Part shown: positions 1-64,000 of the stretch, one piece after another
Layout: the number at the start of each line of letters is the position of its first letter
How positions within the stretch are numbered: the stretch's first letter is position 1
Source of the DNA: Caldicellulosiruptor changbaiensis
GTDB lineage: Bacteria; Bacillota; Thermoanaerobacteria; Caldicellulosiruptorales; Caldicellulosiruptoraceae
Length of the DNA stretch: 64,000 bases
Assembly: GCF_003999255.1 (NCBI RefSeq)
Contig: NZ_CP034791.1
Span: 2,520,501-2,584,500, forward strand
Direction of reading: 5' to 3'
Position numbers and translations under genes: made by a program
The notes under the pieces: generated by a model
The model's input: only the letters and a program-made list of their open reading frames with translations
What the model was told of the DNA's origin: nothing
Databases searched by the model: none

Positions 1-593
1 TTCCAGTATGTTCCTACCTCAACTGCTGCTGCCGCCAAAGACTCACAAGCATTGAGTGAAATAGAGCCAAATGACATCGCAGAAAACATAATAGGTACTT
101 CTAATTCAAGCTGTGGCGGAAGTTTGGTTTTAAGATTACCATTTTCATCAAACTCAAGCTTGTCAGGTTTTCTGCCAATAAAGGTTTTAAGTTCCATTGG
201 CTCTCTCAGCGGGTCAATTGACGGATTTGTAACTTGGCTTGCATTTATCAATAGCTTATCCCAGTAAATTGGTATTGGCTTGTCATTTCCCATACCAGTT
301 AAAAGTATTCCGCCTGTTTCTGCCTGTTTGTATATTTCATTTATATAAGAAGGTAGCCAGTTCGCATTCTCTTTGAATGCATTTTCTGTCTTTTTGATTG
401 TCAGCGCCTTTGTCGGGCACATAACAACACATCTGTGGCACGCAACGCATTTTGAAGAATCTGCAACCACTCTGTCTTCTTCTTCATCATATTCATGAAC
501 TTCGTTTGCGCACTGTCTCACACATACTTTACAGCGAATACACTTTAGCTCGTCCCTTACGACCTCAAATTCGTTTTCATATAGCGAAATCAT
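1..593 (-). CDS. Glutamate synthase FMN (alpha) subunit with N-terminal ferredoxin domain, partial
   Basis: The 3' part lies outside the window. The ATG at 591-593 overlaps the TGA of the upstream amidotransferase gene (ATGA), which fixes the start. Residues about 15-60 carry two 4Fe-4S ferredoxin-like Cys clusters (CIRCKVCVRQC and CVACHRCVVMCP). The next region runs into the glutamate synthase central/FMN domain, with the typical stretch PIMFSAMSFGSIS. In glutamate synthase this domain takes ammonia from the amidotransferase and makes glutamate from 2-oxoglutarate at an FMN/Fe-S centre in the cytoplasm. Separate genes for the amidotransferase and synthase domains are common in archaea, Thermotogae and Clostridia. 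The GXGXG subunit and an NAD(P)H-oxidising subunit are expected downstream, outside this window. Confidence 0.85.
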   Translation of the reverse strand, partial: MISLYENEFEVVRDELKCIRCKVCVRQCANEVHEYDEEEDRVVADSSKCVACHRCVVMCPTKALTIKKTENAFKENANWLPSYINEIYKQAETGGILLTGMGNDKPIPIYWDKLLINASQVTNPSIDPLREPMELKTFIGRKPDKLEFDENGNLKTKLPPQLELEVPIMFSAMSFGSISLNACESLAAAAVEVGTYW

Positions 594-1684
594 ACTATCA
601 CCCCTTCGTCCAAAGTAACATAAACAGCTTCGCCACCCTTTGGCATCCAAACCTTTTCTGGGTCTTTGCAAATTTCTCTAATAGCCGACTCTTCTGATGC
701 AACATACACAAAATCGCCTTTTTGTGCTGCAACCAGCGGTCTTAGCTTTATCCTATCATTTAATGCTAATATTCCGTTTGAGAAACCTAAAATGATAGAA
801 AATGGTCCATTTACAAGGCATGACTGATATACTGCCCTGATAGCTCTCAGTTTCTCTCTTTCTTGTTCGCTTTGCCTGTCGATCACACTCCAAAACGGCG
901 CTGCTAACGCTTTTGTTGCAATCTCAACAGGAAGTCTGTGCCTTCTTAGAAGAAGGTCAAAAAGATATGCCATGACCTCGGTGTCTGTTCTGAGTGTACA
1001 TTTGTATCCAAACATCTCTAAGTACCTATAATTTGTGCCATATGACGAAATCTCGCCATTGTGGACAATTGACCAGTCAAGCAGCGTAAATGGATGCGCA
1101 CCGCCCCACCAACCAGGTGTGTTTGTCGGAAATCTTGAGTGCGCTGTCCAGATGTATGCTTTGTACTCATCAATTCTGAAAAACTCGCCTATGTCCTCAG
1201 GATACCCAACTCCTTTGAATGCGCCCATGTTCTTACCGCTTGAAAAGACATATGCACCATCAATCTGGCTGTTTATAAACATAACACTGTCCACCACAAA
1301 GTCCTCTTCTGTTTTTTCTGTGTCTCTCAGCCTTTTTTCAAGAGGCTTTACAAAATATCGCCAAACAATTGGAGCGTTTTGAATGCTTGAAACCTTTCTT
1401 GTTGGAATAACCTCACTCTCTAATATTTCAAAGTTTTGGTTTAGAAAGTGTTCTGTGTCCTCTTTTGCTTTTATATCATCAAAGAATAGATGAAAAGCAT
1501 ACCAGTCTTTCCTGTCAGGATAGATTCCATATGCTGCAAACCCGCCACCAAGTCCATTTCCTCTCTCTTTCATAATTGCAATGGAATTTATAATGTCTGT
1601 ACCAGAAACCCTCACACCCTTCTTGTTTATAAACCCAGAAATAGCACAACCTGATGGAATCCTAACTTGGCCTTCTCTTAGCAA
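590..1684 (-). CDS. Class II glutamine amidotransferase subunit of split glutamate synthase
   Basis: A 364-residue protein that starts with TTG behind an AGGAGGT ribosome site seven bases upstream. It looks like a stand-alone glutamine amidotransferase (GltB domain 1) that hydrolyses glutamine and hands ammonia to the FMN subunit encoded next. Supporting stretches are PSGCAISG near the N-terminus, with Cys13 as the candidate nucleophile, and SRFPTNTPGWWGGAHPF and WSIVHNGEISSYGTN, which are typical of the class II amidotransferase fold. The nucleophile is not the second residue, so N-terminal processing or an alternative arrangement is needed. The gene overlaps the FMN subunit by four bases and is first in the operon. 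Confidence 0.82.
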   Translation of the reverse strand: MLREGQVRIPSGCAISGFINKKGVRVSGTDIINSIAIMKERGNGLGGGFAAYGIYPDRKDWYAFHLFFDDIKAKEDTEHFLNQNFEILESEVIPTRKVSSIQNAPIVWRYFVKPLEKRLRDTEKTEEDFVVDSVMFINSQIDGAYVFSSGKNMGAFKGVGYPEDIGEFFRIDEYKAYIWTAHSRFPTNTPGWWGGAHPFTLLDWSIVHNGEISSYGTNYRYLEMFGYKCTLRTDTEVMAYLFDLLLRRHRLPVEIATKALAAPFWSVIDRQSEQEREKLRAIRAVYQSCLVNGPFSIILGFSNGILALNDRIKLRPLVAAQKGDFVYVASEESAIREICKDPEKVWMPKGGEAVYVTLDEGVIV

Positions 1685-1807
1685 TTTTTATACCTCCTGT
1701 ATATAAATTGAAATTTTATTTACATCTCTTCCCTTTTTTGATAAAATCTTAATATATTTTGCATTCAAAGAACAACAATTATACATGTATACAATGGGTT
1801 AAATTTA

Positions 1808-1836
1808 ATTATAGCAGCAAATTCTTAAACAATCAA
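1808..1836 (-). promoter_or_regulatory. SigA-type promoter of the glutamate synthase operon
   Basis: On the minus strand TTGATT (1831-1836) and TATAAT (1808-1813) are separated by 17 bases. The implied start lies about 120 bases upstream of the amidotransferase gene. Confidence 0.6.
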
Positions 1837-1863
1837 TAATAAATTGAGGTAAATTTTTTGCTT

Positions 1864-1912
1864 CTTGCAAGTTGAGAATAAAAAACTTGCAATTTTGGTA
1901 CAGAACTTGCAA
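1864..1912. repeat. Three CTTGCAA direct repeats in the glutamate synthase/cupin intergenic region
   Basis: CTTGCAA occurs at 1864-1870, 1886-1892 and 1906-1912, so the copies start 22 and 20 bases apart, about two helical turns. The first copy sits in the near palindrome CTTGCAAGTTG. They lie just upstream of the glutamate synthase promoter and upstream of the cupin gene, a place suited to an activator or repressor. The binding protein is unknown. Confidence 0.4.
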
Positions 1913-2034
1913 AACATTGGGTGTTAAAATAAAAAGCAAAAAATTTTGAATATATCTTCTAGTTGCAATGATTATGGGTTAGAATTTAAGTATAACATAC
2001 TAAAGAGAAAAAATGAATTTTTTGAGGTGATAAA

Positions 2035-2358
2035 ATGCCAAAACGAAACATAAATGAGCAGCCATCGTTGTTTGGTGATCCCGGATTTTCCTCGTGGGGA
2101 ATTGCCTATTACAAAAAAGGACAAAAAAACATTGTAGAAAGACATACACACGACTGTGATGAGTACTATTTTGTGCTTGAGGGTAAAATAAAAGTAATTT
2201 CAGAAGAGAGGGAATACATACTTGAAAAAGGTGATATGCTTTGGACAAGGATGGGGGATTTTCATGAAATTGTAGAAGCTTTAGAGGACACAACAATGTT
2301 TTGGTTGGAAGGTCCTCTTATGGGCAAAAGACGAAAAGGGCATCAGTATGAGCCATGA
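2035..2358 (+). CDS. Small single-domain cupin protein
   Basis: A 107-residue protein with one conserved beta-barrel. Cupin motif 1 is seen as HTHDCDEYYFVLEG (two His and a Glu that normally bind a metal). Motif 2 is visible as a Gly-Asp...His stretch (GDMLWTRMGDFHE). The size fits a stand-alone cupin with no catalytic partner domain, and the substrate cannot be read from sequence. The ribosome site is GAGGTGATAAA before the ATG. It diverges from the glutamate synthase operon and shares with it an intergenic region carrying repeated CTTGCAA motifs. A strong bidirectional terminator follows directly. Confidence 0.75.
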   Translation: MPKRNINEQPSLFGDPGFSSWGIAYYKKGQKNIVERHTHDCDEYYFVLEGKIKVISEEREYILEKGDMLWTRMGDFHEIVEALEDTTMFWLEGPLMGKRRKGHQYEP

Positions 2359-2364
2359 AAAAAT

Positions 2365-2404
2365 GGAGCTGTCACAACCCTCTTGATGTGACAGCCCCTT
2401 TTTC
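2365..2404. terminator. Bidirectional intrinsic terminator between cupin and livF
   Basis: A 12-bp stem (GGAGCTGTCACA with TGTGACAGCCCC, one G-U pair) has a T run on the plus side (2399-2403) and an A run on its left, so it can end both converging transcripts. Confidence 0.8.
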
Positions 2405-3116
2405 ATCCTCCTAAGTATGCCTTTTTTACATCCGGATTTGAAGCCACTTCTTGGGATGTACCACTTAAAACTATCCTACCTGTCTCTATTACATACGCCC
2501 TGTTTGCAACGCTCAGTGCCATGTTGGCATTTTGTTCAATCAGAAGTATTGTAGTTCCACGTGCATTTATCTCTTTTATAATTTCAAATATCTCACTTAC
2601 CAAAATAGGCGCCAAACCCATAGATGGCTCATCCAATAAAAGAAGCCTTGGACGTGACATTAAAGCTCTTCCAATTGCTAACATCTGCTGCTCTCCACCA
2701 GAAAGTGTACCTGCTAACTGATTTCTTCTTTCATATAGTCTTGGAAACCTTTCAAAAACAATTTTGAGGTCTTTTTCTACCTCAGATCTGTCTTTCCTCA
2801 CATACGCACCAAGCTCCAAATTCTCAATCACAGTCATCTCTGGAAATACTCTTCTTCCCTCGGGTACATGAGAAATTCCACTTTTTACAATCTCTATTGG
2901 AGATTTTTTGGTCAAGTCTTCATTTTCGAAATAGATGCTACCTGTTCGAGGTTTTAAAAGACCTGAAATTGTTTTTAACAATGTAGACTTTCCAGCACCA
3001 TTTGCACCAATCAGTGTCACAATTTCTCCTTCATCAACCTCAAGTGATACAGAAAAAAGTGCTTGAATAGCTCCATAAAAAACATCCATATTTTGAACAC
3101 TAAGAAGCAAAGCCAA
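2403..3116 (-). CDS. livF: Branched-chain amino acid ABC transporter ATPase LivF
   Basis: An ABC ATPase of about 237 residues with Walker A GANGAGKST, signature LSGGEQQ, Walker B LLLLDEPSMGLAP and the H-loop replaced by LLIEQNANMAL, which is typical of LivF. With LivG it powers uptake of branched-chain or related amino acids through LivHM. A GTG at 3122 sits on the ribosome site; TTG at 3116 gives better spacing and is used here. It overlaps the end of livG by about 17 bases. It is the last gene of the ald-livJHMGF operon and ends at a terminator shared with the cupin gene. Confidence 0.9.
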   Translation of the reverse strand: MALLLSVQNMDVFYGAIQALFSVSLEVDEGEIVTLIGANGAGKSTLLKTISGLLKPRTGSIYFENEDLTKKSPIEIVKSGISHVPEGRRVFPEMTVIENLELGAYVRKDRSEVEKDLKIVFERFPRLYERRNQLAGTLSGGEQQMLAIGRALMSRPRLLLLDEPSMGLAPILVSEIFEIIKEINARGTTILLIEQNANMALSVANRAYVIETGRIVLSGTSQEVASNPDVKKAYLGG

Positions 3117-3873
3117 AGTCACCCTCTCCCAAATATGCCTTAATTACACGTGGATTTCTCTTAATCTCAACAGGTGTCCCCTCAGCTATGACCTCTCCAT
3201 AGTCAAGAACATATATTCTTTCACAAATATCCATTACAACTGACATGTCATGCTCTATTAAAAGTATTGTCAAATTAAACTTTTCTTTGATAAACTTGAT
3301 GAGATTTTTTAACTCCTGAGTTTCTTGGGGATTCATGCCAGCTGCAGGTTCATCCAGCAAAAGTAGTTTAGGTGATGTCGCTAAAGCCCTCACAATTTCA
3401 AGTTTTCTCTGTTCACCATAGGGGAGGTTTTTAGCAAGCTCATTTCTTTTCTCATACAAACCGAATATCTTCAATAGCTCCTCTGCTTTTTTCAAATACT
3501 CCTCTTCTTCCTTTATAAACTTTTTGTTTCTCAGGATAGCATCAAGCAAACTATATTTTACATTTTTGTGAAATGCAATTCTTACATTGTCAAGTACAGT
3601 CAGCTCTCTAAAAAGCCTTATATTTTGAAATGTCCTTGAAATACCCATAACAGCTATTTGGTAAGTTTTTTTGTTAGTTATATCACTATTTTCAAACCTT
3701 ATATATCCCCTGTTTGGTGTATAAAGTCCAAGAATGACATTGAAAACTGTTGTTTTACCTGCACCATTCGGACCGATAAGACCAATGATTTTCCCTTCAT
3801 CCACATCAATCTCTACATTGTTGAGGGCAATAATACCTCCAAAATTCATTGTCACTCCTTTTAATTTAAGCAT
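3100..3873 (-). CDS. livG: Branched-chain amino acid ABC transporter ATPase LivG
   Basis: A 257-residue ABC ATPase. Walker A is GPNGAGKTTVFN, the signature region LPYGEQRKLEI, Walker B LLLLDEPAAGMNP, and the switch His is in LIEHDMSVV. The Gly-Met-Asn-Pro after Walker B and the C-terminal IKAYLGE tail are LivG hallmarks. It starts at ATG behind GGAGGGG. It sits between livM and livF with almost no spacing, as in a standard liv operon. Confidence 0.92.
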   Translation of the reverse strand: MLKLKGVTMNFGGIIALNNVEIDVDEGKIIGLIGPNGAGKTTVFNVILGLYTPNRGYIRFENSDITNKKTYQIAVMGISRTFQNIRLFRELTVLDNVRIAFHKNVKYSLLDAILRNKKFIKEEEEYLKKAEELLKIFGLYEKRNELAKNLPYGEQRKLEIVRALATSPKLLLLDEPAAGMNPQETQELKNLIKFIKEKFNLTILLIEHDMSVVMDICERIYVLDYGEVIAEGTPVEIKRNPRVIKAYLGEGDFGFAS

Positions 3874-3875
3874 CT

Positions 3876-4811
3876 TTAAACTCCCCTCCTTTGAAATGAG
3901 AGTATATCTGAAAGTCTTATCTCTCTTTTTCCTAAAAGTCCCTGTGGCCTGAACAACATTATGATTATCAAAATAATTGAATAGAGCACCATTCGCACGG
4001 CAGGCACATTTTGAAGCAGCGTTGAGACAATTGTCAGCACTATAGCAGCTATTATTGAACCTGACAAGCTCCCCAAACCACCTAAAACCACCATAACAAG
4101 GATGTCTATTGATTTAAAAAAGTTGAATATGTCTGGCTGAATAAATCCAAAGTAACCAGCATACATTCCTCCACCAATTCCCGCAAAAAATGCGCCTATC
4201 ACAAATGCTAGTACTTTAAAAAGTGTTGTATTAATCCCTATGGTCTCTGCCGCTATCTCGTCTTCTCTTACTGCTACCATCGCTCTTCCATAAGAAGAGT
4301 TTATAATGTTTGAGAGGATTATTATGGTCAAAATCGCAATGACATAGTAGCCAGTCCAGTCAATTCCCTGAGGTATATCACTGATACCGCTTGCGCCGCC
4401 TAAATAGTCGATATTTTGTATAACAACCCTGATAATTTCTGCAAATCCCAATGTGGCAATAGCTAAGTAGTCACCTCTTAATCTTAGCACTGGAAGTCCT
4501 ATAATAAGCCCTGCAAAGGCTGCAAAAACCCCACCTATCAAAAGACTTAAATAAAATGGAAGCGGTTTGGGAAGAGTTATCAAAACAGCCACAGTATATG
4601 CTCCAATTGCCATAAACCCTGCATGCCCTAAGGAAAACTGTCCTGTGATCCCACTTATTAAATTCAAACTTGTTGCAAGTATTATATTAAGAAGAATCAA
4701 AAGGATGTTTAGCTTGATATAATCATCAATTATTCCCACTTTCATGCCCAATGTAAAAATAGCATAAATTATCAAAATCACAGCCAGGATTAATATCCTT
4801 TTTCTCATCAT
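3876..4811 (-). CDS. livM: Branched-chain amino acid ABC transporter permease LivM
   Basis: A 311-residue polytopic membrane protein with about eight to nine hydrophobic segments. The stretch GQFSLGHAGFMAIGAYT and the cytoplasmic loop GRAMVAVREDEIAAETIGIN (the EAA-like loop that contacts the ATPases) are typical of LivM. It starts at one of two adjacent ATG codons behind AAGGTGTG. It forms the permease heterodimer with LivH. Confidence 0.92.
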   Translation of the reverse strand: MMRKRILILAVILIIYAIFTLGMKVGIIDDYIKLNILLILLNIILATSLNLISGITGQFSLGHAGFMAIGAYTVAVLITLPKPLPFYLSLLIGGVFAAFAGLIIGLPVLRLRGDYLAIATLGFAEIIRVVIQNIDYLGGASGISDIPQGIDWTGYYVIAILTIIILSNIINSSYGRAMVAVREDEIAAETIGINTTLFKVLAFVIGAFFAGIGGGMYAGYFGFIQPDIFNFFKSIDILVMVVLGGLGSLSGSIIAAIVLTIVSTLLQNVPAVRMVLYSIILIIIMLFRPQGLLGKREIRLSDILSFQRRGV

Positions 4812-4820
4812 TTCCCACTA

Positions 4821-5705
4821 TCACACCTTTTCCTTTAAACTCTTACCAAGCAAACCAGCTGGTTTGAATAACAAAATCAGTACCAAGATTGCAAATGCAA
4901 CTGCATCTTTGTACATTGAACTGCCATACCCACTTACAAATGTCTCAATAATCCCAAGTGAAAAACCTCCCAGCAATGCCCCTGGAATAACCCCTATTCC
5001 GCCAAACACCGCTGCAATAAACGCCTTTATTCCTGGTAACACACCCATCAGAGGGTTGATGGTGTTATAATACAGGCCTACCAACACACCAGCAGCACCG
5101 GCAAGGCTCGAACCAATAGCAAATGTATATGAAATGGTCTTGTCAATATCAATCCCCATTAGCTTTGCAGCATCCATGTCTTGAGAAACTGCTCTCATGG
5201 CTTTCCCTATCTTTGTATTCTTAACAATGTAGTTGAGCACTATCATCAGGATTATTGTAATAATGAGAAGATATACCTGTTTGTTATTTACAACTATATT
5301 GCCATGTAAAAAGTGGTAATTCTTTTCTTCTATGAGGCGGGGGAAGACCCGAGAGTCTGCCCCCATTATAAGTTGCATGAAGTTTTCTAAAAAGAGAGAA
5401 ACACCAATTGCAGTAATCAAAATAGAAATTTTGGGTGAGTTTCTAAGTGGTTTATACGCTATTTTTTCTACGATAATTCCACAAAGTGCGCAAAATACCA
5501 TTGCAGCTATCAAACATCCAACCAGATTGAGTTTGAGATAGACAGCTGCCAAAAATCCAATGTAAGCACCAAGCATGAACACATCTCCATGTGCAAAGTT
5601 TATAAACTTCAAAATTCCATAGACCATTGTGTAGCCTAAAGCAATCAGGGCATAAACACTACCTAAGGTGATCCCATTGATTAGCTGCTGGACAAATGTA
5701 GACAA
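4821..5705 (-). CDS. livH: Branched-chain amino acid ABC transporter permease LivH
   Basis: A multispanning permease of 294 residues. The start is placed at TTG (5703-5705), eight bases downstream of an AGAGGTGA ribosome site, giving the usual LivH length; the frame stays open upstream to an ATG at 5756, but that lacks a ribosome site. Family marks include GYTMVYGILKFINFAHGD near the N-terminus, the loop GKAMRAVSQDMDAAKLMGID and a C-terminal LLFKPAGLLGK. It lies between the binding-protein gene and livM in the operon. Confidence 0.92.
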   Translation of the reverse strand: MSTFVQQLINGITLGSVYALIALGYTMVYGILKFINFAHGDVFMLGAYIGFLAAVYLKLNLVGCLIAAMVFCALCGIIVEKIAYKPLRNSPKISILITAIGVSLFLENFMQLIMGADSRVFPRLIEEKNYHFLHGNIVVNNKQVYLLIITIILMIVLNYIVKNTKIGKAMRAVSQDMDAAKLMGIDIDKTISYTFAIGSSLAGAAGVLVGLYYNTINPLMGVLPGIKAFIAAVFGGIGVIPGALLGGFSLGIIETFVSGYGSSMYKDAVAFAILVLILLFKPAGLLGKSLKEKV

Positions 5706-5782
5706 TATATATGTCACCTCTTTTCTTAGCGCACTTGTTCTTTTTTTTATGCCCATTTATTGTTTTTTTAAAAATTACATCT

Positions 5783-6958
5783 CTACGGATTTATCTTTTG
5801 TTTAAATACCTGAACACCGTTTTTGAGTTCTATAATCACCGCAGCCTTTTGGGCATTGTGATATTTGTTTATAGTAATGACTCCTGTCACACCTGCAAAA
5901 TTTTTGGTATCTTCTAATGCTTTTCGCAGTTTTTCTCTATCTGTTGTTGAATTTGCACGTTTTATTGCGTCAGCTACAAGATAAACAAGGTCGTACGAGG
6001 TTGCTACAAAAGCATTTGGTTCATTTTTGTATAGCTGCTTATATTTTTTAATGAAATCCTGAACTTTTTTATCGGGATCTTGACCAGAATAATGTGTTGA
6101 GAAATAAACATTATTAGCATACTTACTGCCTGCTTTTTCGGCAACCTTTGGATCGTCAAACCCGTCGCCACCCATTATTGGAACTTTAATTCCAAGCTCA
6201 CGTGCTTGTTTAATTATCAAACCTGCCTCATCATAATAAACAGGTGCAAAAATTGCCTCGGGGTTCTTTGCTTTTATCTTTGTAAGGATTCCACTAAACT
6301 CCTGCTCACTTTTAGCAAATGCCTCTTCGGCAACAATCTTACCTCCTCCTTTTGTGAAAGCAACTTTAAAGTTTTTTTCTAAACCTTTACTGTAATCCGA
6401 AGAAGCATCGTATATAATAGCAACAGATTTTACTTTGAGAGTTTTTAAAGCAAATTTAGCCATCACATCACCTTGGAATGAATCATTAAAGCACACTCTG
6501 AACACATATGCTTTTGTTTTACCTGTTCTTTCGTCAAGTGTAAGCTTGTCATCTGTAGCTGTAGGCGAGATAATTGGAATTTTGTATTTCATGGCTGCAA
6601 CGGCTGCTGACTTTGTTGCACCTGATGTTGTACACCCTAAAATTGCAAGAACATTCTCTTTTGTTGCAAGCCTTGTTGCAATATTAAGGGCTTCGGTTTT
6701 ATCAGACTTATTGTCAAATATTACAAGCTCTATCTTTTTGCCCAAGATACCGCCTTTTTTGTTTATCTCATCTGTTGCCATCTTGATTCCCTCTAACGCT
6801 CTTTGACCATATTGAGCAACAGCTCCCGAAAGCTCTAAATTCACCCCAAGCTTAATAGTACTACTTGACTTTGAGTAACTCAAAAGGCAGCTGCCAACAA
6901 GAAGGGTAAAAATAGCTATAAACACTACTACTCTTTTGAAAACTTTGCCAAACTTCAT
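5783..6958 (-). CDS. Amino-acid ABC transporter substrate-binding protein (LivJ/LivK family), copy 1
   Basis: A 391-residue secreted receptor. Residues 1-30 form a signal peptide with basic start, hydrophobic core and a possible lipobox ending VGSC, so it may be a lipoprotein. The mature part is a type I periplasmic-binding fold (Peripla_BP_6): LSGAVAQYGQ, the hinge-region TKENVLAILGCTTSGATKS and a ligand-contact Tyr-Asp-Glu stretch. It is clearly paralogous to the protein at 13494-14687. Ribosome site AAGGAGGAGAGG. Its place before livHMGF makes it the likely receptor for that transporter. The ligand could be alanine, proline or branched-chain amino acids and cannot be set from sequence. Confidence 0.88.
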   Translation of the reverse strand: MKFGKVFKRVVVFIAIFTLLVGSCLLSYSKSSSTIKLGVNLELSGAVAQYGQRALEGIKMATDEINKKGGILGKKIELVIFDNKSDKTEALNIATRLATKENVLAILGCTTSGATKSAAVAAMKYKIPIISPTATDDKLTLDERTGKTKAYVFRVCFNDSFQGDVMAKFALKTLKVKSVAIIYDASSDYSKGLEKNFKVAFTKGGGKIVAEEAFAKSEQEFSGILTKIKAKNPEAIFAPVYYDEAGLIIKQARELGIKVPIMGGDGFDDPKVAEKAGSKYANNVYFSTHYSGQDPDKKVQDFIKKYKQLYKNEPNAFVATSYDLVYLVADAIKRANSTTDREKLRKALEDTKNFAGVTGVITINKYHNAQKAAVIIELKNGVQVFKQKINP

Positions 6959-7001
6959 TTTTACCTCTCCTCCTTATCCTTGAAGATTTTTCTAAATCGT
7001 T

Positions 7002-8120
7002 TTATTGTAAAACTACCAATGGGTCGGCATAATTAAAGCCAAGAGATTTTGCAACACCTTCATGAGTTATCATTCCATCACACACATTTAAGCCCCTTCT
7101 TAACTCTGGGTTCTCCCGAAGAGCTCTTTTGTATCCTTTGTTCGCAATTTCAAGAACATATCGAAATGTTGCATTTGTCAAAGCTATTGTAGATGTTCTT
7201 GGAACAGCCCCAGGAATGTTTGCAACACAATAATGAACAACCCCATGTTTTATAAAATATGGATTTTCATGAGTTGTAACTCTATCAATTGTTTCAACAC
7301 ATCCTCCCTGGTCAATGGCTACGTCAACTATAACAGCACCATTTTTCATTTCTTTTACCATCTGTTCTGTGACCAGTTTTGGTGCTCTATACCCCGGAAT
7401 TAAAACAGCCCCTATCAAAACATCTGCATCCTTAACAGATTCTTCAATTGTATAATAGTTAGAAACACGGGTCTGAATTGAACTTCCGAATATATCATCT
7501 AAATAGGTCAATCTCTTGATGTCAACATCCAAAACAGTTACCTTCGCGCCCATACCAATTGCTATTTTAGCTGCATTCAAGCCAACAACACCACCTCCCA
7601 ATATCACAACATTTCCTCTTTCTACACCTGGAACACCGCTGAGGAGCACTCCTCGCCCGCCGTTGTGCTTTTCTAAAAGCCATGCAGCAATCTGAACTGA
7701 CAGTCTACCAGCTATCTCACTCATTGGTCGTAAAAGTGGCAAGCTTCCATCATCTTCTTGAACTGTTTCATATGCTATTGCAATTACACCTTTTTTGAGC
7801 AACACTTGGGTCAGTTCTTGATTTGATGCTAAATGAAGATAAGTAAAGAGTATTTTTCCTTCTTCCAAAAACTCATACTCGCTCTTTTGAGGTTCTTTGA
7901 CCTTTACTATCATCTCGCAGCTGTGGTATATCTCATCTGGCGTATCTACAATTACAGCACCAGCCTTTATATATTCTTGGTCAGAAAAGCCACTTCCTTC
8001 CCCTGCTCCTTTTTCAATGTAGACCTGATGTGAAGCTTCAACCAGGGCTTTAACCCCCCACGGGGTTAGCGCCACCCTATTTTCATTTTCTTTTACCTCT
8101 TTAGGAACTCCAATTTTCAT
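7002..8120 (-). CDS. ald: Alanine dehydrogenase
   Basis: A 372-residue NAD-dependent alanine dehydrogenase (alanine to pyruvate, ammonia and NADH). It shows MKIGVPKEVKENENRVALTP, the substrate Lys in VKVKEP, the His in YLHLAS, and the NAD-binding stretch VVILGGGVVGLNAAKIA. The start is ATG 8120 behind a GGGGG ribosome site; an upstream in-frame start at 8141 would add seven unneeded residues. It is the first gene of the ald-liv operon and is preceded by a promoter-hairpin leader nearly identical to that of the proline-reductase operon. In context it would supply reducing power in a Stickland-type fermentation. Confidence 0.93.
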   Translation of the reverse strand: MKIGVPKEVKENENRVALTPWGVKALVEASHQVYIEKGAGEGSGFSDQEYIKAGAVIVDTPDEIYHSCEMIVKVKEPQKSEYEFLEEGKILFTYLHLASNQELTQVLLKKGVIAIAYETVQEDDGSLPLLRPMSEIAGRLSVQIAAWLLEKHNGGRGVLLSGVPGVERGNVVILGGGVVGLNAAKIAIGMGAKVTVLDVDIKRLTYLDDIFGSSIQTRVSNYYTIEESVKDADVLIGAVLIPGYRAPKLVTEQMVKEMKNGAVIVDVAIDQGGCVETIDRVTTHENPYFIKHGVVHYCVANIPGAVPRTSTIALTNATFRYVLEIANKGYKRALRENPELRRGLNVCDGMITHEGVAKSLGFNYADPLVVLQ

Positions 8121-8246
8121 AGGTATTTTACCCCCTTGCAAATAATGCTGTTGAAATGATATAATTGTGGATACATTGTCGACTTTTAAAATCCCTTCTT
8201 AAAAAGAGAAGTAATGCTGGGCAACAGGTTTTTTTTAATTGAAAAA

Positions 8247-8281
8247 GGCGAAGGTCCCCCTTTCCGAGAGGCACCTTCGCC
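8247..8281 (-). terminator. Promoter-proximal hairpin/intrinsic terminator in the ald-liv leader
   Basis: On the minus strand GGCGAAGGT pairs with ACCTTCGCC and is followed by TTTTT. It starts only about 17-20 bases after the predicted transcription start and so lies between promoter and gene. It may end transcription from prdF, act as an attenuator, or both. The same sequence, loop included, recurs at 16300-16333. Confidence 0.65.
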
Positions 8282-8306
8282 TTTCTTTCTTTATTCTTTT
8301 GCTGAT

Positions 8307-8335
8307 ATTTTAACCAATTTTATCTGACCTGTCAA
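8307..8335 (-). promoter_or_regulatory. SigA-type promoter of the ald-livJHMGF operon
   Basis: Minus strand: a perfect TTGACA (8330-8335), a 17-base spacer and TAAAAT (8307-8312). Transcription would start near 8300, just before a strong hairpin. Confidence 0.7.
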
Positions 8336-8390
8336 TTCCAAAAAATTATTCATTATTGCCTCAAAAATTGTGTATTTTGTTAGATTAAAC

Positions 8391-9398
8391 TTACATTATC
8401 ATAAAACCAAATTTCAAAGGGTCATCTTTCTCAATAACTAATTGATTAAATCCTGTAATATAAGCTTTAGCTGTTACTTCTGGTACAATAGCCGTAAAAT
8501 CTCCCACTTTTGTCTCTTTAACAACTTGTCCTTTAAAGACTGTACCGATTATACTTTCATAGTAAAATGGAGTATTTGCTCTCAAAAGACCTTTTGCATA
8601 AAGTTCTGCCATCTTTGCACAAGTACCTGTTCCACAAGGGGACCTGTCAACTTGTCCTTTGCCAAAAACTACAACATTTCTCAATGTAGCACTTTCGCTT
8701 GTTGGTGGTCCGTAAAATTCAACCAAATCTACTCCAGATATATTTGGCATAAGCGGATGAACAACTTTAATCTTTTCATTGAGAGCATATTTTATTCTCA
8801 TCCCAAGTTTTATTATCTTTTCTAACTCTTGTGGTACTATTTTTAAATTTAATTTTGAAGCGTCAACAAGAGCAAAGAAATTCCCTCCATAGGCTATATC
8901 CACATTTAGCTCTCCAATTTCTGGAATGTCAAGAGTAACACCTGATTGATATAAAAACGAGGGTACATTTCTCACCGTAACAAACTCTATTTCACCGTCT
9001 TTGATAGATGCCCTTGTAATTACAAGACCCGCAGGTGTTTCAACTATTATTTCTGTTTCATTACTTTCTGCTTTTACAACCCCCATCTTTATGGCAACAG
9101 TCACAGCACCTATTGTTCCATGAACACACATGTTTAAATATCCACCACTATCCATGTATATAAGCCCAATATCTGCTTCAGATAACGTGGGCTGTGTCAC
9201 AACTACCGCAAACATATCTTTGTGTCCCCGAGGCTCATTTACTAAAGTTTGCCTTATAAAATCCATATGAGCTCTCATATATTCCTTTTTTTCAAACATT
9301 GTCATACCTGGGATTCTACCAACACCGCTTAGCACAACCCGTGCAGGCTCACCCACCACATGGGTGTCAACAACGTATAATATCCTTTCAAATTCCAT
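8391..9398 (-). CDS. prdF: Proline racemase / hydroxyproline epimerase family (PrdF-like)
   Basis: A 335-residue protein. Both catalytic cysteines of the two-base racemases are present: Cys91 in NMCVHGTIGA and Cys255 in DRSPCGTGTC. The first motif has Val where the family usually has Gly (MCGH). Two cysteines argue for racemase/epimerase activity rather than the 3-hydroxyproline dehydratase variant. It would convert L- to D-proline (or a relative) for the reductase encoded upstream. It is the last gene of the prd operon and is followed by the hairpin at 8247-8281. Ribosome site GGTGATG. Confidence 0.85.
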   Translation of the reverse strand: MEFERILYVVDTHVVGEPARVVLSGVGRIPGMTMFEKKEYMRAHMDFIRQTLVNEPRGHKDMFAVVVTQPTLSEADIGLIYMDSGGYLNMCVHGTIGAVTVAIKMGVVKAESNETEIIVETPAGLVITRASIKDGEIEFVTVRNVPSFLYQSGVTLDIPEIGELNVDIAYGGNFFALVDASKLNLKIVPQELEKIIKLGMRIKYALNEKIKVVHPLMPNISGVDLVEFYGPPTSESATLRNVVVFGKGQVDRSPCGTGTCAKMAELYAKGLLRANTPFYYESIIGTVFKGQVVKETKVGDFTAIVPEVTAKAYITGFNQLVIEKDDPLKFGFMIM

Positions 9399-9443
9399 TT
9401 AACATCACCAGCAGTTAAACTTGTCTCAAAAGGCTTAATAATT

Positions 9444-10172
9444 TTATATCCTCGCCCTGTATTCATATGGAAGCTCTATAACCTCACCAAACCTGTTTAT
9501 TGACTTTAGTGCAAGCAATGCATCTTTTAAAATTGCCTTTTGCATATTGACATTATTAGGTTCACCAGCATTGGCGCCAATCGGGACTTTTGGTGCAACA
9601 ATTCGAGGCGCTCCTTGGTGTTTTGCAACAGGTGGCAAAGCTGCTATAATCACTGTCGGAATCCCTTCCCTTTCAATCGCTCTTTGGACAATTACTGCTG
9701 ACCTATGGCAAGTTCCACACCCTGCTGTCAAAACAGCTGCGTCTACTCCTGTTTCTTTTAATAGCCTTGCAATAGCAGGTCCTGTTTCTTCTGTAAACTT
9801 TTGTGTATTTCCTCCTCCACCCATAAAACCAATGTGGATTTTCGCAACACCTCTTATAAACCCTTCTTGTGCTAGTTCTCTTAACCTGTCAATTGGAAAC
9901 ATACAATTGATGTCTTTGTTTACGTCAGTGTTGTCATACCCCCCATGTGTCACCATCAACTCAGAGGAGGGCGTATCACCTGGAATCTCTCTGTAACTAA
10001 AATCCCCTGCTAAATTGAAAGGCTTTTGAGATTTCAGATGAACACCTGCAGCTGTGACCAGTGCAACAACACAGTCTTTTAAATCTTTAGTAAGCGGTGT
10101 AAATACAGGTTCTGGTACAACTGGAACATAAACTTCTGAGCGAATTCCTTCTATTACCCAGTTTGTTACCAT
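9444..10172 (-). CDS. prdB: D-proline reductase PrdB-like subunit with Cys in place of selenocysteine
   Basis: A 242-residue protein of the GrdB/PrdB family. In the studied proline and glycine reductases the active-site loop reads Sec-Gly-Thr-Cys. Here it is AGCGTCHRSA with an ordinary TGT codon at Cys152, so no UGA readthrough is needed. Other marks are GFMGGGGNTQKFTEETGPAIARLL and REGIPTVIIAALPPVA. With the pyruvoyl-bearing PrdA subunit it would reductively cleave D-proline to 5-aminovalerate. It starts with ATG behind AAGGGGGAG. Substrate identity is inferred from operon context; a related cyclic or amino acid is possible. Confidence 0.85.
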   Translation of the reverse strand: MVTNWVIEGIRSEVYVPVVPEPVFTPLTKDLKDCVVALVTAAGVHLKSQKPFNLAGDFSYREIPGDTPSSELMVTHGGYDNTDVNKDINCMFPIDRLRELAQEGFIRGVAKIHIGFMGGGGNTQKFTEETGPAIARLLKETGVDAAVLTAGCGTCHRSAVIVQRAIEREGIPTVIIAALPPVAKHQGAPRIVAPKVPIGANAGEPNNVNMQKAILKDALLALKSINRFGEVIELPYEYRARI

Positions 10173-10196
10173 CTTGGACTCCCCCTTTTTGGTTTT

Positions 10197-10412
10197 TTAC
10201 TGTTTATTTACCATTACATAACTCATATAAAGCTCAACCTCATCTCCTGTTTGAGGATATTTCTCTGTTATCAGCATTCTAAGTGGAATGCGCATCATTC
10301 CTAATCTACTGTCAAACTGAATGACAACATCTCCTTCACTAAGATCAACAATTTTGCCTTTTATAAGGTTTATAGGCAAGCTATATACATCAATCTCTCT
10401 CATCCTACTCAC
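10197..10412 (-). CDS. Small protein of proline-reductase clusters (CBO2463/CBO2479-type)
   Basis: A 71-residue protein between prdA and prdB. Its first codon GTG overlaps the prdA TGA; an internal ATG three codons on is also possible. It is predicted to be all-beta, with alternating hydrophobic strands and no membrane segment or Cys. I recall a small protein of this kind in clostridial prd operons, sometimes labelled with the CBO2463/CBO2479 domain. Its role is not known to me. Tight coupling with prdA and prdB suggests an assembly or structural role in the reductase complex. Confidence 0.7.
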   Translation of the reverse strand: MSRMREIDVYSLPINLIKGKIVDLSEGDVVIQFDSRLGMMRIPLRMLITEKYPQTGDEVELYMSYVMVNKQ

Positions 10413-12109
10413 ACCCTATCAACTAAGGATTGGTTTTTCTCAATAACTGCCGGGTCCCATTTGCTAAATGGTGGAAGTATCTTTCCTCCTGACATTTTGG
10501 TTTTAAGCATCGCCAGCGCTCTTCTTGCATCCTCAGGACAAAGAGTATTTTCTGCTAAAATTTCAGATTCAATCCCTTCTTCATTTTTATTAAGTTCAAC
10601 CATTGCATCCATATACTTGTTGCCTACAATTAGTGAGCCCTGCACACCTGCAAAAGTGACTCCCACAACAGGGATACCTCGTTTTCCTATCTGCTCAATG
10701 TGCCATGCAAAATCTATGTGATTGTTGCCAAAACCTTCTGTTGTGACAATTGCCCCCTCCACTCCCATCGCTTCTATAAGCATTCCTAAACGTTCTGAGA
10801 CATACAGTTTTTCTTGATTTGCCTGTGGACTGCCAACAAACACAACACCTACAAGGTTCAAATCATTATCAGCTCTCAAAAGCTCAACCAAAGGTTCTCT
10901 TATGTAATGTCTTGTGGTCTCTTTTGTAGCTGGTCCGACACATGTCAAGGCATGTATAGCGCCGTCTAAAACCTCATTTGAAGAAAGGACAACTGGAACA
11001 TTTCCTAAGTCAACATTGCATCTTCCACCTAAAACACCACACGGCTCATTTGGAAGTATAATGTTGTCATGCATAGCACCCTGGCCCATTATCTCTTTGA
11101 CTATAACTACTCGCGGTCTTCCCTTTTTGTCAACCTCAACAAGTTCTTTTATTGAACTTGCCTCAGAGGCACTTTTTGTCTTGAGAACTTCTCTAATTTG
11201 TTGAATGAATACATCACACACCTTGTGCGCTGCATATGGTCCTCTTCTTTCCATACCTGTTCTTCTTTCAATAACAACATCTACTCTAATAATGATATCA
11301 TCCTCATCGGGGCAGCCTGGTCTTCCAAACTTTATCTTTTGGCTCAAAATCCCTTCACATGAACCAAATTCATGAATCTGAACACCATCTTCATCAACTC
11401 CTGTGAGGATTACAACCACACCTTTAAGTATGTTTGTAATGCCTTCTCCAATTTTACCTTCAACCTTTGTGGCAATTGGAATTACATCTAAAATGGTATT
11501 TGTGAAGATATCCCTCTTGTCAGGCTCAATAACATCTATACTTACTTTTTTTACAATAGGGTCAATACTGGAAATCTCATTTACTATGTCTTTTTTCAAC
11601 ATCAATACTCCATCTTGAATTGAGATTCTGTCAGCCCACTGTACTTTTTTAATCTCATATTCCCTCAATGTTAAAACTCTCTTAATTTTCTCTTTTTCTT
11701 CAACCTGATGTTGCTGCGGGAAAAACTGCAGCAGTGAAGTAGGTATTTCAAACGTAATGTTCTTACCCTCACCAATACTTACTCTTATTGGAGAATTGTG
11801 TTCACTTGTATTAAATGCTGATACAATATTTTGTTTTTCAACTTTACAAGCGGATGACAGCTCCTCTTCTATCAAATCAGGAGTGACTGGAGTTAGCGGC
11901 TGAAGAGTTTTTTTGAGTCTCTTCCCCAAAACTTCTTTTATTTTTAATACATTTGAAGGAAGTTGCAAAAATCCACCTGATTGAAGTTCAGGTAAAATCT
12001 CTGGCTCTTCTAAATTTTCAGGTCCGATAATAGTTCCAGCCTCGGTAAGGCAGCATACAACTGCTGGTTCTTCAAAATACCTTTCAATATTTTCATGTGA
12101 GATTGCCAT
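10409..12109 (-). CDS. prdA: D-proline reductase proprotein PrdA (pyruvoyl subunit precursor)
   Basis: A 566-residue protein from ATG 12109, behind AAAGGGGGTG. The frame also opens at 12133 with no ribosome site of its own. The C-terminal third matches the PrdA/GrdE proprotein. Around residue 390 the motif HALTCVGPATKET contains the Cys where self-cleavage is expected to create the pyruvoyl group, giving a larger and a smaller subunit. VVFVGSPQANQEK and EGFGNNHIDFAWHIEQIG follow. An N-terminal RnfC/PrdC-like barrel segment may be present at about 50-160. Upstream is prdC, downstream prdB. The cleavage site is inferred by motif position only. Confidence 0.88.
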   Translation of the reverse strand: MAISHENIERYFEEPAVVCCLTEAGTIIGPENLEEPEILPELQSGGFLQLPSNVLKIKEVLGKRLKKTLQPLTPVTPDLIEEELSSACKVEKQNIVSAFNTSEHNSPIRVSIGEGKNITFEIPTSLLQFFPQQHQVEEKEKIKRVLTLREYEIKKVQWADRISIQDGVLMLKKDIVNEISSIDPIVKKVSIDVIEPDKRDIFTNTILDVIPIATKVEGKIGEGITNILKGVVVILTGVDEDGVQIHEFGSCEGILSQKIKFGRPGCPDEDDIIIRVDVVIERRTGMERRGPYAAHKVCDVFIQQIREVLKTKSASEASSIKELVEVDKKGRPRVVIVKEIMGQGAMHDNIILPNEPCGVLGGRCNVDLGNVPVVLSSNEVLDGAIHALTCVGPATKETTRHYIREPLVELLRADNDLNLVGVVFVGSPQANQEKLYVSERLGMLIEAMGVEGAIVTTEGFGNNHIDFAWHIEQIGKRGIPVVGVTFAGVQGSLIVGNKYMDAMVELNKNEEGIESEILAENTLCPEDARRALAMLKTKMSGGKILPPFSKWDPAVIEKNQSLVDRV

Positions 12110-12163
12110 TTTGCGCACCCCCTTTTTCAGCACAATTTTTTTTAGCGTTAAAAGAAGTAAACC

Positions 12164-13462
12164 TCATACCTCTATCCTTCGCAAAAGTGGATAGCCTAAG
12201 GTTTCAAGTACGTGGTCAGTATGATGAATAACCTTCAAACCCATTTTTTCTGCTATTTCTACTACTGTATTTGTACAGTTGGTACATGTGCTAATAAGCA
12301 GACACTCAGCATTCAGCTTTTTAAGCCTTAAAACCTTTTCAGCCTGGCCAGGACAATTGCCAGGATTTTTGCAGCGTGGCTTACCATTGGCATATACAAG
12401 ATTTTTGCACTTTTCTATACCAACCAAACTTGCCCCCATTTTCTTTACAAGCTGCAAAAGCCTTGTCTCTTTTGCACCACATGCACAAACAAGTATGCCT
12501 ATTTTTGCTTTGAGCTTCTCTGAAATAGGAGGTGTGACAATTACCGCATTGGTTTTCTTTGTAATTGGAAACTCTTGATTTCCTTCTTCACCCATAAAAG
12601 GTCCACCCAGCAGTATTTCATCATATTCTGACAACAAATACCCTTTTATCTTACAAAGGTCTTTTACTGAAAGTCCTATAGGCACATCAAAAAGCGCCTT
12701 TACTACCTTCTTATCATTAAATACACCAGCAAGTGTGAGGTTCCTTTCAATAAGAGGTTTCCTCATCTCAACTGCTTCAGCAATCCGAGAGAGAGTTTCA
12801 ACATTTAGTACAATACAGTTTGCAGCCAAAGGGATCTCAGAAGGAGGCAATAAAACTCCACATATTTTAGCAACCAAAGCTCTTTCTTCCCCAGCTGGAT
12901 AAGTATCTTCTATTAGCTTTATTTCAATATTTTCCCTATCAATTACTTTCTCAATTGCTTCTATTGCCTTTTTGTTCATTTTTTTGATAGCAATAACTCC
13001 TTTTGAAGCTTGGAGATAACTCATCACATATATAAGACCGCGGTAAATAAGCTCCGGGTTATTCTCCATCTGGGTAATGTTGTGAACTAAAATAGGTTCA
13101 CACTCAACACCATTTGCAATTACAGTTCCGCCCTTTATTTTGTTCTTAAGCTTCAGATAAGTAGGATAACCCCCACCACCCATCCCCACAATCCCAGCTT
13201 TTTGGACAATGTCTATAAGGTTCTCTTTCTCGGTAATTTCAAGTGGTAAAAATTCCTTATCATCTACTGCATCGGTTAAAATCTCTATACAGTCTTCTGA
13301 AATACTTGTTACCTTCCCTGTTACACTTGAGTGAACATACACACCTTCTTCTTTTGGAATCGCAACTGTCTGCCCTCTTTTAACCTTTTGTCCAACTTCC
13401 ACAACAGGAATTGCATTCTTCCCATTGTACTGCTTTAAAGAGATGTTCACTTTAAAAGTCAT
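12164..13462 (-). CDS. prdC: PrdC-like electron-transfer protein (RnfC family)
   Basis: A 432-residue soluble protein. The N-terminal barrel-like region (EVGQKVKRGQTVAIP, VHSSVTGKVTSI) and the GIVGMGGGGYPTYLK nucleotide/flavin-site motif are those of RnfC-type proteins. The C-terminal 120 residues carry a Cys set (CACGAKE, CKNLVY, CKNPGNCPGQ, CTNCTN) likely to hold a redox or metal centre. Studied PrdC proteins can be selenoproteins; here all positions are plain Cys. The proposed role is electron delivery from NADH to the proline reductase. Ribosome site GGAAGGGA, and it is directly upstream of prdA. Confidence 0.8.
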   Translation of the reverse strand: MTFKVNISLKQYNGKNAIPVVEVGQKVKRGQTVAIPKEEGVYVHSSVTGKVTSISEDCIEILTDAVDDKEFLPLEITEKENLIDIVQKAGIVGMGGGGYPTYLKLKNKIKGGTVIANGVECEPILVHNITQMENNPELIYRGLIYVMSYLQASKGVIAIKKMNKKAIEAIEKVIDRENIEIKLIEDTYPAGEERALVAKICGVLLPPSEIPLAANCIVLNVETLSRIAEAVEMRKPLIERNLTLAGVFNDKKVVKALFDVPIGLSVKDLCKIKGYLLSEYDEILLGGPFMGEEGNQEFPITKKTNAVIVTPPISEKLKAKIGILVCACGAKETRLLQLVKKMGASLVGIEKCKNLVYANGKPRCKNPGNCPGQAEKVLRLKKLNAECLLISTCTNCTNTVVEIAEKMGLKVIHHTDHVLETLGYPLLRRIEV

Positions 13463-13493
13463 ATCAATCCCTTCCAGCTGGTAATTAAGATTT

Positions 13494-14687
13494 TTATGGC
13501 GTAATCCTTCCCCTAAACTTCATAACACCGTTTTGTATTTCAATCACAACTCCTGAGTGTTGTCCATTGTGTTTACTATCAATGGAAATTGTACCTGCGA
13601 TACTTTTATAATTAGTAGTCTTTTCAAGAGCCTCTCTTAACTTTTCTCTATCCGAAATTGTATTCGCCCTTTTAATAGCGTCAATTAAAAATTTTCCAGA
13701 AACATAGCCAAGAGCTGCTATGCTATTTGGTTCAACTTTATATCGTTCTTTGTACTTTTTAACAAAATCTTGCACTTCTTTATCGGGACTTTGAGAAGAG
13801 TAAAATGTTACAAAATATACATTGTTACAATATTCTCTACCTGCTGTTTCAACTGTCTTTGGGTCATCCAAAGCATCGCCACCGATTATAGGTACATTGA
13901 TCTTAAGTTCTCGCGCTTGCTTTATAATCAAACCTGCCTCATCATAATATACAGGCGTGATAATTGCTTGAGGCTTTTTAGCCTTGATCTTTGTGAGAAT
14001 GCTTCTGAAGTCTTGTTCGCCCTGAGAAAATGCCTCTTTCATAACAATCTTTCCACCTGCTTTGGTAAACGCTTCTTCAAACCCTTTGGTAACCTCTTTA
14101 CTATAGTCGTTCGAAGCATTGTACACAATAGCAACATTTTTGAGTTTGAGTGATGAAATAGTAAACTTAGAAATCAACGCGCCTTCTATTGAGGAGCTAA
14201 AACATATCCTGAAAACATATTTCTTTGTTTTGCCAGTTCTCTCATCAACTGTTACTGTCTCTGCAACAGCATTTCCTGTAATAAGTGGTACTTTGTACTT
14301 TTCGGCAGCCAACGATGCAGACTTTGCAGAACCTGAGGTGCTAAGTCCAACAATCGCTAATACTTTCTCTTTTGTTGCAAGCCTTGTTGCAATATTCAAA
14401 GCTTCTGCCTTGTCAAACTTGTTGTCAAACACTAAAAGCTCAATCTTTGCTCCATTTATTCCGCCTTTTTGATTAACCTCGTCTATTGCTAACCTCAACC
14501 CTTCTAAGTTTCTCTGACCATATTGAGCACCCGTTCCTGATAAAACATCATTCACCCCAATCTTTATAACCTTTTTACCAGTGGCTGAAAATCCAGATGT
14601 ATTACCAAAGCTCAACACAATGGCAATACAAATAGCAAAACATAGTACCAATAACCTCAAAAGTTTTTTACTTTTCATTCTCAACAT
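13494..14687 (-). CDS. Amino-acid ABC transporter substrate-binding protein (LivJ/LivK family), copy 2
   Basis: A 397-residue secreted binding protein with a signal peptide (residues 1-32: basic start, long hydrophobic core, SFGNTSGFSA cut region; no lipobox). It is a close paralogue of the protein at 5783-6958: shared LSG..AQYGQR, EALNIATRLATKE and DERTGKTK.YVFR. It starts at ATG 14687 behind GGAGGT. It lies in the prd operon without permease genes, so it probably feeds the LivHMGF system encoded in the neighbouring co-regulated operon, giving one transporter two receptors. Proline or another reductase substrate is a reasonable ligand guess. Confidence 0.87.
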   Translation of the reverse strand: MLRMKSKKLLRLLVLCFAICIAIVLSFGNTSGFSATGKKVIKIGVNDVLSGTGAQYGQRNLEGLRLAIDEVNQKGGINGAKIELLVFDNKFDKAEALNIATRLATKEKVLAIVGLSTSGSAKSASLAAEKYKVPLITGNAVAETVTVDERTGKTKKYVFRICFSSSIEGALISKFTISSLKLKNVAIVYNASNDYSKEVTKGFEEAFTKAGGKIVMKEAFSQGEQDFRSILTKIKAKKPQAIITPVYYDEAGLIIKQARELKINVPIIGGDALDDPKTVETAGREYCNNVYFVTFYSSQSPDKEVQDFVKKYKERYKVEPNSIAALGYVSGKFLIDAIKRANTISDREKLREALEKTTNYKSIAGTISIDSKHNGQHSGVVIEIQNGVMKFRGRITP

Positions 14688-14718
14688 AGAAACTATACCT
14701 CCTCATTTCCATACTTTT

Positions 14719-16071
14719 TTACAGTCCATTTTGCAAACAGTACTTTATTGCTTCTTCTAAGACATTCAAGCCATACTCTGCCTGCTCCTGTGTCATGACA
14801 AGTGGTGGCAAAAGCCTCAAAACATTGCTGTATATACCTGCGCTTATAAAAATCACTCCTCTTTGGTAGGAGAATTTTATAACCTCTTTTACAAACTCAG
14901 GGTAAGGCTGTTTTGAATTTCTGTCCTTTACAAATTCAATTCCCCACATTGCAGCAGTTCCACGAACATCTCCAATCACACTATACCTTTCAAACATCCT
15001 CTCCAGTTTTTCTTCTATAATTTTCCCTAATCTCTTAGCATTTGCTAAAAACTCTCCCCTTGCAAACTTTTCTATCACTACATTTGCCGCAACACAGGCT
15101 AAAGGACTTCCTGCATATGTCCCACCTACTCCTCCCTCATCAGGAGCATCCAAAATCTCTTTTCTGCCAACTACTGCACTGAGTGGTATACCATTTGCGA
15201 TGGACTTTGCAACTGTTATCAGGTCGGGCTCTAAACCAAAATACTCACTGGCAAAAGTATAACCAGTTCTGCCAAACCCTGTTTGAATCTCATCTACAAT
15301 GAACACAAAACCATTTTCTTTGCAAAGATTTTGAAGTTCCTGAAGATACCTCTTTGGTGGAACAATTATACCACCTTCTCCTTGAATTGGCTCAACAATA
15401 ACTGCTGCAATATCCTCCGGCGACACTTCGGTTGCTATGAACTTTTTTATTCTTTCAATGCACTCTAAATCACATTCAGGATACTTGTATGTATGATTGC
15501 ATCTGTAACAATAGGCATATGGAATCTTATAGACATCTGGTATAAATGGTCCAAAACCATGCTTGTATGGTTTTACTTTACTTGTAAGTGTGAGTGCAAA
15601 GTATGTTCTCCCATGAAAAGACCCTTCAGCAGACAATATAACTCTCTTTTTGGTATACTTTCTGCTAAGCTTAATAGCATTTTCAACCGCTTCAGCTCCG
15701 CTATTTGTTAGAAGCACCTTTTTTTCGTATTTTCCAGGTGCAATTGAAACAAGTTTTTGTGCAACATTTATATAAGGCTCATACATAGCAACATGAAAAC
15801 AAGGATGTATATATTTCCCAACTTGCTCTTTTATTGCTTCAACAACCTCATCATCACAATGACCTGCATTTTGCATCCCAATCCCACTTGCAAAATCTAA
15901 AAAAATGTTGCCATCCACATCTTTAATAAGTGCACCTTTTGCTTCTTCTACAAATATGGGAATAGCATTACTTATCCCTCTTGACACCAGCTCTTTTCTT
16001 TTTTGCAGGAGCAATTTTGATTTCTCACCCGGAACCTCAGTTTTTATTTCTGGAAGAACATTTTCAATCAT
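14719..16071 (-). CDS. Class III aminotransferase or amino-acid racemase (PLP, GabT/ornithine type)
   Basis: A 450-residue fold-type I PLP enzyme. The start is ATG 16071 (ribosome site AGGAGGA); the frame extends to 16137 without one. Marks: LTNSGAEAVENAIK, VDEIQTGFGRTG (the PLP-ring Asp) and the PLP Lys in TVAKSIANG. The Cys-rich insert AYCYRCNHTYKYPECDLEC recalls archaeal ornithine aminotransferase and broad-range racemase members of this family. As first gene of the prd operon it could make proline precursor from ornithine, turn over 5-aminovalerate, or racemise an amino acid. Sequence alone does not decide. Confidence 0.8.
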   Translation of the reverse strand: MIENVLPEIKTEVPGEKSKLLLQKRKELVSRGISNAIPIFVEEAKGALIKDVDGNIFLDFASGIGMQNAGHCDDEVVEAIKEQVGKYIHPCFHVAMYEPYINVAQKLVSIAPGKYEKKVLLTNSGAEAVENAIKLSRKYTKKRVILSAEGSFHGRTYFALTLTSKVKPYKHGFGPFIPDVYKIPYAYCYRCNHTYKYPECDLECIERIKKFIATEVSPEDIAAVIVEPIQGEGGIIVPPKRYLQELQNLCKENGFVFIVDEIQTGFGRTGYTFASEYFGLEPDLITVAKSIANGIPLSAVVGRKEILDAPDEGGVGGTYAGSPLACVAANVVIEKFARGEFLANAKRLGKIIEEKLERMFERYSVIGDVRGTAAMWGIEFVKDRNSKQPYPEFVKEVIKFSYQRGVIFISAGIYSNVLRLLPPLVMTQEQAEYGLNVLEEAIKYCLQNGL

Positions 16072-16299
16072 TTTTTGTCCTCCTTTAGTAGGATAGGCCT
16101 TTTTAATCTCTAGAAATTTCTCTTTTGCGTATATCATCCTCTTTTCAGCTATTATTTTTATTTTTTGATATCACCTCCTTTTTATAATGTTGTATCAACA
16201 CGCTTAAGATGATATAATATACGCTGCATCATTTTTAAGTGTTTTAATTGCAATTGAGTTATATTAAGAAATCTTGTAGGGTATGTATAAATTAAAAAA

Positions 16300-16333
16300 G
16301 GCAAAGATGCCTTTTTCGGTAGGCACCTTTGCC
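16300..16333 (-). terminator. Promoter-proximal hairpin/intrinsic terminator in the prd-operon leader
   Basis: Minus strand: GGCAAAGGTGCC pairs with GGCATCTTTGCC (one G-U) and is followed by TTTTTT. It begins about 20 bases after the predicted start of transcription. It matches the ald leader hairpin in sequence as well as shape, with the shared AAGGTGCCT..CG.AAA loop side. Confidence 0.7.
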
Positions 16334-16359
16334 TTCCGTTCCTTTTTCTTTTGATTTTT

Positions 16360-16387
16360 ATTATAGTTTTCTCGCTCTTAATGTCAA
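16360..16387 (-). promoter_or_regulatory. SigA-type promoter of the aminotransferase-prd operon
   Basis: Minus strand: TTGACA (16382-16387), 16-base spacer, TATAAT (16360-16365), both boxes perfect. No competing promoter is seen between it and the gene at 16071. Confidence 0.7.
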
Positions 16388-16439
16388 TATCAAACATATA
16401 TTCGCAGTAGCTATAAAATTAGACATTAAATAATACGGC

Positions 16440-16690
16440 TGCCTCACAACTTCCGCCTTTCCAAACAACTTTCGATTACTCTAAACCTCGTAAGAGCAAG
16501 TGACCCCCGTTGGTCTTGCGGCTTTATCTTCGCGTACTGCCCTAATTCCCATAGATCAAAACCTCATCTCACCTCATGAGATGTTTTCTATCTCTTAGGA
16601 GAGCTTCAATCTCCCCAGGAAGAACCTCCCTTTAGCGCATGTCTATGGAACTAAACGGTAATTGCATGGTTGTAATCCTGACTGTTAATG
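16440..16690. other. Relatively GC-rich, structured remnant, perhaps the tail of an IS200/IS605-type element
   Basis: This stretch is richer in GC than its surroundings and has several short inverted repeats, for example CATCTCACCTCATGAGATG. It has no intact ORF of note. On the minus strand it looks like the non-coding 3' end that follows tnpB genes. It stops close to the left end of the ISL3-type element. Identity is a guess. Confidence 0.25.
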
Positions 16691-16719
16691 ATAAAATAAA
16701 ATCGGCTCTATAATAAATA

Positions 16720-18168
16720 TTGGGGTGGGGAAATAAAAAAGAGCACTTGTTTTGAATACCTGGTATAATATTATATTATTGATAAAAAGGAGAAAAATAC
16801 AAAAGAAAAGGAGGTATTCAGAACAAGTGCCTGACATAAATTATATCACCCAATTATTAAAATCTGAAGATGTAATAATAGAGGATATAGTGGAAAATGC
16901 AACTGAAGTAGAACTTTATATAAGACTTAGGCAAAAAGTACATATTTGTCCCAATTGCAAAGCCCAGACTTCAAAAGTTCACGATTACAGAATTCAAAGA
17001 ATTAAAGAAATACCGATGCTGGGAAAGAAGACATACATTGTGATAAGGAAACGCAGATATGTTTGTAAAGTTTGTAAAAAGAGATTTTATGAACAAGTAG
17101 ATTTTTTACCGAAATATCAAAGAATGACAAATAGATTGGCAGCATGAACAGTAAAGTCAATTAGGAAATACAATTAGCATGACATAAGTTGCGAAGTTGT
17201 CAAACGTATCTGTTTCAACAGTGATGAGGTTATTTGATAAAGTTAGTCCAGTGGAAGCAAAAGATGAATTACCAGAGGTCATATGTATAGATGAATTTAA
17301 AGGACATGCAGGTGGAGCAAAATATCAATGCATAATTGTAGATCCTTTAAATGGCAAGATAATAGATATTTTGAAAGATAGGCGACAGGAGGTTTTAACA
17401 GAATATTTCAAGAGGTTTAAGAATCGAGATAAGGTAAAGTATTTTATCTGCGACATGTGGAAGCAATTTGCTGAGATAGCAAGGATATATTTTAAGAAAG
17501 CAAAGGTAGTTATAGATAAGTTTCATTTTGTGAGGTATGTCTACTGGGCGGTAGAGAATGTACGCAAAAGAATACAAAAGAATTTAGGCAAAAGTCTTAG
17601 GAAGTACTTCAAGAGAAGCAGGAAATTGATACTTAAAAGATATGAGAAACTTAAGCCTGAGCAGAGAGAAGAATTAGAAGTAATGTTTTTATATGCACCG
17701 GAATTAAGGATAGCTCACAGATTGAAGGAAGAATTTAACAAAGTATTAGAAAGTAAGACATGTGATGAAGCAAAGGAGAAGCTCAAGAAATGGATAGAGA
17801 TGGCAGAATCAAGTAATGTAGAAGAATTCCAAAGGTGTGTACGGGTATTTAGGAATTGGTTTTCAGAGATAGTGGAATCATTTGAGGTACTATATACAAA
17901 TAGTTTGACAGAAGGATTTAACAACAAGATAAAGGTGTTAAAGAGGAAAGCATATGGATTTAGGAATTTTGAAAGGTTTAGGAAGAGGATACTGTATAGT
18001 TGTACAGACTAAGAATATGGAAGAGGTAAATATTTAAAAGTTCCCTTTTTAATAGGGGATAGAAGGTGTTGATGAGTTTTTGCAATCAAATAATTATGAT
18101 TGTTATTGTTGTAATTAAATACATGCTTAATTAAACTGAAAGGTGGGCATTCAGAACACCCACCCCAA
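16720..18168 (+). mobile_element. Degenerate ISL3-family insertion sequence
   Basis: The ends carry the inverted pair TTGGGGTGGG (16720-16729) and CCCACCCCAA (18159-18168). They enclose about 1.45 kb with one interrupted transposase gene. An internal inverted repeat of about 19 bp (CACTTGTTTTGAATACC at about 16744-16760, complement at about 16812-16828) lies at the left end. No clear target duplication was found by eye. Confidence 0.65.
16827..18012 (+). pseudogene. ISL3-family transposase, interrupted by stop codons and a frame change
   Basis: The N-terminal piece (to 17147; frame open from 16752, likely GTG start near 16827) has the ISL3 zinc-ribbon: CPNC about 30 residues into it and later CKVCKKRF. 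After RMTNRLAA the frame hits TGA, then TAG. The continuation 17197-18012 is in another frame and has MSNVSVSTVMR (helix-turn-helix) and the DDE region: VICIDEFKGHAGG (first Asp), VICDMWK-like FICDMWKQF (second Asp), VIDKFHFVRY and TEGFNNKIKVLKRKAYGFRN (Glu). Several independent stops show real decay rather than one sequencing error. Confidence 0.8.
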
Positions 18169-18232
18169 CTCTTGACAAAGAGCCAAATGAATTTGTAACA
18201 ATATTCCAAGTCTCAAAACCCTTGAAAACAAA

Positions 18233-18309
<77 letters not shown>

Positions 18310-18318
18310 GCATTTAAA

Positions 18319-18394
<76 letters not shown>

Positions 18395-18420
18395 ACCTGT
18401 TATTTTTTTATTAAATTAAA

Positions 18421-18496
18421 TGGAGCTGGCGATGGGACTCGAACCCGCAACCTGCCGATTACAAGTCGGCTGCTCTACCGATTGAGCTACGCCAGC
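18421..18496 (-). tRNA. tRNA-Thr (TGT)
   Basis: Acceptor GCTGGCG/CGCCAGC, anticodon loop CTTGTAA (TGT, reads ACA), encoded CCA. Confidence 0.95.
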
Positions 18497-18513
18497 ACCA
18501 TTTTTAATCTTAG

Positions 18514-18598
18514 TGGTGGAGGGGGTTGGATTCGAACCAACGAAGCCTGCGGCAACAGATTTACAGTCTGCCCCCTTTGACCACTTGGGTACCCCTCC
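18514..18598 (-). tRNA. tRNA-Tyr (GTA)
   Basis: A class II tRNA with a long variable arm. Acceptor GGAGGGG/CCCCTCC, anticodon loop CTGTAAA (GTA), encoded CCA. Confidence 0.95.
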
Positions 18599-18693
18599 AT
18601 TTTTTACTCTCTTCTTTTTTAAGAGCCGACGTTTCTGTATTTTAGCATAGGCTTTACCTTTCTGTCAATACCCTTTTTAACAAACTCTTTTAA

Positions 18694-18770
18694 TGGTCGG
18701 GGTGAGAGGACTTGAACCTCCGGCCCCATGGTCCCAAACCACGTGCTCTACCAAGCTGAGCTACACCCCG
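18694..18770 (-). tRNA. tRNA-Pro (TGG)
   Basis: Acceptor CGGGGTG/CACCCCG, anticodon loop TTTGGGA (TGG, reads CCA), encoded CCA. First in the cluster. Confidence 0.95.
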
Positions 18771-18784
18771 CCATCAGCATTTAT

Positions 18785-18813
18785 ATAATAGCACCATTTT
18801 TGATTTTCGTCAA
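18785..18813 (-). promoter_or_regulatory. Promoter of the tRNA cluster
   Basis: Minus strand: TTGACG (18808-18813), 17-base spacer, TATTAT (18785-18790), directly upstream of tRNA-Pro. Confidence 0.7.
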
Positions 18814-18920
18814 GAGGTTGGAATGAGGAATTTTTAACTTCCTTATATGATAGCAAACATGGTATAATTCAATAATGTCTACAATATAAATCAAAATAAT
18901 AGCATTTGGAGGAATGAAAA

Positions 18921-19628
18921 ATGCAGCATATCTTTAGCAAGGTGAGAAAGGCTGTAGAAGATTTTGAAATGATAGAAGAAGGAGACAAGATTGCAGTTGG
19001 TGTTTCTGCCGGAAAAGATAGTCTCACTATGCTCTACACTTTGAGCTTCATGAGAAGATTTTACCCCAAAAAGTTTGATGTTGTTGCTATCACGGTTGAT
19101 ATGGGATTTGAGGGAATGGATTTTTTGCCAATCAAAGAATTTTGTGATAAAATAGATGTTGAATTTCATCTTGTGCCATCGCAAATAAAACAGATTGTGT
19201 TCGACATTAGAAAAGAAGAAAATCCTTGCTCGCTTTGTGCAAACCTTCGGCGTGGAATACTTAACTCAACAGCAAAAAGTCTTGGTTGCAACAAGGTTGC
19301 GCTCGGACATCACTTGGATGATGTGGTTGAAACATTTTTCCTGAGCCTATTTTTTGAAGGAAGAATCTACTGTTTTTCACCAAAGACATACCTTGACAGA
19401 ACTCAAATTACAACTATAAGACCTATGATTTATTTAAAAGAACATGACTTGAGGGCTGCTGCAAGAAAGCTTGAGCTTCCCGTAATCACAAATCCATGCC
19501 CTGCAAATGGAAAAACTAACAGACAAAGAATGAAAGAGTTTGTAAAAAGCTTGAAACAGTTTCATCCCGCAACCAAGGATTTGGTCTTTAATGCTATAAA
19601 GAGAAATATATGGGGGTTAAAAGATTAA
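18921..19628 (+). CDS. TtcA-like tRNA 2-thiolation / PP-loop ATPase
   Basis: A 235-residue N-type ATP pyrophosphatase. The PP-loop is SAGKDSLTML (about residues 29-38). CSLCANLRRG gives the CxxC that binds an Fe-S cluster in TtcA/TtuA enzymes, followed by KVALGHHLDDVVETF. A third Cys is at NPCPANG. TtcA thiolates cytidine 32 of tRNA; related enzymes act on other positions, so the exact target is open. Ribosome site GGAGGAATG. A TATAAT box is at 18863-18868, in the same gap as the tRNA promoter on the other strand. Confidence 0.85.
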   Translation: MQHIFSKVRKAVEDFEMIEEGDKIAVGVSAGKDSLTMLYTLSFMRRFYPKKFDVVAITVDMGFEGMDFLPIKEFCDKIDVEFHLVPSQIKQIVFDIRKEENPCSLCANLRRGILNSTAKSLGCNKVALGHHLDDVVETFFLSLFFEGRIYCFSPKTYLDRTQITTIRPMIYLKEHDLRAAARKLELPVITNPCPANGKTNRQRMKEFVKSLKQFHPATKDLVFNAIKRNIWGLKD

Positions 19629-19667
19629 ACTTTTGCAACTTTTCATGACAAAAGACTGGAGGCAAGT

Positions 19668-22307
19668 GTGAAGATGAAAAAGTTTTTAAGCTTTATCTCT
19701 TTTGCGACAATTTTGTCCTTCATCCTATCAGCATTTGCAAAACCGTATACAGAAATTTTGAGATTTAAAACAGCACAGCAGATTGCTCCTCGCACGTATT
19801 ATGAAAAGTATGAACTTTTGACAGATGAGGGTTTTGTGGACATAAATTGCATAAAGCTTGACCTTATAGATGGTGGATTTAACTTTGATGTGCTAAAGTC
19901 AAGGGTTGCAAACACTGGTGATTTTGTCTATAACATGGTTTTAAGCCAAATCGACAAAAACCCTGTTGCTGCAATAAATTCGAACTTCTTTTACACAAAC
20001 ACCAAGACAGACTACAACAAGATCTGGCCAATTGGAATTTCTGTATCAGGTGGCAAGATTCTGTCTTCGCCAAACAACAAGCAAAATACCTTCCCGGCCT
20101 TTGTGTACACAAACTCAAATGAAATTCTTTTTGACTATATAAATGGTCTTTCATACAAGCTTGTAAACTTAGATTCTGGTTATGAATTCAAGATTGCACA
20201 TGTAAACAAGTTCACAGGCGATTTGACATACCCTATTTTGTTCACAGGCGACTATGTTCAAAAAACCATCGGAAACAAGTACAAGGGAATTGTGGAGCTT
20301 ATCATAAAAGATGGCATCATCAAAGATATCAGAGAAGAAGAGCAGGCTGTTGCCTTGGACAAGAGCGAATATCTTTTGGCGGCAACAGGAAACTATGCAA
20401 AAAACCTGAAAGCAAACTTCAAAGTGGGCGACAAAGTAAGTTTAAAGATAGACCTTCCCATTCCACTTGAGAAAATAAAAGCTGCGGCATCTGGTAATAC
20501 CTTCTTGTTAAAAGACGGCAAAATACCAACTTTTACTCATGAGATTGCAGGAAGGCATCCACGATCTGCAATTGGCATTGACAAAACCGGTCGATACCTC
20601 TATCTTGTTGCGGTTGACGGACGAAATGGAAAGAGCATTGGCCTCTCACAGGGTGAGCTTGCAAGTTTCTTGCAGTCAATTGGCGTGTGGACAGCCATAA
20701 ACCTTGATGGCGGGTATTCCACACAACTTATTGCAAAGGACAATGATGGAAACCTCAAAGCCTTTTACAGCACTGGCAAAACCCGAAAGGTCTTTGACAG
20801 CATAGCAGCTTTTTACAAATACAGAGATGATAAAATTGCTACATTTTTTATAGACTGCCCTGACAAGGTCTTTGCAGGCGAAGAGTATCCCATAAAGGTT
20901 TTTGCAAAAGACAGGTTCTACAACACAATCACATATGATGCCGTATATTTGAAGGTATACCAAGATGCTTATGAGATAGACATAAAAGATGGCATCTTCA
21001 CGCCTTACAAAGATGGTGTTGTTACAATATCTTGTGTGTATGAAGATGTGTACCAGAAAGCTTTTGCGCAAAAAAGGATTTCGGTGTACAAACCGGAGAT
21101 TTTGACCACAAGCAAAAAGCAGCTTTATCTTTTGCCCGGTGAGTCTGCAGCGCTGAGGTTCTATATAAAAGATAAGGTTGGTCATTTTAAAGAGATAGAT
21201 TCAAGAAAAGTTCAAGCAGAAGAAAATCCTGCTTTTGAGTTTAAAGATGGGATTTTTAGAGCAAAATCTAACTTTCGAGGCTTTGTAACATTTACCTACA
21301 AAGATTTAAAATGCAGTATACCTGTTGGGATAGGTCAAACTACACAGCTTCTAAGGTCGTTTGATTACCTTGCCTTGAGCTGGCCAAAAGGTGTTTCGAT
21401 GTTTCTTTCATCAAAGAACAAGACACAGGGAAAATATTCAAACAAGATATATTTCAGTATCTCTTCAACAAAAGGCAAAAGCTTTAAGCTCAACTTTAAA
21501 ACTCCTGTTGACCTTACAAATATAAATAAAATTTCATTTGACCTTTGCGCAAAAAATGTAAAAGTCTATCTTGGCTTTAAAATGCTAAATGGCACTCAAA
21601 AAGAGGTTGAAATAGCCCAGAGCAAAAGCGACAATTTCAAAAGCTATTCCTTGAATGTAGAGAGTTACAAAACCTTAGACTATATTATGCTTATTCCGCA
21701 AAAGACGCAAGGCTACATCTGGATTGACAATCTGAGGGGCAATATTGTAAATCTACCTCCTGTTGAAGCTATAAACCAGTATGTTGCAAAGTTCGATAGT
21801 AAGCTTGCAAAATGGTCTGTAATTTTCCTGACAAAGAGTTTTGAAAATCTGCCAAGTGACACCAAGAAAAAGGTAGAATCCAATCTTGGCAGCTATTTGA
21901 AATGTTACAATCTTGAAAAGGATAACCCACCATATGAAAAGAATGAAAAGTTCAACATAGTATTTTTAAGAACCAAAAGCGGTTCAATTTTGGACTTTTC
22001 GTTCTATCAGTGGATTAGGATTAAAAATCTATCAGCTGAGAAAAAACCGCTGATTGTTGTTTTGGGCATTCCCTTTGAAAGCCTCAGGCAAGAGGAAAAG
22101 GATATACTCATAAGACTTTTAAAATCAAGAAAAGCACCTTCAATGATTATCTGCACCACGAGCGATTACACCCGTGTAGAAAGATACGATACTCTTTACA
22201 TCGGATATGCATCATCAAACGACTTGCTTTCAAAATCAAGTACGAAAAGTGTAAACCTTGCATGTGATATTGAAAAAGGGTATATTTACCTTGCAAGAGG
22301 GTATTAA
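19668..22307 (+). CDS. Secreted phosphodiester glycosidase-like protein (NAGPA/DUF2233 family) with C-terminal extensions
   Basis: An 879-residue exported protein. Residues 1-24 form a signal peptide (MKMKKFLSF..SAFA). At about 100-385 lies the phosphodiester glycosidase fold: AAINSNFFYT, GRHPRSAIGIDKTGRYLYLVAVDGRN, GLSQGELASFLQSIG and the hallmark NLDGGYSTQLI. About 400-480 resembles a bacterial Ig-like domain, and about 570-690 a jelly-roll carbohydrate-binding-like domain. The last 180 residues have no clear match. It likely acts on cell-wall or extracellular glycan phosphodiesters. GTG 19668 and ATG 19674 are both possible starts behind GGAGG. Confidence 0.78.
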   Translation: MKMKKFLSFISFATILSFILSAFAKPYTEILRFKTAQQIAPRTYYEKYELLTDEGFVDINCIKLDLIDGGFNFDVLKSRVANTGDFVYNMVLSQIDKNPVAAINSNFFYTNTKTDYNKIWPIGISVSGGKILSSPNNKQNTFPAFVYTNSNEILFDYINGLSYKLVNLDSGYEFKIAHVNKFTGDLTYPILFTGDYVQKTIGNKYKGIVELIIKDGIIKDIREEEQAVALDKSEYLLAATGNYAKNLKANFKVGDKVSLKIDLPIPLEKIKAAASGNTFLLKDGKIPTFTHEIAGRHPRSAIGIDKTGRYLYLVAVDGRNGKSIGLSQGELASFLQSIGVWTAINLDGGYSTQLIAKDNDGNLKAFYSTGKTRKVFDSIAAFYKYRDDKIATFFIDCPDKVFAGEEYPIKVFAKDRFYNTITYDAVYLKVYQDAYEIDIKDGIFTPYKDGVVTISCVYEDVYQKAFAQKRISVYKPEILTTSKKQLYLLPGESAALRFYIKDKVGHFKEIDSRKVQAEENPAFEFKDGIFRAKSNFRGFVTFTYKDLKCSIPVGIGQTTQLLRSFDYLALSWPKGVSMFLSSKNKTQGKYSNKIYFSISSTKGKSFKLNFKTPVDLTNINKISFDLCAKNVKVYLGFKMLNGTQKEVEIAQSKSDNFKSYSLNVESYKTLDYIMLIPQKTQGYIWIDNLRGNIVNLPPVEAINQYVAKFDSKLAKWSVIFLTKSFENLPSDTKKKVESNLGSYLKCYNLEKDNPPYEKNEKFNIVFLRTKSGSILDFSFYQWIRIKNLSAEKKPLIVVLGIPFESLRQEEKDILIRLLKSRKAPSMIICTTSDYTRVERYDTLYIGYASSNDLLSKSSTKSVNLACDIEKGYIYLARGY

Positions 22308-22335
22308 AAACGGGATTTTTAAAAATAACATAAAG

Positions 22336-22383
22336 CCTCTCTCTTGGATTTTCTTATATTCTAGTCAAGAGAGAGGTTTTTTG
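22336..22383 (+). terminator. Intrinsic terminator after the glycosidase-like gene
   Basis: CCTCTCTCTTG (22336-22346) pairs perfectly with CAAGAGAGAGG (22366-22376), followed by TTTTTTG. Confidence 0.85.
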
Positions 22384-22540
22384 TTTTTCGTAAATTCTTT
22401 TACTATTGGAATTACTATTGATATTTAAAGTATCACGTTAAATCCTTTATTTTTCGGAGTAGCTCTTTTTTAACTCTAACTCATTTTCACCTCTTTTAAA
22501 TCATTTTCTGCAATAAACTCTATAAGTTATGTTATGTTGT

Positions 22541-23287
22541 TTATACATTTTTTACTCTTCGAATAACAATCCATGATAGAAAAATTCCGATAAATGCATA
22601 AGCAATTCTGTTTGTTAACAAAATGTTTAAAGACCAATCTGAAAAAGTTTTGCCTCTTGAAGCATTAATAAATGGAGATAAAAAGCGAAAACTTCCAAAT
22701 GTAATCAACTCTGATAATATCAGTCCCCAGCAAACAGTATAGGTTATTACTCTGCTGCGTGAATAATAAAGAATAACAAGAGATAAACCTATAAAAAAAA
22801 TGATAGTTGGTAACACCCTCAAAAATATTTCAAAATACGAAATAGGAACATAAGACTTTTTGTAAAAATTTTCTAATTGAATCAAACAATCATCTATTAT
22901 TTTTTTTCCCAACATTGAACCAGTGACCAAAGTTAAACACGTTGGTAATACCGCAATCTTAAATTTTGTTAAAAAAGCATTTTTATAACCATAATAATAT
23001 ACCTTAATTAGATTAATAATTCCACCCTCAAAATCATCACCAAAAAATTCTACCAACCACACAACTGTCAAAGCTGCAATTATTTTTTCATAATAAACAA
23101 ATAACACAGTCATATATCGCTCTGTTGTAAAATGATTTGGGTCTAAAAAATGAATTTTTATATTAGTTGCATCCCCAACCGTATAATGCTTAATTAAAGG
23201 AGCAAATAGCAACAAAAGGCTGACAATAGCTATACCTAAAATCTTAAATAACCCTGCAGCTTTAACAAAAAGTTTTATGCTGCTCAT
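22541..23287 (-). CDS. Membrane subunit of an ABC transporter (ABC-2-like), second permease
   Basis: A 248-residue protein with about six predicted membrane helices. The only motif-like part is a basic loop before the last helices. Its ATG overlaps the TGA of the ATPase gene by four bases, so the two are translationally coupled. I do not recognise a named family. Its place after an ATPase and a larger membrane subunit makes it the third component of a small ABC exporter. Confidence 0.6.
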   Translation of the reverse strand: MSSIKLFVKAAGLFKILGIAIVSLLLLFAPLIKHYTVGDATNIKIHFLDPNHFTTERYMTVLFVYYEKIIAALTVVWLVEFFGDDFEGGIINLIKVYYYGYKNAFLTKFKIAVLPTCLTLVTGSMLGKKIIDDCLIQLENFYKKSYVPISYFEIFLRVLPTIIFFIGLSLVILYYSRSRVITYTVCWGLILSELITFGSFRFLSPFINASRGKTFSDWSLNILLTNRIAYAFIGIFLSWIVIRRVKNV

Positions 23288-24192
23288 TGAAAACTTCCAT
23301 CCCCTTTTAGATTAAGAGTCAAATAATAAGCATCACTAAGTGTGGGCAAACATTCCTCAACATTTCCAAGCGCTGGCTTTTGGAGACTATAGACTTTTAT
23401 TTCTATATACTTGCCAAAATCTCTTTCTTCAATTACAAAAAACTCTTTTTTCAAATTTGAATAATTCTGCTTGTCAATTTGAATTTTCCATATACAACCT
23501 TCATATTTTTGTAAAAACTTATCATACATGCCACAAAACTCAACCACTCCTTTGTTCATAACAATCAAGTTATCACAAATAACTTCAACATCTTCTAATA
23601 GATGTGTGGATATAAGTATACACCTCTCCTTCTTAATGCTATTTATTAAGTCCTTAAAAGCTTTTCTTTGTTGAACATCTATCGAAGCTGTAGGTTCATC
23701 TACAATGATTAAGCGTGATTCACCAATCAAAGCTTGTGCAATCCCTAATCGTTGCTTGATACCACCTGAATATGTTTTTATCTTCTTACAAGCATAATCG
23801 CCCAGTCCTGTAACTTCAATAATCTCATTTATCATAGTTTCCATTTTTGTCTTATCTAAAAACTTCTTATCGCATTTGAGGTTAATGGCCAAATATAAAA
23901 ATTCCTTAGCTGTCAGTTGCGAATACGCTTCAAAACGCTGAGGCAAATACCCTATTAATTTTCTAATTTCCATCAATTGTGATGGATTAGCATAATCCAA
24001 GTCATTAAATATTATTTGTCCTTTATCATACTTTAGCAATGTCGCTAAGATTTTCATAAGTGTAGTTTTTCCACAACCATTAGGTCCTAATATGCACGTA
24101 ATTCCGTCAGTGACTTCAAAGCTTATATTCTTTAAAACCTCTTCCCCTTTTCTGTAGCCAAAATACAGATTATTAACTCTAAGTAAATTCAT
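23284..24192 (-). CDS. ABC transporter ATPase (ABC-2/exporter type)
   Basis: A 302-residue ATPase from ATG 24192 behind AAGGAGTG; a GTG three codons earlier lies on the ribosome site. Walker A GPNGCGKTTLMK, Q-loop LPQRFEAYS, signature YSGGIKQRLGIAQ, Walker B LIIVDEPTASID and H-loop STHLLEDVEVICD. The residues after the signature are typical of export/immunity-type ATPases. About 70 C-terminal residues form an accessory domain. It is the energy subunit for the two flanking membrane proteins. Confidence 0.85.
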   Translation of the reverse strand: MNLLRVNNLYFGYRKGEEVLKNISFEVTDGITCILGPNGCGKTTLMKILATLLKYDKGQIIFNDLDYANPSQLMEIRKLIGYLPQRFEAYSQLTAKEFLYLAINLKCDKKFLDKTKMETMINEIIEVTGLGDYACKKIKTYSGGIKQRLGIAQALIGESRLIIVDEPTASIDVQQRKAFKDLINSIKKERCILISTHLLEDVEVICDNLIVMNKGVVEFCGMYDKFLQKYEGCIWKIQIDKQNYSNLKKEFFVIEERDFGKYIEIKVYSLQKPALGNVEECLPTLSDAYYLTLNLKGDGSFQ

Positions 24193-24216
24193 AAATTTCA
24201 CTCCTTGTTTTTTAGA

Positions 24217-25812
24217 CTATTCACTACGCAAAAGAATTTTGTCTTTTAGTATTAACTCTTGTCTCGATGATACTCCATAATATGGACCTATTGATATCAG
24301 CTTAATATCTCTTCCCATATTCTTATAAGCTGAACTTATAGCTTGTATAGAGTCTGTCAATAAATAGTCACTTGTTTTCAAGTTTAATAATATTGCAGGT
24401 GCAATTATATCGATATTTTTTGTGTGCTTTTTAACAAAATATTTGCAACTGTATAAAAATACATTATCTAAAAAGCCATTAAGTGTATATTTGGAGCTAC
24501 TCTTCTGATTAACATTGAGATTAGTTACTATATTTTTAAATGTTGTATTTAAAGTTATAGTAAAGTAAGCTCTGCCGTTAGAGTTAGACAGCAGCTTTGG
24601 ATACCAATAAACTTCTGCAGGGAATAGTATAACTTCTCTGTTTAGCAAAAAATATGGTGAGTACAACTGATTTAAATATTCTGGTTTTCCACTGTACTCT
24701 AAATATAGATCAAATCTTTTTTTGTTTTTCTTGTTAATTTTTAGTATTATCAGATTGTCTTTTCTTTGATACGGATAATTTTGGCGGTCAACTAACAACC
24801 TGCTAACTGAAAATTCCTTATCCAGTGCAAAATACACTTTACTGTCCTTGTCGTTTGTTTTCTCTAACTCAATCAAAACTTTGCTTTTCATACTATTTTT
24901 TATATCTGCTTCTATTTCATATTTCAACACTTTAAAACTTGTAGTTTTTTCGCTGAATACCTGAGTTTCATAAATGTTATCTTTAAGCATTGAATAAGAT
25001 TTTATTCCAATCAAAACAAAAAGCAGAATGCTTAAAAAAGAAATAGTCAGAGAATAAAAGATTTTCTGCCTATTAAATAATCTTTTCTGCATTAAATATA
25101 CTTTTAAAATAAACAATCCAAATATTAAAAAAAGGAATGATAACAAATGATAAAAAAAATACTTATTCCACATGAATCCATATGAAAAGGTTATTGGAGT
25201 ACTAAAATAATAGTTTCTGTCCGGATTCAGGATATAAAATAATTTATTGTTTTTTGAAGAAAAGAAGGAGTTCCACGGTCCCATTAAGAGATACACAATT
25301 ATCAATACCACATATGAATAAAAACCATCTAAAAGTTCACTTATAATTAACGCTAACAAAATATAAATCAAAGACATAACAGTATATGAAATAAAAATGT
25401 AAATATAAACATCAACAACAAATTTTACCACAATATATGATATAACCCCTTTTACTGCAAGATGTATTATGCCAAAAATTAAAAAATACAGCGAAAAAAT
25501 ACAGCTCAAAATCAAAAAAAACAACATATCTCCCACTGTTTTATGTAAAGAATATGGAAATGAAGAAAAAAAATCTTTTTGTGTTTTTCCAAAGGCATAT
25601 ACACAAATAAGCAGAACAAAAAAATAAAATGAAACAATAATAGACCAACAATTAAAAAACAAAGGTAAATCTATATTACTGCCATTGCCAGTATTGAGAA
25701 TAAAAAAATAAGCAAGAGGTATTATAATACCAGAACCAATCAAAAGAACAAACCACCAACTTCTAATAATTTGCTTTAAATTTAACATCATAAAATCAGA
25801 TATTCTTTTCAA
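24217..25812 (-). CDS. Large membrane subunit of an ABC-2-type transporter
   Basis: A 531-residue protein starting at TTG behind GGTGGTG. It has six N-terminal membrane segments (to about residue 240), a seventh near 260-280, then an extracytoplasmic beta-rich region of about 240 residues with no Cys-rich or catalytic motif. The shape resembles ABC-2 permeases with a long external domain. It is first in the three-gene operon. A broken small-protein gene just upstream might once have encoded its substrate. Confidence 0.6.
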   Translation of the reverse strand: MKRISDFMMLNLKQIIRSWWFVLLIGSGIIIPLAYFFILNTGNGSNIDLPLFFNCWSIIVSFYFFVLLICVYAFGKTQKDFFSSFPYSLHKTVGDMLFFLILSCIFSLYFLIFGIIHLAVKGVISYIVVKFVVDVYIYIFISYTVMSLIYILLALIISELLDGFYSYVVLIIVYLLMGPWNSFFSSKNNKLFYILNPDRNYYFSTPITFSYGFMWNKYFFYHLLSFLFLIFGLFILKVYLMQKRLFNRQKIFYSLTISFLSILLFVLIGIKSYSMLKDNIYETQVFSEKTTSFKVLKYEIEADIKNSMKSKVLIELEKTNDKDSKVYFALDKEFSVSRLLVDRQNYPYQRKDNLIILKINKKNKKRFDLYLEYSGKPEYLNQLYSPYFLLNREVILFPAEVYWYPKLLSNSNGRAYFTITLNTTFKNIVTNLNVNQKSSSKYTLNGFLDNVFLYSCKYFVKKHTKNIDIIAPAILLNLKTSDYLLTDSIQAISSAYKNMGRDIKLISIGPYYGVSSRQELILKDKILLRSE

Positions 25813-25857
25813 TTATTTTTCACCACCCATAATATGTTAAATTTTACTATACATTGT

Positions 25858-25907
25858 AAGGCTGTCTTCCATTTAAAAGTGTGTAAAGGAAGACAGCCTT
25901 TTTTTAT
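25858..25907 (+). terminator. Strong hairpin with T run on the plus side
   Basis: AAGGCTGTCTTCC (25858-25870) pairs perfectly with GGAAGACAGCCTT (25888-25900), followed by TTTTTT. It points along the plus strand, where no gene precedes it. On the minus strand it has no T run, so it could only be an mRNA hairpin ahead of the ABC operon. Confidence 0.55.
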
Positions 25908-25923
25908 TTTACATTTTTATGAC

Positions 25924-26345
25924 TTAGTAATTTGCAAAAACCCTGCCAGATGTAGGCTTGTTATAATCCCAATCTTCAATCCTAAAATAATATGCATTTG
26001 TTGTTGACAAATCATTTAATTGGTGAGTAAAACCAGCAGTTTTTGTTATCGATAAAACATTTTCATCAGGCCAAAATCTTCTTACTTTATAAAAGTCAAT
26101 ATTTACATATCTTGTTGTTCCATCACTTGCTTTGTCAACCGAACAACCTATTGTTCTCGTTTTGCTTCCAAAATAACAATAACTGGAATAAAAATCTTTT
26201 CTTTTTTCGAATAAAACATTTTTGTGTACTTCCTCTTTTCAATATTGTATTTTGCAAATAAACTCCCTGCGGCCACAAATAGGAGTTTTTGCCCATAGTT
26301 CTCATAACCTTGCCCCTTCAAAGATTCAAAATTAAAACTTTGCAT
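25924..26345 (-). pseudogene. Broken gene for a small, probably secreted protein next to the ABC operon
   Basis: Two minus-strand frames join into one possible product. The 5' frame opens at 26345 (MQSFNFESLKGQGYENYG...). The 3' frame, readable from about 26200 to TAA at 25924, encodes TRTIGCSVDKASDGTTRYVN, later RFWPDENV, and ends YYFRIEDWDYN...SGRVFANY. The shift lies near 26170-26200. No family is recognised. Aromatic-rich short repeats and the site before an ABC-2 exporter are compatible with an exported peptide, but this is unproven. Confidence 0.4.
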
Positions 26346-26955
26346 CTATATTTTCTTGAAGCTTACACTAAATAAATAGCTACACCTTTTTGATATTTAA
26401 TTACAAAAATTTTTATCACTTATACAGCAGTATCTTTCTAGTTTTATCTGTATTTGCTAGATTTATTTAATCTCTTTATCTTTTTTGCTCTTTAAACTAT
26501 CTTCTTCATAAATCTTTTCCCTTAACCATTTTATGTATAACTTATTTTTGTCAAGATTTTATCTGAACTTGCCATTCTGTGTCAACAGTCATATTTTTCT
26601 TTTTACTGTTCATTTTTTTTAATTAGCTCGCTATAGCTTTAAAATACTCTTTGTTTCTTTAAATCTCTATTTGATTTAAAGAACATAAAAACTTGTTGAA
26701 CAAAAGAATTAATAAAATGAGTATCAATTTCTATAAAATTCTAAAAAGCCATCTCTACTTGCGATAAAACATTAAACAATAAAAAAATAATAAATAGTAC
26801 ATTTCAAAAATACCGGAATTTATAGAAAGCACCTTCTTGTTATTTAAGAAATTTTCAAGAATCTCAAAATAGCAGGTAAAATGCATTCATATAAAACCTC
26901 CACTATTAATCTTTTATCTCACATTGGGGTAATCAACAATACAAAAACTTGCCAA
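26346..26955. other. AT-rich gap without a readable gene
   Basis: Every frame is cut by many stops. A ribosome site GGAGG followed by ATG on the minus strand (about 26890-26910) opens only eight codons. A 9-bp inverted repeat CTTTAAATC/GATTTAAAG is at about 26656-26681. It is probably decayed coding DNA continuous with the broken gene to its left. Confidence 0.4.
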
Positions 26956-26959
26956 AACA

Positions 26960-26995
26960 AAAAGGTCCAGCTCCTTCGCAGTTGGACCTTTTTGG
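26960..26995. terminator. Intrinsic terminator of spoIVA
   Basis: AAAAGGTCCAGCT pairs with AGTTGGACCTTTT around a short loop. A and T runs on the two sides make it usable in both directions. It sits right after the spoIVA stop. Confidence 0.8.
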
Positions 26996-26996
26996 T

Positions 26997-28472
26997 TTAA
27001 AGTATAATACAAATAAGCCCGCCACTTCCCTCATTTATAATTTTTTGCAATGTTTCTTTCAACTTTGCTTGAGCATCTTCTGGCATTCTGTATAGCTTGT
27101 TCTGCAAGCCTTCCTTAACAAGCTCGTGCAGAGATTTTCCAAATATATTGGACTCCCAAATCTTTTTGGGGTCATCTTCAAACTCCTTCATCAAAAAGTT
27201 TACAAGCTCTTCGCTTTGCTTTTCTGTTCCAACAATTGGTGATACCTCTGTTTCAACCTCAACTCTTATAATGTGAAGAGACGGAGCTGACGCCTTTAAT
27301 CGTACACCAAAGCTATTGCCTCTTTTGACTATCTCTGGTGTCTCTAAACTCAGCTCGTCAAGCGATGGAGCAACTATTCCATAGCCTTTTTCCTTTGCCT
27401 CATCTAAAGCTTCTTTTAGCTTGTCGTACTCCTGTTTTATTTTAGAAAGATCACTCAGAAGCTTTAATAAATGATGATCACCTTTTATCTCAAAACCAGT
27501 TGACTCTTCAATGATTTTGAAAAGCAGGCCCTCTTTGAAATAAACACAGACCTCACTCTTGCCATCGCCCAAGTTTATTGATACAATTTCACATCTGCCT
27601 ATGCTCTCAAGCTGTTTTAAAACCTCAAGCTGCTCTTTTATATGTCTTATCCTATCCACCCTGCTTGCATACTCTTTTAGCTTATCATAGACCTCTCTTT
27701 TAAGCCACGATTCTTCAGAAAGTTCATCAAACCACTTAGGAAAATTTATTTTCACTTCAATAATTGGAAATTCAAATAAGACGCTTTCTAAAATCCTTTT
27801 TACATCCTCAATCTGCAACTGAAGACAGTTCACAATCAAAACTGGCATTTTGTACTTCTCTTCAAGCTCTTTTTTGAGCTCTTGGGTATCTGGTGAATAC
27901 GGTTTTGCGGTGTTTAACACAATCACAAAAGGCTTCTGAAGGGCCTTTAGCTCTTCTATTACCCTCTCTTCTGCCTTTATGTAGTTTTCCCTTGGTATCT
28001 CAGTAATAGTGCCATCTGTTGTAATCACAATTCCAATTGTTGAGTGGTCCTGGATAACCTTTTTAGTGCCAATCTCTGCTGCCTCTTCAAACGGGATTGG
28101 CTTTTCAAACCACGGTGTTGTGACCATCCTTGGATGGTTTTCTTCCAAATGTCCCATTGCACCTTCAACCAAATACCCTACACAGTCAACAAGCCGAACC
28201 CTCATTTTAGCATTGTCATCCAATAGTATTTCAACAGCTTCATTTGGAACAAACTTGGGCTCGGTTGTCATAATGGTTTTTCCTTGAGCGCTCTGTGGAA
28301 GCTCATCTTTTGCCCTTTCCTTTTTGTATTCATCTTCAATATTTGGAATTACAAAAAGGTCCATAAACCTTTTGATAAATGTAGATTTTCCAGTTCTAAC
28401 TGGCCCAACAACACCAATGTAAATATCGCCATCTGTCCGTTTTGCTATCTCTTTATAGATATCAACGTCCAT
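26997..28472 (-). CDS. spoIVA: Stage IV sporulation protein A (spore coat basement ATPase)
   Basis: A 491-residue protein, almost exactly the usual SpoIVA length, when started at ATG 28472 behind GGGGGGAAAG. The frame also opens 14 codons earlier. Walker A is GVVGPVRTGKSTF (about residues 20-32) and a Walker-B-like RLVDCVGYLVEGAMGH follows. The middle and C-terminal parts (PSLDELSLETPEIVKRG, RMPEDAQAKLKETLQKIINEG) are highly typical. In spore formers SpoIVA polymerises on the forespore surface using ATP and seeds coat assembly. Expected SigE control was not proven; only a loose TAATATT element is seen upstream. Confidence 0.95.
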   Translation of the reverse strand: MDVDIYKEIAKRTDGDIYIGVVGPVRTGKSTFIKRFMDLFVIPNIEDEYKKERAKDELPQSAQGKTIMTTEPKFVPNEAVEILLDDNAKMRVRLVDCVGYLVEGAMGHLEENHPRMVTTPWFEKPIPFEEAAEIGTKKVIQDHSTIGIVITTDGTITEIPRENYIKAEERVIEELKALQKPFVIVLNTAKPYSPDTQELKKELEEKYKMPVLIVNCLQLQIEDVKRILESVLFEFPIIEVKINFPKWFDELSEESWLKREVYDKLKEYASRVDRIRHIKEQLEVLKQLESIGRCEIVSINLGDGKSEVCVYFKEGLLFKIIEESTGFEIKGDHHLLKLLSDLSKIKQEYDKLKEALDEAKEKGYGIVAPSLDELSLETPEIVKRGNSFGVRLKASAPSLHIIRVEVETEVSPIVGTEKQSEELVNFLMKEFEDDPKKIWESNIFGKSLHELVKEGLQNKLYRMPEDAQAKLKETLQKIINEGSGGLICIIL

Positions 28473-28560
28473 CAAAGAGCTTTCCCCCCACAATTTTTTT
28501 AGTGGACTTGTCAATAAAAATATATTTTGCTTCAGGGGGAAATATTACAAAGATTTAAGT

Positions 28561-29280
28561 TTACTCTGCTGTTCTCTTTGCTTTTACATTTGCTCTTATC
28601 AGTAAAACTAAAAACGTCAGAAGATACCCTATGCTCAAAATATTTGGAATTATATTATTTTCAGTTTTTAAAACCTCTTTAAGGAGTTCTCTTGCTAAAT
28701 CTTTCAAGATCTCAGATGAAATAGCTACTAAAATTAGCGTTGTAGCTATGAAAAAGACCTTTATATTTATTCTTTTGGAGAATCTAAATAACAAATAACC
28801 TGCTACTATTGCTGCAAGTATTCCAAAAAGAATCCCATAAAACAAATCAAAAGATTTATCCTTGGCAAATGAAGCTAATGAGAATATAACCATCTCTGCA
28901 CCTTCTCGAAAAACATTCGTAAAAGAGAGTAGAAAAATCCCAACTGAGTACTTTTGGAAATTAATAACCTTTTCGTAAGTCTCTTGTTTAAAATCTCTTT
29001 TTTGAAAGTTAATTGCTAAAACCAAAAACCAGGTAATTAAAATTAGCAACAGTATTTTTAAGGCTATTTCAACTCCTTCAAACGATTCTTTTAACCTTTC
29101 ATAAAACACGAACACAATAACACCAAGTAATATACTCAAAACAACCCCTAATATCAGACCAATATTCAAACTTTTGAGTAAATTCCTTTGATTCAGCTTT
29201 TGAATAACACCTACCATCACAGCAATTACAAGAATTATTTCAAAAACTTCTCTGAAAGCAATTACAACCCCTTGGAACAT
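28561..29280 (-). CDS. FTR1-family iron permease
   Basis: A membrane protein of 239 residues from ATG 29280; an upstream ATG at 29322 would add 14 charged residues. It has seven hydrophobic segments. Two REXXE iron-binding motifs, AFREVFE in the first helix and VFREGAE in the fourth, are diagnostic. It is alone, without the EfeO/EfeB partners, as in many anaerobes where it may move ferrous iron. It is transcribed toward spoIVA, with a 46-bp spacer from the frame's end to the widest spoIVA frame. The regulator is not evident. Confidence 0.88.
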   Translation of the reverse strand: MFQGVVIAFREVFEIILVIAVMVGVIQKLNQRNLLKSLNIGLILGVVLSILLGVIVFVFYERLKESFEGVEIALKILLLILITWFLVLAINFQKRDFKQETYEKVINFQKYSVGIFLLSFTNVFREGAEMVIFSLASFAKDKSFDLFYGILFGILAAIVAGYLLFRFSKRINIKVFFIATTLILVAISSEILKDLARELLKEVLKTENNIIPNILSIGYLLTFLVLLIRANVKAKRTAE

Positions 29281-29387
29281 GATAACAACTTCTTTCTTTT
29301 TGAAATTGATTTTCATTTTCAATTGTAAAGCAATATAAAGAAAATGTCAAGTATTTCTATATGAATAGTATAGTTTAGTTGTATAAT

Positions 29388-29415
29388 AAAAAGGGCTTGT
29401 TTACAGCCCTTTTTG
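29388..29415. terminator. Intrinsic terminator after the FMN dehydrogenase gene
   Basis: AAAAAGGGCTTG...CAGCCCTTTTT hairpin with A and T runs on both sides. It ends the minus-strand gene at 29440 and isolates the FTR1 gene. Confidence 0.75.
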
Positions 29416-29439
29416 CCGTATCGTGTCATAGCGCTATTA

Positions 29440-30456
29440 TCATTTATATATAACTCTCTCATCAATGCTCTTTATATCCTTACACCCTGTCAAAATCATT
29501 GCTTGCTTTAGCTCCTGGGCCATTTTTTCTAAAACAACTTTTACTCCCTCTTTACCCCCGCCAAAAGCTCCGATTATCACAGGCCTTCCTACCAAAACAG
29601 CATCCGCACCAAGGGCTAAGTATTTTAACACATCAACTCCCGACCTAACTCCACCATCAGCAAATATCAAAATTTCCCCTTTTACCTTCCTGGCAATTCG
29701 CGGCAACACTTCTGCAACACCTGGGGTATGGTCCAAAATTCTACCTCCGTGATTTGATACAACAATTGCCTTTGCTCCCACTTCAACTGCAATCTCAGCT
29801 TCGTCTTCAGTCATTACACCTTTCAGTATGAATGGCAGTCGACTCTGAGAAATCAGCTCTTTTAATTCTTGTTTTGTCTTTGGTCCCACAGGTTGACCCA
29901 TTAAAGACATTGTAATAAGCCCTGCCCCATCAATGTCTATTCCAACAGCTACAGCGCCTGCACTCTCAGCATCTTTTATCCTTTTGATTATCTCATCATT
30001 CCTCCGTGGCTTTATAATAGCTATTCCATGACCTTGCTGGCTTTTTATAGCCTTTAGGCCTGACTCATAAAACACAGGGTCTCCTCCATCCCCACACATT
30101 CCTATAGTTCCTGCATCTTTGCTTCCTGATATTACTATATGAATAAATTCTTCTTCAGAAATTTTCCCACCCATATTATAGCTTGCGCCTGTGATAGGTG
30201 CTGCTAAGATAGGCATAGCAAGTTTTTTACCAAAAATCTCTATACTGATATCAGGGTCTTTTGCATCATGAATAGTCCTCAAATTTAATCTTATTTTAGA
30301 GAGCGCTTCGATATTTGCAATAAACGAACTCCCAGTGCCTATACCGCCCATTCCAGGAACCTCACCACGGCATGCCCTTCCGTCACAAATGTTGCATACC
30401 CTACAATAACCTTTTAAATTTTCTCTTGCTTTCTCTTTTATTTCTTTTAAATCCAT
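29440..30456 (-). CDS. FMN-dependent alpha-hydroxy-acid dehydrogenase
   Basis: A 338-residue TIM-barrel flavoenzyme. The catalytic stretch VVSNHGGRILDHTPG has the active-site His and Arg. FMN-phosphate contacts are in IFADGGVRSG and GADAVLVGRP. The N-terminus has a compact Cys cluster (CRVCNICDGRACRG) seen in clostridial members and probably binding a metal or Fe-S centre. The family oxidises 2-hydroxy acids such as lactate or glycolate; the substrate is not decided here. The gene is monocistronic, with its own start region after the cstA terminator. Confidence 0.85.
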   Translation of the reverse strand: MDLKEIKEKARENLKGYCRVCNICDGRACRGEVPGMGGIGTGSSFIANIEALSKIRLNLRTIHDAKDPDISIEIFGKKLAMPILAAPITGASYNMGGKISEEEFIHIVISGSKDAGTIGMCGDGGDPVFYESGLKAIKSQQGHGIAIIKPRRNDEIIKRIKDAESAGAVAVGIDIDGAGLITMSLMGQPVGPKTKQELKELISQSRLPFILKGVMTEDEAEIAVEVGAKAIVVSNHGGRILDHTPGVAEVLPRIARKVKGEILIFADGGVRSGVDVLKYLALGADAVLVGRPVIIGAFGGGKEGVKVVLEKMAQELKQAMILTGCKDIKSIDERVIYK

Positions 30457-30511
30457 TAATATGTCCCTCCTTTTTTCTAATCCCTTATACTCATATAATT
30501 ATAAAACAAGA

Positions 30512-30548
30512 GGCTGTCTCTTTTATCGTTCTACCTTTTGAGACAGCC
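30512..30548 (-). terminator. Hairpin/terminator downstream of cstA
   Basis: GGCTGTCTC (30512-30520) pairs with GAGACAGCC (30540-30548). On the minus strand it is followed by TCTTGTTTTAT. Confidence 0.6.
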
Positions 30549-30701
30549 CGCAACTATGCTTATCTTTATTATATACAACCTCAATCTCAATTTTTAGAAT
30601 GTTTTTCATAAAGATATTTCAACATTACTAATAAATTTAGAGGGGGTTCCACTCATCCATCGTTAAGTTATTGTTAAAAAATTCAGTTTTTTATTATTCT
30701 T

Positions 30702-32345
30702 TCATGTACCTATGTCTTCTTCTTCTTTTGTTCTCTTCTTTATCAACGCTAAGTAACCTTCCACCATTAGCCAAACAGCTAATACAATAAGTATTATAGA
30801 AACAATTCCCAATGGAAGTGTAGGACCGCTCAGATTAGTCTTAACCAGCAGTACCAATGCTGCCAAAGTCGTCACGATCATAAACACCATGGGTAAACTA
30901 GTAAACCATGCTGGTTTCTTTAAGGCCTTTATTATGTAGGCTGTTATCCCTAATAATGCCAGACCGGCTGTTAACTGATTAGCTGATCCAAATACTGGCC
31001 AAATGAGCTTCCAAATTGGAGTCTCACCACTTTTTATAAATACTAACACCACAGCTGCCAAAACCGTAATAAGTGTTGCAGTATACTTCTCTACCTTACC
31101 TGAGGTTAGCTCTTGAAACTGATACCTGCCCAAACGCGTCGCAGTATCCAATGTGGTGAGTATAAACGTATTAACAGTAAACATGCCAAAGGATATACCA
31201 ACTTTTTCTGGCAAACCTAACAAACTCCAAAACTTAGCAAACCCTACACCAAAAGTGTACTGCGGATTAGCTGGCAAACCTTTAGCAGGGGATAAAATTT
31301 TGCCTGCCATTATTACAGTAATGACAGCTATAATAGCAACTAACCCTTCTAATAACATACCTCCATAACCAATAAACTTGGCATCTTTTTCATTTTTCAG
31401 CTGTTTTGCTGTTGTTCCACTGCCCACCAAAGAGTGAAATCCACTAATGGCACCACATGCAATGGTGATAAACAGGATAGGCCACAGGTAATTACCATCA
31501 CCTGCATACCAACCTTTAAAAGCATCCAACTTTACAGGATACCTACTGCCGCCAAACAAGATGCCTATCGTAGCGACAAACACAGCAAAATACAAAAACC
31601 ATGAAGAAAGATAATCTCTCGGTTGGAGCAAAAGCCAAACGGGAAGCACAGAAGCAGCACAGATATACACAATTAATATCCACTGCCATGTATTGACATC
31701 CAGTTTGAATACAGATTGCACCCACTCTGAATAGTTGCCCCAAAAAATTCCGCCCACCACAAATGGAAGCATAATAAGGGTAGCCCAGCCCAAGGATAAA
31801 TTAAACCTATACACTAGCAAACCAAAAATAACGGCTACTACTATATACAAAACTGCAGTGAAGGCAACAGCTGGATCCCCCGCAAAAGAAACAGCTGCCA
31901 GTTGTAAAAAGGAGGCTATCAACAGCACTAATGCAGACCAAGCAAATGCATTGAATAATGCTTTGCCGCGTTTACCTATGTAGCGGTTTATCAATTCTCC
32001 CACGCTAAGGCCTTTGTGCCGTATAGACCCTACTATAGCGCCCATGTCCTGCACACCGCCAAAAAAGATAGAGCCAATCACAATCCATAAATAAGCAGGA
32101 AGCCAACCAAACATTGAAGCAGCTGCAATAGGTCCAACTATGGGACCTGCACCTGCAATACTAGAAAAATGGTGCCCTAAAAGAATCATTGGATGGGTTG
32201 GTACATAATCGATGCCATCGTACAATTCGTAAGCGGGAGTTTTGTTGTTGTTGTCCAAGTTATACAGTTTTTCTTGCCAACCACCATATAACCAATAAGC
32301 TAAGACAAACAATAATGCTGCCACAACAAATAACGTCCAAATCAA
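30702..32345 (-). CDS. cstA: CstA-family pyruvate/peptide transporter
   Basis: A 547-residue carrier with about 15 hydrophobic segments. Family marks: HPMILLGHHFSSIAGAGPIVGP near residues 51-72, GGVQDMGAIVGSIRHKG, FHSLVGSGTTAKQLKNE and TTLDTATRLGRYQFQE. It starts at TTG (32343-32345) behind AGGAGGGG. CstA/BtsT proteins import pyruvate (first described as peptide transport on carbon starvation) and are usually controlled by an adjacent LytS/LytR pair. Here lytS lies on the other side of an insertion sequence. A perfect 11-bp inverted repeat is upstream. Confidence 0.93.
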   Translation of the reverse strand: MIWTLFVVAALLFVLAYWLYGGWQEKLYNLDNNNKTPAYELYDGIDYVPTHPMILLGHHFSSIAGAGPIVGPIAAASMFGWLPAYLWIVIGSIFFGGVQDMGAIVGSIRHKGLSVGELINRYIGKRGKALFNAFAWSALVLLIASFLQLAAVSFAGDPAVAFTAVLYIVVAVIFGLLVYRFNLSLGWATLIMLPFVVGGIFWGNYSEWVQSVFKLDVNTWQWILIVYICAASVLPVWLLLQPRDYLSSWFLYFAVFVATIGILFGGSRYPVKLDAFKGWYAGDGNYLWPILFITIACGAISGFHSLVGSGTTAKQLKNEKDAKFIGYGGMLLEGLVAIIAVITVIMAGKILSPAKGLPANPQYTFGVGFAKFWSLLGLPEKVGISFGMFTVNTFILTTLDTATRLGRYQFQELTSGKVEKYTATLITVLAAVVLVFIKSGETPIWKLIWPVFGSANQLTAGLALLGITAYIIKALKKPAWFTSLPMVFMIVTTLAALVLLVKTNLSGPTLPLGIVSIILIVLAVWLMVEGYLALIKKRTKEEEDIGT

Positions 32346-32397
32346 TTCAACCCCTCCTCGTATAATATGATTATCAAATCACTTAAAACTTCATATC

Positions 32398-32431
32398 TCA
32401 ATTGGTACATTTAATTATCAGTACCAATTGA
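32398..32431. promoter_or_regulatory. Perfect inverted repeat upstream of cstA (candidate operator)
   Basis: TCAATTGGTAC (32398-32408), 12 bases, then GTACCAATTGA (32421-32431). It is centred about 70 bases upstream of the cstA start, where a transcription factor could act. There is no T run, so it is not a terminator. Confidence 0.5.
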
Positions 32432-32617
32432 TTACTGGAAATTCATTTTGATAATGCACCTTTCTTAAAACACTCATTTCTCAAAAATTGAATATTAAAA
32501 TTGACTGCTACAGTTTAAATTTGCCCTTTATCTTTGGTAAACTAAAATCAGAAAAAGTTTAAGCCTGATTTAGTTTATTTGGATATATTTTGAACACCTC
32601 CTGCTGGACGTGCTTTG

Positions 32618-32800
32618 ACATCTGCACGCCACAGCTTGCGAAAGACTGAACCCCAAAGGATTACATGAGTAATGTTTACTCGTTTGCTGTGCACGGTCAG
32701 GTTACCACATCTGATTTGAGCATATCAGATGTGTGCACCCTGTAAACTGCTCCGTAGCTCTAATATCGGCGAGGCTGCATTACATGTAATCCCCAAGGAT
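32618..32800 (+). ncRNA. Candidate bridge RNA of the IS110 element
   Basis: This is the non-coding left part of the element. It holds a long-range pair GGATTACATG (32658-32667) with CATGTAATCC (32783-32792), enclosing hairpins including GAGTAA/TTACTC and the perfect 10-bp CACATCTGAT/ATCAGATGTG (32706-32733). A further hairpin GGACGTGC/GCACGCC precedes it. IS110-family elements are known to express a bridge RNA from this region that specifies target and donor DNA. Boundaries are approximate. Confidence 0.5.
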
Positions 32801-32852
32801 AAAGGGCTTAACACTTTTTCTTACCACTACTTGCAAAAAGGAGGTCTTCAAA

Positions 32853-34098
32853 TTGCCAAATACTTTAATCGTGGGCATTGATATCAGTAGTCAGTCAAAT
32901 TCTATCTTCTTCATCGATGATGCCGGTAATCACTTGATTAAAAAACCTTTTTCCTTGCCTAATGATCAAGAAGGCGCTAACGAATTAATCAAAAGAGTTA
33001 TTGACTGCCTCAGCCAGTATAATCTATCCTGTATTAAGTTTGGCATGGAAGCAACTTCACATTACGCTTGGCATCTGCACTTGTATCTTGCTTCTTCATC
33101 TGAACTGCTGCCATATAAACCAACTTTTTATGTTCTCAACCCAAGCATAGTCAAAGGCTTCAAAAAAATCTACACTTTCTTGCCTAAAACAGATAGCATC
33201 GATGCAATTATCATCGCTGAATGTGTCAGGTTCAGCAAACTCAACCCAACACCTTTGCCTGATTTTAAATATGCTGCACTACAACGCCTTACCAGAATGC
33301 GCTATCATCTTGTTCACAATCTAACTCGCGAAAAAAACAGAGCTCTCAATCTCATATACCTTAAATTCTCTACTTATTCTCAAGACTGTCCATTTTCAGA
33401 TATCTTCGGTAAAGCTTCTTGTGCTATCATCGAAAACTTTACACCTGATGATATCGCTTCTATGCCTTTAGAAGACTTAATTAAATTCGTATCCGATAAC
33501 GGCAACAATAGACTCTCAGATGTCAATAAAATCGCTGAAATACTTAAAACCGAGGCTCAAGCGTTCATACAGATTACATCCTCTGTTGGCTGAGGCAAAT
33601 GACTTAGCTTTGTCTATGACCCTTGAAAACATTAGATTTATGCAAGAACAACTTAAAAAACTCGACAAAGAAATCTCAAAACTTCTTAAAGCTTTCTCTC
33701 AAACATTAACAACCGTCCCTGGCATAGGAGATGTTCTTGCAGCCGGCATCATCGCTGAAATCGGTGATATCAAGCGCTTCAAAAATGAAGCTGCTTTGGC
33801 AAAGTATTCTGGCCTTGTTTGGACTCAGTACCAATCAGGCAACTTCAATGCCCAAGATGTCTCATTAGCTAAGTGTGGTAACCAATACCTGAGATACTAT
33901 CTTGTTGAAGCTGCTAACTGTGTAAGGGTGCACACAGTACGCTACAAAGCCTTCTACAACAAGAAGTTCTCAGAGGTTACCAAGCATCAGCATAAACGTG
34001 CCCTCGTCCTCACCGCAAGACGCTTAATTCCTTTGATCTTTGCAATGCTCAGCAAAGGTCAAATATATCAAGAAAGAGGTGATGTTTACAATACTTAG
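32853..34098 (+). pseudogene. IS110-family transposase, one-base frameshift
   Basis: The first frame (32853-33593, TTG start behind AAGGAGG) has the RuvC-like DEDD domain: VGIDISSQSNS (first Asp) and KFGMEATSHYAWHL (Glu). After ILKTEAQ, near 33560, one extra G shifts the frame. The second frame continues RSYRLHPLLAEANDLAL through TTVPGIGDVLAAGIIAEIGD and the C-terminal Tnp domain, with the candidate catalytic Ser in QYQSGN and SLAKCGNQYLRYYLVEAA, to 34098. Removing one base restores about 414 residues. It could be a mutation, an assembly error, or less likely a programmed frameshift. Confidence 0.8.
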
Positions 34099-34250
34099 TT
34101 AGTCCCAATTTTTTAATTTAATAATCTTTCCCAAACAAGCTGCCAGTTAAATTTTTCCATGCTGAGCGGCTCGGTATTTTATTGTCTTTTTTGCCCTAAT
34201 TATCTAAAAAAATTTTTTAAAAAACCCCCTTGACATTATACCGTTTGTCT

Positions 34251-35894
34251 TTAATTTGTAACAGGAATAATCAATCTTGCAATTGTCCCTCCTCCTTCAT
34301 TAGGAACGATTATTAATTTTCCTTCATCACCAAAAAAATTTTTCAGTCTCTCTTTCAGATTTGAAAGTCCAACTCCATTGCTTGAGTTGCCATTCATACC
34401 TACACCATTGTCCACAACCTCAATTACAACCCTATGACCGTCTTTTGTAGCTCTGATTTGCAGTAAACCACCTTTTTTGGGCAGCAATCCATGTTTTATT
34501 GCATTTTCTACCAACGTTTCAACAGAAAATGGCGGAACCTTCACAAAGGTTGTGTCACATTGAATGTCAAATTCTATTTGTAATTTATCAGAAAATCTTG
34601 CTTTTTCGAAAGTAAGGTATAAGTTAATATTTTCTATCTCCTCAGATAGAGGAATTAAGGGTTCCCACTCTCTTAAATGGCGGCGAAAATATTCACTTAG
34701 TTTGATAATAAGTTCTCTTGCCTTTTCTGGATCAATCCTGCACAGTGCCACTATTGAATTTAAAGAGTTGAACAAAAAATGAGGATTAATCTGAGCTTGT
34801 AAAGCTTTCAACTCAGCTTTTGCCAAAAGTTTTGTCTGCTTCTCTAATTCAGCAATTTCCAATTGAGTAGAAATCAATTGTGACAACCCTTTAACAAAGG
34901 TTGTTGTAAAGTCGTTAACCTGTATGAAACGATTATAAAGAAGTTGCAAAGTCCCTATCATATTATTTTTAACGAATAACGGGCAAATGATTGCACTAAT
35001 CAATCTACTTGTTTTTCCATTATTTTTATTATCTTCTTTTTCAAAAATTGAACATATTTCTCCTTTTTTCAGTTTATGTAATACTTCTTGCTCTTCTATT
35101 GCCTTCTTAACAATATCTTCATTCTCCCCCCAACCTGTATATGAAAGTATTGAACTTTTATCTGTAATAGCAACTGCATCTGCATCAGTTTCATTTAAGA
35201 CTATTTCAGCAACCTTTTGTGCCGTTTCTTTGGTAAGCCCTCCTCTTAAAATTGGTAGCGTCTCATTTGCAATATACAAAGCTTTGGCGGCAAATATTGT
35301 ACCTATCTTCTTTTTCTCCTCTACCACATTTTCAAGGATCAACAAGAATGTACCAATACCTATCCCATTGATTATAATCATTGGAATCCCAATTATTTTA
35401 ATCAAGTCGAGTGCATCTTTAAAAGGTCTTGCCAAACCTAAAATAATAATCATCTGAAGAATCTCAACACTCATTCCTGTTAAAATCCCAAAATACCATT
35501 TAAATTTTTTATCAGAAAATTTTTTGGCAACTAAACCTGCTATAAGTCCCTCAACAGTTGTCGAAATACCACAAGCAACCGCAGTAAATCCACCCAGCAA
35601 AGTACGGTGAAGTCCTGCAATAAATCCAGCTAAAAGACCAATATAAGGTCCACCAATAATACCAACAATAGCAGGTCCAATAACTCGCGAATTTGCAATT
35701 GCACCCTTAATCGGAATACCCCAATATGTTCCTAATATTCCAAACAATCCGCCACCTATTATTAATCCTATTTTTTGAATAATATTCAATTGCTTGTCTA
35801 ATATATGACTGAATAATTTGGTTTTTGATAGAAAAAAAGCCAATGTTACAATCACACATAATCTTTCAGCTAAATTAAAAAATACTTCTTGCAT
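34251..35894 (-). CDS. lytS: LytS-type sensor histidine kinase
   Basis: A 547-residue kinase. Residues 1-190 form the 5TM_5TMR_LYT sensor with GTYWGIPIKGAIANSRVIGP and AGLHRTLLGG. A GAF-like domain spans about 215-345. The His-kinase core has the phospho-accepting His in QINPHFLFNSLNSI, N-box VENAIKHGL and G-box GVGLSNLKERL. LytS/BtsS/YpdA kinases pair with LytTR-type regulators and commonly control pyruvate carriers such as CstA. No regulator gene follows; the IS110 element begins within about 150 bases of its stop. It starts at ATG behind AAAGGTG. Confidence 0.92.
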   Translation of the reverse strand: MQEVFFNLAERLCVIVTLAFFLSKTKLFSHILDKQLNIIQKIGLIIGGGLFGILGTYWGIPIKGAIANSRVIGPAIVGIIGGPYIGLLAGFIAGLHRTLLGGFTAVACGISTTVEGLIAGLVAKKFSDKKFKWYFGILTGMSVEILQMIIILGLARPFKDALDLIKIIGIPMIIINGIGIGTFLLILENVVEEKKKIGTIFAAKALYIANETLPILRGGLTKETAQKVAEIVLNETDADAVAITDKSSILSYTGWGENEDIVKKAIEEQEVLHKLKKGEICSIFEKEDNKNNGKTSRLISAIICPLFVKNNMIGTLQLLYNRFIQVNDFTTTFVKGLSQLISTQLEIAELEKQTKLLAKAELKALQAQINPHFLFNSLNSIVALCRIDPEKARELIIKLSEYFRRHLREWEPLIPLSEEIENINLYLTFEKARFSDKLQIEFDIQCDTTFVKVPPFSVETLVENAIKHGLLPKKGGLLQIRATKDGHRVVIEVVDNGVGMNGNSSNGVGLSNLKERLKNFFGDEGKLIIVPNEGGGTIARLIIPVTN

Positions 35895-36054
35895 ATACTT
35901 TCACCTTTGAAATGTTTCATATTTTTAAAACTTTTTCTTAAAAATGATTATATCACAATACAAAACTTTAATGACCTTTGTCTAATTCTAATACTTAAAC
36001 TCATTTTAATTTAGATGATCTATATTATCTGAAAGTATACCTATATATAGTATA

Positions 36055-36083
36055 TTGACGTAATGCCGGTTGTTGGTTAAAAT
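36055..36083 (+). promoter_or_regulatory. Promoter of the FmdB-like gene
   Basis: TTGACG (36055-36060), 17 bases, TAAAAT (36078-36083), about 40 bases before the start codon. Confidence 0.65.
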
Positions 36084-36123
36084 AAATATCAAGATATTTA
36101 TTTTATGTAAGGGGGTATATGGT

Positions 36124-36342
36124 ATGCCGTTTTATGATTTGAGATGCAAAGAATGTGGTGAAGAGTTCAATGTCAGAGCATCTATAAAAGAAAGGGAAAA
36201 CAAAGAGATCGAATGTCCAAATTGTCACAGTCATGAGCTTGAGGCAGTTTTCAAAAGTGTGAATATAATCTCATCCTCGAAGTCTTCTGATAGTGGCTAT
36301 TCTTGTACAAGTGGATGCTGCGGGGGTTCCTGTGGATTTTAA
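36124..36342 (+). CDS. FmdB-family zinc-ribbon protein
   Basis: A 72-residue protein starting MPFYDLRCKECGEEF behind AAGGGGGT. An in-frame ATG at 36070 lies inside the promoter and is rejected. Two CxxC pairs (CKEC, CPNC) make a zinc ribbon, followed by a Ser-rich linker and a Cys/Gly-rich tail (CTSGCCGGSCGF) that is common in clostridial members. FmdB-like proteins have been linked to formamidase regulation, but their general role is unknown. Confidence 0.85.
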   Translation: MPFYDLRCKECGEEFNVRASIKERENKEIECPNCHSHELEAVFKSVNIISSSKSSDSGYSCTSGCCGGSCGF

Positions 36343-36347
36343 GACAG

Positions 36348-36388
36348 GGGCAATCTTGAGTAAAACTTTTCAAGGTTGCCCTTTTGTT
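36348..36388 (+). terminator. Intrinsic terminator after the FmdB-like gene
   Basis: GGGCAATCTTGAG pairs with CAAGGTTGCCC (one bulge/G-T), followed by TTTTGTTTTTTT. Confidence 0.8.
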
Positions 36389-36452
36389 TTTTTATTTTTT
36401 GTGCGGTATAATTTAAAATATAGAAAACTTTAAACTTTCTTTAATTTTCAAA

Positions 36453-36962
36453 ATGCATGAAAGAGAAGCTCTTTTTAATCTTTTAAAGGATGCCGAAAAG
36501 ATTGCAAAAGTCCTGCAAATTAGACCATTTTCGTTATACCTTTTAGGCGGGTCTGCATGTATTTTAGGTGAATATTTAGACAGAGCCACCCGCGATTTTG
36601 ATATTTTAGATTTGAACTATCCTTCTCAGGTTGGGAAAGTATTGCGATTTCTGGGAGATTTTGATCTTCTTGAATATGAAAGCACTCCAATAGCACCATC
36701 GTTTAAAGAAAGAGCAATAAAGCTTGAGGGTTTTGAATACATAAGAGTTTATGTTCTTTCAAAAGAAGACATTGTGGTCAGTAAAATTATTAGGCTTGAT
36801 GAAAAAGATATCGAAGATATAGATAAATTAATGCCCTCATGCAACAAAGAATTAATTAACAAAATAATTGAGGAAATCTTAAGCAGAAAAGACTTTTTTG
36901 AAACAAAGAAGAAAAGGTTTTTGGAAAAACTTGAAATTTTTAGGGTGAAATATGATGTATAG
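36453..36962 (+). CDS. DUF6036-like nucleotidyltransferase
   Basis: A 169-residue protein. The nucleotidyltransferase core is visible: LLGGSACILGEYLDRATRDFDILD has the Gly-Gly-Ser and the Asp-x-Asp expected to bind metal and NTP. A helical C-terminal part contains a possible coiled coil. DUF6036/AbiEii-like proteins often form toxin-antitoxin or abortive-infection pairs with a neighbour. Here the next gene overlaps by 11 bases (ATGATG inside ...TATGATGTATAG). The ribosome site is weak. The biological role is inferred from family resemblance only. Confidence 0.6.
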   Translation: MHEREALFNLLKDAEKIAKVLQIRPFSLYLLGGSACILGEYLDRATRDFDILDLNYPSQVGKVLRFLGDFDLLEYESTPIAPSFKERAIKLEGFEYIRVYVLSKEDIVVSKIIRLDEKDIEDIDKLMPSCNKELINKIIEEILSRKDFFETKKKRFLEKLEIFRVKYDV

Positions 36963-37302
36963 GATATTCTGCGAAAGCTATTATAATTATATCAAGAATT
37001 TTGAAGACAAAGGCGCAAAGGATGAATATAGGTATAAAATCGCGAAGGTGTTTGAATTAATTGTAGACCCTCAAAAATTTTATAAAGAGAAAAGCAAAAA
37101 CTCTGAAACTTATCAAAACCTTTGCGACCTTCTTTGCTATATGAAAGAAAATATCCATAGATACCCAAAATTCAAAGCTTTTTTGTGGACCTTAGAATCT
37201 CGTCAAATTGAACCAGTTTACTGCGGCAAAACCCCTCAAAATGTACTTGAAGATCAGGCAAAGCTTGCAAATATGTTTTTAAACCTTATGTACTGGGAAT
37301 AA
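36952..37302 (+). CDS. Uncharacterised partner of the nucleotidyltransferase
   Basis: A 116-residue, mostly helical soluble protein rich in Tyr and Lys. I recognise no family or catalytic motif. It overlaps the end of the nucleotidyltransferase gene, so the two are probably co-translated and act together. A convergent terminator follows. Candidate roles are the partner in a toxin-antitoxin pair or a structural subunit. Confidence 0.5.
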   Translation: MMYRIFCESYYNYIKNFEDKGAKDEYRYKIAKVFELIVDPQKFYKEKSKNSETYQNLCDLLCYMKENIHRYPKFKAFLWTLESRQIEPVYCGKTPQNVLEDQAKLANMFLNLMYWE

Positions 37303-37321
37303 GCTCCCATTTTTCAAATTT

Positions 37322-37368
37322 AAAAAAGGACCTCATCGGCTTTTTTTGCCGAATCAGTCCTTTTTGGT
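37322..37368. terminator. Convergent terminator
   Basis: AAAAGGAC..CGGC and GCCG..GTCCTTTT form a stem with an internal mismatch and T-rich loop. Runs on both sides serve the genes at 37302 (+) and 37354 (-). Confidence 0.7.
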
Positions 37369-38235
37369 GAGAGCTTCTTTTATTCTCTTCACATAGCCTG
37401 AAGCAGAAAGTCCGGCAATCTGTCCTTCTCCAACTGCCTTTGCAACCTGATAAGGCCTTCCAACTACATCCCCCGCTGCAAAAAGCCCTTCGATTGAGGT
37501 TTGCATATTTTTGTCCACTTTTATATGCCCATCCTCTGTAAACTCCAAACCATAGATGAGCTGGTCTGCTGGCATTGTCTTTCTGATTATAAATATTCCA
37601 TCAACATTTAAAATCTTATCCTCAAGTTCTATTGCATTTACAAAGTCCTCGCCATACACACCTTTTGGTCTTGATAAAACCACCTCAACATTGTCTTTAA
37701 AATGAAATTCATTCTTTTTATAAAGCGGAATGTAGTAGAGCTTTTTAGCAAGTTCAGACAAATACTCTGCCTCTTCCTCAGCCTCCACACTTTCACCCAC
37801 AACTGCTATCACTCTTCCTTTGTAGAGCATTCCATCACAAACTGCACAATAACTAATTCCTCTTCCTACAAACTCAGCTTCATTCTCAAGAAGAGTTTTC
37901 TTTGGCGTCCCTATTGCCAAAATCACAGAATAAGCCTCAAAAAATTCATTGTTGGCATTGATTGTGAAAATACTTCCTGACTTGTAGAAGTTTATAACCT
38001 TTCTATTGATAATCTCAATATTGTATTTTTTAGCATGTTCATAAAAGCTTCTTAAAAGCTCCTTTCCAGAGACGCCAAAAAAGCCAAGATAGTTATTTAT
38101 CTCAGGAGCTTTGTATATGGCAGAGTCTTCTTCCTTTGTTGCAAAGACAATTACACTTCTGTTTGTCTGAGCAAGATTAATAGCAGCAGAAAGCCCGGCA
38201 GGTCCTGCACCAATCACCGCACAATCATAAATCAT
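37354..38235 (-). CDS. Thioredoxin-reductase-like FAD flavoprotein
   Basis: A 293-residue protein with FAD motif CAVIGAGPAGLSAAINLA at the N-terminus, the redox pair CAVCDG at about 130-136, an NAD(P)-site region AVVGESVEAEEEA lacking the usual GGGxSA signature, and the C-terminal FAD motif GLFAAGDVVGRPYQ. The start is ATG 38235 behind AGGGGTG. The altered NAD(P)H loop suggests a non-canonical electron donor, as in ferredoxin- or F420-type or other TrxR-like enzymes. No thioredoxin gene is adjacent. Confidence 0.8.
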   Translation of the reverse strand: MIYDCAVIGAGPAGLSAAINLAQTNRSVIVFATKEEDSAIYKAPEINNYLGFFGVSGKELLRSFYEHAKKYNIEIINRKVINFYKSGSIFTINANNEFFEAYSVILAIGTPKKTLLENEAEFVGRGISYCAVCDGMLYKGRVIAVVGESVEAEEEAEYLSELAKKLYYIPLYKKNEFHFKDNVEVVLSRPKGVYGEDFVNAIELEDKILNVDGIFIIRKTMPADQLIYGLEFTEDGHIKVDKNMQTSIEGLFAAGDVVGRPYQVAKAVGEGQIAGLSASGYVKRIKEALTKKD

Positions 38236-38292
38236 CTTCAACTTCACCCCTATATTATTATACCCACATAGGGTATATTTTAAAAGTACTTT

Positions 38293-38619
38293 TCAAACTT
38301 TTATAAAGTTCTCAACATCCAGCACAAATATTACAGCACCGCCCTGTTCTATCTTTTGCTTACTGACAAAAAACAAAGTTTGCAGCGCTGGTGGTAGCGT
38401 GCTTTTGCAAACCTCCTTCCTTGATGATACATTTTGCTTTATCAGCTCAATTATCTCATCCACCTTTTCATCCTCAACACCAATCATGAATGTAACAGTT
38501 CCTCTATTTAAAAGACCACCTGTGGAATAAACAATTGTTGCCGGTACGCCATTTTCTATAAGTGCAAGGTTGACTTTGTTCTTGTCTGTATCTGAAACAA
38601 TTGCCAGCAATAATTTCAT
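38293..38619 (-). CDS. darA: PII-like cyclic-di-AMP receptor DarA
   Basis: A 108-residue protein of the DarA/PstA (DUF970) family. Its length matches the B. subtilis protein when started at MKLLLAIVSDTD (ATG 38619, behind AAGGTGGAG). The signature TGGLLNRGTVTFMIGVEDEKV and the C-terminal GGAVIFVLDVENF are clear. DarA trimers bind c-di-AMP; downstream targets are not well known. It is probably co-transcribed with the flavoprotein that follows. Confidence 0.85.
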   Translation of the reverse strand: MKLLLAIVSDTDKNKVNLALIENGVPATIVYSTGGLLNRGTVTFMIGVEDEKVDEIIELIKQNVSSRKEVCKSTLPPALQTLFFVSKQKIEQGGAVIFVLDVENFIKV

Positions 38620-38833
38620 ACCATACTCCACCTTTTTTCTAACTTTATGTTTAATATTATTTTACCACATTTTTCTTTTGAAAATTTCATCATTTTAATA
38701 ATATTACTAAAAATTTTTATGTTCCTTGTATTCAAATATTCCAGTTATTGTTGTTAGCAAATGCAATTTTGGTGGTATAATTAGAGAGTATAAGGGCTAA
38801 AACACAAATTAATAGGCAAGGAGATGGCAAAAG

Positions 38834-39574
38834 ATGCTTGAGATTGTTGATCTTCATGTTGAGGTTGGGTCGAAAGAGATTTTAAAAGGCGTTTCTCTCA
38901 CAATCCCGGATGGTGAGACTCACATTCTGTTTGGTCCGAACGGAAGTGGAAAAACAACTTTGATGATGAGTATAATGGGGCTTCCTAAATATAAAATCCT
39001 ATCTGGCAAGATTATCTTCAATGGCATTGACATCACATACATGCCAACACATGAGAGGGCAAAGCTTGGGATTGGAATGATGTTCCAAAAACCACCTGCT
39101 ATAAGAGGAGTTGAGCTAAAAAAACTTTCTGAGATAATAAAGTCTTTGAGAAACACTGATGTAGATGTGCATGAGTATGCAAGAATTTTAAATTTAGAAG
39201 AACATTTATCAAGAGAAGTAAACTTGGGTTTTTCTGGTGGAGAGATTAAAAGGTCTGAGCTTTTACAGCTAATCTGCCAGCGACCAAGCTTGGTGCTTCT
39301 TGATGAGCCAGAATCTGGTGTTGACCTTGACAACATCACTCTTTTAGGAAATATGATCAAAAAACTTCTAAAAGGCGAAAAGGTGAGAAAAAGACAGACC
39401 TCTGGCTTAATTGTTACACACACAGGTTACATTTTAGAGTATGTAAACGCAGACAAAGGCCATATTCTGATTGATGGAAAGCTTGTGTGCTCTGGCCCAG
39501 CAAAAGATTTGTTTGAAGAGATTAGGCAAAACGGTTTTGGGAGGTGCGAAGGATGTCTACAAGACATTATATAG
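38834..39574 (+). CDS. sufC: SufC-type Fe-S assembly ATPase
   Basis: A 246-residue ABC ATPase. Walker A GPNGSGKTTLM, Q-loop MMFQKPPAIRGV, signature LGFSGGEIKRSELLQ and Walker B LVLLDEPESGVDLDNI are SufC marks. The C-terminus has two Cys (CEGCLQDII). It starts with ATG behind AAGGAGATG; TATAAT at 38776-38781 may be its promoter. It overlaps sufB. No SufD, SufS or SufU gene is adjacent, so this looks like the compact two-gene SufBC (SMS-like) arrangement of anaerobes. Confidence 0.9.
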   Translation: MLEIVDLHVEVGSKEILKGVSLTIPDGETHILFGPNGSGKTTLMMSIMGLPKYKILSGKIIFNGIDITYMPTHERAKLGIGMMFQKPPAIRGVELKKLSEIIKSLRNTDVDVHEYARILNLEEHLSREVNLGFSGGEIKRSELLQLICQRPSLVLLDEPESGVDLDNITLLGNMIKKLLKGEKVRKRQTSGLIVTHTGYILEYVNADKGHILIDGKLVCSGPAKDLFEEIRQNGFGRCEGCLQDII

Positions 39575-40803
39575 ATGAAAATATTTTGGCTTTAGCAAAA
39601 AGTGCAGAGAATAAAAAGGCTGCATTTGGCACTGATATAGACTTGAGCCAGTTTGAAGAGGCTGATGAAAAGGAAGAGATAGATGAGCTTTCAAAACTTC
39701 CTGAAGAAATACAAAAGACAATCTTAAATGCCGGAATTGAGGTCAAAGAAGAAGGGCGCGTGGGAAGTTTTCTCCAGGTTGACCACTCTGTTGTCTACAA
39801 AAGACTTGCACAGCGCTACAGTGGCCAGCTTGAAATTCTGGATATAAATGAGGCACTTGAAAAATACCCAGAAGTTCGAGAAAAGTATTTTTGGAAGGCA
39901 GTAAAACCTGACAGGGACAAATATACAGCATTTTCTGCTATGCACCCTGCACATGGATACTTTATTAGAGTTTTCAAAGGCCAAAAGGTGGAAAAGCCTG
40001 TTCAGGCATGTCTTTTATTGCAAGAAAATGCGAGAATCCAAAATGTACACAATATAGTAATTGTTGAAGAAGGAGCAGAGGTTCAGATAATCAACGGGTG
40101 TGCAACAGCACCAAAAGTAAAAGAAGGTCTTCACATTGGTATTTCTGAGTTCTATCTTGAAAAAGGAAGCAAACTCACATTTACAATGATTCACAACTGG
40201 GCAGAGGATTTTTATGTAAGACCAAGGGGTGTTACAATTGTAGAAGACGATGCAGTTTTTGTTTCAAACTACGTGCTTTTAAAGCCTGTAAAGTCAATTC
40301 AGTCATTCCCAATTGCAATCTTGAAGGGCAAAAACTCTGTTGCGTCATTTAACTCAATCTTGTATGGGCTAAAAGACTCTGAGATTGACATGGGCTCTCA
40401 TATCATCTTAGAAGGTGAAAATTCAAGTGGCCAGGCAATATCAAGGGCTATTGTAAAAGACAGGGCAAAGATTTACTCGCGTGGAGTGTTAGAAGCAAGG
40501 CACAATCAATCTCGTGCGCATTTAGACTGTCGCGGAATTTTGTTCTCTGAAGAAGGTGTTATGTATGCTGTGCCAGAGCTATTGTCAGACGGTGCGCCAC
40601 AGAGCCATCTTTCACATGAGGCTGCAATAGGTCCTATTGCCGAAGAAGAAGTAGAATATCTGATGGCAAGAGGGCTTTCAAAAGACGAGGCAATATCTCT
40701 TATAACCCAGGGGTTTATGGATGTAAAAATACTTGGGCTTCCAAAGCATCTTGAAAATTATATACATGAGCTTATTTTGCAGACCCAGGAGGAGAATATG
40801 TAA
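39553..40803 (+). CDS. sufB: SufB/SufD-family Fe-S scaffold protein
   Basis: A 416-residue protein from ATG 39553 behind GGGAGG; the frame opens at GTG 39544. The SufBD core is visible: GAEVQIINGCATAP, GSKLTFTMIHNW, then RAHLDCRGILFSEEGVMYAVPELLSD and LSHEAAIGPIAEEEVEYLMARGLS. It assembles clusters with SufC. It is shorter at the N-terminus than E. coli SufB and probably works as a homodimer because no SufD is encoded nearby. Confidence 0.88.
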   Translation: MSTRHYIDENILALAKSAENKKAAFGTDIDLSQFEEADEKEEIDELSKLPEEIQKTILNAGIEVKEEGRVGSFLQVDHSVVYKRLAQRYSGQLEILDINEALEKYPEVREKYFWKAVKPDRDKYTAFSAMHPAHGYFIRVFKGQKVEKPVQACLLLQENARIQNVHNIVIVEEGAEVQIINGCATAPKVKEGLHIGISEFYLEKGSKLTFTMIHNWAEDFYVRPRGVTIVEDDAVFVSNYVLLKPVKSIQSFPIAILKGKNSVASFNSILYGLKDSEIDMGSHIILEGENSSGQAISRAIVKDRAKIYSRGVLEARHNQSRAHLDCRGILFSEEGVMYAVPELLSDGAPQSHLSHEAAIGPIAEEEVEYLMARGLSKDEAISLITQGFMDVKILGLPKHLENYIHELILQTQEENM

Positions 40804-40812
40804 AAATAAAGA

Positions 40813-40913
40813 GGCAAGGTGGCAAAGCCTGAGCTACTATCCGTTTATTTGGATAGTTAAGGCTTCTTTTGAACTAAAGTCTTAAGGGTTTGCTGCCTTG
40901 CCCATTATTTTTT
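40813..40913. terminator. Complex three-stem terminator between sufB and a MacB-like gene
   Basis: An outer stem GGCAAGGTGGCAAA (40813-40826) pairs with TTTGCTGCCTTGCC (40889-40902). Inside, AAGCCT/AGGCTT closes an arm topped by ACTATCC/GGATAGT. A small third arm is possible. A T-rich run follows (40908-40913). At about 90 bases it is far longer than ordinary terminators. Confidence 0.55.
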
Positions 40914-42099
40914 ATTCGTACCTTAGCGCCTCTATAGGATTTAAGCGTGCTGCCTTCTCTGCTGGAAGCATTCCAAAAATAACTCCTATCAAAACTGAAA
41001 TTCCAAAAGCCAGAAAAGCCCACTTTAGCGAATACACAGGCTCAACTCCAGGAATCCTTGAAATCCCCACGGCAATTACAAAAAACCCAAGCAATATACC
41101 AATTATACCACCAACACCTGTTATAACCATCGACTCTATGAGAAACTGTACTCTAATATCCCTTCTCTTTGCTCCAATTGCTTTTCGAATCCCAATTTCT
41201 CTTGTTCTTTCTGTGACAGACACAAGCATTATGTTCATAATTCCAATGCCGCCAACCACAAGAGAGATTGTAGCAATGCCACCAAGTATTATCATCAGAA
41301 GATATGTTATTTGATTTAGAGCTGACATAAGTTCAGACATATCATAAACTGTATAGTTTTCTTCTTTTTTTACGATACTGCTCAAATATGCTTTTATTCT
41401 CTTTTTAACCTCATTGTTCTTATCAGCAGAAACTGTACGTACCAAAAAATTTTTCACAAGCGCATAGTCGTCTGTCGAGAGGCTATTTAAGGCAAATAAG
41501 GGCACTATGATACTGTCGTCAACAGTGTTGTCTCTTCCGCCTTGCTTTTCTTTCAAAACTCCAACCACCTTGAAAACCTGACCATTTACGTTTATCTCTT
41601 GCCCCACTGGATTTTGACCATCAAACAGCTTTTTTTGTATCCTTGACCCTATCACCGCCACTTTTTGCCTAAAATCACTGTCTACAGGACTTATAAACCT
41701 TCCTTTTGAAAGTGCAAGGTTTTGTATCATCATATACTCGGCTGTTGCACCAATAATCTGGCACTCCTCTTTTTTACCTCTGAAAAGTGCTTGGGCAGGA
41801 TATTGGACAAATGGGCTCACACCCAGGATAACATCGTTATTTTTCCTTGCAAACTCTAAAAATTGATCAACTGAAATATCTTCGTTCTTTGAAGCTGGAT
41901 TTATAAAAACATACACAAGGTTTGTACCAAGCTTTTCTATCTCTTTTGTAATACCAGCTGTGGTGCCCTCAGCAAGCCCCACAGCTGCAACCACCGCTCC
42001 AACGCCTATGACAACACCAAGAAGCGTTAGAAATGACCTTAGCCTGTTGAGAAAAATGCTCTGGATTGCCATCTTGCAAGAAAGCAAAAACTTCTCCAT
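40912..42099 (-). CDS. MacB-like ABC transporter permease (FtsX fold)
   Basis: A 395-residue permease from ATG 42099 (ribosome site GGGGA); the frame extends to 42207 into the adaptor gene. It has one N-terminal helix (SFLTLLGVVIGVGAVVA), a large external MacB-type domain (residues 45-265) and three C-terminal helices with the FtsX hallmark VTERTREIGIRKAIGAKRRDI and the end RLNPIEALRYE. It lacks the ATPase domain fused in MacB proper and there is no ATPase gene beside it, so the energy subunit must be encoded elsewhere. It is partnered with the adaptor gene upstream. Confidence 0.85.
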   Translation of the reverse strand: MEKFLLSCKMAIQSIFLNRLRSFLTLLGVVIGVGAVVAAVGLAEGTTAGITKEIEKLGTNLVYVFINPASKNEDISVDQFLEFARKNNDVILGVSPFVQYPAQALFRGKKEECQIIGATAEYMMIQNLALSKGRFISPVDSDFRQKVAVIGSRIQKKLFDGQNPVGQEINVNGQVFKVVGVLKEKQGGRDNTVDDSIIVPLFALNSLSTDDYALVKNFLVRTVSADKNNEVKKRIKAYLSSIVKKEENYTVYDMSELMSALNQITYLLMIILGGIATISLVVGGIGIMNIMLVSVTERTREIGIRKAIGAKRRDIRVQFLIESMVITGVGGIIGILLGFFVIAVGISRIPGVEPVYSLKWAFLAFGISVLIGVIFGMLPAEKAARLNPIEALRYE

Positions 42100-42118
42100 C
42101 GCACAACATCTTCCCCTT

Positions 42119-43768
42119 TTAGTAGAAAAGACTTTGACCCTGTTTTTCAGTATCAAACTTTGGAAGCACCACTTCTTCGCCCTCGATGAGCCCTTCCAAG
42201 ATTTCAACGTATTTTTCGGTTGTCATGCCAAGTTTGACCTGCCTTTTTTCTGCATCTTTATAGTAAGAGTTGTCAAGTCCGTATTCGTCTGTTTTCTGGC
42301 TGGTTTTTTGTTCTTTGTTTTTCTCAGAAGTTTTAGCCTTTTGTTGTGTGTAAACATACACATAATATTTTCCATCTTCTTTGTGAACTGCTTCAACTGG
42401 TACAACCAGCGCATTTTCCTTGGACTTTAAGATAATCTCTGCTTCTGCGTGCATCCCAATTTTTATATTACTGTTATTTTCAAATTCTATCTTAACAACA
42501 AACTTTGAGACGCTACCATTGCTATCCGATTGTGCCTTTTCAGAAATCTCTGCAACATACCCTTCTAAAGGCCTATTTCTTGTACTTCCTACCGCATCAA
42601 GCTTTATGTTAACTTTCTGCCCTGGCTTTATTTTCAAAATGTCAAGCTCTTCCACCTGAGCACTTATCACAAGGTGTTTCGGGTCATACACTGAACATAT
42701 CATCTGCCCAACAGTCACCACATCACCATCCTGGAGATTCAAATCAGCTATTTTGCCGTCAATTGGAGCTAAAACCTCATAGTTTTTCAAATCATCTTCG
42801 GCTGCTTTTATTTGGGATTTTATATCCTCTATCTTCAAATCAAGCTGTTTTATTTGCATCTCAACCTCGTCGGTTGAAAACTTCAAAAGCAAGCTACCTG
42901 TTTTTACCTTCTGCCCATTTTTAACAAAAACCTTTTCTATTCTGCCAGAAACAGGGCTTACAATGCTCTTTTTTGAAAATACCTCTAAAATACCTTCGCT
43001 AAGCGATGTCACTTTTTCACCGTTTGAAAGCTTTAAACTTACACTTGCCCTCATACCCTCAGTCAAGCTACCGTTTTTGTTTGAAACTACCACCTTTGCA
43101 TCAAACACCATCACACCATCCTGATTTTTGTATATCCTGCTTCCCAAGCCTTCAACAACACCGTCGACCCTGTCCATAAGATCAGATACCACAACCTCTG
43201 CCTTCTGTCCCTGTTTTACCTTTCCATAGCACCAGGCAGGAAGCTGCACACTCAGCTTCATCCTCGAGTCATCAACAATAGTCATTATCTGCATTCCTTG
43301 ACTGACAAGCAAACCTTCATCTGCCGCAAGGTTTTGCACAAACCCGTCCTGGGGAGATTTTAAAGTAAAGTTTTGAAGCTGTCTTTGAAAACTTTCTCTT
43401 TGAAGTTCAAGATCAAGAAGCTGTCTTTTCAAAGACTCTATCTTAAAAACTGCCTGGCTGTCATCTATCTTAGCGATTAAATCTCCTTTTTTGACATACT
43501 GCCCGTTTTTGACAAAAATTTTTTCTATAGCTCCATTTACCTTCGAGATGACATTTCTTGTGTTGCTGCTTTGCACAATGCCAGATACCAAAAGTGTTTG
43601 CTTTAAAGAAATCTTTTGTACCTTTGCAGTCCTAGGCTTAGATGAAGCATCCTTTTTGCTCCCAGATGGCATAGTTAAAACAAGTGTTAAAATAAATCCC
43701 ACTAATATAAGTAACACAATAATTACAGCTTTTTGCCAGTTTTTTAGACCTTTTGCAGTGTTTTGCAT
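42119..43768 (-). CDS. MacA/HlyD-type membrane-fusion adaptor with duplicated lipoyl-like unit
   Basis: A 549-residue protein from ATG 43768 behind AAGGAGAG. One N-terminal anchor (AVIIVLLILVGFILTLV) is followed by two adaptor units in tandem. GAIEKIFVKNGQYVKKGDL near residue 75 recurs as GRIEKVFVKNGQKVKTGSL near 270, each with a helical hairpin stretch. A beta-barrel and a charged, Lys-rich insertion before the C-terminus follow. Ordinary MacA adaptors have one unit. It stabilises a MacB-type exporter on the cell surface of Gram-positive bacteria. Confidence 0.8.
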   Translation of the reverse strand: MQNTAKGLKNWQKAVIIVLLILVGFILTLVLTMPSGSKKDASSKPRTAKVQKISLKQTLLVSGIVQSSNTRNVISKVNGAIEKIFVKNGQYVKKGDLIAKIDDSQAVFKIESLKRQLLDLELQRESFQRQLQNFTLKSPQDGFVQNLAADEGLLVSQGMQIMTIVDDSRMKLSVQLPAWCYGKVKQGQKAEVVVSDLMDRVDGVVEGLGSRIYKNQDGVMVFDAKVVVSNKNGSLTEGMRASVSLKLSNGEKVTSLSEGILEVFSKKSIVSPVSGRIEKVFVKNGQKVKTGSLLLKFSTDEVEMQIKQLDLKIEDIKSQIKAAEDDLKNYEVLAPIDGKIADLNLQDGDVVTVGQMICSVYDPKHLVISAQVEELDILKIKPGQKVNIKLDAVGSTRNRPLEGYVAEISEKAQSDSNGSVSKFVVKIEFENNSNIKIGMHAEAEIILKSKENALVVPVEAVHKEDGKYYVYVYTQQKAKTSEKNKEQKTSQKTDEYGLDNSYYKDAEKRQVKLGMTTEKYVEILEGLIEGEEVVLPKFDTEKQGQSLFY

Positions 43769-43787
43769 GTGAGAATACTCTCCTTTT

Positions 43788-44450
43788 TTATCTGCCACCA
43801 AACTTCATAAAGTTTTGCGTAAACATTGAAACAATGGGCATTATGAGTGTGACTGCACTATAGACAATACTGACAATAATACTTTTTGCTTTGTTAAGTT
43901 CACAGGCAGCAAACACTCCAACGCCAATCAATACATACCGCCAGATAGCAAACACATGCAGGTATGTTCTTATAAAATACTTAAAATCCATTTGAATGTC
44001 CAAAATGTTCAAATTTACGACCCTGGCATATATCACATAGAAGATGTAATATGGAATCATCACAAGATTTGCAACTGCTACAATTGTAAGTGCTCTTTTG
44101 TAATCAATCTCACCACCTGCAAGCCTTACAATTATGAGCAAGACAAAGGAAGCAATAAAAAATGAAATAATGGTATGTAAAAATGTTGTTCCTGCTAAAT
44201 AAATAGGTGATTTTGTAAATTTTAAGGTTTTTAAAGTAGCTTCTTGTACTTGCGGATCTTCAGTGAATCTTTTTACATACTCTAACATAGCTTCATCTGA
44301 GATTTTAGGCAAAAAAAACGTAGTAAGTGCTGCTACTATCGGTATAAAAAATATTAAAATCACAAAGTCTGGCTTTTCTTTGACTTTCTGAAATACTTTT
44401 GTTGGTGAAATAACAAGATTCAGAAGATTTGATGGCTTCAAGTATTCCAT
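43788..44450 (-). CDS. Yip1-domain membrane protein
   Basis: A 220-residue protein with five membrane helices and the N-terminal LVISPTKVFQKVKEKPDF that starts many bacterial Yip1-family proteins. Function unknown. It is the first gene of an apparent operon with the adaptor and permease genes (19-20 bp gaps), so it may aid their assembly or placement. Ribosome site AGGAGG. Confidence 0.75.
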   Translation of the reverse strand: MEYLKPSNLLNLVISPTKVFQKVKEKPDFVILIFFIPIVAALTTFFLPKISDEAMLEYVKRFTEDPQVQEATLKTLKFTKSPIYLAGTTFLHTIISFFIASFVLLIIVRLAGGEIDYKRALTIVAVANLVMIPYYIFYVIYARVVNLNILDIQMDFKYFIRTYLHVFAIWRYVLIGVGVFAACELNKAKSIIVSIVYSAVTLIMPIVSMFTQNFMKFGGR

Positions 44451-44655
44451 ACCTTAAACTCCTCCTTTTTAATTTAATCAAAATTTGCACAGTTACTTCT
44501 ATTTACTATGATTATTAAAATATCAACCACCTTTTATATTATAATTCATTTTCCAGTTTAAAACAACAATATTTTATGAACCTTTAATTTTGTTAAAATA
44601 TTTTATTTCTTGTTCTACAAATCACAAGGATTTAATTAAAATTGCGCTTAGGAAG

Positions 44656-44799
44656 TTAAATTATGCTAAACCTTTTAAACAAAAGCACCATAATTATCAC
44701 CAATCCATTTAGTCCATATATACCAACACTTTGCATAAAAAGTGATGTCAATGTTATACATACTAAAAATATTGGTATTACAATTGCAATTTTACTCAC
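44656..44799 (-). CDS. Possible small two-helix membrane peptide
   Basis: A 47-codon frame with GTG start, weak ribosome site (AAAAAGA) and stop at 44656. The product has a basic start (VSKIA), two hydrophobic stretches and a basic end (KRFSII). It lies downstream of the predicted circular-bacteriocin immunity gene. It may be a second immunity peptide or a relic: the frame continues upstream without an ATG. Confidence 0.3.
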   Translation of the reverse strand: MSKIAIVIPIFLVCITLTSLFMQSVGIYGLNGLVIIMVLLFKRFSII

Positions 44800-44889
44800 T
44801 CTTTTTGCTTTTGATAACCATTAATGTGAACAAAAAGCTAAAACAAAATTTATTACAAAAAATATTATGAACACAAATTGCTGTTTCTA

Positions 44890-45078
44890 TTATTTTTTTG
44901 TTTTTCTTCCCATTTTTAATAATTCTGCTTGAAACCACCCATGCCAAACAAATAATAAAATAAAAATTATTATTGCTGCTTTAATACTCTTAACATTAAA
45001 AAATACCTTTGCAATAACAGCACTCAATATAATTAAGATAACCCCAATAATATATAACCATATTTTTTTGTTACTCAT
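44890..45078 (-). CDS. Small hydrophobic cationic protein, probable bacteriocin immunity (CirE/As-48D1-like)
   Basis: A 62-residue protein from ATG 45078 behind GGGAGG. It has two membrane helices (IWLYIIGVILIILSAVIA and AAIIIFILLFVW) and a basic tail (KMGRKTKK). Size, charge and place right after the ATPase match the small immunity proteins of circular bacteriocin clusters such as circularin A and AS-48. Those proteins vary too much in sequence for a motif-based call, so context carries the weight. Confidence 0.65.
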   Translation of the reverse strand: MSNKKIWLYIIGVILIILSAVIAKVFFNVKSIKAAIIIFILLFVWHGWFQAELLKMGRKTKK

Positions 45079-45099
45079 TTTAAACCCTCCCTGACACAA

Positions 45100-45738
45100 T
45101 TAATTAGCCTTTTGTAAAAAACCAAAGTCAATAATTTTATCATACATTAACTTATCATTATCTGAATGCGAAACAATTAAAAATGATTTATCCTGTTTTT
45201 TCATTTCAAAAATAATATTTGCCAAAGCTACTTTACTTTCTTTATCTAAACTATTAAATGGTTCATCCATAAGATACAACTCGGCATTTTTAGCCAGCAT
45301 CATAGCTATAAACAATTTTTGTCTCATTCCTGCTGAATATTCTGAAATAGGTTGTTTTAGATACATATCTATATTTAATAAATTGCAAAATTCATACACT
45401 TTTTTAGTGTACTCGTTTTCATTAAAAATATATGAAAAAAACTTTATATTTTTAAAGCCAGAAAGATTTTCAAGTAAATATATTCTGTCAGGAACATATG
45501 AAAATTTAAATTTTATATCAGAAAATTTTACTTGTTTACCATTCAAATAGGCTGCGTAAACCAGATTTTCATCATCAATTATTCCCATTAAAATTTTAAG
45601 AAATGTAGTCTTCCCACTTCCATTCGGTCCTATAATTTTTACTACCTCATTCTTATTAATAGACAAATTTAAATCTCTTAATATATACTTCTTCCCATCA
45701 TAGCTGTATCCGAGATTTTCTATTTGTAGATAAGCCAT
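45100..45738 (-). CDS. ABC ATPase of the circular-bacteriocin cluster (CirD/As-48D-like)
   Basis: A 212-residue ATPase. Walker A GPNGSGKTTFLK, a divergent Q-loop (SYVPDRIYLLENL), signature YSAGMRQKLFIAMMLAK (SAGM instead of SGGQ) and Walker B LYLMDEPFNSLD. The short length fits the stand-alone ATPases that work with DUF95 membrane proteins in circular bacteriocin export and immunity. It lies between the SpoIIM/DUF95 gene and the small immunity gene. Confidence 0.8.
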   Translation of the reverse strand: MAYLQIENLGYSYDGKKYILRDLNLSINKNEVVKIIGPNGSGKTTFLKILMGIIDDENLVYAAYLNGKQVKFSDIKFKFSYVPDRIYLLENLSGFKNIKFFSYIFNENEYTKKVYEFCNLLNIDMYLKQPISEYSAGMRQKLFIAMMLAKNAELYLMDEPFNSLDKESKVALANIIFEMKKQDKSFLIVSHSDNDKLMYDKIIDFGFLQKAN

Positions 45739-45775
45739 TTTATTTCACCTCAATAACGTGTAAGTTAATAATTTT

Positions 45776-46324
45776 TCATGCGTAATAAGATACAAGAGAT
45801 TCGATAATTGCTGCACAAGCTACAAGAACAGTTGCTAAAAAAATTAAAAAAAGAACTCCTCTTAAATATATGTATGAGTGTCTTTGTTGATTCATTGAAT
45901 TTTTTGAAATTACATAAACAACTTTCAAAGGATAATAACCTAACGACGAAAAAAGTAAAAACCCGGTAATCTCAAATATAGCATGTGGCAATATGTATCT
46001 AATAATTGGTAGCCACCCATAACTATTATAAACACTTGCAAGAATATAGCCCAAAGTAATTCCATTATATATAACGTAAAACATTGTCCCTATCCCAAAT
46101 GATATAATACCAAAAAGTAAAGCCTTTGAGCAAGTTAATATATTATTTTCAAATATATCTAAAAACAGCAATTTAGTTAAATTTATTTTAATATCTTTAT
46201 TATAGCCTATAAGAATCCCTACACTTAAAGAAAGTCCATAAAACATAAGTGCAATTAAAAATAAGGGTTTAATCTCTTTAATAGTCTTTATTATAACTAT
46301 CCTTAATTTTTCTTTTTTTTGCAT
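45776..46324 (-). CDS. SpoIIM/DUF95-family membrane protein (CirC/As-48C-like)
   Basis: A 182-residue protein from ATG 46324 (ribosome site GGAAGG; TTG 46342 is an alternative). It has five membrane helices. The DUF95/SpoIIM mark is YILPHAIFEITGFLLFSSLGYYPLK, together with YNGITLGYI. In circular bacteriocin clusters a DUF95 protein is nearly always present and works with the ATPase in secretion and immunity. It overlaps the end of the larger membrane gene, showing coupling. A sporulation role is unlikely given the neighbours. Confidence 0.8.
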   Translation of the reverse strand: MQKKEKLRIVIIKTIKEIKPLFLIALMFYGLSLSVGILIGYNKDIKINLTKLLFLDIFENNILTCSKALLFGIISFGIGTMFYVIYNGITLGYILASVYNSYGWLPIIRYILPHAIFEITGFLLFSSLGYYPLKVVYVISKNSMNQQRHSYIYLRGVLFLIFLATVLVACAAIIESLVSYYA

Positions 46325-48029
46325 AATTATCAACCTTCCCAACCCCTATACATAGACTTGAAACATAACAAAAACAAACAGCTATATAACAATACAACCA
46401 TTCAATACCTTTAAGTAAAGAAAATATTGAGTTAACCACCAATAAGCAATTTGGTATAAATAATAAATAGTATCTTACAATTGTAATTGGAGCTTTAAGC
46501 GTAGCCATAATAAACCCATTATTTTCTGTCTCACCATATATGAGTAAATGTTGTATGTTTTTTGTGAAATATAAGTAATAAGGTTTTATTAATTGAACTA
46601 TCGCATGCTTCATTGCAAACAAAATTATTAAAATATTGAACAAAAGAAAAACTGCCTTTAATTTCAAACTATACAAAAATATTAGTGTTATTAATAACGA
46701 ACCAATCAGTATCGGTAAAGCAGAAAAAACAATTAGAACTTTAATCTTCGGTATCATTAGTCCATCCCAAAATCTAAAATCTTCGCTACAGTATATTGCT
46801 AAACTTACTTTTTTGTCATAATTAAATTTAAATAAGTCTTCAATCATGAAATTGCATGTTCCAATATATCCATACATAATAAGATAAATACATATAAAAT
46901 GAATAATTATGGAAACATAAAAACTCTGAATTGTTCCTGCTACTGCTATACTCACACCTGTTGCAAAGAATAATTCGTATGGGAAAAGACATTCTATAAT
47001 TTTATTTGGCTCTAAATTTTTGAGATAATTTATAAACAAGCATATATCCTTATAAAATCCAGCTTTTAATGAATTGTTATTTATTTTTGGTTTAGCATAT
47101 CTACAAAATAAGTAACAAAATATGCTTTTTACTATACCATTAATGCTTCTTCCTTTTTTATAATGGAAAAGCCTTTTAGATTTGCCAAAGTTCTTTCTTA
47201 ACATATAAAATATTATAAAGCAAATAATAATTTCTATTATTACAGCTACTATGTATGTCTTATAATTTTTTGACATATTATTAACTATATTAGACAAATC
47301 TTCTACTTTATGAACATAGTAATAATACTTTTTGTTAAAATGATTATTCATAATATTATCGAGGTTAATTAATATTTTTTCTAAAGGCACTTTTAAAGCC
47401 TTATATTTATTTATAACTGCACGTAAATCATAGATAAATTGAATTCCAAATTTAGCCATAAAAAATACAATTAACGTTGCGCAACTTCTCAAAAAAAGAA
47501 ATGAAAAATAAATTCTATATGTAGTATTACTGTTTAAAATATATTTTAAACAGTAAATTAACAAAAAAAGTACTTCAATAAATACATAAAACACTAAAAG
47601 CCAAGTCATATTATGTAATAATGTTAAAATTATTATGAGAAACTTCATTAAAACAATTTCAATTTGTCTCGAAAAGTAGGGATACAGAAAAAACACCTTA
47701 AATGCTATTTCCTTGTTTGGTAAATATATGCATAATAACTCAAATTCTGATTTCTGTTGTAACCTACTTATGCTAACGTTATAAAACAAATTTAAGTTTA
47801 TCAATAAATAAACTAATAAAAAGATTAAACATTCCATATTTTTGTTATAATTATTCGAAATCTTTAACATCATACTTACTACGTAATAGAAAAAGACAAG
47901 GCTTAATATTTTTAACAGAATATAAATAATCTCCCACCTTTTTAAATTAAAAATTTTAGCAATTCTTTTATATTTTTTCGATAATTCTTCTTGGATAAGC
48001 AAAAAATATATTTTCAAAAACCTTGCCAC
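46278..48029 (-). CDS. Large multispanning protein, probable circularisation/secretion factor (CirB/As-48B-like)
   Basis: A 583-residue membrane protein starting with GTG behind AGAAGGGG. About 12 hydrophobic segments are spread along the chain, with basic loops, and no ATPase or protease motif is seen. It is first of the four biosynthetic genes and lies 148 bases after the bacteriocin frame, as expected for the CirB-type protein that is required for maturation in known circular bacteriocin clusters. The base composition is even more AT-rich than neighbouring genes. Family membership is inferred from size, topology and gene order. Confidence 0.65.
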   Translation of the reverse strand: MARFLKIYFLLIQEELSKKYKRIAKIFNLKRWEIIYILLKILSLVFFYYVVSMMLKISNNYNKNMECLIFLLVYLLINLNLFYNVSISRLQQKSEFELLCIYLPNKEIAFKVFFLYPYFSRQIEIVLMKFLIIILTLLHNMTWLLVFYVFIEVLFLLIYCLKYILNSNTTYRIYFSFLFLRSCATLIVFFMAKFGIQFIYDLRAVINKYKALKVPLEKILINLDNIMNNHFNKKYYYYVHKVEDLSNIVNNMSKNYKTYIVAVIIEIIICFIIFYMLRKNFGKSKRLFHYKKGRSINGIVKSIFCYLFCRYAKPKINNNSLKAGFYKDICLFINYLKNLEPNKIIECLFPYELFFATGVSIAVAGTIQSFYVSIIIHFICIYLIMYGYIGTCNFMIEDLFKFNYDKKVSLAIYCSEDFRFWDGLMIPKIKVLIVFSALPILIGSLLITLIFLYSLKLKAVFLLFNILIILFAMKHAIVQLIKPYYLYFTKNIQHLLIYGETENNGFIMATLKAPITIVRYYLLFIPNCLLVVNSIFSLLKGIEWLYCYIAVCFCYVSSLCIGVGKVDNYAKKRKIKDSYNKDY

Positions 48030-48107
48030 TTTAACCCCTTCTTATCAATTTCGAGCTCTTAAAAAATCTTTAATTAAAAAATTTAATTTTGTGATAAAAT
48101 TATTAAT

Positions 48108-48145
48108 GCAAGGGGTCGTCTTTATGATTTAAGCTGACCCCTTGC
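48108..48145 (-). other. Hairpin between the bacteriocin gene and its biosynthetic genes
   Basis: GCAAGGGGTC (48108-48117) pairs perfectly with GACCCCTTGC (48136-48145). No T run follows on the minus strand. It probably stabilises the upstream mRNA or partly blocks transcription, giving more structural-gene message than downstream message. Confidence 0.6.
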
Positions 48146-48177
48146 AAAAGAGTTTGAAAAAATTAATCACTAAAACT

Positions 48178-48378
48178 TTACCATAATATAGCTCCCCTCA
48201 ACCCAAGTTGTGCGACCTTACTTTTAACTAGGTTAATAAAAGCTGTCCAGCCACCTGCCAAGATAACAGCACTAACCCCAGCTGTAAGAATAGATGTTAA
48301 AGCTATTATAATTGAGACTATTGTGGATCCAGTAAGTATAATATTTACGACAAGTATAGTTCTAAAATAAACTAATAT
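48178..48378 (-). CDS. Circular bacteriocin structural gene (circularin/AS-48-like), N-terminal frame uncertain
   Basis: A 66-codon open frame with TAA at 48178-48180 and an in-frame TGA at 48379-48381, hence no normal start codon. The readable product is hydrophobic and helical: VVNIILTGSTIVSII, SILTAGVSAVILAGGWTAF, then the amphipathic basic end VKSKVAQLGLRGAILW. It resembles circularin A (VNVILNAGTLVTVL...) and the AS-48 end (RAVIAW); the final Trp is the usual ligation residue. The four genes downstream match circular bacteriocin clusters. A 23-codon ORF starting MEKILLF at 48433 leads into this frame if one T of the TTTT run near 48363-48366 is removed, giving an 84-residue precursor. 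Either the gene is frameshifted or the start is non-standard. Confidence 0.72.
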   Translation of the reverse strand: MLVYFRTILVVNIILTGSTIVSIIIALTSILTAGVSAVILAGGWTAFINLVKSKVAQLGLRGAILW

Positions 48379-48546
48379 TCATTAGTAATATAAATGTAGA
48401 ACTATTACAGATAAACAATAGTATCTTCTCCATATTTTTCCATCCACTTAATATTTTAGTATCTCAGTCTCTTTACTTTCTTTATTTGGAGCATTTTACT
48501 TTCAAACCATTTTTTCTGTAAACTTTTTCTTAAAACTTCTATGCAA

Positions 48547-48576
48547 ATTTTATCTTATATATTTTCACTCTGTCAA
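48547..48576 (-). promoter_or_regulatory. Promoter of the circular bacteriocin cluster
   Basis: Minus strand: TTGACA (48571-48576), 18-base spacer, TAAAAT (48547-48552), about 110 bases upstream of the MEKILLF start. The rest of 48434-48690 shows no other gene. Confidence 0.6.
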
Positions 48577-48695
48577 TGCCGTTTTTGTCTATTTTTAGTC
48601 AAATTTTGAACTGAAGATACATTTTTTCTTAAATAGCTTAAAATTTCTCTAATTTTCTTGAGTTTAAAAAGCCAAACCTGCAAATAGTTAAAATA

Positions 48696-48728
48696 TATGG
48701 TTTTTGCTTTTAGAAAGAAAAAGCCATA
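48696..48728 (-). terminator. Possible terminator of the ABC exporter operon
   Basis: Minus strand TATGGCTTTTT...AAAAACCATA hairpin followed by TATTTT. The stem has a mismatch. Confidence 0.35.
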
Positions 48729-48792
48729 AGTCAACTTGTTCAGTAATCTTTAAAAGTTTTTGGCTTCAAGCTTTATTTTCAAACTAAAAACT

Positions 48793-50637
48793 CTACACCA
48801 CTGCAAATTGACTCATATAAAGGTTATAATAAAATCCTCTCTTTTGCAAAAGCTCTTCATGCGTTCCCTGTTCAACAACTTGACCATTGTTTATAACCAA
48901 AATCAAATCAGCATTTCTGATAGTAGAGAGTCTGTGAGCGATGACAAAGCTTGTTCGACCTTGCATGAGCTTTAGCATTGCCTCTTCTACATGCTTTTCT
49001 GTCCTTGTGTCGATATTGCTTGTCGCCTCATCTAAGATGAGTATTGCAGGGTCAGATAAGATTGTCCGGGCTAAAGCCAAAAGCTGTCTTTGACCTTGGC
49101 TTAGGTCTGCTCCTCCATCTGTCAGCACTGTTTTGTAGCCGTGTGGCAGGTGTCTTATAAACTCATGGGCATTTGCAATTTTAGCTGCTTTTATAACCTC
49201 ATCATCTTTTGCTGTGAGCCTTCCATAACGGATATTTTCTATCACAGGTTCAGAGAAAAGATATGTGTCCTGAAGTACAATCCCGAGGCTTTTTCTCAAA
49301 GACTCTCTTTTTATCTTTCTTATATCAATTCCATCAATGAGAATCTCACCTTCGTCAATGTCATAAAACCGTGTAAGTAAATTGACAATTGTAGTTTTGC
49401 CAGCACCAGTTGGACCTACCAAGGCTATCATCTGCCCCGGTTTTGCATGAAAGCTTACATCTTTTAAAACAGGCTCACCTTCTTTGTATGAAAACCACAC
49501 ATTCCTAAACTCAACCTCACCCTTGATATTTATAAGCTCAATTGCATCTTTTTCATCTTCTTTTTCTTCTTCCTCATCCATTATTTCAAATACTCTTTCT
49601 GCTGCAGCAAAGGCAGATTGAAGCTGGTTGAACTGGTTCGCAAGCTCGTTTAAAGGACGTACAAACTGTCTTGCATACTGAATAAAACTTGCGATGCTGC
49701 CAATTGAAACCAATCCTTTTAGCGCTAAATACCCTCCTACTGCTGCAACAATTATGAAAGCAAAGTTGTTGAGCATATTCATAAGCGGCGGAATTACACC
49801 AGATAAAATCTGAGCTTTTATTCCAACCGAAGTCAGCTGCCTGTTTATATCAACAAACTTCTTTATCTCCTTTTCCTCTCTTGTGAACACCTTTATGACC
49901 TTTTGGCCTGTGATGTCCTCTTCAATAACCCCATTGAGTTTGCCAAGTAGTTTTTGGTTTTGTGAAAAGTATTCTCTTGTGTTTTTAGCAATCCAGTTTG
50001 TCAAGATGAACATAAGCGGCACAATAAGCAGAGTACAAACTGTTAAAATGGGGCTTATTGTCAACATGACAATGACAGAGCCCACAAGTGTAATTACGCT
50101 TGAGAAAATAGAAGTCACACTTGCATTGATGGTGTTGTTGACAACGTCTATATCGTTTGTAAGCCTGCTCATCAAATCGCCATGAGCGCGTGTGTCAAAG
50201 ATTTTTATAGGAAGTTTTTGAAGCTTTGAAAACATATCATTTCGCATATTGAAAACAACTTTCTGGGAAATTTTCATCATGCTATAGCCTTGAAAATATG
50301 CAAAGAGTGAGTTTAAAATATACAAAACAATCATTGCAAAGATTATATTTACAAGCCCTGTAAATTTTCTGGGGATTATATACCTATCTATGGCTTTTTG
50401 TATCAAAAGCGGCGAGACTATTGAGATAAATGAGCTAATTGTTATTAGTAAAAACACACCCAAAAGTGCAATTTTATACCTGCCAAAATACCCCCATAAC
50501 CTTCTGAGTGTATTTTTCAAATCCTTTGGTTTTGCAGAAGGATGAAAAAATCTGTGCCCTGGTCCTCTTCCTGGCCCAGGACCAGGTCCAAAGGCAGGTT
50601 GCGGTGTTTGCACCTCTTTTCTTCTTCCTTCAGGCAA
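48793..50637 (-). CDS. Multidrug-type ABC exporter subunit (BmrD/YheH-like)
   Basis: A 614-residue half-transporter, TTG start behind GGGGGAAGG. An unusual Pro/Gly-rich head (FGPGPGPGRGPGH) precedes a six-helix exporter domain. NBD: Walker A GPTGAGKTT, signature LSQGQRQL (Gln for Gly) and Walker B ILILDEATSNID with the catalytic Glu. Together with the partner encoded upstream it forms an asymmetric heterodimer with one canonical and one degenerate ATP site. It overlaps the partner gene by eight bases. MarR control is likely. Confidence 0.88.
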   Translation of the reverse strand: MPEGRRKEVQTPQPAFGPGPGPGRGPGHRFFHPSAKPKDLKNTLRRLWGYFGRYKIALLGVFLLITISSFISIVSPLLIQKAIDRYIIPRKFTGLVNIIFAMIVLYILNSLFAYFQGYSMMKISQKVVFNMRNDMFSKLQKLPIKIFDTRAHGDLMSRLTNDIDVVNNTINASVTSIFSSVITLVGSVIVMLTISPILTVCTLLIVPLMFILTNWIAKNTREYFSQNQKLLGKLNGVIEEDITGQKVIKVFTREEKEIKKFVDINRQLTSVGIKAQILSGVIPPLMNMLNNFAFIIVAAVGGYLALKGLVSIGSIASFIQYARQFVRPLNELANQFNQLQSAFAAAERVFEIMDEEEEKEDEKDAIELINIKGEVEFRNVWFSYKEGEPVLKDVSFHAKPGQMIALVGPTGAGKTTIVNLLTRFYDIDEGEILIDGIDIRKIKRESLRKSLGIVLQDTYLFSEPVIENIRYGRLTAKDDEVIKAAKIANAHEFIRHLPHGYKTVLTDGGADLSQGQRQLLALARTILSDPAILILDEATSNIDTRTEKHVEEAMLKLMQGRTSFVIAHRLSTIRNADLILVINNGQVVEQGTHEELLQKRGFYYNLYMSQFAVV

Positions 50638-52366
50638 TTTGTCCTTCCCCCTCTCCCATTTGAGTCTGATAAATCTCCTGATAAATTGGGCAGCTTTTCA
50701 AAAGTTCTTCATGTGTACCCTGTGCTACAATTCTTCCACCATCCATTACCAAAATTTTGTCTGCATGTTTTATAGAAGAGATTCTCTGGGCAATTATAAA
50801 TGTAGTGGTACCTTTGATATATTCTTTCAAGGCTGCTTGGATTCTTTTTTCTGTCGCCATGTCAACAGCTGATGTGCAGTCGTCTAAAATGAGTATCTTT
50901 GGCTTTTTTAAGATAGCCCTTGCAATAGAGATTCTCTGTTTTTGTCCACCGGAGAGATTCACACCTCGCTCAGATACCTCTGTGTCATAGCCCTTTTCAA
51001 AACTCATTATAAAGTCATGAGCCTGGGCAACTTTTGCTGCCTCAATTATCTCTTCCATTGATGCATCTTCATTTCCCCATGCAATGTTATCTTTTATAGT
51101 CCCTGTGAAAAGTACAGTATCCTGCAATACCATGCTAATACTTTTCCTTAAAACGGTCACATCATAGTCTTTAACATTTATTCCGTCAATCAAAACCTCG
51201 CCTTCTGTAGCATCGTAAAGTCTCGGGATAAGACTTACTAAAGTTGATTTTCCTGAACCTGTGGTACCGATTATCCCAATAACTTCACCGGGCTGTGCAA
51301 CAAAAGAGATCCCATCAAGAGCAGGGCTTTTTTCTTCTTCATTGTAATAAAATGTGACATTTCTAAATTCCACCTTTCCTTCTTTTATCGGAGTTGTAAT
51401 CGCCCCATCTTTGTTTTTGATGTCAATCTCACAACTTAAAACCTCATTTATTCTCTCAGCAGAGGCGCTTGCCCTTGTAATGAACAAAAAGATATTGCCT
51501 ATCATCATCAACGAAAATAGAATTTGCAATGTGTAGTTTATAAATGCCATAAGCTCACCAACCTGCATATTGGCTGCTTTTATCTGAACTGCCCCAAACC
51601 ATACAACCCCTACCATGCTCATGTTCATCACAAGCATAAAAAGTGGCATTGTAATTACAATCAGTCCAAAGGCTTGGAGTGATACATCCAAAAGGTCTTG
51701 ATTTGCCTTTAAAAACCTTGACTTTTCATGTTCATGCCTGACAAATGCTTTTACAAGTCGAGCTCCCAGTAAATTCTCACGCATAACTGCATTGACCCTA
51801 TCTATTTTCTTTTGAAGAGTTGAAAACAGTGGAAAACTCTTTTTGACCATAAAGTAAAATATTAAAATTACAAAGGGAATTGCAATAAATAAAATGATAG
51901 AAAGCTTCGGATTTATCATAACTGCCATCACAAGTCCACCTATGAAAAGAAGTGGAGCTCTTACAACAATTCTCAAAGACATCATGACAATATTTTGCAT
52001 CTGCATGACATCGTTTGTAAGCCTTGTGATTAAAGTCTCTGGCTTGAACTTGTCAATGTTTTTGAACGAAAATGCCATTACCTTCTTGAACAGATCATTT
52101 CTTAAATCAAATGCAAAGTTTTGGCTTGCAATACTCGAAAAAACCACGCAACCGCCACCGCCAACCATCCCAATTAACGCTGCCAAAATCATCAAAAGCC
52201 CGGTTTTGAAAATATATGCCATATCCCCGTTTTTGAGCCCAACGTCTATTATTCTCTCCAAAAACCTTGGCTGCATGAGGTCCATCACAACCTCTAAAAG
52301 CATAAAAAGCGGAGCTAATACCACTGCCCATGTATAGGGTCTTAAATATCTAAAAAGCTTAAACAT
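50630..52366 (-). CDS. Multidrug-type ABC exporter subunit (BmrC/YheI-like, degenerate ATP site)
   Basis: A 578-residue half-transporter. The start is ATG 52366, 12 bases after GGGGG; the ATG at 52378 touches the ribosome site. Six membrane helices precede an NBD with Walker A GTTGSGKSTL, signature LSGGQKQRISIARA and Walker B ILILDDCTSAVD, where Asp replaces the catalytic Glu. This is the usual mark of the BmrC-type partner. It follows the MarR gene with overlap. Confidence 0.88.
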   Translation of the reverse strand: MFKLFRYLRPYTWAVVLAPLFMLLEVVMDLMQPRFLERIIDVGLKNGDMAYIFKTGLLMILAALIGMVGGGGCVVFSSIASQNFAFDLRNDLFKKVMAFSFKNIDKFKPETLITRLTNDVMQMQNIVMMSLRIVVRAPLLFIGGLVMAVMINPKLSIILFIAIPFVILIFYFMVKKSFPLFSTLQKKIDRVNAVMRENLLGARLVKAFVRHEHEKSRFLKANQDLLDVSLQAFGLIVITMPLFMLVMNMSMVGVVWFGAVQIKAANMQVGELMAFINYTLQILFSLMMIGNIFLFITRASASAERINEVLSCEIDIKNKDGAITTPIKEGKVEFRNVTFYYNEEEKSPALDGISFVAQPGEVIGIIGTTGSGKSTLVSLIPRLYDATEGEVLIDGINVKDYDVTVLRKSISMVLQDTVLFTGTIKDNIAWGNEDASMEEIIEAAKVAQAHDFIMSFEKGYDTEVSERGVNLSGGQKQRISIARAILKKPKILILDDCTSAVDMATEKRIQAALKEYIKGTTTFIIAQRISSIKHADKILVMDGGRIVAQGTHEELLKSCPIYQEIYQTQMGEGEGQIA

Positions 52367-52847
52367 TAATTTCTTCATCCCCCTTTTGCTGACCTGTACT
52401 TATCATTTTCACCACAAGCTTTTTCAGCCTTTTTAGCAAATACCAGAGTTCTTCAACTTCATCCTCAGAAAGCTTTTCAAGACTTTTTCCCAGGTTTTGA
52501 TTTACCCATTGCATATGAAGTTCAAGCAGCCATTTCCCTTTTTCTGTCGTTTTAATTATGGAAATTCTCCTGTCTGATTCGTCTTTTATCCTATCTATAT
52601 ACCCCTCTGAAATAAGTTTGTCTAAAACTGGTGTCATGTTGGGTGCAGAGATATTCAACCTTCTTGCAAGCTCAGATATACTCATTGGTCCAAAACTATC
52701 TATGACATGCAAAATATGGATAAATCGTGGTGGAAGCCCATACTTTTCAGTAAATTCGTCCTTTTTTAAAATATTTTTTGTTATCATTGGAAATATAGAT
52801 AACATATTTTCAGCTATCTGACCTAAAATTTTTTTAGAGAGATTCAA
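52359..52847 (-). CDS. MarR-family transcriptional regulator
   Basis: A winged-helix protein of about 162 residues. The start is placed at TTG 52847, nine bases after AAGGTGG; the frame extends to an ATG at 52886. The DNA-binding part is FGPMSISELARRLNISAPNMTPVLDKLISEGYIDRIKDESDRRIS, typical of MarR with the wing DExDRR. It overlaps the exporter genes it precedes, and so is probably a drug-responsive repressor of its own operon. Palindromes at 52915-53019 are candidate sites. Confidence 0.85.
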   Translation of the reverse strand: MNLSKKILGQIAENMLSIFPMITKNILKKDEFTEKYGLPPRFIHILHVIDSFGPMSISELARRLNISAPNMTPVLDKLISEGYIDRIKDESDRRISIIKTTEKGKWLLELHMQWVNQNLGKSLEKLSEDEVEELWYLLKRLKKLVVKMISTGQQKGDEEINV

Positions 52848-52914
52848 GCTTGTGCACCACCTTTTTAAAAAAATTTGAAATTGCAATTGAAAAATAATAT
52901 AATATCCAAAAAAA

Positions 52915-53019
52915 ATGTTATTTTAACATAAAGAAGTTTCAAAAATTATTATAAAAATATAATCGACTTTTATTGAAACCTTTATGATTAATATGAAATA
53001 GTTATTTTTACATAACTAT
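52915..53019. promoter_or_regulatory. Two palindromes between the MarR operon and DUF554 gene (candidate MarR sites)
   Basis: ATGTTA-TTT-TAACAT (52915-52929) and ATAGTTAT-6-ATAACTAT (52998-53019) are perfect inverted repeats in the divergent intergenic region. Both contain TAACAT/ATAACT-like half-sites of the kind bound by MarR dimers. Binding is inferred. Confidence 0.4.
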
Positions 53020-53071
53020 TATAGCACATTTACCCGACCATTAGCAAAATTTTTATAAAGGAGTTGACAAA

Positions 53072-53809
53072 ATGATTGGACTTGGGACTATTGTAAACAC
53101 TGCTGCTGTAATTGTAGGCTCGATTTTGGGGCTTGTGTTAAAGTTTGGAATCCCAGAAAGGTTCAAATCTACAATTATGCAGGCAATATCGCTATCTGTC
53201 ATCTTCATTGGAACATCGGGCGTGCTTCAGGGCATATTCAAAGTTTTAAATAGCGGCAGAATCGACAGGCAGTACATAATGCTGATGATATTCTCGCTTG
53301 TAATTGGCGGGCTTGTTGGTGAAATATTGAGGATTGAAGATTTTTTGGATAGACTTGGTGAGAGAATAAAAAAGGCAGTATCAAAGGTGATAAAATCAGA
53401 AAACAGTACATTTACAGAAGGGTTTGTCACAGCAAGCCTTGTGTTCTGTGTTGGTGCAATGGCAATTGTAGGTAGCCTTGAGGACGGGCTGAACCGCAAC
53501 TTTTCTATTCTCTTTGCAAAATCAATCTTAGATGGTGTTACTTCTGTGATATTTTCTGCAACACTTGGAATAGGCGTTATGTTTTCAAGCGTTGTTGTGC
53601 TTTTATACCAGGGGTCAATCACACTTCTTGCCGGGCTTTTGAAACCTCTTTTGACAGACACTGTTGTGCTTCAGATGTCAATGGTAGGTTCTGTTTTGAT
53701 ATTTGCAATAGGTCTTAATATGCTTGGAGTATCTAAAATCAAAGTTGGCAATCTTCTCCCTGCAATATTTGTACCTGCCCTGTGGTATGTGGTTAATTTG
53801 CTAATTTGA
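53072..53809 (+). CDS. DUF554 family membrane protein
   Basis: A 245-residue protein with six to seven hydrophobic segments. GLGTIVNTAAVIVGSILGL at the start, FVTASLVFCVGAMAIVGSLEDGL and the end LGVSKIKVGNLLPAIF are typical of DUF554 (YdfK/YqgA) proteins. Transport function is suspected for the family but unproven. Ribosome site AAAGGAG. It diverges from the MarR-exporter operon. Confidence 0.88.
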   Translation: MIGLGTIVNTAAVIVGSILGLVLKFGIPERFKSTIMQAISLSVIFIGTSGVLQGIFKVLNSGRIDRQYIMLMIFSLVIGGLVGEILRIEDFLDRLGERIKKAVSKVIKSENSTFTEGFVTASLVFCVGAMAIVGSLEDGLNRNFSILFAKSILDGVTSVIFSATLGIGVMFSSVVVLLYQGSITLLAGLLKPLLTDTVVLQMSMVGSVLIFAIGLNMLGVSKIKVGNLLPAIFVPALWYVVNLLI

Positions 53810-53943
53810 ATTTTTTAGACTTTTGGAACTGGCATGTCTTTACTGATTATTTTTTAGAAATTTCTCAGAAAGCTGAAGACTTTAGAGAAACTCTTTTAGA
53901 AATTTTTAAGATAAGACTGGAAAGAAGGAATAAAAGTGCTTGA
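53806..53943 (+). pseudogene. C-terminal remnant of an MntA-like nucleotidyltransferase antitoxin
   Basis: A 45-codon frame runs from inside the DUF554 stop to a TGA that overlaps the hepT start by eight bases. It reads FTDYFLEISQKAEDFRET and LLEIFKIRLERRNKSA, helical and rich in charged residues, like the tail of MNT proteins. The catalytic part is gone. In intact modules mntA lies in exactly this place and overlap with hepT. Confidence 0.5.
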
Positions 53944-54313
53944 ACATCAAAATAAGTTGAGTATATTGAAAAGAGTTAACTTTATTTACTTAGAAATTGA
54001 AGATTTGGAACAGTATAAAAACTCAACTTTTGAAGAATATAGTAAAGACAGGTTTATAAGGCGAAACGTTGAAAGAATAATTGAAAATATTGCAAATGCT
54101 ATAATCGACATATTAAAAATTATTATTGCAAACTCAGATGTTCAAGTACCTGACTCTTACAGAGAAATGATATTAAAACTTTCTGAATTCAATATAATAG
54201 ATATTGCTCTCGCTACATCTATCGCAGAAGTTGCAAGATTGCACAATATACTAGCTCACCAATATTTAGATATTCGATGGGAATATTTAAAAAATTTCAT
54301 TGACGAAAAATAG
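53936..54313 (+). CDS. HepT-like (DUF86) HEPN toxin
   Basis: A 125-residue helical protein, GTG start behind AAGAAGGA. The HEPN motif R-x(4-6)-H is present in ARLHNILAHQYLDIRWEYL near residue 100, the active site of HepT-type RNases. HepT is normally held inactive by its MntA nucleotidyltransferase, which AMPylates the Tyr of the same motif (Tyr in HQY). Only a scrap of that partner is found upstream. Confidence 0.8.
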   Translation: MLEHQNKLSILKRVNFIYLEIEDLEQYKNSTFEEYSKDRFIRRNVERIIENIANAIIDILKIIIANSDVQVPDSYREMILKLSEFNIIDIALATSIAEVARLHNILAHQYLDIRWEYLKNFIDEK

Positions 54314-54594
54314 GAGATGTTTATAAATTTTTAGAGAATATTTTGAATTTTGTAAATTCTATTTGGTCATTTATGTTTAATGAAGCATAAATATTACTTT
54401 GTATTTTTTCTTTAAATTTCTATGGAATTCACGAAACTAAAAAATTCATAAGTACTAAATTTTTATTTTTAAACTTGAAGAATTTACTTAGAAAAAAAAT
54501 CATCATCTTGACCAATTAAAAAAATATTCTTGATATAGTGGCAAAAATTAATAAACAGTTTTAAACATATTAAGATTTTTGATAAAATATATTT
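54314..54594. other. AT-rich gap after hepT
   Basis: No frame of useful length, promoter or terminator of note was found. It probably includes the outer left part of the IS607-type element. Confidence 0.4.
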
Positions 54595-54630
54595 GCATAC
54601 GTAAAAGAAGGCAGAATAAGAGTAACAGTT

Positions 54631-55944
54631 ATGCCAAATGGATTTTATAATTATAACCAGGAAGACGTATACAAAATTTTTATGAAAGGTGTTGAAAGAA
54701 AAACATATATTTGTGCAAGAGTTTCAACTCCAAAACAAAAGAGGTGTTTGAAGATAATAGTCAAGAGAGTGGAGAGAATACAGATAAAGAGAAATCATGA
54801 GTTTTGGAATTATTGTGATAAAGTGTGTTTTGCAGCAAAGAATTTATACAACTTTGCAAACTACACTGTAAGACAGGAATTTATACACAATGGCAGATGG
54901 ATAAGATACAGAGAACTTGACAAAATGTTAAAAGAACATGAGACTTATAAAAACTTGCCTGCCCAAACATCACAGCAAATCCTAAGACTTCTTGATAGGA
55001 ACTGGAAGTCATTTTTTAAAGCTATAGAAGAATGGAGTAAAGATAAAACCAAATTTTTGGGCAGACCTAAATTGCCAAAGTATAAGAAGAAAGACGGCAG
55101 GAGCATAGCTATTTTCACAAATCAGCAGTGCAGGATTAAAAATGGTTATTTGACTTTTCCGAAGACAGAATTAAAGCTAAAGACAAGAATAACAGACAAA
55201 TTAAAAGAAGTCAGGATAATTCCAAAAGGAAGCATTTATGTAGTTGAAATAGTTTATGAGAAAGAAATAGCCAAGGTAAAAAGACCACCAAAGAGGATAG
55301 CAGGAATAGATTTAGGGCTTAATAACTTTGTAACTTTAGTAAATAACATAGGCATAAAGCCTATTGTTATTAATGGCAAAGTTATTAAGTCAATAAATCA
55401 GTATTACAACAAGAAAAGAGCACAGCTTATGAGTTATGTAGGCAATAGAGGAAGTAGCAAAAGAATAGAGAAGTTGACTTTAAAGAGGAACAACAAGATT
55501 AAGGATTACATGCACAAAGCAAGCCGTTTTATAGTCAACTGGTGTAAACAATACGAAATAGACACTATTGTTGTTGGTTATAATCCAAACTGGAAGCAGG
55601 AGATAGAGCTTGGCAAAGTAAATAATCAAAATTTTGCTTCGATACCATTTAATCAGTTTGTAAATATGCTCAAATATAAGTGTGAAGAAGAAGGAATTAA
55701 CATAATAATTACAGAAGAGAGTTACACAAGTGGCTGCAGTTTTTTAGATGGAGAAGAAATCAATGAAATAAACTATAATCCACGTCGAAGAATAAAGAGA
55801 GGCTTATTTAGAAGCAACAAAGGAATATTAATAAATGCCGATGTTAACAGTGCATATAACATTATAAGGAAAGTATTCCCCGAAGCATTTGCTGAGGGGA
55901 TAGAGGGTGTGGGGTTACACCCAGTTAGGCTGAATATAGCCTAA
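54631..55944 (+). CDS. TnpB-family RNA-guided nuclease fused to a TnpA fragment
   Basis: A 437-residue ORF. Residues 1-41 (MPNGFYNYNQEDVYK, KTYICARVSTPKQK) are the end of the IS607 TnpA helix-turn-helix and the start of its resolvase domain, with its catalytic Ser. In-frame codons upstream (VKEGRIRVTV) continue this similarity. From about residue 42 it is TnpB: RuvC-I GIDLGLNNFVTL, a WKQE region, TEESYTSGCSFLDGEE in place of a four-Cys zinc finger, and RuvC-III INADVNSAYNI. The true start may be inside the TnpB part. The nuclease core appears complete. Confidence 0.82.
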   Translation: MPNGFYNYNQEDVYKIFMKGVERKTYICARVSTPKQKRCLKIIVKRVERIQIKRNHEFWNYCDKVCFAAKNLYNFANYTVRQEFIHNGRWIRYRELDKMLKEHETYKNLPAQTSQQILRLLDRNWKSFFKAIEEWSKDKTKFLGRPKLPKYKKKDGRSIAIFTNQQCRIKNGYLTFPKTELKLKTRITDKLKEVRIIPKGSIYVVEIVYEKEIAKVKRPPKRIAGIDLGLNNFVTLVNNIGIKPIVINGKVIKSINQYYNKKRAQLMSYVGNRGSSKRIEKLTLKRNNKIKDYMHKASRFIVNWCKQYEIDTIVVGYNPNWKQEIELGKVNNQNFASIPFNQFVNMLKYKCEEEGINIIITEESYTSGCSFLDGEEINEINYNPRRRIKRGLFRSNKGILINADVNSAYNIIRKVFPEAFAEGIEGVGLHPVRLNIA

Positions 55945-55950
55945 CTAAGA
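55895..55950 (+). ncRNA. Candidate omegaRNA 3' scaffold overlapping the tnpB end
   Basis: Two hairpins lie at the tnpB 3' end: GGGTGT/ACACCC (55905-55922) and GTTAGGC/GCCTAAC (55924-55945), the second ending on the stop codon. TnpB guide RNAs are known to be made from this position, with the guide just past the element's right end. The 5' boundary is unknown. Confidence 0.45.
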
Positions 55951-56000
55951 ATAGTGTTTAATAAAATTTTTAATTATTTTTAATATTTTAAACACTATTC
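55949..56000. repeat. 13-bp inverted repeat around an AT-rich core
   Basis: GAATAGTGTTTAA (55949-55961) and its complement (55988-56000) are perfect. It may mark the right end of the tnpB element or serve as its terminator. Confidence 0.5.
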
Positions 56001-56065
56001 ATAACTTAAAACGAGAAAAGGGGTACAATTGTTAATAGAAAAGTGTTTTTTCTCAAGTAAGTTTT

Positions 56066-56145
56066 GTCGGTAACCGGCATCCGACTAATAAAATGCCGGC
56101 TCGTAAGTTCTCAAATAAGAGCCCTCATTGTAGAGGGCTCTTATT
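56066..56145 (+). ncRNA. H-type pseudoknot followed by a perfect terminator stem
   Basis: GTCGG (56066-56070) pairs with CCGAC (56081-56085). Its loop segment CCGGCAT (56074-56080) pairs with ATGCCGG (56093-56099). This gives an H-type pseudoknot with loops of 3, 0 and 7 bases. A perfect 13-bp stem AATAAGAGCCCTC/GAGGGCTCTTATT follows (56114-56145), with a weak T run. The layout is that of a small riboswitch or attenuator, but no known class was recognised. Confidence 0.45.
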
Positions 56146-56171
56146 CTATATATTCTAAAAAAGGGGAAATA

Positions 56172-56234
56172 ATGCGTGAAACCTCAACTCCACTTTTTAT
56201 CCAAACTCCTCAACAAAGAAAGGGGCGGAGGTAA
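56172..56234 (+). CDS. Possible 20-residue leader ORF
   Basis: ATG behind AGGGGAAATA opens 20 codons (MRETSTPLFIQTPQQ...). The end is basic (RKGRR). A stem GGGGC...GCCCC with inner GGTAAAGG/CCTTTGACC overlaps and follows its stop (about 56222-56262). It may be a leader or chance. Confidence 0.25.
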   Translation: MRETSTPLFIQTPQQRKGRR

Positions 56235-56294
56235 AGGACAAAGCCTTTGACCAATCCAGCCCCTTCCAAAATCTATTCTAAAAGGAGGAGTCTC

Positions 56295-56345
56295 TTGTTG
56301 GCATCTTTTGTTCTTTTCTCGTTAGCCTTTCTACTTAATATTTAA
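56295..56345 (+). CDS. 16-residue hydrophobic peptide ORF with strong ribosome site
   Basis: AAAGGAGGAG is followed six bases later by TTG and 16 codons ending TAA. The peptide (LLASFVLFSLAFLLNI, first Leu read as Met) is one short membrane helix, similar in form to Ibs-like type I toxins. No further gene is seen between it and the ABC operon at 56504. Confidence 0.35.
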   Translation: MLASFVLFSLAFLLNI

Positions 56346-56503
56346 CCCAAAATTTTTTAAAAAAGTATAAAGAAATGTTTAAAAATTTGTAAACAATCTT
56401 TTAATAAAAACATGACATATGTCACTACAAAAATTTCTTCAATAGTATATTCTAATTATTGAAAGAAAATATATTTAAATGCTTAAGAAGGTGATGGGAA
56501 ATT

Positions 56504-57469
56504 ATGACTGTGCTTGAAATCAAAAACCTTGTAAAAAGATATGGAAATGTTTTAGCACTTGACAACCTGTCACTGACAATCAAAGAAGGTGAAGTTTTCG
56601 GGCTTTTGGGACCAAATGGTGCAGGCAAAACTACATTTATAAATTGCATACTGGGACTTACTAACATCGACAGAGGCGAAATTTATATATTCGAAAAACC
56701 TTTAAACAAAGCTTTAAAAGAGTTAAAATCACAAATTGGAATTGTACCACAGGAAATTTCGCTCTACAGCAACCTAACTGTGTATGAAAACTTAAGCTTT
56801 TTTGGTTCGCTTTATAACCTCTCAGGGAAGCTTTTGAAAGAGAGAATAGAGTTTGCTTTAAAGTTTGTTCAGATGCAGGATAGCATCAAAAAACAGGTCA
56901 AAAACCTATCTGGCGGGATGAAAAGAAGAATAAACATTGCAGCAGCTCTTCTTAACAGCCCCAAACTTCTTATTATGGATGAGCCAACTGTTGGAATTGA
57001 CATATACTCAAGAAAACTAATTTTAGAATCTGTCCAAAAACTTGCGCAAAGCGGCATTACAATAATCTATACAACTCACTACATCGAAGAGGTTGATAGA
57101 ATTTGTACATCTGTTGCGTTCATAAATAAAGGAACAATCATCGAATATGGCTCAAAAGAATTTTTATTAAAAAAACTGTCAGATACAAATATTATCAGGA
57201 TAAAATTGAGCAAGATTTTAGATGAGGTTCTGACAAAAATCAAAAACTTAGATGGAGTTGAAAGTGTAGCTTTTACTGGAGATGAACTTACAGTTTCTGT
57301 TGAAAAGTCAAAAAATCTTATAAAAGAGATTGTCGAAACTTTGTCTCAGGATGGATGTGAAATACTTTCCATATCTTATGAAAAGCCCACAATGGAAAAG
57401 CTCTACTTTGCAGTGATGGGCTATACCATAGATGAAAAAGGAGAGATTGTCCATGAGAGCAGCAGTTAA
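56504..57469 (+). CDS. ABC-2 transporter ATPase (drug/antibiotic efflux type)
   Basis: A 321-residue ATPase. Walker A GPNGAGKTTFINC, Q-loop IVPQEISLYS, signature LSGGMKRRINIAAAL, Walker B LLIMDEPTVGIDIYSR and H-loop TTHYIEEVDRI. The C-terminal 90 residues form the accessory domain common in DrrA/YvfR-type proteins. Ribosome site AAGGTGATG. It overlaps the first permease gene and heads an operon that is probably controlled by the kinase-regulator pair at 60542-62297. Confidence 0.88.
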   Translation: MTVLEIKNLVKRYGNVLALDNLSLTIKEGEVFGLLGPNGAGKTTFINCILGLTNIDRGEIYIFEKPLNKALKELKSQIGIVPQEISLYSNLTVYENLSFFGSLYNLSGKLLKERIEFALKFVQMQDSIKKQVKNLSGGMKRRINIAAALLNSPKLLIMDEPTVGIDIYSRKLILESVQKLAQSGITIIYTTHYIEEVDRICTSVAFINKGTIIEYGSKEFLLKKLSDTNIIRIKLSKILDEVLTKIKNLDGVESVAFTGDELTVSVEKSKNLIKEIVETLSQDGCEILSISYEKPTMEKLYFAVMGYTIDEKGEIVHESSS

Positions 57470-58598
57470 AGCCTTTTTATATACTTTAAAAGAAAATGCT
57501 ATGAGCATTCCTCTGCTTTCTATAATGCTAATCTTCCCAATCATCTTGATTTTCATACTTGGAACTGCACTGTCTGGATATTTTAAACAAGTTGATATTC
57601 CGAAGATGAATATAATCATTGTTGAAGTAAATCTCAAGCCAAGCATTTATGATACTATTTTAAAATACGATAAAACTTTTACTAAGTTATTCAATGCAGA
57701 AGTTTTTGCTTCCAAGTCGGCTGCACTGAAAAAGTTTTCATCTTCTAATAAATACGTTGCTGTTGTGACATTCAAAGAGCATCAAAGGAATAACCATTCA
57801 AATTATAGTCCTTTTGGGAATTTTGACATTGAAATTACCTCAAAAGGAGGTTCACAAGAAGCTGGATTTGTCAAAGTGTATTTTAATATTTTTGCAAACT
57901 ACTACAAATTTGCAAGAAGTATTTATTCACCTTCTGATATACCAAAATCAATAAATTTTGAATCTGCATTTTCGGGTCGCTTCCCAAGAGCTCTTGATTA
58001 CTATGCTGTTGCAATGGTTGTTATGATGGCACTGTACGGCAGTTTTGGTGGTATTGCAGTAATTGAAGAAGAAAGAAAACAAAATACTCTCATAAGGCTT
58101 TTTGCATCACCTAAAAATCCGCAAATTATATTTGTTTCAAAAGCTTTTGCCCAGATGGTATTTTTGTATATTCAGCTTTGCTTAATAGTGCTTTTTTCAA
58201 AATACATCTACCAAGCAAACTGGAGTGAAAATCTTTGGATTATATTCTTACTTCTTTTTATCTACAGCATCTTTGCTATACTTTTTGGAATTTTTATTGC
58301 TCTTATCTCTAAAAACTATATACTCTCAAATGTTATAGTTAGCTCATTTGCTGTAATATCTACCTTTTTGGCAGGAGGATATGTAAGAATTGATATCAGC
58401 ACAAAATTTTTAAGTTTCCTTAGAGACATTCTACCAAACTGTGCTGTACAGTCTGCATTTTTTACCATAATCTATAATCCAAGTGAAATAACACTTGTCA
58501 AAAATGTTTTTGTATATCTTTCTCTTCTTTGTTTGATTATTGCTCTCACTAGCATGCTTTTAATGAGGAAGGTGAAACTATGGCAGTTTTCAAGATAA
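57453..58598 (+). CDS. ABC-2 type permease, first subunit
   Basis: A 381-residue protein from ATG 57453 (AAGGAGAG); the frame is open from 57432. The N-terminal helix is followed by an external domain of about 150 residues and five C-terminal helices, with the ABC-2 loop GGIAVIEEERKQNTLIRLFASP. This is the standard ABC2_membrane_3 layout. It overlaps the preceding ATPase and the following permease. Confidence 0.85.
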   Translation: MRAAVKAFLYTLKENAMSIPLLSIMLIFPIILIFILGTALSGYFKQVDIPKMNIIIVEVNLKPSIYDTILKYDKTFTKLFNAEVFASKSAALKKFSSSNKYVAVVTFKEHQRNNHSNYSPFGNFDIEITSKGGSQEAGFVKVYFNIFANYYKFARSIYSPSDIPKSINFESAFSGRFPRALDYYAVAMVVMMALYGSFGGIAVIEEERKQNTLIRLFASPKNPQIIFVSKAFAQMVFLYIQLCLIVLFSKYIYQANWSENLWIIFLLLFIYSIFAILFGIFIALISKNYILSNVIVSSFAVISTFLAGGYVRIDISTKFLSFLRDILPNCAVQSAFFTIIYNPSEITLVKNVFVYLSLLCLIIALTSMLLMRKVKLWQFSR

Positions 58599-59692
58599 AT
58601 ATAAAACGCCTTTTGAAAGACAAATTCAATCTATTTTTGATGATTATACTTCCTTCAATTGCAGTTGCTCTTTCAACCTTTTTTACATTAAGCGTTGAAT
58701 CTTCTTATAAAATTGGAATTATTACAGACAAAGAAAAAAGCAAGGTTGTAAAACTAATTGAAAAAGAGCTCAAAAAATGTTTTGATGTTAAAACCTTTGA
58801 CCCTACCAAATCAATTGTAAGCCAGATGGTTCAAAGCGGTATTGACTGTGTTGTTGTTTTAAATAACAAGTCAGTTAATGATATTATTAATGAAAAACAG
58901 AAAAATATAAAAATATATACATTTGGAAAGTCTGAAACGCATATTATTTTGAAGGAATATCTAAACAGTGTGTTTAAAATACTTGTTGCTCAAAAGCGTA
59001 TAAACAGCTCTAAATTTTTAGAGTCTTCAAAGTATATTTTTGAGCATTCTCCAATTGTATTAAATAAAATTTTACAGCACCAGTCAAATTCTATTTCAAT
59101 TGCTTTTGCCTCAGGATTTTTTATAATGTCTCTGTTTTGGCTTGCACTTAATGGTTCTAATATAATATTAAAAGATTATCAAGAAAGAGTTATTCTGCGA
59201 ATTTTATGCTCACCAATTTCAAAGCAAAGCTATATTCTGCAGTCTATCTTGAGCATATTTTCCATTACATTTTTACAGCTAATCTTTTTTGTGCTGCTAT
59301 GTTCGTATGCATTTAGACTTACTTTTGGAACTAACATACTTATTGTTATTTCAGTTCTCTCCATTTGTAGCTTTATGTTTGTTGCTTTTGCTGTAATGTT
59401 TATAAGCATAGTTAATGACATGAGAAAACTTGCAAGTTTGAATTCAATGGTCGTAACAATAATGTGCATGCTTGGTGGCTGCTACTGGCCGCTCAGCATT
59501 ATGCCAAAGTTTCTTCAAAAGATTGCATTGTTTTTCCCAACAACATACGCTGCAAGTCTAACAAAGAATGTGCTAACTAGTAAAACCATAGAAAGTATGA
59601 TGGTTGACATTGGGATAGTTACAGCATTTTGTTTGTTTTTTGCACTTGCGGGCATAAAGCAGCTTTCTAAAAATGTAATGTCAAAGCTGTAA
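58580..59692 (+). CDS. ABC-2 type permease, second subunit
   Basis: A 370-residue protein from ATG 58580 behind AGGAAGGTG. Same layout as its neighbour: one N-terminal helix, an external domain, five C-terminal helices, the loop ILKDYQERVILRILCSPIS and the end LGGCYWPLSIMPKFLQKIALFFP. The two permeases presumably form a heterodimer. A short terminator (GGCACC/GGTGC with T run, 59704-59727) follows. Confidence 0.85.
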   Translation: MAVFKINIKRLLKDKFNLFLMIILPSIAVALSTFFTLSVESSYKIGIITDKEKSKVVKLIEKELKKCFDVKTFDPTKSIVSQMVQSGIDCVVVLNNKSVNDIINEKQKNIKIYTFGKSETHIILKEYLNSVFKILVAQKRINSSKFLESSKYIFEHSPIVLNKILQHQSNSISIAFASGFFIMSLFWLALNGSNIILKDYQERVILRILCSPISKQSYILQSILSIFSITFLQLIFFVLLCSYAFRLTFGTNILIVISVLSICSFMFVAFAVMFISIVNDMRKLASLNSMVVTIMCMLGGCYWPLSIMPKFLQKIALFFPTTYAASLTKNVLTSKTIESMMVDIGIVTAFCLFFALAGIKQLSKNVMSKL

Positions 59693-59700
59693 ATTTGTAA

Positions 59701-59735
59701 AAAGGCACCTTATTCAGGTGCTTTTACTTTTTTTG
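59701..59735. terminator. Convergent terminator after the ABC-2 operon
   Basis: AAAGGCACCTTATTCAGGTGCTTTT hairpin with T-rich plus side; A run on the left for the minus-strand gene. Confidence 0.7.
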
Positions 59736-60274
59736 AATATTATGTACTCCCCACACCTGAGTTCAAACTCTTCCGGAAAGACAAAAGTTGACAAATCAAT
59801 CTCAGCAATAATTTTGGGCTTTTCTGTCCACTTCCCCCACTCACAGCTATACACTTCAATTATCTCTTCATCAGTTATGTTGGAAGAAATATATTCAAAG
59901 AGCACATTCAATTCCTTTTTCCTTGCTTTATAAAGCTCCAAATTTCTTTCTTTCATTTTTTCAGAAAAATAAAAAATTCCTTCAAGTCTATATACAAATC
60001 TGTTCTTGAAAATTTGAACAACATCTTTTTCTGAATCACTCAACTCGTATACATATATTCCTGAAGCATCTTCCATTGTTCTAAAAACTATAATACTATC
60101 AAAGTCTATCTCTTCAAAATCTATCAGCTCCAGTATAGTCCCTTTTCTTGCACTTTCATCCTGTTGATAAATCATTTCAAGATACTTTCTTTTCTCCTCG
60201 CCCTCAATCGGCTTGAACCCAAATCCACCAACTGGAAGTTCCTTGTCCGCTGATATGTAATGCATAACACTCAT
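59714..60274 (-). CDS. Uncharacterised acidic cytoplasmic protein
   Basis: A 186-residue protein starting MSVMHYISADKELPVGGFG behind GAAGTG. It is rich in Glu and aromatic residues, with no membrane segment and no motif I recognise. Similar openings (MSVMHYISSDKELPLG) are, in my memory, found in small hypothetical proteins of Clostridia. It is monocistronic and convergent with the ABC-2 operon. Confidence 0.55.
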   Translation of the reverse strand: MSVMHYISADKELPVGGFGFKPIEGEEKRKYLEMIYQQDESARKGTILELIDFEEIDFDSIIVFRTMEDASGIYVYELSDSEKDVVQIFKNRFVYRLEGIFYFSEKMKERNLELYKARKKELNVLFEYISSNITDEEIIEVYSCEWGKWTEKPKIIAEIDLSTFVFPEEFELRCGEYIIFKKSKST

Positions 60275-60541
60275 AATTCTTCACTTCTTTCTTCAATGAT
60301 TTATTTAAACAGATTCGGGTATCAAAACACCCAGATTATCTTGAACTGGGGGCATATGCCACAAATATTCTTTCTTGTATGCCTTGTGTTACATGCTTTT
60401 ATTATATTATTACAAATTGTGAATTTTGGCAAGTTAGAATGTTTCCAGGAATCTTCTTCTGGCCTTTAGAGATTGTGGCAAAAAATATATATTCACTAAA
60501 TTCCTTTCATTATGATAAAATGAGTCTTAGCAATAACAACT

Positions 60542-61675
60542 ATGCTGGAAAAGAAAATGCTTTCATTCATTATAAGCGCCTATACTCTTTGGAGTTTATA
60601 TGAGGATGGCAAGCTTTCCAAAATAGCCATTTTGTTCTTACTTCTATTTTTGTCATTAGAATTCTTAAAAACTGAATATCTAAAATCCATATACCATACA
60701 GCAGCTGCTGCCTTTGCAGAGCTGATTATAATATTTCTTGCTATTTTTCTCTGCGGATGGGAATTCTCTTTTTTAATTCCAATTACTGTGTGTACATTTT
60801 TGCACCATAGAAACAAGTTATCAATTTACTCAATTGCCTCTCTACTCTTTATCAGTCTTTTTCTTATCCCTTCAAAGATGGTAAGGGAATATGCTTCTGT
60901 CTGCGTTTTTGTTTTCTCTTTAAAATTAGTCACACAGATGCTGCAGGATAGCAAGCACGAATACTTAGAAAAAATTGACCACTTAAGACTTTTAAACCTG
61001 CAACTAAGCAAGCTAAAAACACAGCTTTTAGAGTCCCAACAGACAATAGAACGTCTTGCAGCACAAAACCAGCAGATGAAAATAGCAACTTCTTTGCACG
61101 ACACAGTTGGGCACAACTTGGCAGCGCTGAATATCCAGCTCAATGCCATAAAGAGCTTGCTGGAGAAAAAAGGAGTACTTGAAGATGCTCAAATAAACCA
61201 AATCATATCTTCATGCTTGCAGCAGACTCAAACATCTTACGAAAGTTTGAGAAAGTTTGTCTATTCAATGAAAAACTCTTTTGAAACCAAAGAAAAGTAT
61301 TTATCTCAATTGATAGAAAATTTTAACTTCTGCAACATAACATTAAACCGCAGCGGAGACATTGAAAACATTCCATCACACGTATTTGAAAATCTAATGG
61401 CAATCCTCAAAGAAGCTCTTTTAAACGTTACAAAACACTCAAATGCTACACAAGTAGCTGTATCTTTGGAATCAAAACCAACATATGTGCGTCTTGCTGT
61501 GCATGACAATGGCAAGAAAAAAGGAGAAATAAAAGAGGGCGTTGGGCTCATGAGCATAAAACTTCGAGCAAATTCTATGGGCGCAACAGTCAACATTGAC
61601 AACCATGCTGGATTTTCAATAGTGGTATTTGTCCCATTAAAAAGCAGGAGGGAAGATTACTTTGAAAAAACCTAA
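60542..61675 (+). CDS. Sensor histidine kinase, DesK/NarL-partner type
   Basis: A 377-residue kinase. Four to five N-terminal membrane helices (to about 135) are followed by a coiled coil (about 140-180), the HisKA_3 box SLHDTVGHNLAALNIQLNAI with the phosphorylated His, and an ATPase domain with LKEALLNVTKHSNAT and GVGLMSIKLRANSMGA. ATG 60542 lacks a clear ribosome site; ATG 60557 behind GGAAAAG is an alternative. It overlaps the regulator gene by 14 bases and probably senses a membrane-active compound handled by the ABC-2 exporter. Confidence 0.88.
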   Translation: MLEKKMLSFIISAYTLWSLYEDGKLSKIAILFLLLFLSLEFLKTEYLKSIYHTAAAAFAELIIIFLAIFLCGWEFSFLIPITVCTFLHHRNKLSIYSIASLLFISLFLIPSKMVREYASVCVFVFSLKLVTQMLQDSKHEYLEKIDHLRLLNLQLSKLKTQLLESQQTIERLAAQNQQMKIATSLHDTVGHNLAALNIQLNAIKSLLEKKGVLEDAQINQIISSCLQQTQTSYESLRKFVYSMKNSFETKEKYLSQLIENFNFCNITLNRSGDIENIPSHVFENLMAILKEALLNVTKHSNATQVAVSLESKPTYVRLAVHDNGKKKGEIKEGVGLMSIKLRANSMGATVNIDNHAGFSIVVFVPLKSRREDYFEKT

Positions 61676-62297
61676 GGTCTTAATTGTTGATGATAACCCT
61701 GCCGTTTTGGACGGTCTTAAAATTATCCTTGAGCTTGAAAATTTTGAGGTTGTAAGCCTTTGCACCAATGCAAAAGAAGCAGTAGAGTTTCTCGAAAAGA
61801 AGCATGCTGACGTTGTTCTTATGGATATTAGAATACCTGTTATGGATGGTATTGAGGGAACTTTTAATATAAAAACCAAATTTCCAAATGTCAAAGTGAT
61901 AATATTAACAACATTTTGTGAAGAGGATTACATAGAAAAGAGCCTGAGCTTTGGCGCAGATGGGTACATCCTTAAAAGCTCTGATGCAAAGCATATTGTG
62001 AATTCTATTTTGTCTGTGCTTGACGGTAAGGTTGTTATGGACAAAGAAATTGCTTTATACATTTCAGATGTATTGAAAAGGACCAGTAAACAGTTACTTG
62101 AAAAAACACAAAACCTTACTGAAAGAGAGCTTGAAATTGCAAAGCTCATATCACAAGGATACTCAAATAAGGAAATTGCAGCCATGCTTTTCATCTCTGA
62201 AGGTACAGTAAGAAACTACATAACATCCATTCTTCAAAAGTTAAATCTTAAAAATAGAACCCAAATTGCAGTATACTATCTTACCAAATTTTCTTAA
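61662..62297 (+). CDS. NarL/LuxR-type response regulator
   Basis: A 211-residue protein, TTG start behind AGGAGGGAAG. The receiver has the acidic pair Asp-Asp at VDDN, the phosphorylated Asp in VVLMDIRIPVMDG, Thr in ILTTF and Lys in YILKSSDA. The C-terminal LuxR helix-turn-helix is LTERELEIAKLISQGYSNKEIAAMLFISEGTVRNYITSILQKL. It is translated with the kinase upstream. Confidence 0.93.
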   Translation: MKKPKVLIVDDNPAVLDGLKIILELENFEVVSLCTNAKEAVEFLEKKHADVVLMDIRIPVMDGIEGTFNIKTKFPNVKVIILTTFCEEDYIEKSLSFGADGYILKSSDAKHIVNSILSVLDGKVVMDKEIALYISDVLKRTSKQLLEKTQNLTERELEIAKLISQGYSNKEIAAMLFISEGTVRNYITSILQKLNLKNRTQIAVYYLTKFS

Positions 62298-62427
62298 TCT
62301 CAAAAGTGTTAGACAAGAACATTTGTTAATCAATTGTTACTCAAAAGCATGCTTGAATAAATGGTCATAAAAAAATATAATCTGTCTGTACCCTGTTTAT
62401 GTAGACCTTTTGTCGGAGTGATTTTTA

Positions 62428-63099
62428 ATGTATAAGATAATGATTATTGAAGACGATATATCTATTGCTGAAACTATAAAAAACCACCTGTCCAAATGGG
62501 ATTTCGACGCACTTTATGTTACAGATTTTAAAAATATCATTGAGTGCTTTATTCAATTTGAGCCACATCTCGTGTTAATTGATATAATATTGCCTTTTTA
62601 CAACGGGTTTTACTGGTGTAACGAAATACGCAAAATATCAAAAGTTCCTATTATGTTTATATCTTCTGCAAGCGATAATATGAATATCATAATGGCTATC
62701 AATATGGGTGGAGATGATTTTATTGAAAAACCTTTTGATTTGAACGTCCTTACAGCAAAAGTCCATGCCCTGATAAGGAGAACTTACTCATTTGTCTCAA
62801 ATATAAACCTTATTGAGCACAAGGGAGTTATTTTAAATCTCAATAATACCACTCTAATTCATCAAAATAAAAAAATTGAGTTAACAAAAAATGAATACAA
62901 AATTTTGCAATTGCTTATGGAAAATGCCGGAAGAGTGGTATCCCGTGAAGAAATTATGCAACACCTTTGGCAAAGTGATAGCTTTATTGACGATAATACT
63001 CTTACAGTAAATATAACAAGGCTTCGCAAAAAGTTAGCTGAGTTAGGTCTCGAAAATTTTATCAAAACCAAAAAAGGCATTGGATATATTATAGAATGA
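62428..63099 (+). CDS. OmpR-family response regulator (BceR-like)
   Basis: A 223-residue protein. Receiver: IIEDDISIAETI, phospho-Asp in LVLIDIILPFYNG, Lys in DDFIEKPFD. The C-terminal winged helix ends with DDNTLTVNITRLRKKLAELGL and TKKGIGYIIE. The pattern FYNGFYWCNEIRKISKVPIMFISS is typical of regulators paired with intramembrane-sensing kinases and BceAB-type transporters. Ribosome site GGAGTG. Confidence 0.9.
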   Translation: MYKIMIIEDDISIAETIKNHLSKWDFDALYVTDFKNIIECFIQFEPHLVLIDIILPFYNGFYWCNEIRKISKVPIMFISSASDNMNIIMAINMGGDDFIEKPFDLNVLTAKVHALIRRTYSFVSNINLIEHKGVILNLNNTTLIHQNKKIELTKNEYKILQLLMENAGRVVSREEIMQHLWQSDSFIDDNTLTVNITRLRKKLAELGLENFIKTKKGIGYIIE

Positions 63100-63111
63100 G
63101 GGGAAAAAAAT

Positions 63112-64000
63112 ATGAAGGATTACATAAACATTATAGGGGCATATTTAAAACGGAATATGTTGCTTATCATTTATCTGTTGGTTTCAAGCTGTATATTTTT
63201 TTCTATTTCATTCCTTTATTCTCTTCCTTTAGAACCCACAGTTTATAGCCTAGTACTAACATATATTTTTGCATTTATCATTGGAATTACTGACTTTTTC
63301 TCATTTTATAAACAACATATAACACTTGAAAAACTAAAACGAAACATTACGATTGCCGATTTTTCTTTTCCAATTGCAAAGGATTTGATTGAAAAAGATT
63401 ATCAAGAACTAATTAAAATCATTAATGAAAGCAAAATTGAAATTTTAACTAATAATGAGAAAGTCTATAGAGATATGATTGATTATTACACAGCATGGGC
63501 ACATCAAATTAAAACACCCATAGCTGCTATAAAGCTGGTTTTACAAGCAGAACAATCAAAAATTAGCAGTGAACTTTTAGAACAACTATTCAAGGTAGAG
63601 CAGTATGTTGAAATGGTTCTTCAATATCTTCGTATGGAAAATATGAGCAATGACTTACTACTAAAGAAATATTCACTTGACCATATTGTAAAACAAGCGC
63701 TGCGAAAATACTCTCTAATTTTTATACGAAAAAAGATAAAACTCAATTACAAAGAATTAAACTGCCATGTGTTAACTGACGAAAAATGGCTAACATTTGT
63801 TATTGAACAAATACTTTCAAATGCGCTTAAATATACAAACCCCGGTGGTCAAATCTCTATTTATATGGAAAACAATTTGCCAAATACATTGGTTATTGAA
63901 GATACAGGCATAGGTATTGCAAAAGAGGATTTGCCCCGTGTTTTTGAAAAAGGCTTTACAGGATATAACGGTCGCTTGGACAAAAAATCTACAGGTATTG
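63112..64000 (+). CDS. Intramembrane-sensing histidine kinase (BceS-like), partial
   Basis: The gene runs off the window end; 296 codons are visible. Two close N-terminal helices (about residues 15-65) with almost no external loop are typical of BceS-type kinases. The phospho-His is in DYYTAWAHQIKTPIAAIKL, the N-box is EQILSNALKYTNPGG and the G1 box VIEDTGIGI. It starts at ATG 63112 behind GAGGGG, directly after the regulator. A BceAB-type transporter is expected beyond the window. Confidence 0.88.
   Translation, partial: MKDYINIIGAYLKRNMLLIIYLLVSSCIFFSISFLYSLPLEPTVYSLVLTYIFAFIIGITDFFSFYKQHITLEKLKRNITIADFSFPIAKDLIEKDYQELIKIINESKIEILTNNEKVYRDMIDYYTAWAHQIKTPIAAIKLVLQAEQSKISSELLEQLFKVEQYVEMVLQYLRMENMSNDLLLKKYSLDHIVKQALRKYSLIFIRKKIKLNYKELNCHVLTDEKWLTFVIEQILSNALKYTNPGGQISIYMENNLPNTLVIEDTGIGIAKEDLPRVFEKGFTGYNGRLDKKSTGI

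Follow-up and report, generated by a model that had tools for sequence, protein, structure and literature searches.

A single-hexaloop leader element of nitrogen-related operons in Caldicellulosiruptor changbaiensis, predicted to be an ANTAR-controlled attenuator

RAT antiterminators, which are bound by the PRD-domain proteins of the BglG/SacY-LicT type, measure about 30 nt and belong to sugar operons. Like these, the leaders described here carry a single hairpin, predicted to be stabilised by a protein, that overlaps a terminator, while the loop and the gene set differ; this comparison draws in part on the description in PMC3369931. A second group of antiterminators comprises the ANTAR-target RNAs (EutV/eutP, NasR/nasF, AmiR/amiE; Ramesh et al. 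2012, PMC3369931), in which two hairpins (P1 and P2, separated by a short linker) present hexaloops with an A at position 1 and a G at position 4 and overlap a terminator. Full antitermination by EutV needs two hexaloops (PMC3369931, PMC8934654). In the crystal structure of EutV with RNA the dimer contacts one hexaloop, G4 is the base-specific contact and Tyr164 stacks on it; the minimal ANTAR binding motif was redefined as a single hexaloop, although antitermination still requires the two of them one after the other (PMC8934654). Genetics calls for two hairpins, whereas the crystal structure has one contacted at a time.

The window is a stretch of 64,000 nt from C. changbaiensis (GCF_003999255.1, NZ_CP034791.1, 2,520,501-2,584,500, forward strand), and the features below lie on its minus strand. 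The aminotransferase-prd operon is preceded by a SigA-type promoter (TTGACA-16-TATAAT, 12/12 matches; 16360..16387) identified by promoter scan and inspection of the sequence. Downstream of this lies a hairpin, CGGaAGGC[AAAGGT]GCCTaCCG (16317..16338, hexaloop 16330-16325), with a computed folding energy of -10.1 kcal/mol at 37 C when taken alone, its helix covarying across copies. An intrinsic terminator (16294..16338), recognised by folding and covariation and computed at -26.4 kcal/mol, holds the whole of this predicted antiterminator hairpin within its 5' arm. A class-III aminotransferase gene, assigned by sequence-based annotation (14719..16137), opens the operon, the likelier start being the ATG at 16071, preceded by AAAGGAGGACAAAAA; the remaining genes (8391..14687) encode an amino-acid-binding protein, PrdC, PrdA, PrdB and a member of the proline racemase family (PrdF-like). 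In the gap 3' of the racemase gene we found a second SigA-type promoter (TTGACA-17-TAAAAT, 11/12 matches; 8307..8335), followed by the ald leader with its own predicted antiterminator hairpin, GAaAGGC[GAAGGT]GCCTcTC (8266..8285, also covarying; hexaloop 8278-8273, with G at positions 1 and 4), and intrinsic terminator (8242..8285, from folding and covariation). The ald gene (alanine dehydrogenase) and the branched-chain amino-acid ABC transporter genes follow (2403..8141), and the ald leader terminator is so placed that it may also stop transcripts leaving the prd operon.

An earlier note, made from the sequence alone, had reported that these two leaders align over about 60 bases and that each hairpin begins close behind a near-perfect SigA promoter. 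The alignment was found to extend over 65 bases with one gap, with an A-rich promoter-proximal tract, the hairpin and a T run in common, and its local score was 35, where 500 shuffled pairs averaged 10 and never exceeded 17. Both promoters were recovered where the note had placed them, and the hairpins start about 22 bases past the end of the -10 box, or about 15 past the expected start site. Folding z-scores were -6.0 and -5.7, with no shuffle as stable as either hairpin, and a covariance model found only two strong copies in the window (76.4 and 68.4 bits), the next match elsewhere in it scoring 16 bits.

Each leader can adopt two mutually exclusive structures, one being the strong intrinsic terminator and the other a small hairpin that the 5' arm of that terminator forms alone. 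The latter, overlooked by the earlier note, has a stem of 5-8 bp, a total length of 20-22 nt and a six-base loop with the consensus C-[AA(A/G/T)GGN]-G. This small hairpin covaries, with 25 cells changed on both sides, compared with 7.7 in shuffles and 7 or fewer when slid; the rival terminator helix covaries as well. In a set of 31 distinct hairpins, pairing was seen in 149 of the 186 stem cells (shuffled mean 115, maximum 131). Loop positions 2 (A) and 4 (G) and the closing C-G pair were invariant in all 31. Position 1 was A in 30 of them, the exception being the G1 of ald, and one P2 hairpin in the canonical dual leader of outgroup genome G038 also has G1. The published eut consensus AGCAANGRRGCUY (PMC3369931) is matched here by AGGCAAAGGYGCCU. 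The shared regulatory element with a conserved loop that had been proposed for the two leaders is thus borne out in loop, leader position and alternative helices, and a very short attenuator or site for an RNA-binding protein, as the note had put it, is the reading that fits best.

We weighed two explanations that dispense with such a switch. Unregulated constitutive terminators, either marking the 3' ends of upstream genes or acting as premature stops copied with a promoter cassette, are quite improbable: they would suit the strength of the leader terminators (computed at -25 to -30 kcal/mol), the position of the ald copy 3' of the prd operon, which it would terminate, and the common duplicated promoter-leader cassette of about 230 bases on which the prd copy and the copy at 402721 are found, but they leave the covariation of a second, mutually exclusive helix unexplained. 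Nor do they agree with a loop that is fixed while the stems change, with a lower stem (CGG/CCG, CCGA/TCGG) lying outside the strong terminator pairing, or with a position between promoter and gene at nitrogen-related operons in this genome and its relatives. Relatives with plain 3' terminators and no conserved loop had been named as the outcome that would speak against a shared element, and the opposite was found. A double-stranded DNA operator for a GlnR/TnrA-like nitrogen regulator is extremely unlikely; the near-perfect dyads directly 3' of nitrogen-gene promoters would be in keeping with one, while T runs and G-U pairs suit RNA, and stems that vary with pairing kept around a fixed single-stranded loop are the reverse of what an operator should show.

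A covariance search of the C. changbaiensis genome returned seven copies (81-57 bits), five more than the earlier note had seen; below a gap, antisense copies and chance terminators scored 33 bits or less. Copies are found at glnA, amt-nif, an amino-acid-binding-protein gene, ald-liv and aminotransferase-prd, and a pyrimidine-type catabolic operon has one on each side. The genes led by six of these copies serve nitrogen assimilation or concern amino acids or nitrogen compounds, and the remaining copy lies where the pyrimidine-type operon ends. Copies of the L014/L023 type seemed unrelated initially and actually lead an amino-acid-binding-protein gene. Three pattern matches (L004, L007 and L008) were dropped as they were without the promoter and T-run layout, and three model matches (62096, 937950 and 2627104) were dropped as chance or ordinary terminators. 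The element is not specific to the Stickland module that it was suggested to co-control, with glnA, amt-nif and amino-acid uptake led as well. With glnA, amt-nif, the amino-acid-binding protein, the pyrimidine-type operon, ald-liv and prd under one switch, the element is most likely one that governs a single, general nitrogen regulon.

Leader homologues were present across the class. A pattern search of relatives allowing 3 mismatches gave mostly chance matches outside the genus, as judged by controls. The motif occurred in 13 of 16 real glnA leaders and in 36 of 8000 shuffled ones. Exactly one ANTAR protein (PF03861) is encoded in the C. changbaiensis genome (L052:1474-2058, minus strand), and PF03861 was observed in 35 of 37 class genomes. 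All 34 readable class members bearing ANTAR have kept the hexaloop hairpin at glnA, and the two members without an ANTAR gene (G019 and G024) lack it and gave no match to the R2 model; these are related genomes, so that the correlation perhaps reflects one event. In families f3 and f4 the ANTAR gene adjoins glnA.

The likeness to ANTAR-target RNAs (PMC3369931) includes a six-base-loop hairpin with A1 (30/31) and G4 (31/31), which overlaps the terminator 5' arm and excludes the intrinsic terminator, an ANTAR gene in the genome, and a place in front of genes for an ammonium transporter, glutamine synthetase and nitrogenase. Unlike those RNAs, which have two hexaloops, all seven own leaders and the genus glnA leaders have one. 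The hexaloop hairpin begins within roughly 0-20 bases of the predicted start site, which leaves no room for P1, and the glnA hairpin starts about 7 bases past the -10 box. The stem is 5-8 bp rather than about 3, and in g1 leaders the entire hairpin is within the terminator 5' arm. The glnA leaders of the outgroups G038 and G040 have the canonical two hexaloops, and in some f3 genomes GGGT[ATTGGC]ACCC, further downstream, may be a second one. What is new here relative to known ANTAR RNAs is most likely the use of a single protein-binding hairpin in place of a pair.

Aligned with EutV, the genus ANTAR keeps Arg142, Lys149, Glu160 and Met172, while Tyr164 is replaced by Met; EutV needs both hexaloops and apparently one is used here (compare PMC8934654). 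Throughout the genus, Glu (PDVVIMEYGF) stands in place of the phosphorylatable Asp of the receiver, a residue that f3 and f4 have kept; this makes activation of the genus protein by phosphorylation doubtful. Both replacements, along with a hairpin number that differs from the known ANTAR target, would be accommodated if another trans-acting factor, a protein or a small RNA, read the same hexaloop attenuator. Such a factor is unlikely, given that the loop consensus is the ANTAR consensus, that the hairpin is missing where ANTAR is missing, that ANTAR and glnA are linked in f3 and f4, and that outgroup glnA leaders carry the dual motif. A riboswitch sensing, for example, glutamine or ammonia status on the small hairpin would agree with the nitrogen-related gene set and with a leader that switches structure, and is very improbable: a hairpin of this size makes a very small metabolite pocket, and the ANTAR-loss pattern would go unexplained. 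Rfam, searched at gathering and permissive thresholds, contained no relevant family (sub-threshold matches were chance-level and to unrelated families), in line with the note's failure to recognise a known riboswitch class.

The prd and ald operons were found in no other genus genome examined, and they are recent additions to the nitrogen regulon. The closest relatives of PrdA (60-62% identity) were from Fervidicola, Thermosediminibacter and kin, where no such hairpin was found within 9 kb of prdA; the leader therefore probably did not arrive together with the prd operon. As the element spans a general nitrogen regulon which prd and ald have recently joined, nitrogen status is a likelier signal than any of proline, alanine and 5-aminovalerate.

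Our preferred reading, in which we have considerable confidence, is that the leaders are attenuators under ANTAR control, belonging to a nitrogen regulon that has had the laterally acquired prd and ald operons wired into it. ANTAR as the likely effector is suggested by the loop, the single ANTAR gene, its linkage to glnA, the loss pattern and the outgroup dual motif; the single hexaloop, the G1 of ald, the Tyr164 to Met change and the receiver Asp to Glu change count against it. RNA polymerase would start at the SigA promoter and make the intrinsic terminator within about 60 bases, halting transcription by default. Alternatively, the terminator 5' arm would fold alone into the small hairpin, and we infer that under nitrogen limitation the ANTAR protein most likely binds its hexaloop. 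Bound ANTAR would hold this hairpin; the terminator could then not be completed with its 3' arm, and polymerase would enter the operon.

On balance we favour, with more reserve, the wider reading that anaerobic thermophiles throughout the class have a nitrogen regulon governed by ANTAR attenuators with a single hexaloop, in which one hairpin at the extreme 5' end of the transcript would suffice with no recruitment hairpin, the genus receiver would not be phosphorylatable at the usual site, and prd and ald would have joined by capturing a promoter-leader cassette. A literature search turned up no paper linking ANTAR to D-proline reductase, or to glnA in Firmicutes. Searches for ANTAR targets that insist on a pair of hairpins would overlook leaders of this kind. 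If true, a natural one-hexaloop regulon would answer how many hairpins ANTAR antitermination needs and would provide thermophile RNA switches that are controlled by a protein and very small, at about 45 nt. Nitrogen-gene control in these anaerobes would be explained too, with D-proline reductase and alanine dehydrogenase predicted to answer to nitrogen supply.

The prd and ald leaders, which precede the aminotransferase-prd and ald-liv operons on the minus strand, could be aligned over 65 bases with one gap and a local score of 35, compared with a mean of 10 and never more than 17 in 500 dinucleotide-shuffled leader pairs, bearing out the likeness described in the earlier note. Both promoters were also found where that note had placed them, the prd promoter at 16387-16360 (minus strand, perfect hexamers, 16-base spacer) and the ald promoter at 8335-8307 (minus strand, 11 of 12 matches, 17-base spacer), and the hairpins of both leaders folded far better than shuffled sequences. 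These were the only strong copies within the window. A genome-wide search, by pattern and then by covariance model, recovered seven clear copies (81-57 bits), and the next-best matches, at 33 bits or less, were antisense copies and unrelated terminators. The remaining five copies were observed at 2742746 (minus strand), ahead of an ammonium transporter (amt) followed by the nif cluster; at 668900 (plus), ahead of glnA; at 2729181 (minus), ahead of an amino-acid-binding protein gene; at 391931 (plus), ahead of a pyrimidine/hydantoin-type catabolic operon; and at 402721 (plus), 3' of that operon and ~770 bases ahead of an alanine racemase gene. The 391931 operon contains an Fe-alcohol dehydrogenase, a PucR regulator, a cytosine/allantoin-type permease, an amidohydrolase, an aminotransferase and a dihydroorotate dehydrogenase/PreA-like protein. 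A degraded metallo-hydrolase-like gene (L101:4000-5318; G000:C1 about 392000-393317) lies between leader and operon, as if this decaying gene had been the original target.

Every copy showed the same order of SigA promoter, short A-rich stretch and a segment with two mutually exclusive folds. In one fold, 13-17 pairs make up an intrinsic terminator (-25 to -30 kcal/mol); the other is a hairpin with a six-base loop (hexaloop) built from the terminator 5' arm alone, e.g. prd, CGGaAGGC[AAAGGT]GCCTaCCG; ald, GAaAGGC[GAAGGT]GCCTcTC; amt, GAAAGGC[AAAGGC]GCCTTTC; glnA, TGAGGAC[AAAGGC]GTTCTCA; 391931, CCGAtGGC[AAAGGT]GCCTCGG. On its own the small hairpin is much less stable (-5 to -11 kcal/mol at 37 C, -1.5 to -4.4 at 65 C), and thus the terminator should win without help. 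Both the small hairpin and the terminator helix are supported by compensatory change. For the small hairpin, 25 double-change cells were counted (7.7 in shuffles, no more than 7 on sliding), and 149 of 186 stem cells were paired over 31 distinct hairpins (shuffled mean 115, maximum 131). Stem variants included GGC/GCC, GAC/GTC, AAAC/GTTT and AAGC/GCTT, whereas the closing pair was invariant, as were loop positions 2 and 4.

A1 and G4 in the loop of a small hairpin that overlaps a terminator are the signature of ANTAR targets. Nitrogen genes known to have such targets 5' of them include those for ammonium transporters, nitrogenase and glutamine synthetase (PMC3369931). The genome encodes a single ANTAR protein, which is also the only one of the genus, with a pseudo-receiver plus ANTAR domain (G000:C1 about 2233750-2234400, L052:1474-2058, minus strand). 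Adjacent genes encode an HD-GYP-like protein, a peptidase-C26/GATase-like hydrolase and an MscS-type channel; the ANTAR gene of families f3 and f4 adjoins glnA. Among the 36 class genomes with a readable glnA leader, the hexaloop hairpin was present in all 34 with an ANTAR gene (G022 with a stem mismatch) and absent in both without one (G019 and G024), where a second covariance model also found no match. As G019 and G024 may represent one loss, this co-absence is supportive, not conclusive. Of the 16 real glnA leaders sampled, 13 matched a strict form of the motif, compared with 36 of 8000 shuffled leaders. The element most likely works like an ANTAR RNA, as a one-hairpin variant: the ANTAR protein would bind the hexaloop hairpin under nitrogen limitation, binding would lead to read-through, and one hexaloop would be enough for antitermination.

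Known ANTAR RNAs carry two hexaloops, both required for read-through dependent on the antitermination protein EutV (PMC3369931), whereas the element here has a single hairpin. In the EutV-RNA crystal structure, one dimer occupies one hexaloop at a time, and that study defines a single hexaloop as the minimal binding motif (PMC8934654). The hairpin begins at most ~20 bases from the expected start site, and within about a base of it in glnA, so that a first hairpin would not fit. The canonical two hexaloops were present in the glnA leaders of outgroups G038 and G040. Several f3 glnA leaders (L134-L140) contain a possible second A1/G4 hexaloop downstream (GGGT[ATTGGC]ACCC), which lies within the terminator loop and may be a second hairpin that has been rearranged. 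The protein departs from EutV too: across the genus the receiver phosphorylation Asp is Glu, and Met replaces Tyr164, the EutV residue that stacks on G4, although Arg142, Lys149, Glu160 and Met172 are retained. For these reasons we did not class the element with the dual-hexaloop ANTAR RNAs.

Orthologous glnA copies were observed in 12 of 12 genomes of the genus, and the amt and binding-protein-gene copies in most of them. Other families had copies ahead of amt and binding-protein genes, type-III glutamine synthetase, phoU and a polar amino-acid binding protein (these last three names, and nif, were assigned by eye from translations). The phoU-like genes of two f3 genomes (L289 = G028, L290 = G030) have a hexaloop-terminator leader upstream with stem ATGAAAC/GTTTCAT, which points to a possible connection with phosphate control.

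PrdA exceeded the family cut-off in none of the other class genomes (37 searched), and full-length ald was found in no other genus member. The nearest PrdA proteins were from other thermophilic Firmicutes, and the hairpin was not found at their prd loci. An ISL3-family transposase and a five-tRNA-gene cluster (17197-18770) adjoin the prd/ald block, which fits its lateral acquisition. The sequence immediately preceding the prd promoter (16430-16660, minus strand) is richer in G+C, contains several short inverted repeats and looks structured; it had no Rfam match and is possibly a mobile-element or noncoding-RNA remnant. The PrdB gene (9444-10172) is open without TGA, with a Cys in TAGCGTC at what we take to be the selenocysteine position, and the D-proline reductase appears from its sequence to be the cysteine form, not the selenocysteine form. 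The prd leader and copy 402721 have ~230 bases in common, spanning promoter, leader and downstream sequence, and the A-rich tract and stem base of the ald leader nearly match the amt leader. The simplest reading of these sequences is that the acquired prd and ald operons may have been put under nitrogen control by capture of copies of resident promoter-leader cassettes.

Follow-up and report, generated by a model that had tools for sequence, protein, structure and literature searches.

The window considered here is the whole stretch of 64,000 nucleotides of the Caldicellulosiruptor changbaiensis genome that was analysed, and the positions below count from its first letter. It carries a D-proline reductase (prd) gene cluster on the reverse strand, transcribed in the order class-III aminotransferase, amino-acid binding protein, PrdC, PrdA, a 71-residue protein with a CBO2463/CBO2479 domain, PrdB, a PrdF-like racemase, alanine dehydrogenase and an ABC transporter. 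The coordinates of these features, together with the evidence used to define them, are presented in Table 1.

Table 1 Features of the prd locus of C. changbaiensis (positions in the window).
Feature	Position	Strand	Basis
Insert, ~15.8 kb	2379..18184		Absent from the matching G008 site, 169 bp there
Branched-chain-amino-acid-type ABC transporter: two ATPases, two permeases, binding protein	2403..6958	-	Permease 4821-5756 by place only
Alanine dehydrogenase, possible NADH source for alanine/proline pair	7002..8141	-	TIGR00518 566.9 bits, cut-off 391.85
prdF-like proline racemase, Cys91 and Cys255 kept	8391..9398	-	PF05544 393.6 bits; PRK13969 472.7 bits, below cut-off 556
prdB, D-proline reductase subunit, Cys152 form	9444..10172	-	TIGR04483; sole TGA-less prdB among those examined
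Codons +5 to +12 after codon 152, presumed SECIS stem place in Sec-prdB, apparently decayed here	9681..9704	-	Stem pairs, synonymous divergence
Codon 152, TGT (Cys), TGA in Sec-PrdBs	9717..9719	-	Codon read and relatives compared
Small CBO2463/CBO2479-domain protein, usual prdA-prdB neighbour	10197..10412	-	NF041553 63.9 bits, cut-off 50; same place in many relatives
prdA, pyruvoyl proprotein, Thr-Cys cleavage site HALTCVGPA	10409..12133	-	TIGR04480 814.7 bits, cut-off 700
prdC, electron-transfer protein, Cys-only (NCPGQ, CTNC)	12164..13462	-	TIGR04481 515.7 bits, cut-off 490
Amino-acid ABC transporter substrate-binding protein	13494..14687	-	PF13458 226.9 bits
Class-III aminotransferase, 4-aminobutyrate type	14719..16137	-	PF00202 413 bits; NF005376 568.5 bits, below cut-off 676
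ISL3-type insertion sequence, right edge of insert	16704..18184	+	PF14690 and PF01610; end sequences, bounds by comparison

The cluster lies within an insert whose flanks (1-2378 and 18185-18830) match the congener genome G008 at 95.5% and 95.7%, respectively, and are 169 bp apart there. Five tRNA genes are located directly past the insert (18236-18770), and none of the 11 congeners has a PrdB match. Part of the insert need not be foreign, since the transporter genes have, among the matches listed, paralogues of 72–73% nucleotide identity elsewhere in the genome and in congeners. The G+C content of the prd genes (0.35–0.42) is not distinct from that of their neighbours. The alanine dehydrogenase gene (7002-8141) adjoins the proline reductase set, and the two may complete an alanine/proline Stickland pair within a single cluster. 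The leader upstream of the operon (16181-16420) is, among the matches listed, 81% identical to G000:C1:402653-402902 and in part 77% identical to 391878-391994; an Rfam search of it gave nothing, and it may belong to a mobile element or be a leader RNA not described before.

The ORF at 9444-10172 (-) is an intact frame of 242 amino acids. It belongs to the PrdB family, matching TIGR04483 with 424.5 bits (cut-off 300); the specific GrdB models TIGR01917, NF040794 and NF040795 give 84–98 bits, well below their cut-offs of 602–800, and the loose subfamily model TIGR01918, which also covers D-proline reductase, is matched with 89.3 bits, over its cut-off of 65.45. The active-site loop reads LTAGCGTCHRSAV (TAG-C-GTC-HR), and the codon of the xGTC loop which is TGA in the studied PrdBs is TGT, as the first-pass annotation of this DNA had claimed. 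The resulting Cys is residue 152 of 242, the same number as that of the Sec in C. sticklandii PrdB (residue 152 of 242 in the description given in PMC3091704). Based on this codon and the family score, the protein was filed as a variant which would work like the TIGR04483 family. A sequence search of solved structures gave none for PrdA and just three chance-level matches for PrdB. The predicted PrdB structure (pLDDT 85.7) had no Foldseek match at E ≤ 0.001, and its best structural match (Z 8.8) is a common alpha/beta arrangement.

The comparison of PrdBs for Sec and Cys, which had been proposed as a check, gave TGA at the Sec site in all 98 other prdB genes examined, and TGT in C. changbaiensis alone. 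The 98 genes are made up of 78 loci from a contig scan, three extra copies within those loci (TGA in 78 of 78 and in the three copies), 13 new genes from whole-genome searches and four from plasmids. The contig scan matched 278 relatives, of which 80, corresponding to the 78 loci, were kept, the other 198 standing outside all counts; six loci (L170, L171, L172, L180, L181 and L184) were left out of the counts, and of the tree presented below, as repeats. The whole-genome searches with TIGR04483 covered overlapping sets (101 relatives, 398 genomes of the phylum, and classes of 3, 26 and 59). Among the matches listed, each of the 21 other genes over the cut-off carries exactly one TGA, and eight of them repeat contig-scan loci. 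The position of the TGA was confirmed in 96 of the 98 genes; the remaining two, both copies in G041, were counted by the presence of one in-frame TGA. Three prdB sequences lie inside open frames of 644–656 amino acids (G087:C2:2930245-2930943, G125:C1:1749930-1750631 and G041:C3:85357-86058), and may be fused there to an adjacent prd protein.

Plasmid records matching PrdB number 25, seven of which were opened. Four contain near relatives, all with TGA, and the other three distant genes, namely the GrdB-like L192 with TGA, and L190 and L191 with Cys. Eight Terrisporobacter plasmid records of ~21–22 kb match PrdB (one opened, L189), and on large plasmids of Enterococcus and Ligilactobacillus (three opened) prdB is adjoined by prdD. 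Judging from the plasmid records, D-proline reductase genes look mobile. The phage records searched for PrdB relatives gave one distant match only, and no relative was found in the viral contigs searched.

PrdB-like proteins of Alphaproteobacteria (Haematobacter, Roseomonas) resemble C. changbaiensis PrdB in that they belong to the PrdB/GrdB superfamily and have a Cys at the Sec position and a His at the position equivalent to residue 185. They differ from it in their loop (CPIC or CPVC), and the Haematobacter protein scores 83 bits with TIGR04483, where the cut-off is 300. The stretches seen around these genes contain no prd genes. As for the PrdB-like L190:1372-2298 and L191:295-1203, one adjoins a class-III aminotransferase gene and the other selO. 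Cys homologues of PrdB have been counted in earlier surveys, with 110 in the marine counts given in PMC2398784, and one in sea data and five in genomes in those given in PMC1088965. Since the sole Cys relative scored reaches 83 bits, the marine Cys homologues may be another branch, and proteins of the alphaproteobacterial type are perhaps what the marine surveys counted.

The C. changbaiensis genome, which is one contig of 2,905,633 bases, was searched for selA, selB and the tRNA for Sec, as the annotation had advised, and none of them was found. There was no match to selA. The selB search gave eight matches, none over the cut-off, of which the best (the only one opened) reads as EF-Tu, and the tRNA-Sec search gave 19 matches, two of them over the gathering score; the six that were opened, including both of these, are Ser, Gly, Ser, Ser, Trp and Leu tRNAs. 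At the level of the genus, selA is absent from all 12 Caldicellulosiruptor genomes; the only further genome of the family lacks it too, and it is over the cut-off in each of the 17 other prdB-bearing genomes tested. The characteristics of a bacterial selenoprotein (TGA with a SECIS, selA, selB and tRNA-Sec) were not found in this prdB and its host, in which a TGA at this site would most likely act as a stop. The missing Sec machinery is a simpler reason for the presence of a Cys-PrdB than heat, which had been put forward as helping the enzyme to work without selenium. A role of heat is not supported: the nearest Sec-PrdB relatives, which we take to be thermophiles, keep their Sec, and higher growth temperatures are reported in PMC1794560 to be linked with the retention of Sec.

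Synonymous divergence along prdB was scanned using 1,500 sampled pairs of Sec genes. Of the 234 eight-codon windows, the one comprising codons +5 to +12 after Sec, which is the presumed place of the SECIS stem, has the least divergence (89 Sec genes; 0.336, compared with a mean of 0.541). The value for C. changbaiensis prdB against the Sec genes at these codons is 0.738, which ranks at the 91st percentile among the values of this gene. Among the nine Sec genes closest to it, the same-residue codon comparisons show 0 differences in 288 at +5 to +12, compared with 3,132 in 7,087 elsewhere, and C. changbaiensis prdB differs synonymously from each of the nine at six of these eight codons, a level similar to that in the rest of the gene (60–71%). 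The amino acids CHRSAVIVQRA are unchanged in spite of this codon drift. The six presumed stem pairs, which were deduced from a single relative's fold, are all present in 57 of the 89 Sec genes, with four or five in 29 and three in 3; C. changbaiensis prdB keeps two. None of the 89 Sec genes folds as weakly in this region, and one of them (L037) is further from the consensus codons than C. changbaiensis prdB (9 compared with 8). Energy z-scores for the 57 nt after codon 152 were also considered and rejected as a SECIS marker, the Sec genes (mean -0.19) being indistinct from shuffles; the value for C. changbaiensis prdB is +0.99, and 6 of the 89 Sec genes are as high. The codon-level constraint test took their place. 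The SECIS signal thus appears to have decayed, and the description of PrdB as selenium-free in the first-pass annotation is in agreement with the TGT codon, the machinery searches and the drift of this region.

In a tree of 90 PrdB rows, in which all 89 others are Sec proteins, C. changbaiensis PrdB is sister to eight Sec-PrdBs (nine-row set, 99/87), five of which are from Thermosediminibacteraceae or Tepidanaerobacteraceae and three from genomes of one family. The next-branching Sec-PrdB is from a Sporomusaceae MAG (100/82). The nesting among Sec-PrdBs depends on the midpoint root that was used; with this root, the grouping with a non-proline reductase which would have spoken against a PrdB was not observed. 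The position of the gene among Sec-PrdBs, and the drift of the codons after Sec while the amino acids were kept, are best read as a Sec-to-Cys conversion. We consider it probable that this is a genuine PrdB with a selenoprotein ancestor, in which the Sec codon was replaced by a Cys codon, and that it serves as catalytic subunit in a D-proline reductase encoded by an inserted cluster in a selA-less genus. The opposite history, with an ancestral Cys and a lineage that never used Sec, would follow the common direction for most selenoprotein families, which is Cys-to-Sec according to the account of PMC1794560. It is nevertheless highly improbable here, given the nesting of the gene among 89 Sec-PrdBs (midpoint root) and the TGA of the GrdB-type rows, which among the matches listed is present in all except two short matches of low score (21 bits).

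The conversion may also have occurred elsewhere, which is a refinement of this reading and does not exclude it: the cluster would already have carried the Cys in a selenium-free lineage outside our sample, from which it then entered C. changbaiensis. The SECIS codons and the synonymous sites are saturated in comparison with the Sec relatives, while the flanks of the insert are just ~4.5% different from G008, and the Cys state therefore looks older than the insertion. The end branch of C. changbaiensis PrdB is long (0.52). Quick trees of PrdA, PrdC and PrdF (35–36 rows, from 36 chosen loci) place PrdA in a 10-row set (SH-aLRT 99) with neighbours of the same kind as for PrdB, and PrdF in a nine-row set (97); the nearest row to PrdF by path is from Clostridiaceae, and PrdC is in no starred set. 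The C. changbaiensis branches are long for all four of the proteins put in trees, which indicates that the immediate donor is absent from our sample. On the other hand, no donor was found, with nothing above 78–79% identity (80 of 278 relatives kept), and an old residence in the genus followed by loss in its other members fits as well. We regard the chances of a conversion elsewhere as evenly balanced.

The proteins encoded next to PrdB were compared with their relatives at near-invariant columns. PrdA, which has the Thr-Cys site expected of the partner of PrdB (processing predicted), keeps 99 of 99. PrdC, over the cut-off of TIGR04481, departs at 9 of 74. The Cys-only nature of PrdC had been pointed out in the annotation and is correct, although it is an ordinary trait: of 82 distinct relatives, 36 have a PrdC that is TGA-less, with the nine nearest loci among them, and C. 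difficile has a Cys-PrdC in the account of PMC3091704. With a Cys-PrdC in the nearest relatives, one codon change may have sufficed to make the cluster independent of selenium. At near-invariant columns, PrdF shows 9 departures out of 77; it keeps both catalytic Cys, and is below the cut-off of all six racemase, epimerase and dehydratase models that it matched. It has the motif MCVHGT, the Val of which is found in none of 80 relatives. The long branches, together with the departures of PrdF and PrdC, could reflect relaxed constraint or a changed role.

The first-pass annotation had also mentioned a different substrate, and a related reductase acting on, for example, a hydroxyproline or some other cyclic amine was considered. 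The scores, departures and unusual Val of PrdF are weak hints in this direction, as is the 4-aminobutyrate type of the aminotransferase encoded by the first gene. As PrdA and PrdB score as equivalogs, nearly all of their near-invariant residues are kept (with no departure in PrdA), both Cys of PrdF are in place and the neighbours are prd genes, another substrate is improbable.

The accessory proteins PrdD and PrdE were not found, the former genome-wide and the latter by place. A search of the C. changbaiensis genome with the PrdD model gave PrdA as its sole match, below the cut-off, and the gap between prdB and prdF is 45 bp, too short to hold prdE where it usually lies. Among the 47 relatives listed, the space between prdB and prdF is 1.2–1.8 kb in 37 (that of L022 has prdD- and prdE-like frames); prdF is directly behind prdB in four Sec relatives (L034, L039, L058 and L060), absent from the stretch in four and elsewhere in two. 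A second prd set of C. botulinum is also described as being without PrdD and PrdE in PMC3091704. A maturation enzyme, PrdH, is named in PMC13410763. If the loss of Sec had killed the enzyme, the cluster could be a decaying or inactive remnant persisting by drift, and the long branches, the PrdD that was not found and the prdE missing from its usual place would all be consistent with this. However, a prdF directly behind prdB, as seen in 4 of 47 listed Sec relatives, is no sign of decay by itself, the frames are intact, and the dN of PrdB is 0.15–0.17 relative to its eight nearest relatives (dS being saturated and not computable). The near-invariant columns are retained in PrdA, as described above, and in PrdB to the extent of 84 out of 87. 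It is therefore unlikely that the cluster is a remnant, and a converted PrdB is still preferred.

The 87 near-invariant columns of PrdB are those conserved in at least 97% of the 89 Sec genes, and the three departures of C. changbaiensis PrdB are the Sec itself, Q185H and M198I. A leave-one-out control showed that the latter two are not exceptional by number: no row has more than two unique departures, a number found in 2 of 90 rows (C. changbaiensis and the Sec gene L063), and since a Sec gene also has this maximum, their count alone says little. A lead is given by the position of the first one. A His at the 185 place is found in the three Cys forms seen, from two lineages (C. changbaiensis and L190 by alignment, L191 by eye), the residue is Gln in the 89 Sec-PrdBs, and there is no His in 19 usable Sec rows of other types (30 loci tried). 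His185 might have a helping role. A broader proposal would be that of a mobile, selenium-free alanine/proline Stickland module, which became Sec-independent in a selenium-free lineage and spread in this form, with the change from Gln185 to His (and from Met198 to Ile) compensating for the weaker nucleophile; we put this forward tentatively, as a rather doubtful extension of the conversion.

From the sequence, we infer the catalysis, substrate and electron flow of the C. changbaiensis enzyme, including its activity without selenium, as follows. D-proline would be made by PrdF and bound by the pyruvoyl group of PrdA. The thiolate of Cys152 of PrdB, in place of the selenolate, would then attack the alpha carbon, upon which the ring would open, and the intermediate would be resolved by Cys155, with formation of a Cys152-Cys155 disulphide. 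This disulphide would be reduced by PrdC at the expense of NADH, some of which alanine dehydrogenase may supply, and 5-aminovalerate would be the released product.

What was found is most likely a converted selenoprotein rather than merely a Cys-PrdB, and the searches for selenium-insertion machinery in its host found none. Such changes are rare in bacteria and mostly concern FdhA and SelD, according to the summary in PMC13188914. The 2006 survey (PMC1794560) reports 15 Sec-to-Cys events in four families, and its Table 1 has zero in GrdB (11 selenoproteins) and in proline reductase (5). Our literature search gave nothing on proline reductase in Caldicellulosiruptor, and a Cys-PrdB may be known outside that search. 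C. changbaiensis PrdB offers a natural test of the purpose of selenium in proline reductase, as sulfur and selenium could be compared directly in this reaction with a Cys enzyme that occurs naturally in a culturable thermophile. No Sec machinery would be needed to make the protein, which belongs to a family where the sequence search gave no solved structure for PrdA and just chance-level matches for PrdB, and a Sec-to-Cys conversion would be documented with the lost codon constraint visible codon by codon.

Compared with the PrdAB/PrdC system of the C. sticklandii type, the C. changbaiensis cluster shares the Thr-Cys site of PrdA, the xGTC loop at residue 152 of 242, PrdC, the PrdF-like racemase and the CBO2463-domain protein between prdA and prdB. 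It differs by having Cys instead of Sec, a presumed SECIS that appears decayed and a host in which Sec machinery was not found, as well as by the lack of PrdD in the genome and of prdE in the cluster, and by the alanine dehydrogenase and transporter genes alongside. While the hairpin of C. changbaiensis prdB appears to have decayed with no recognisable remnant, unlike in the described Sec-to-Cys conversions, it is like those of bacteria (FdhA, SelD and a few others) in that a TGA would have been replaced by a Cys codon in the descendant of a selenoprotein.
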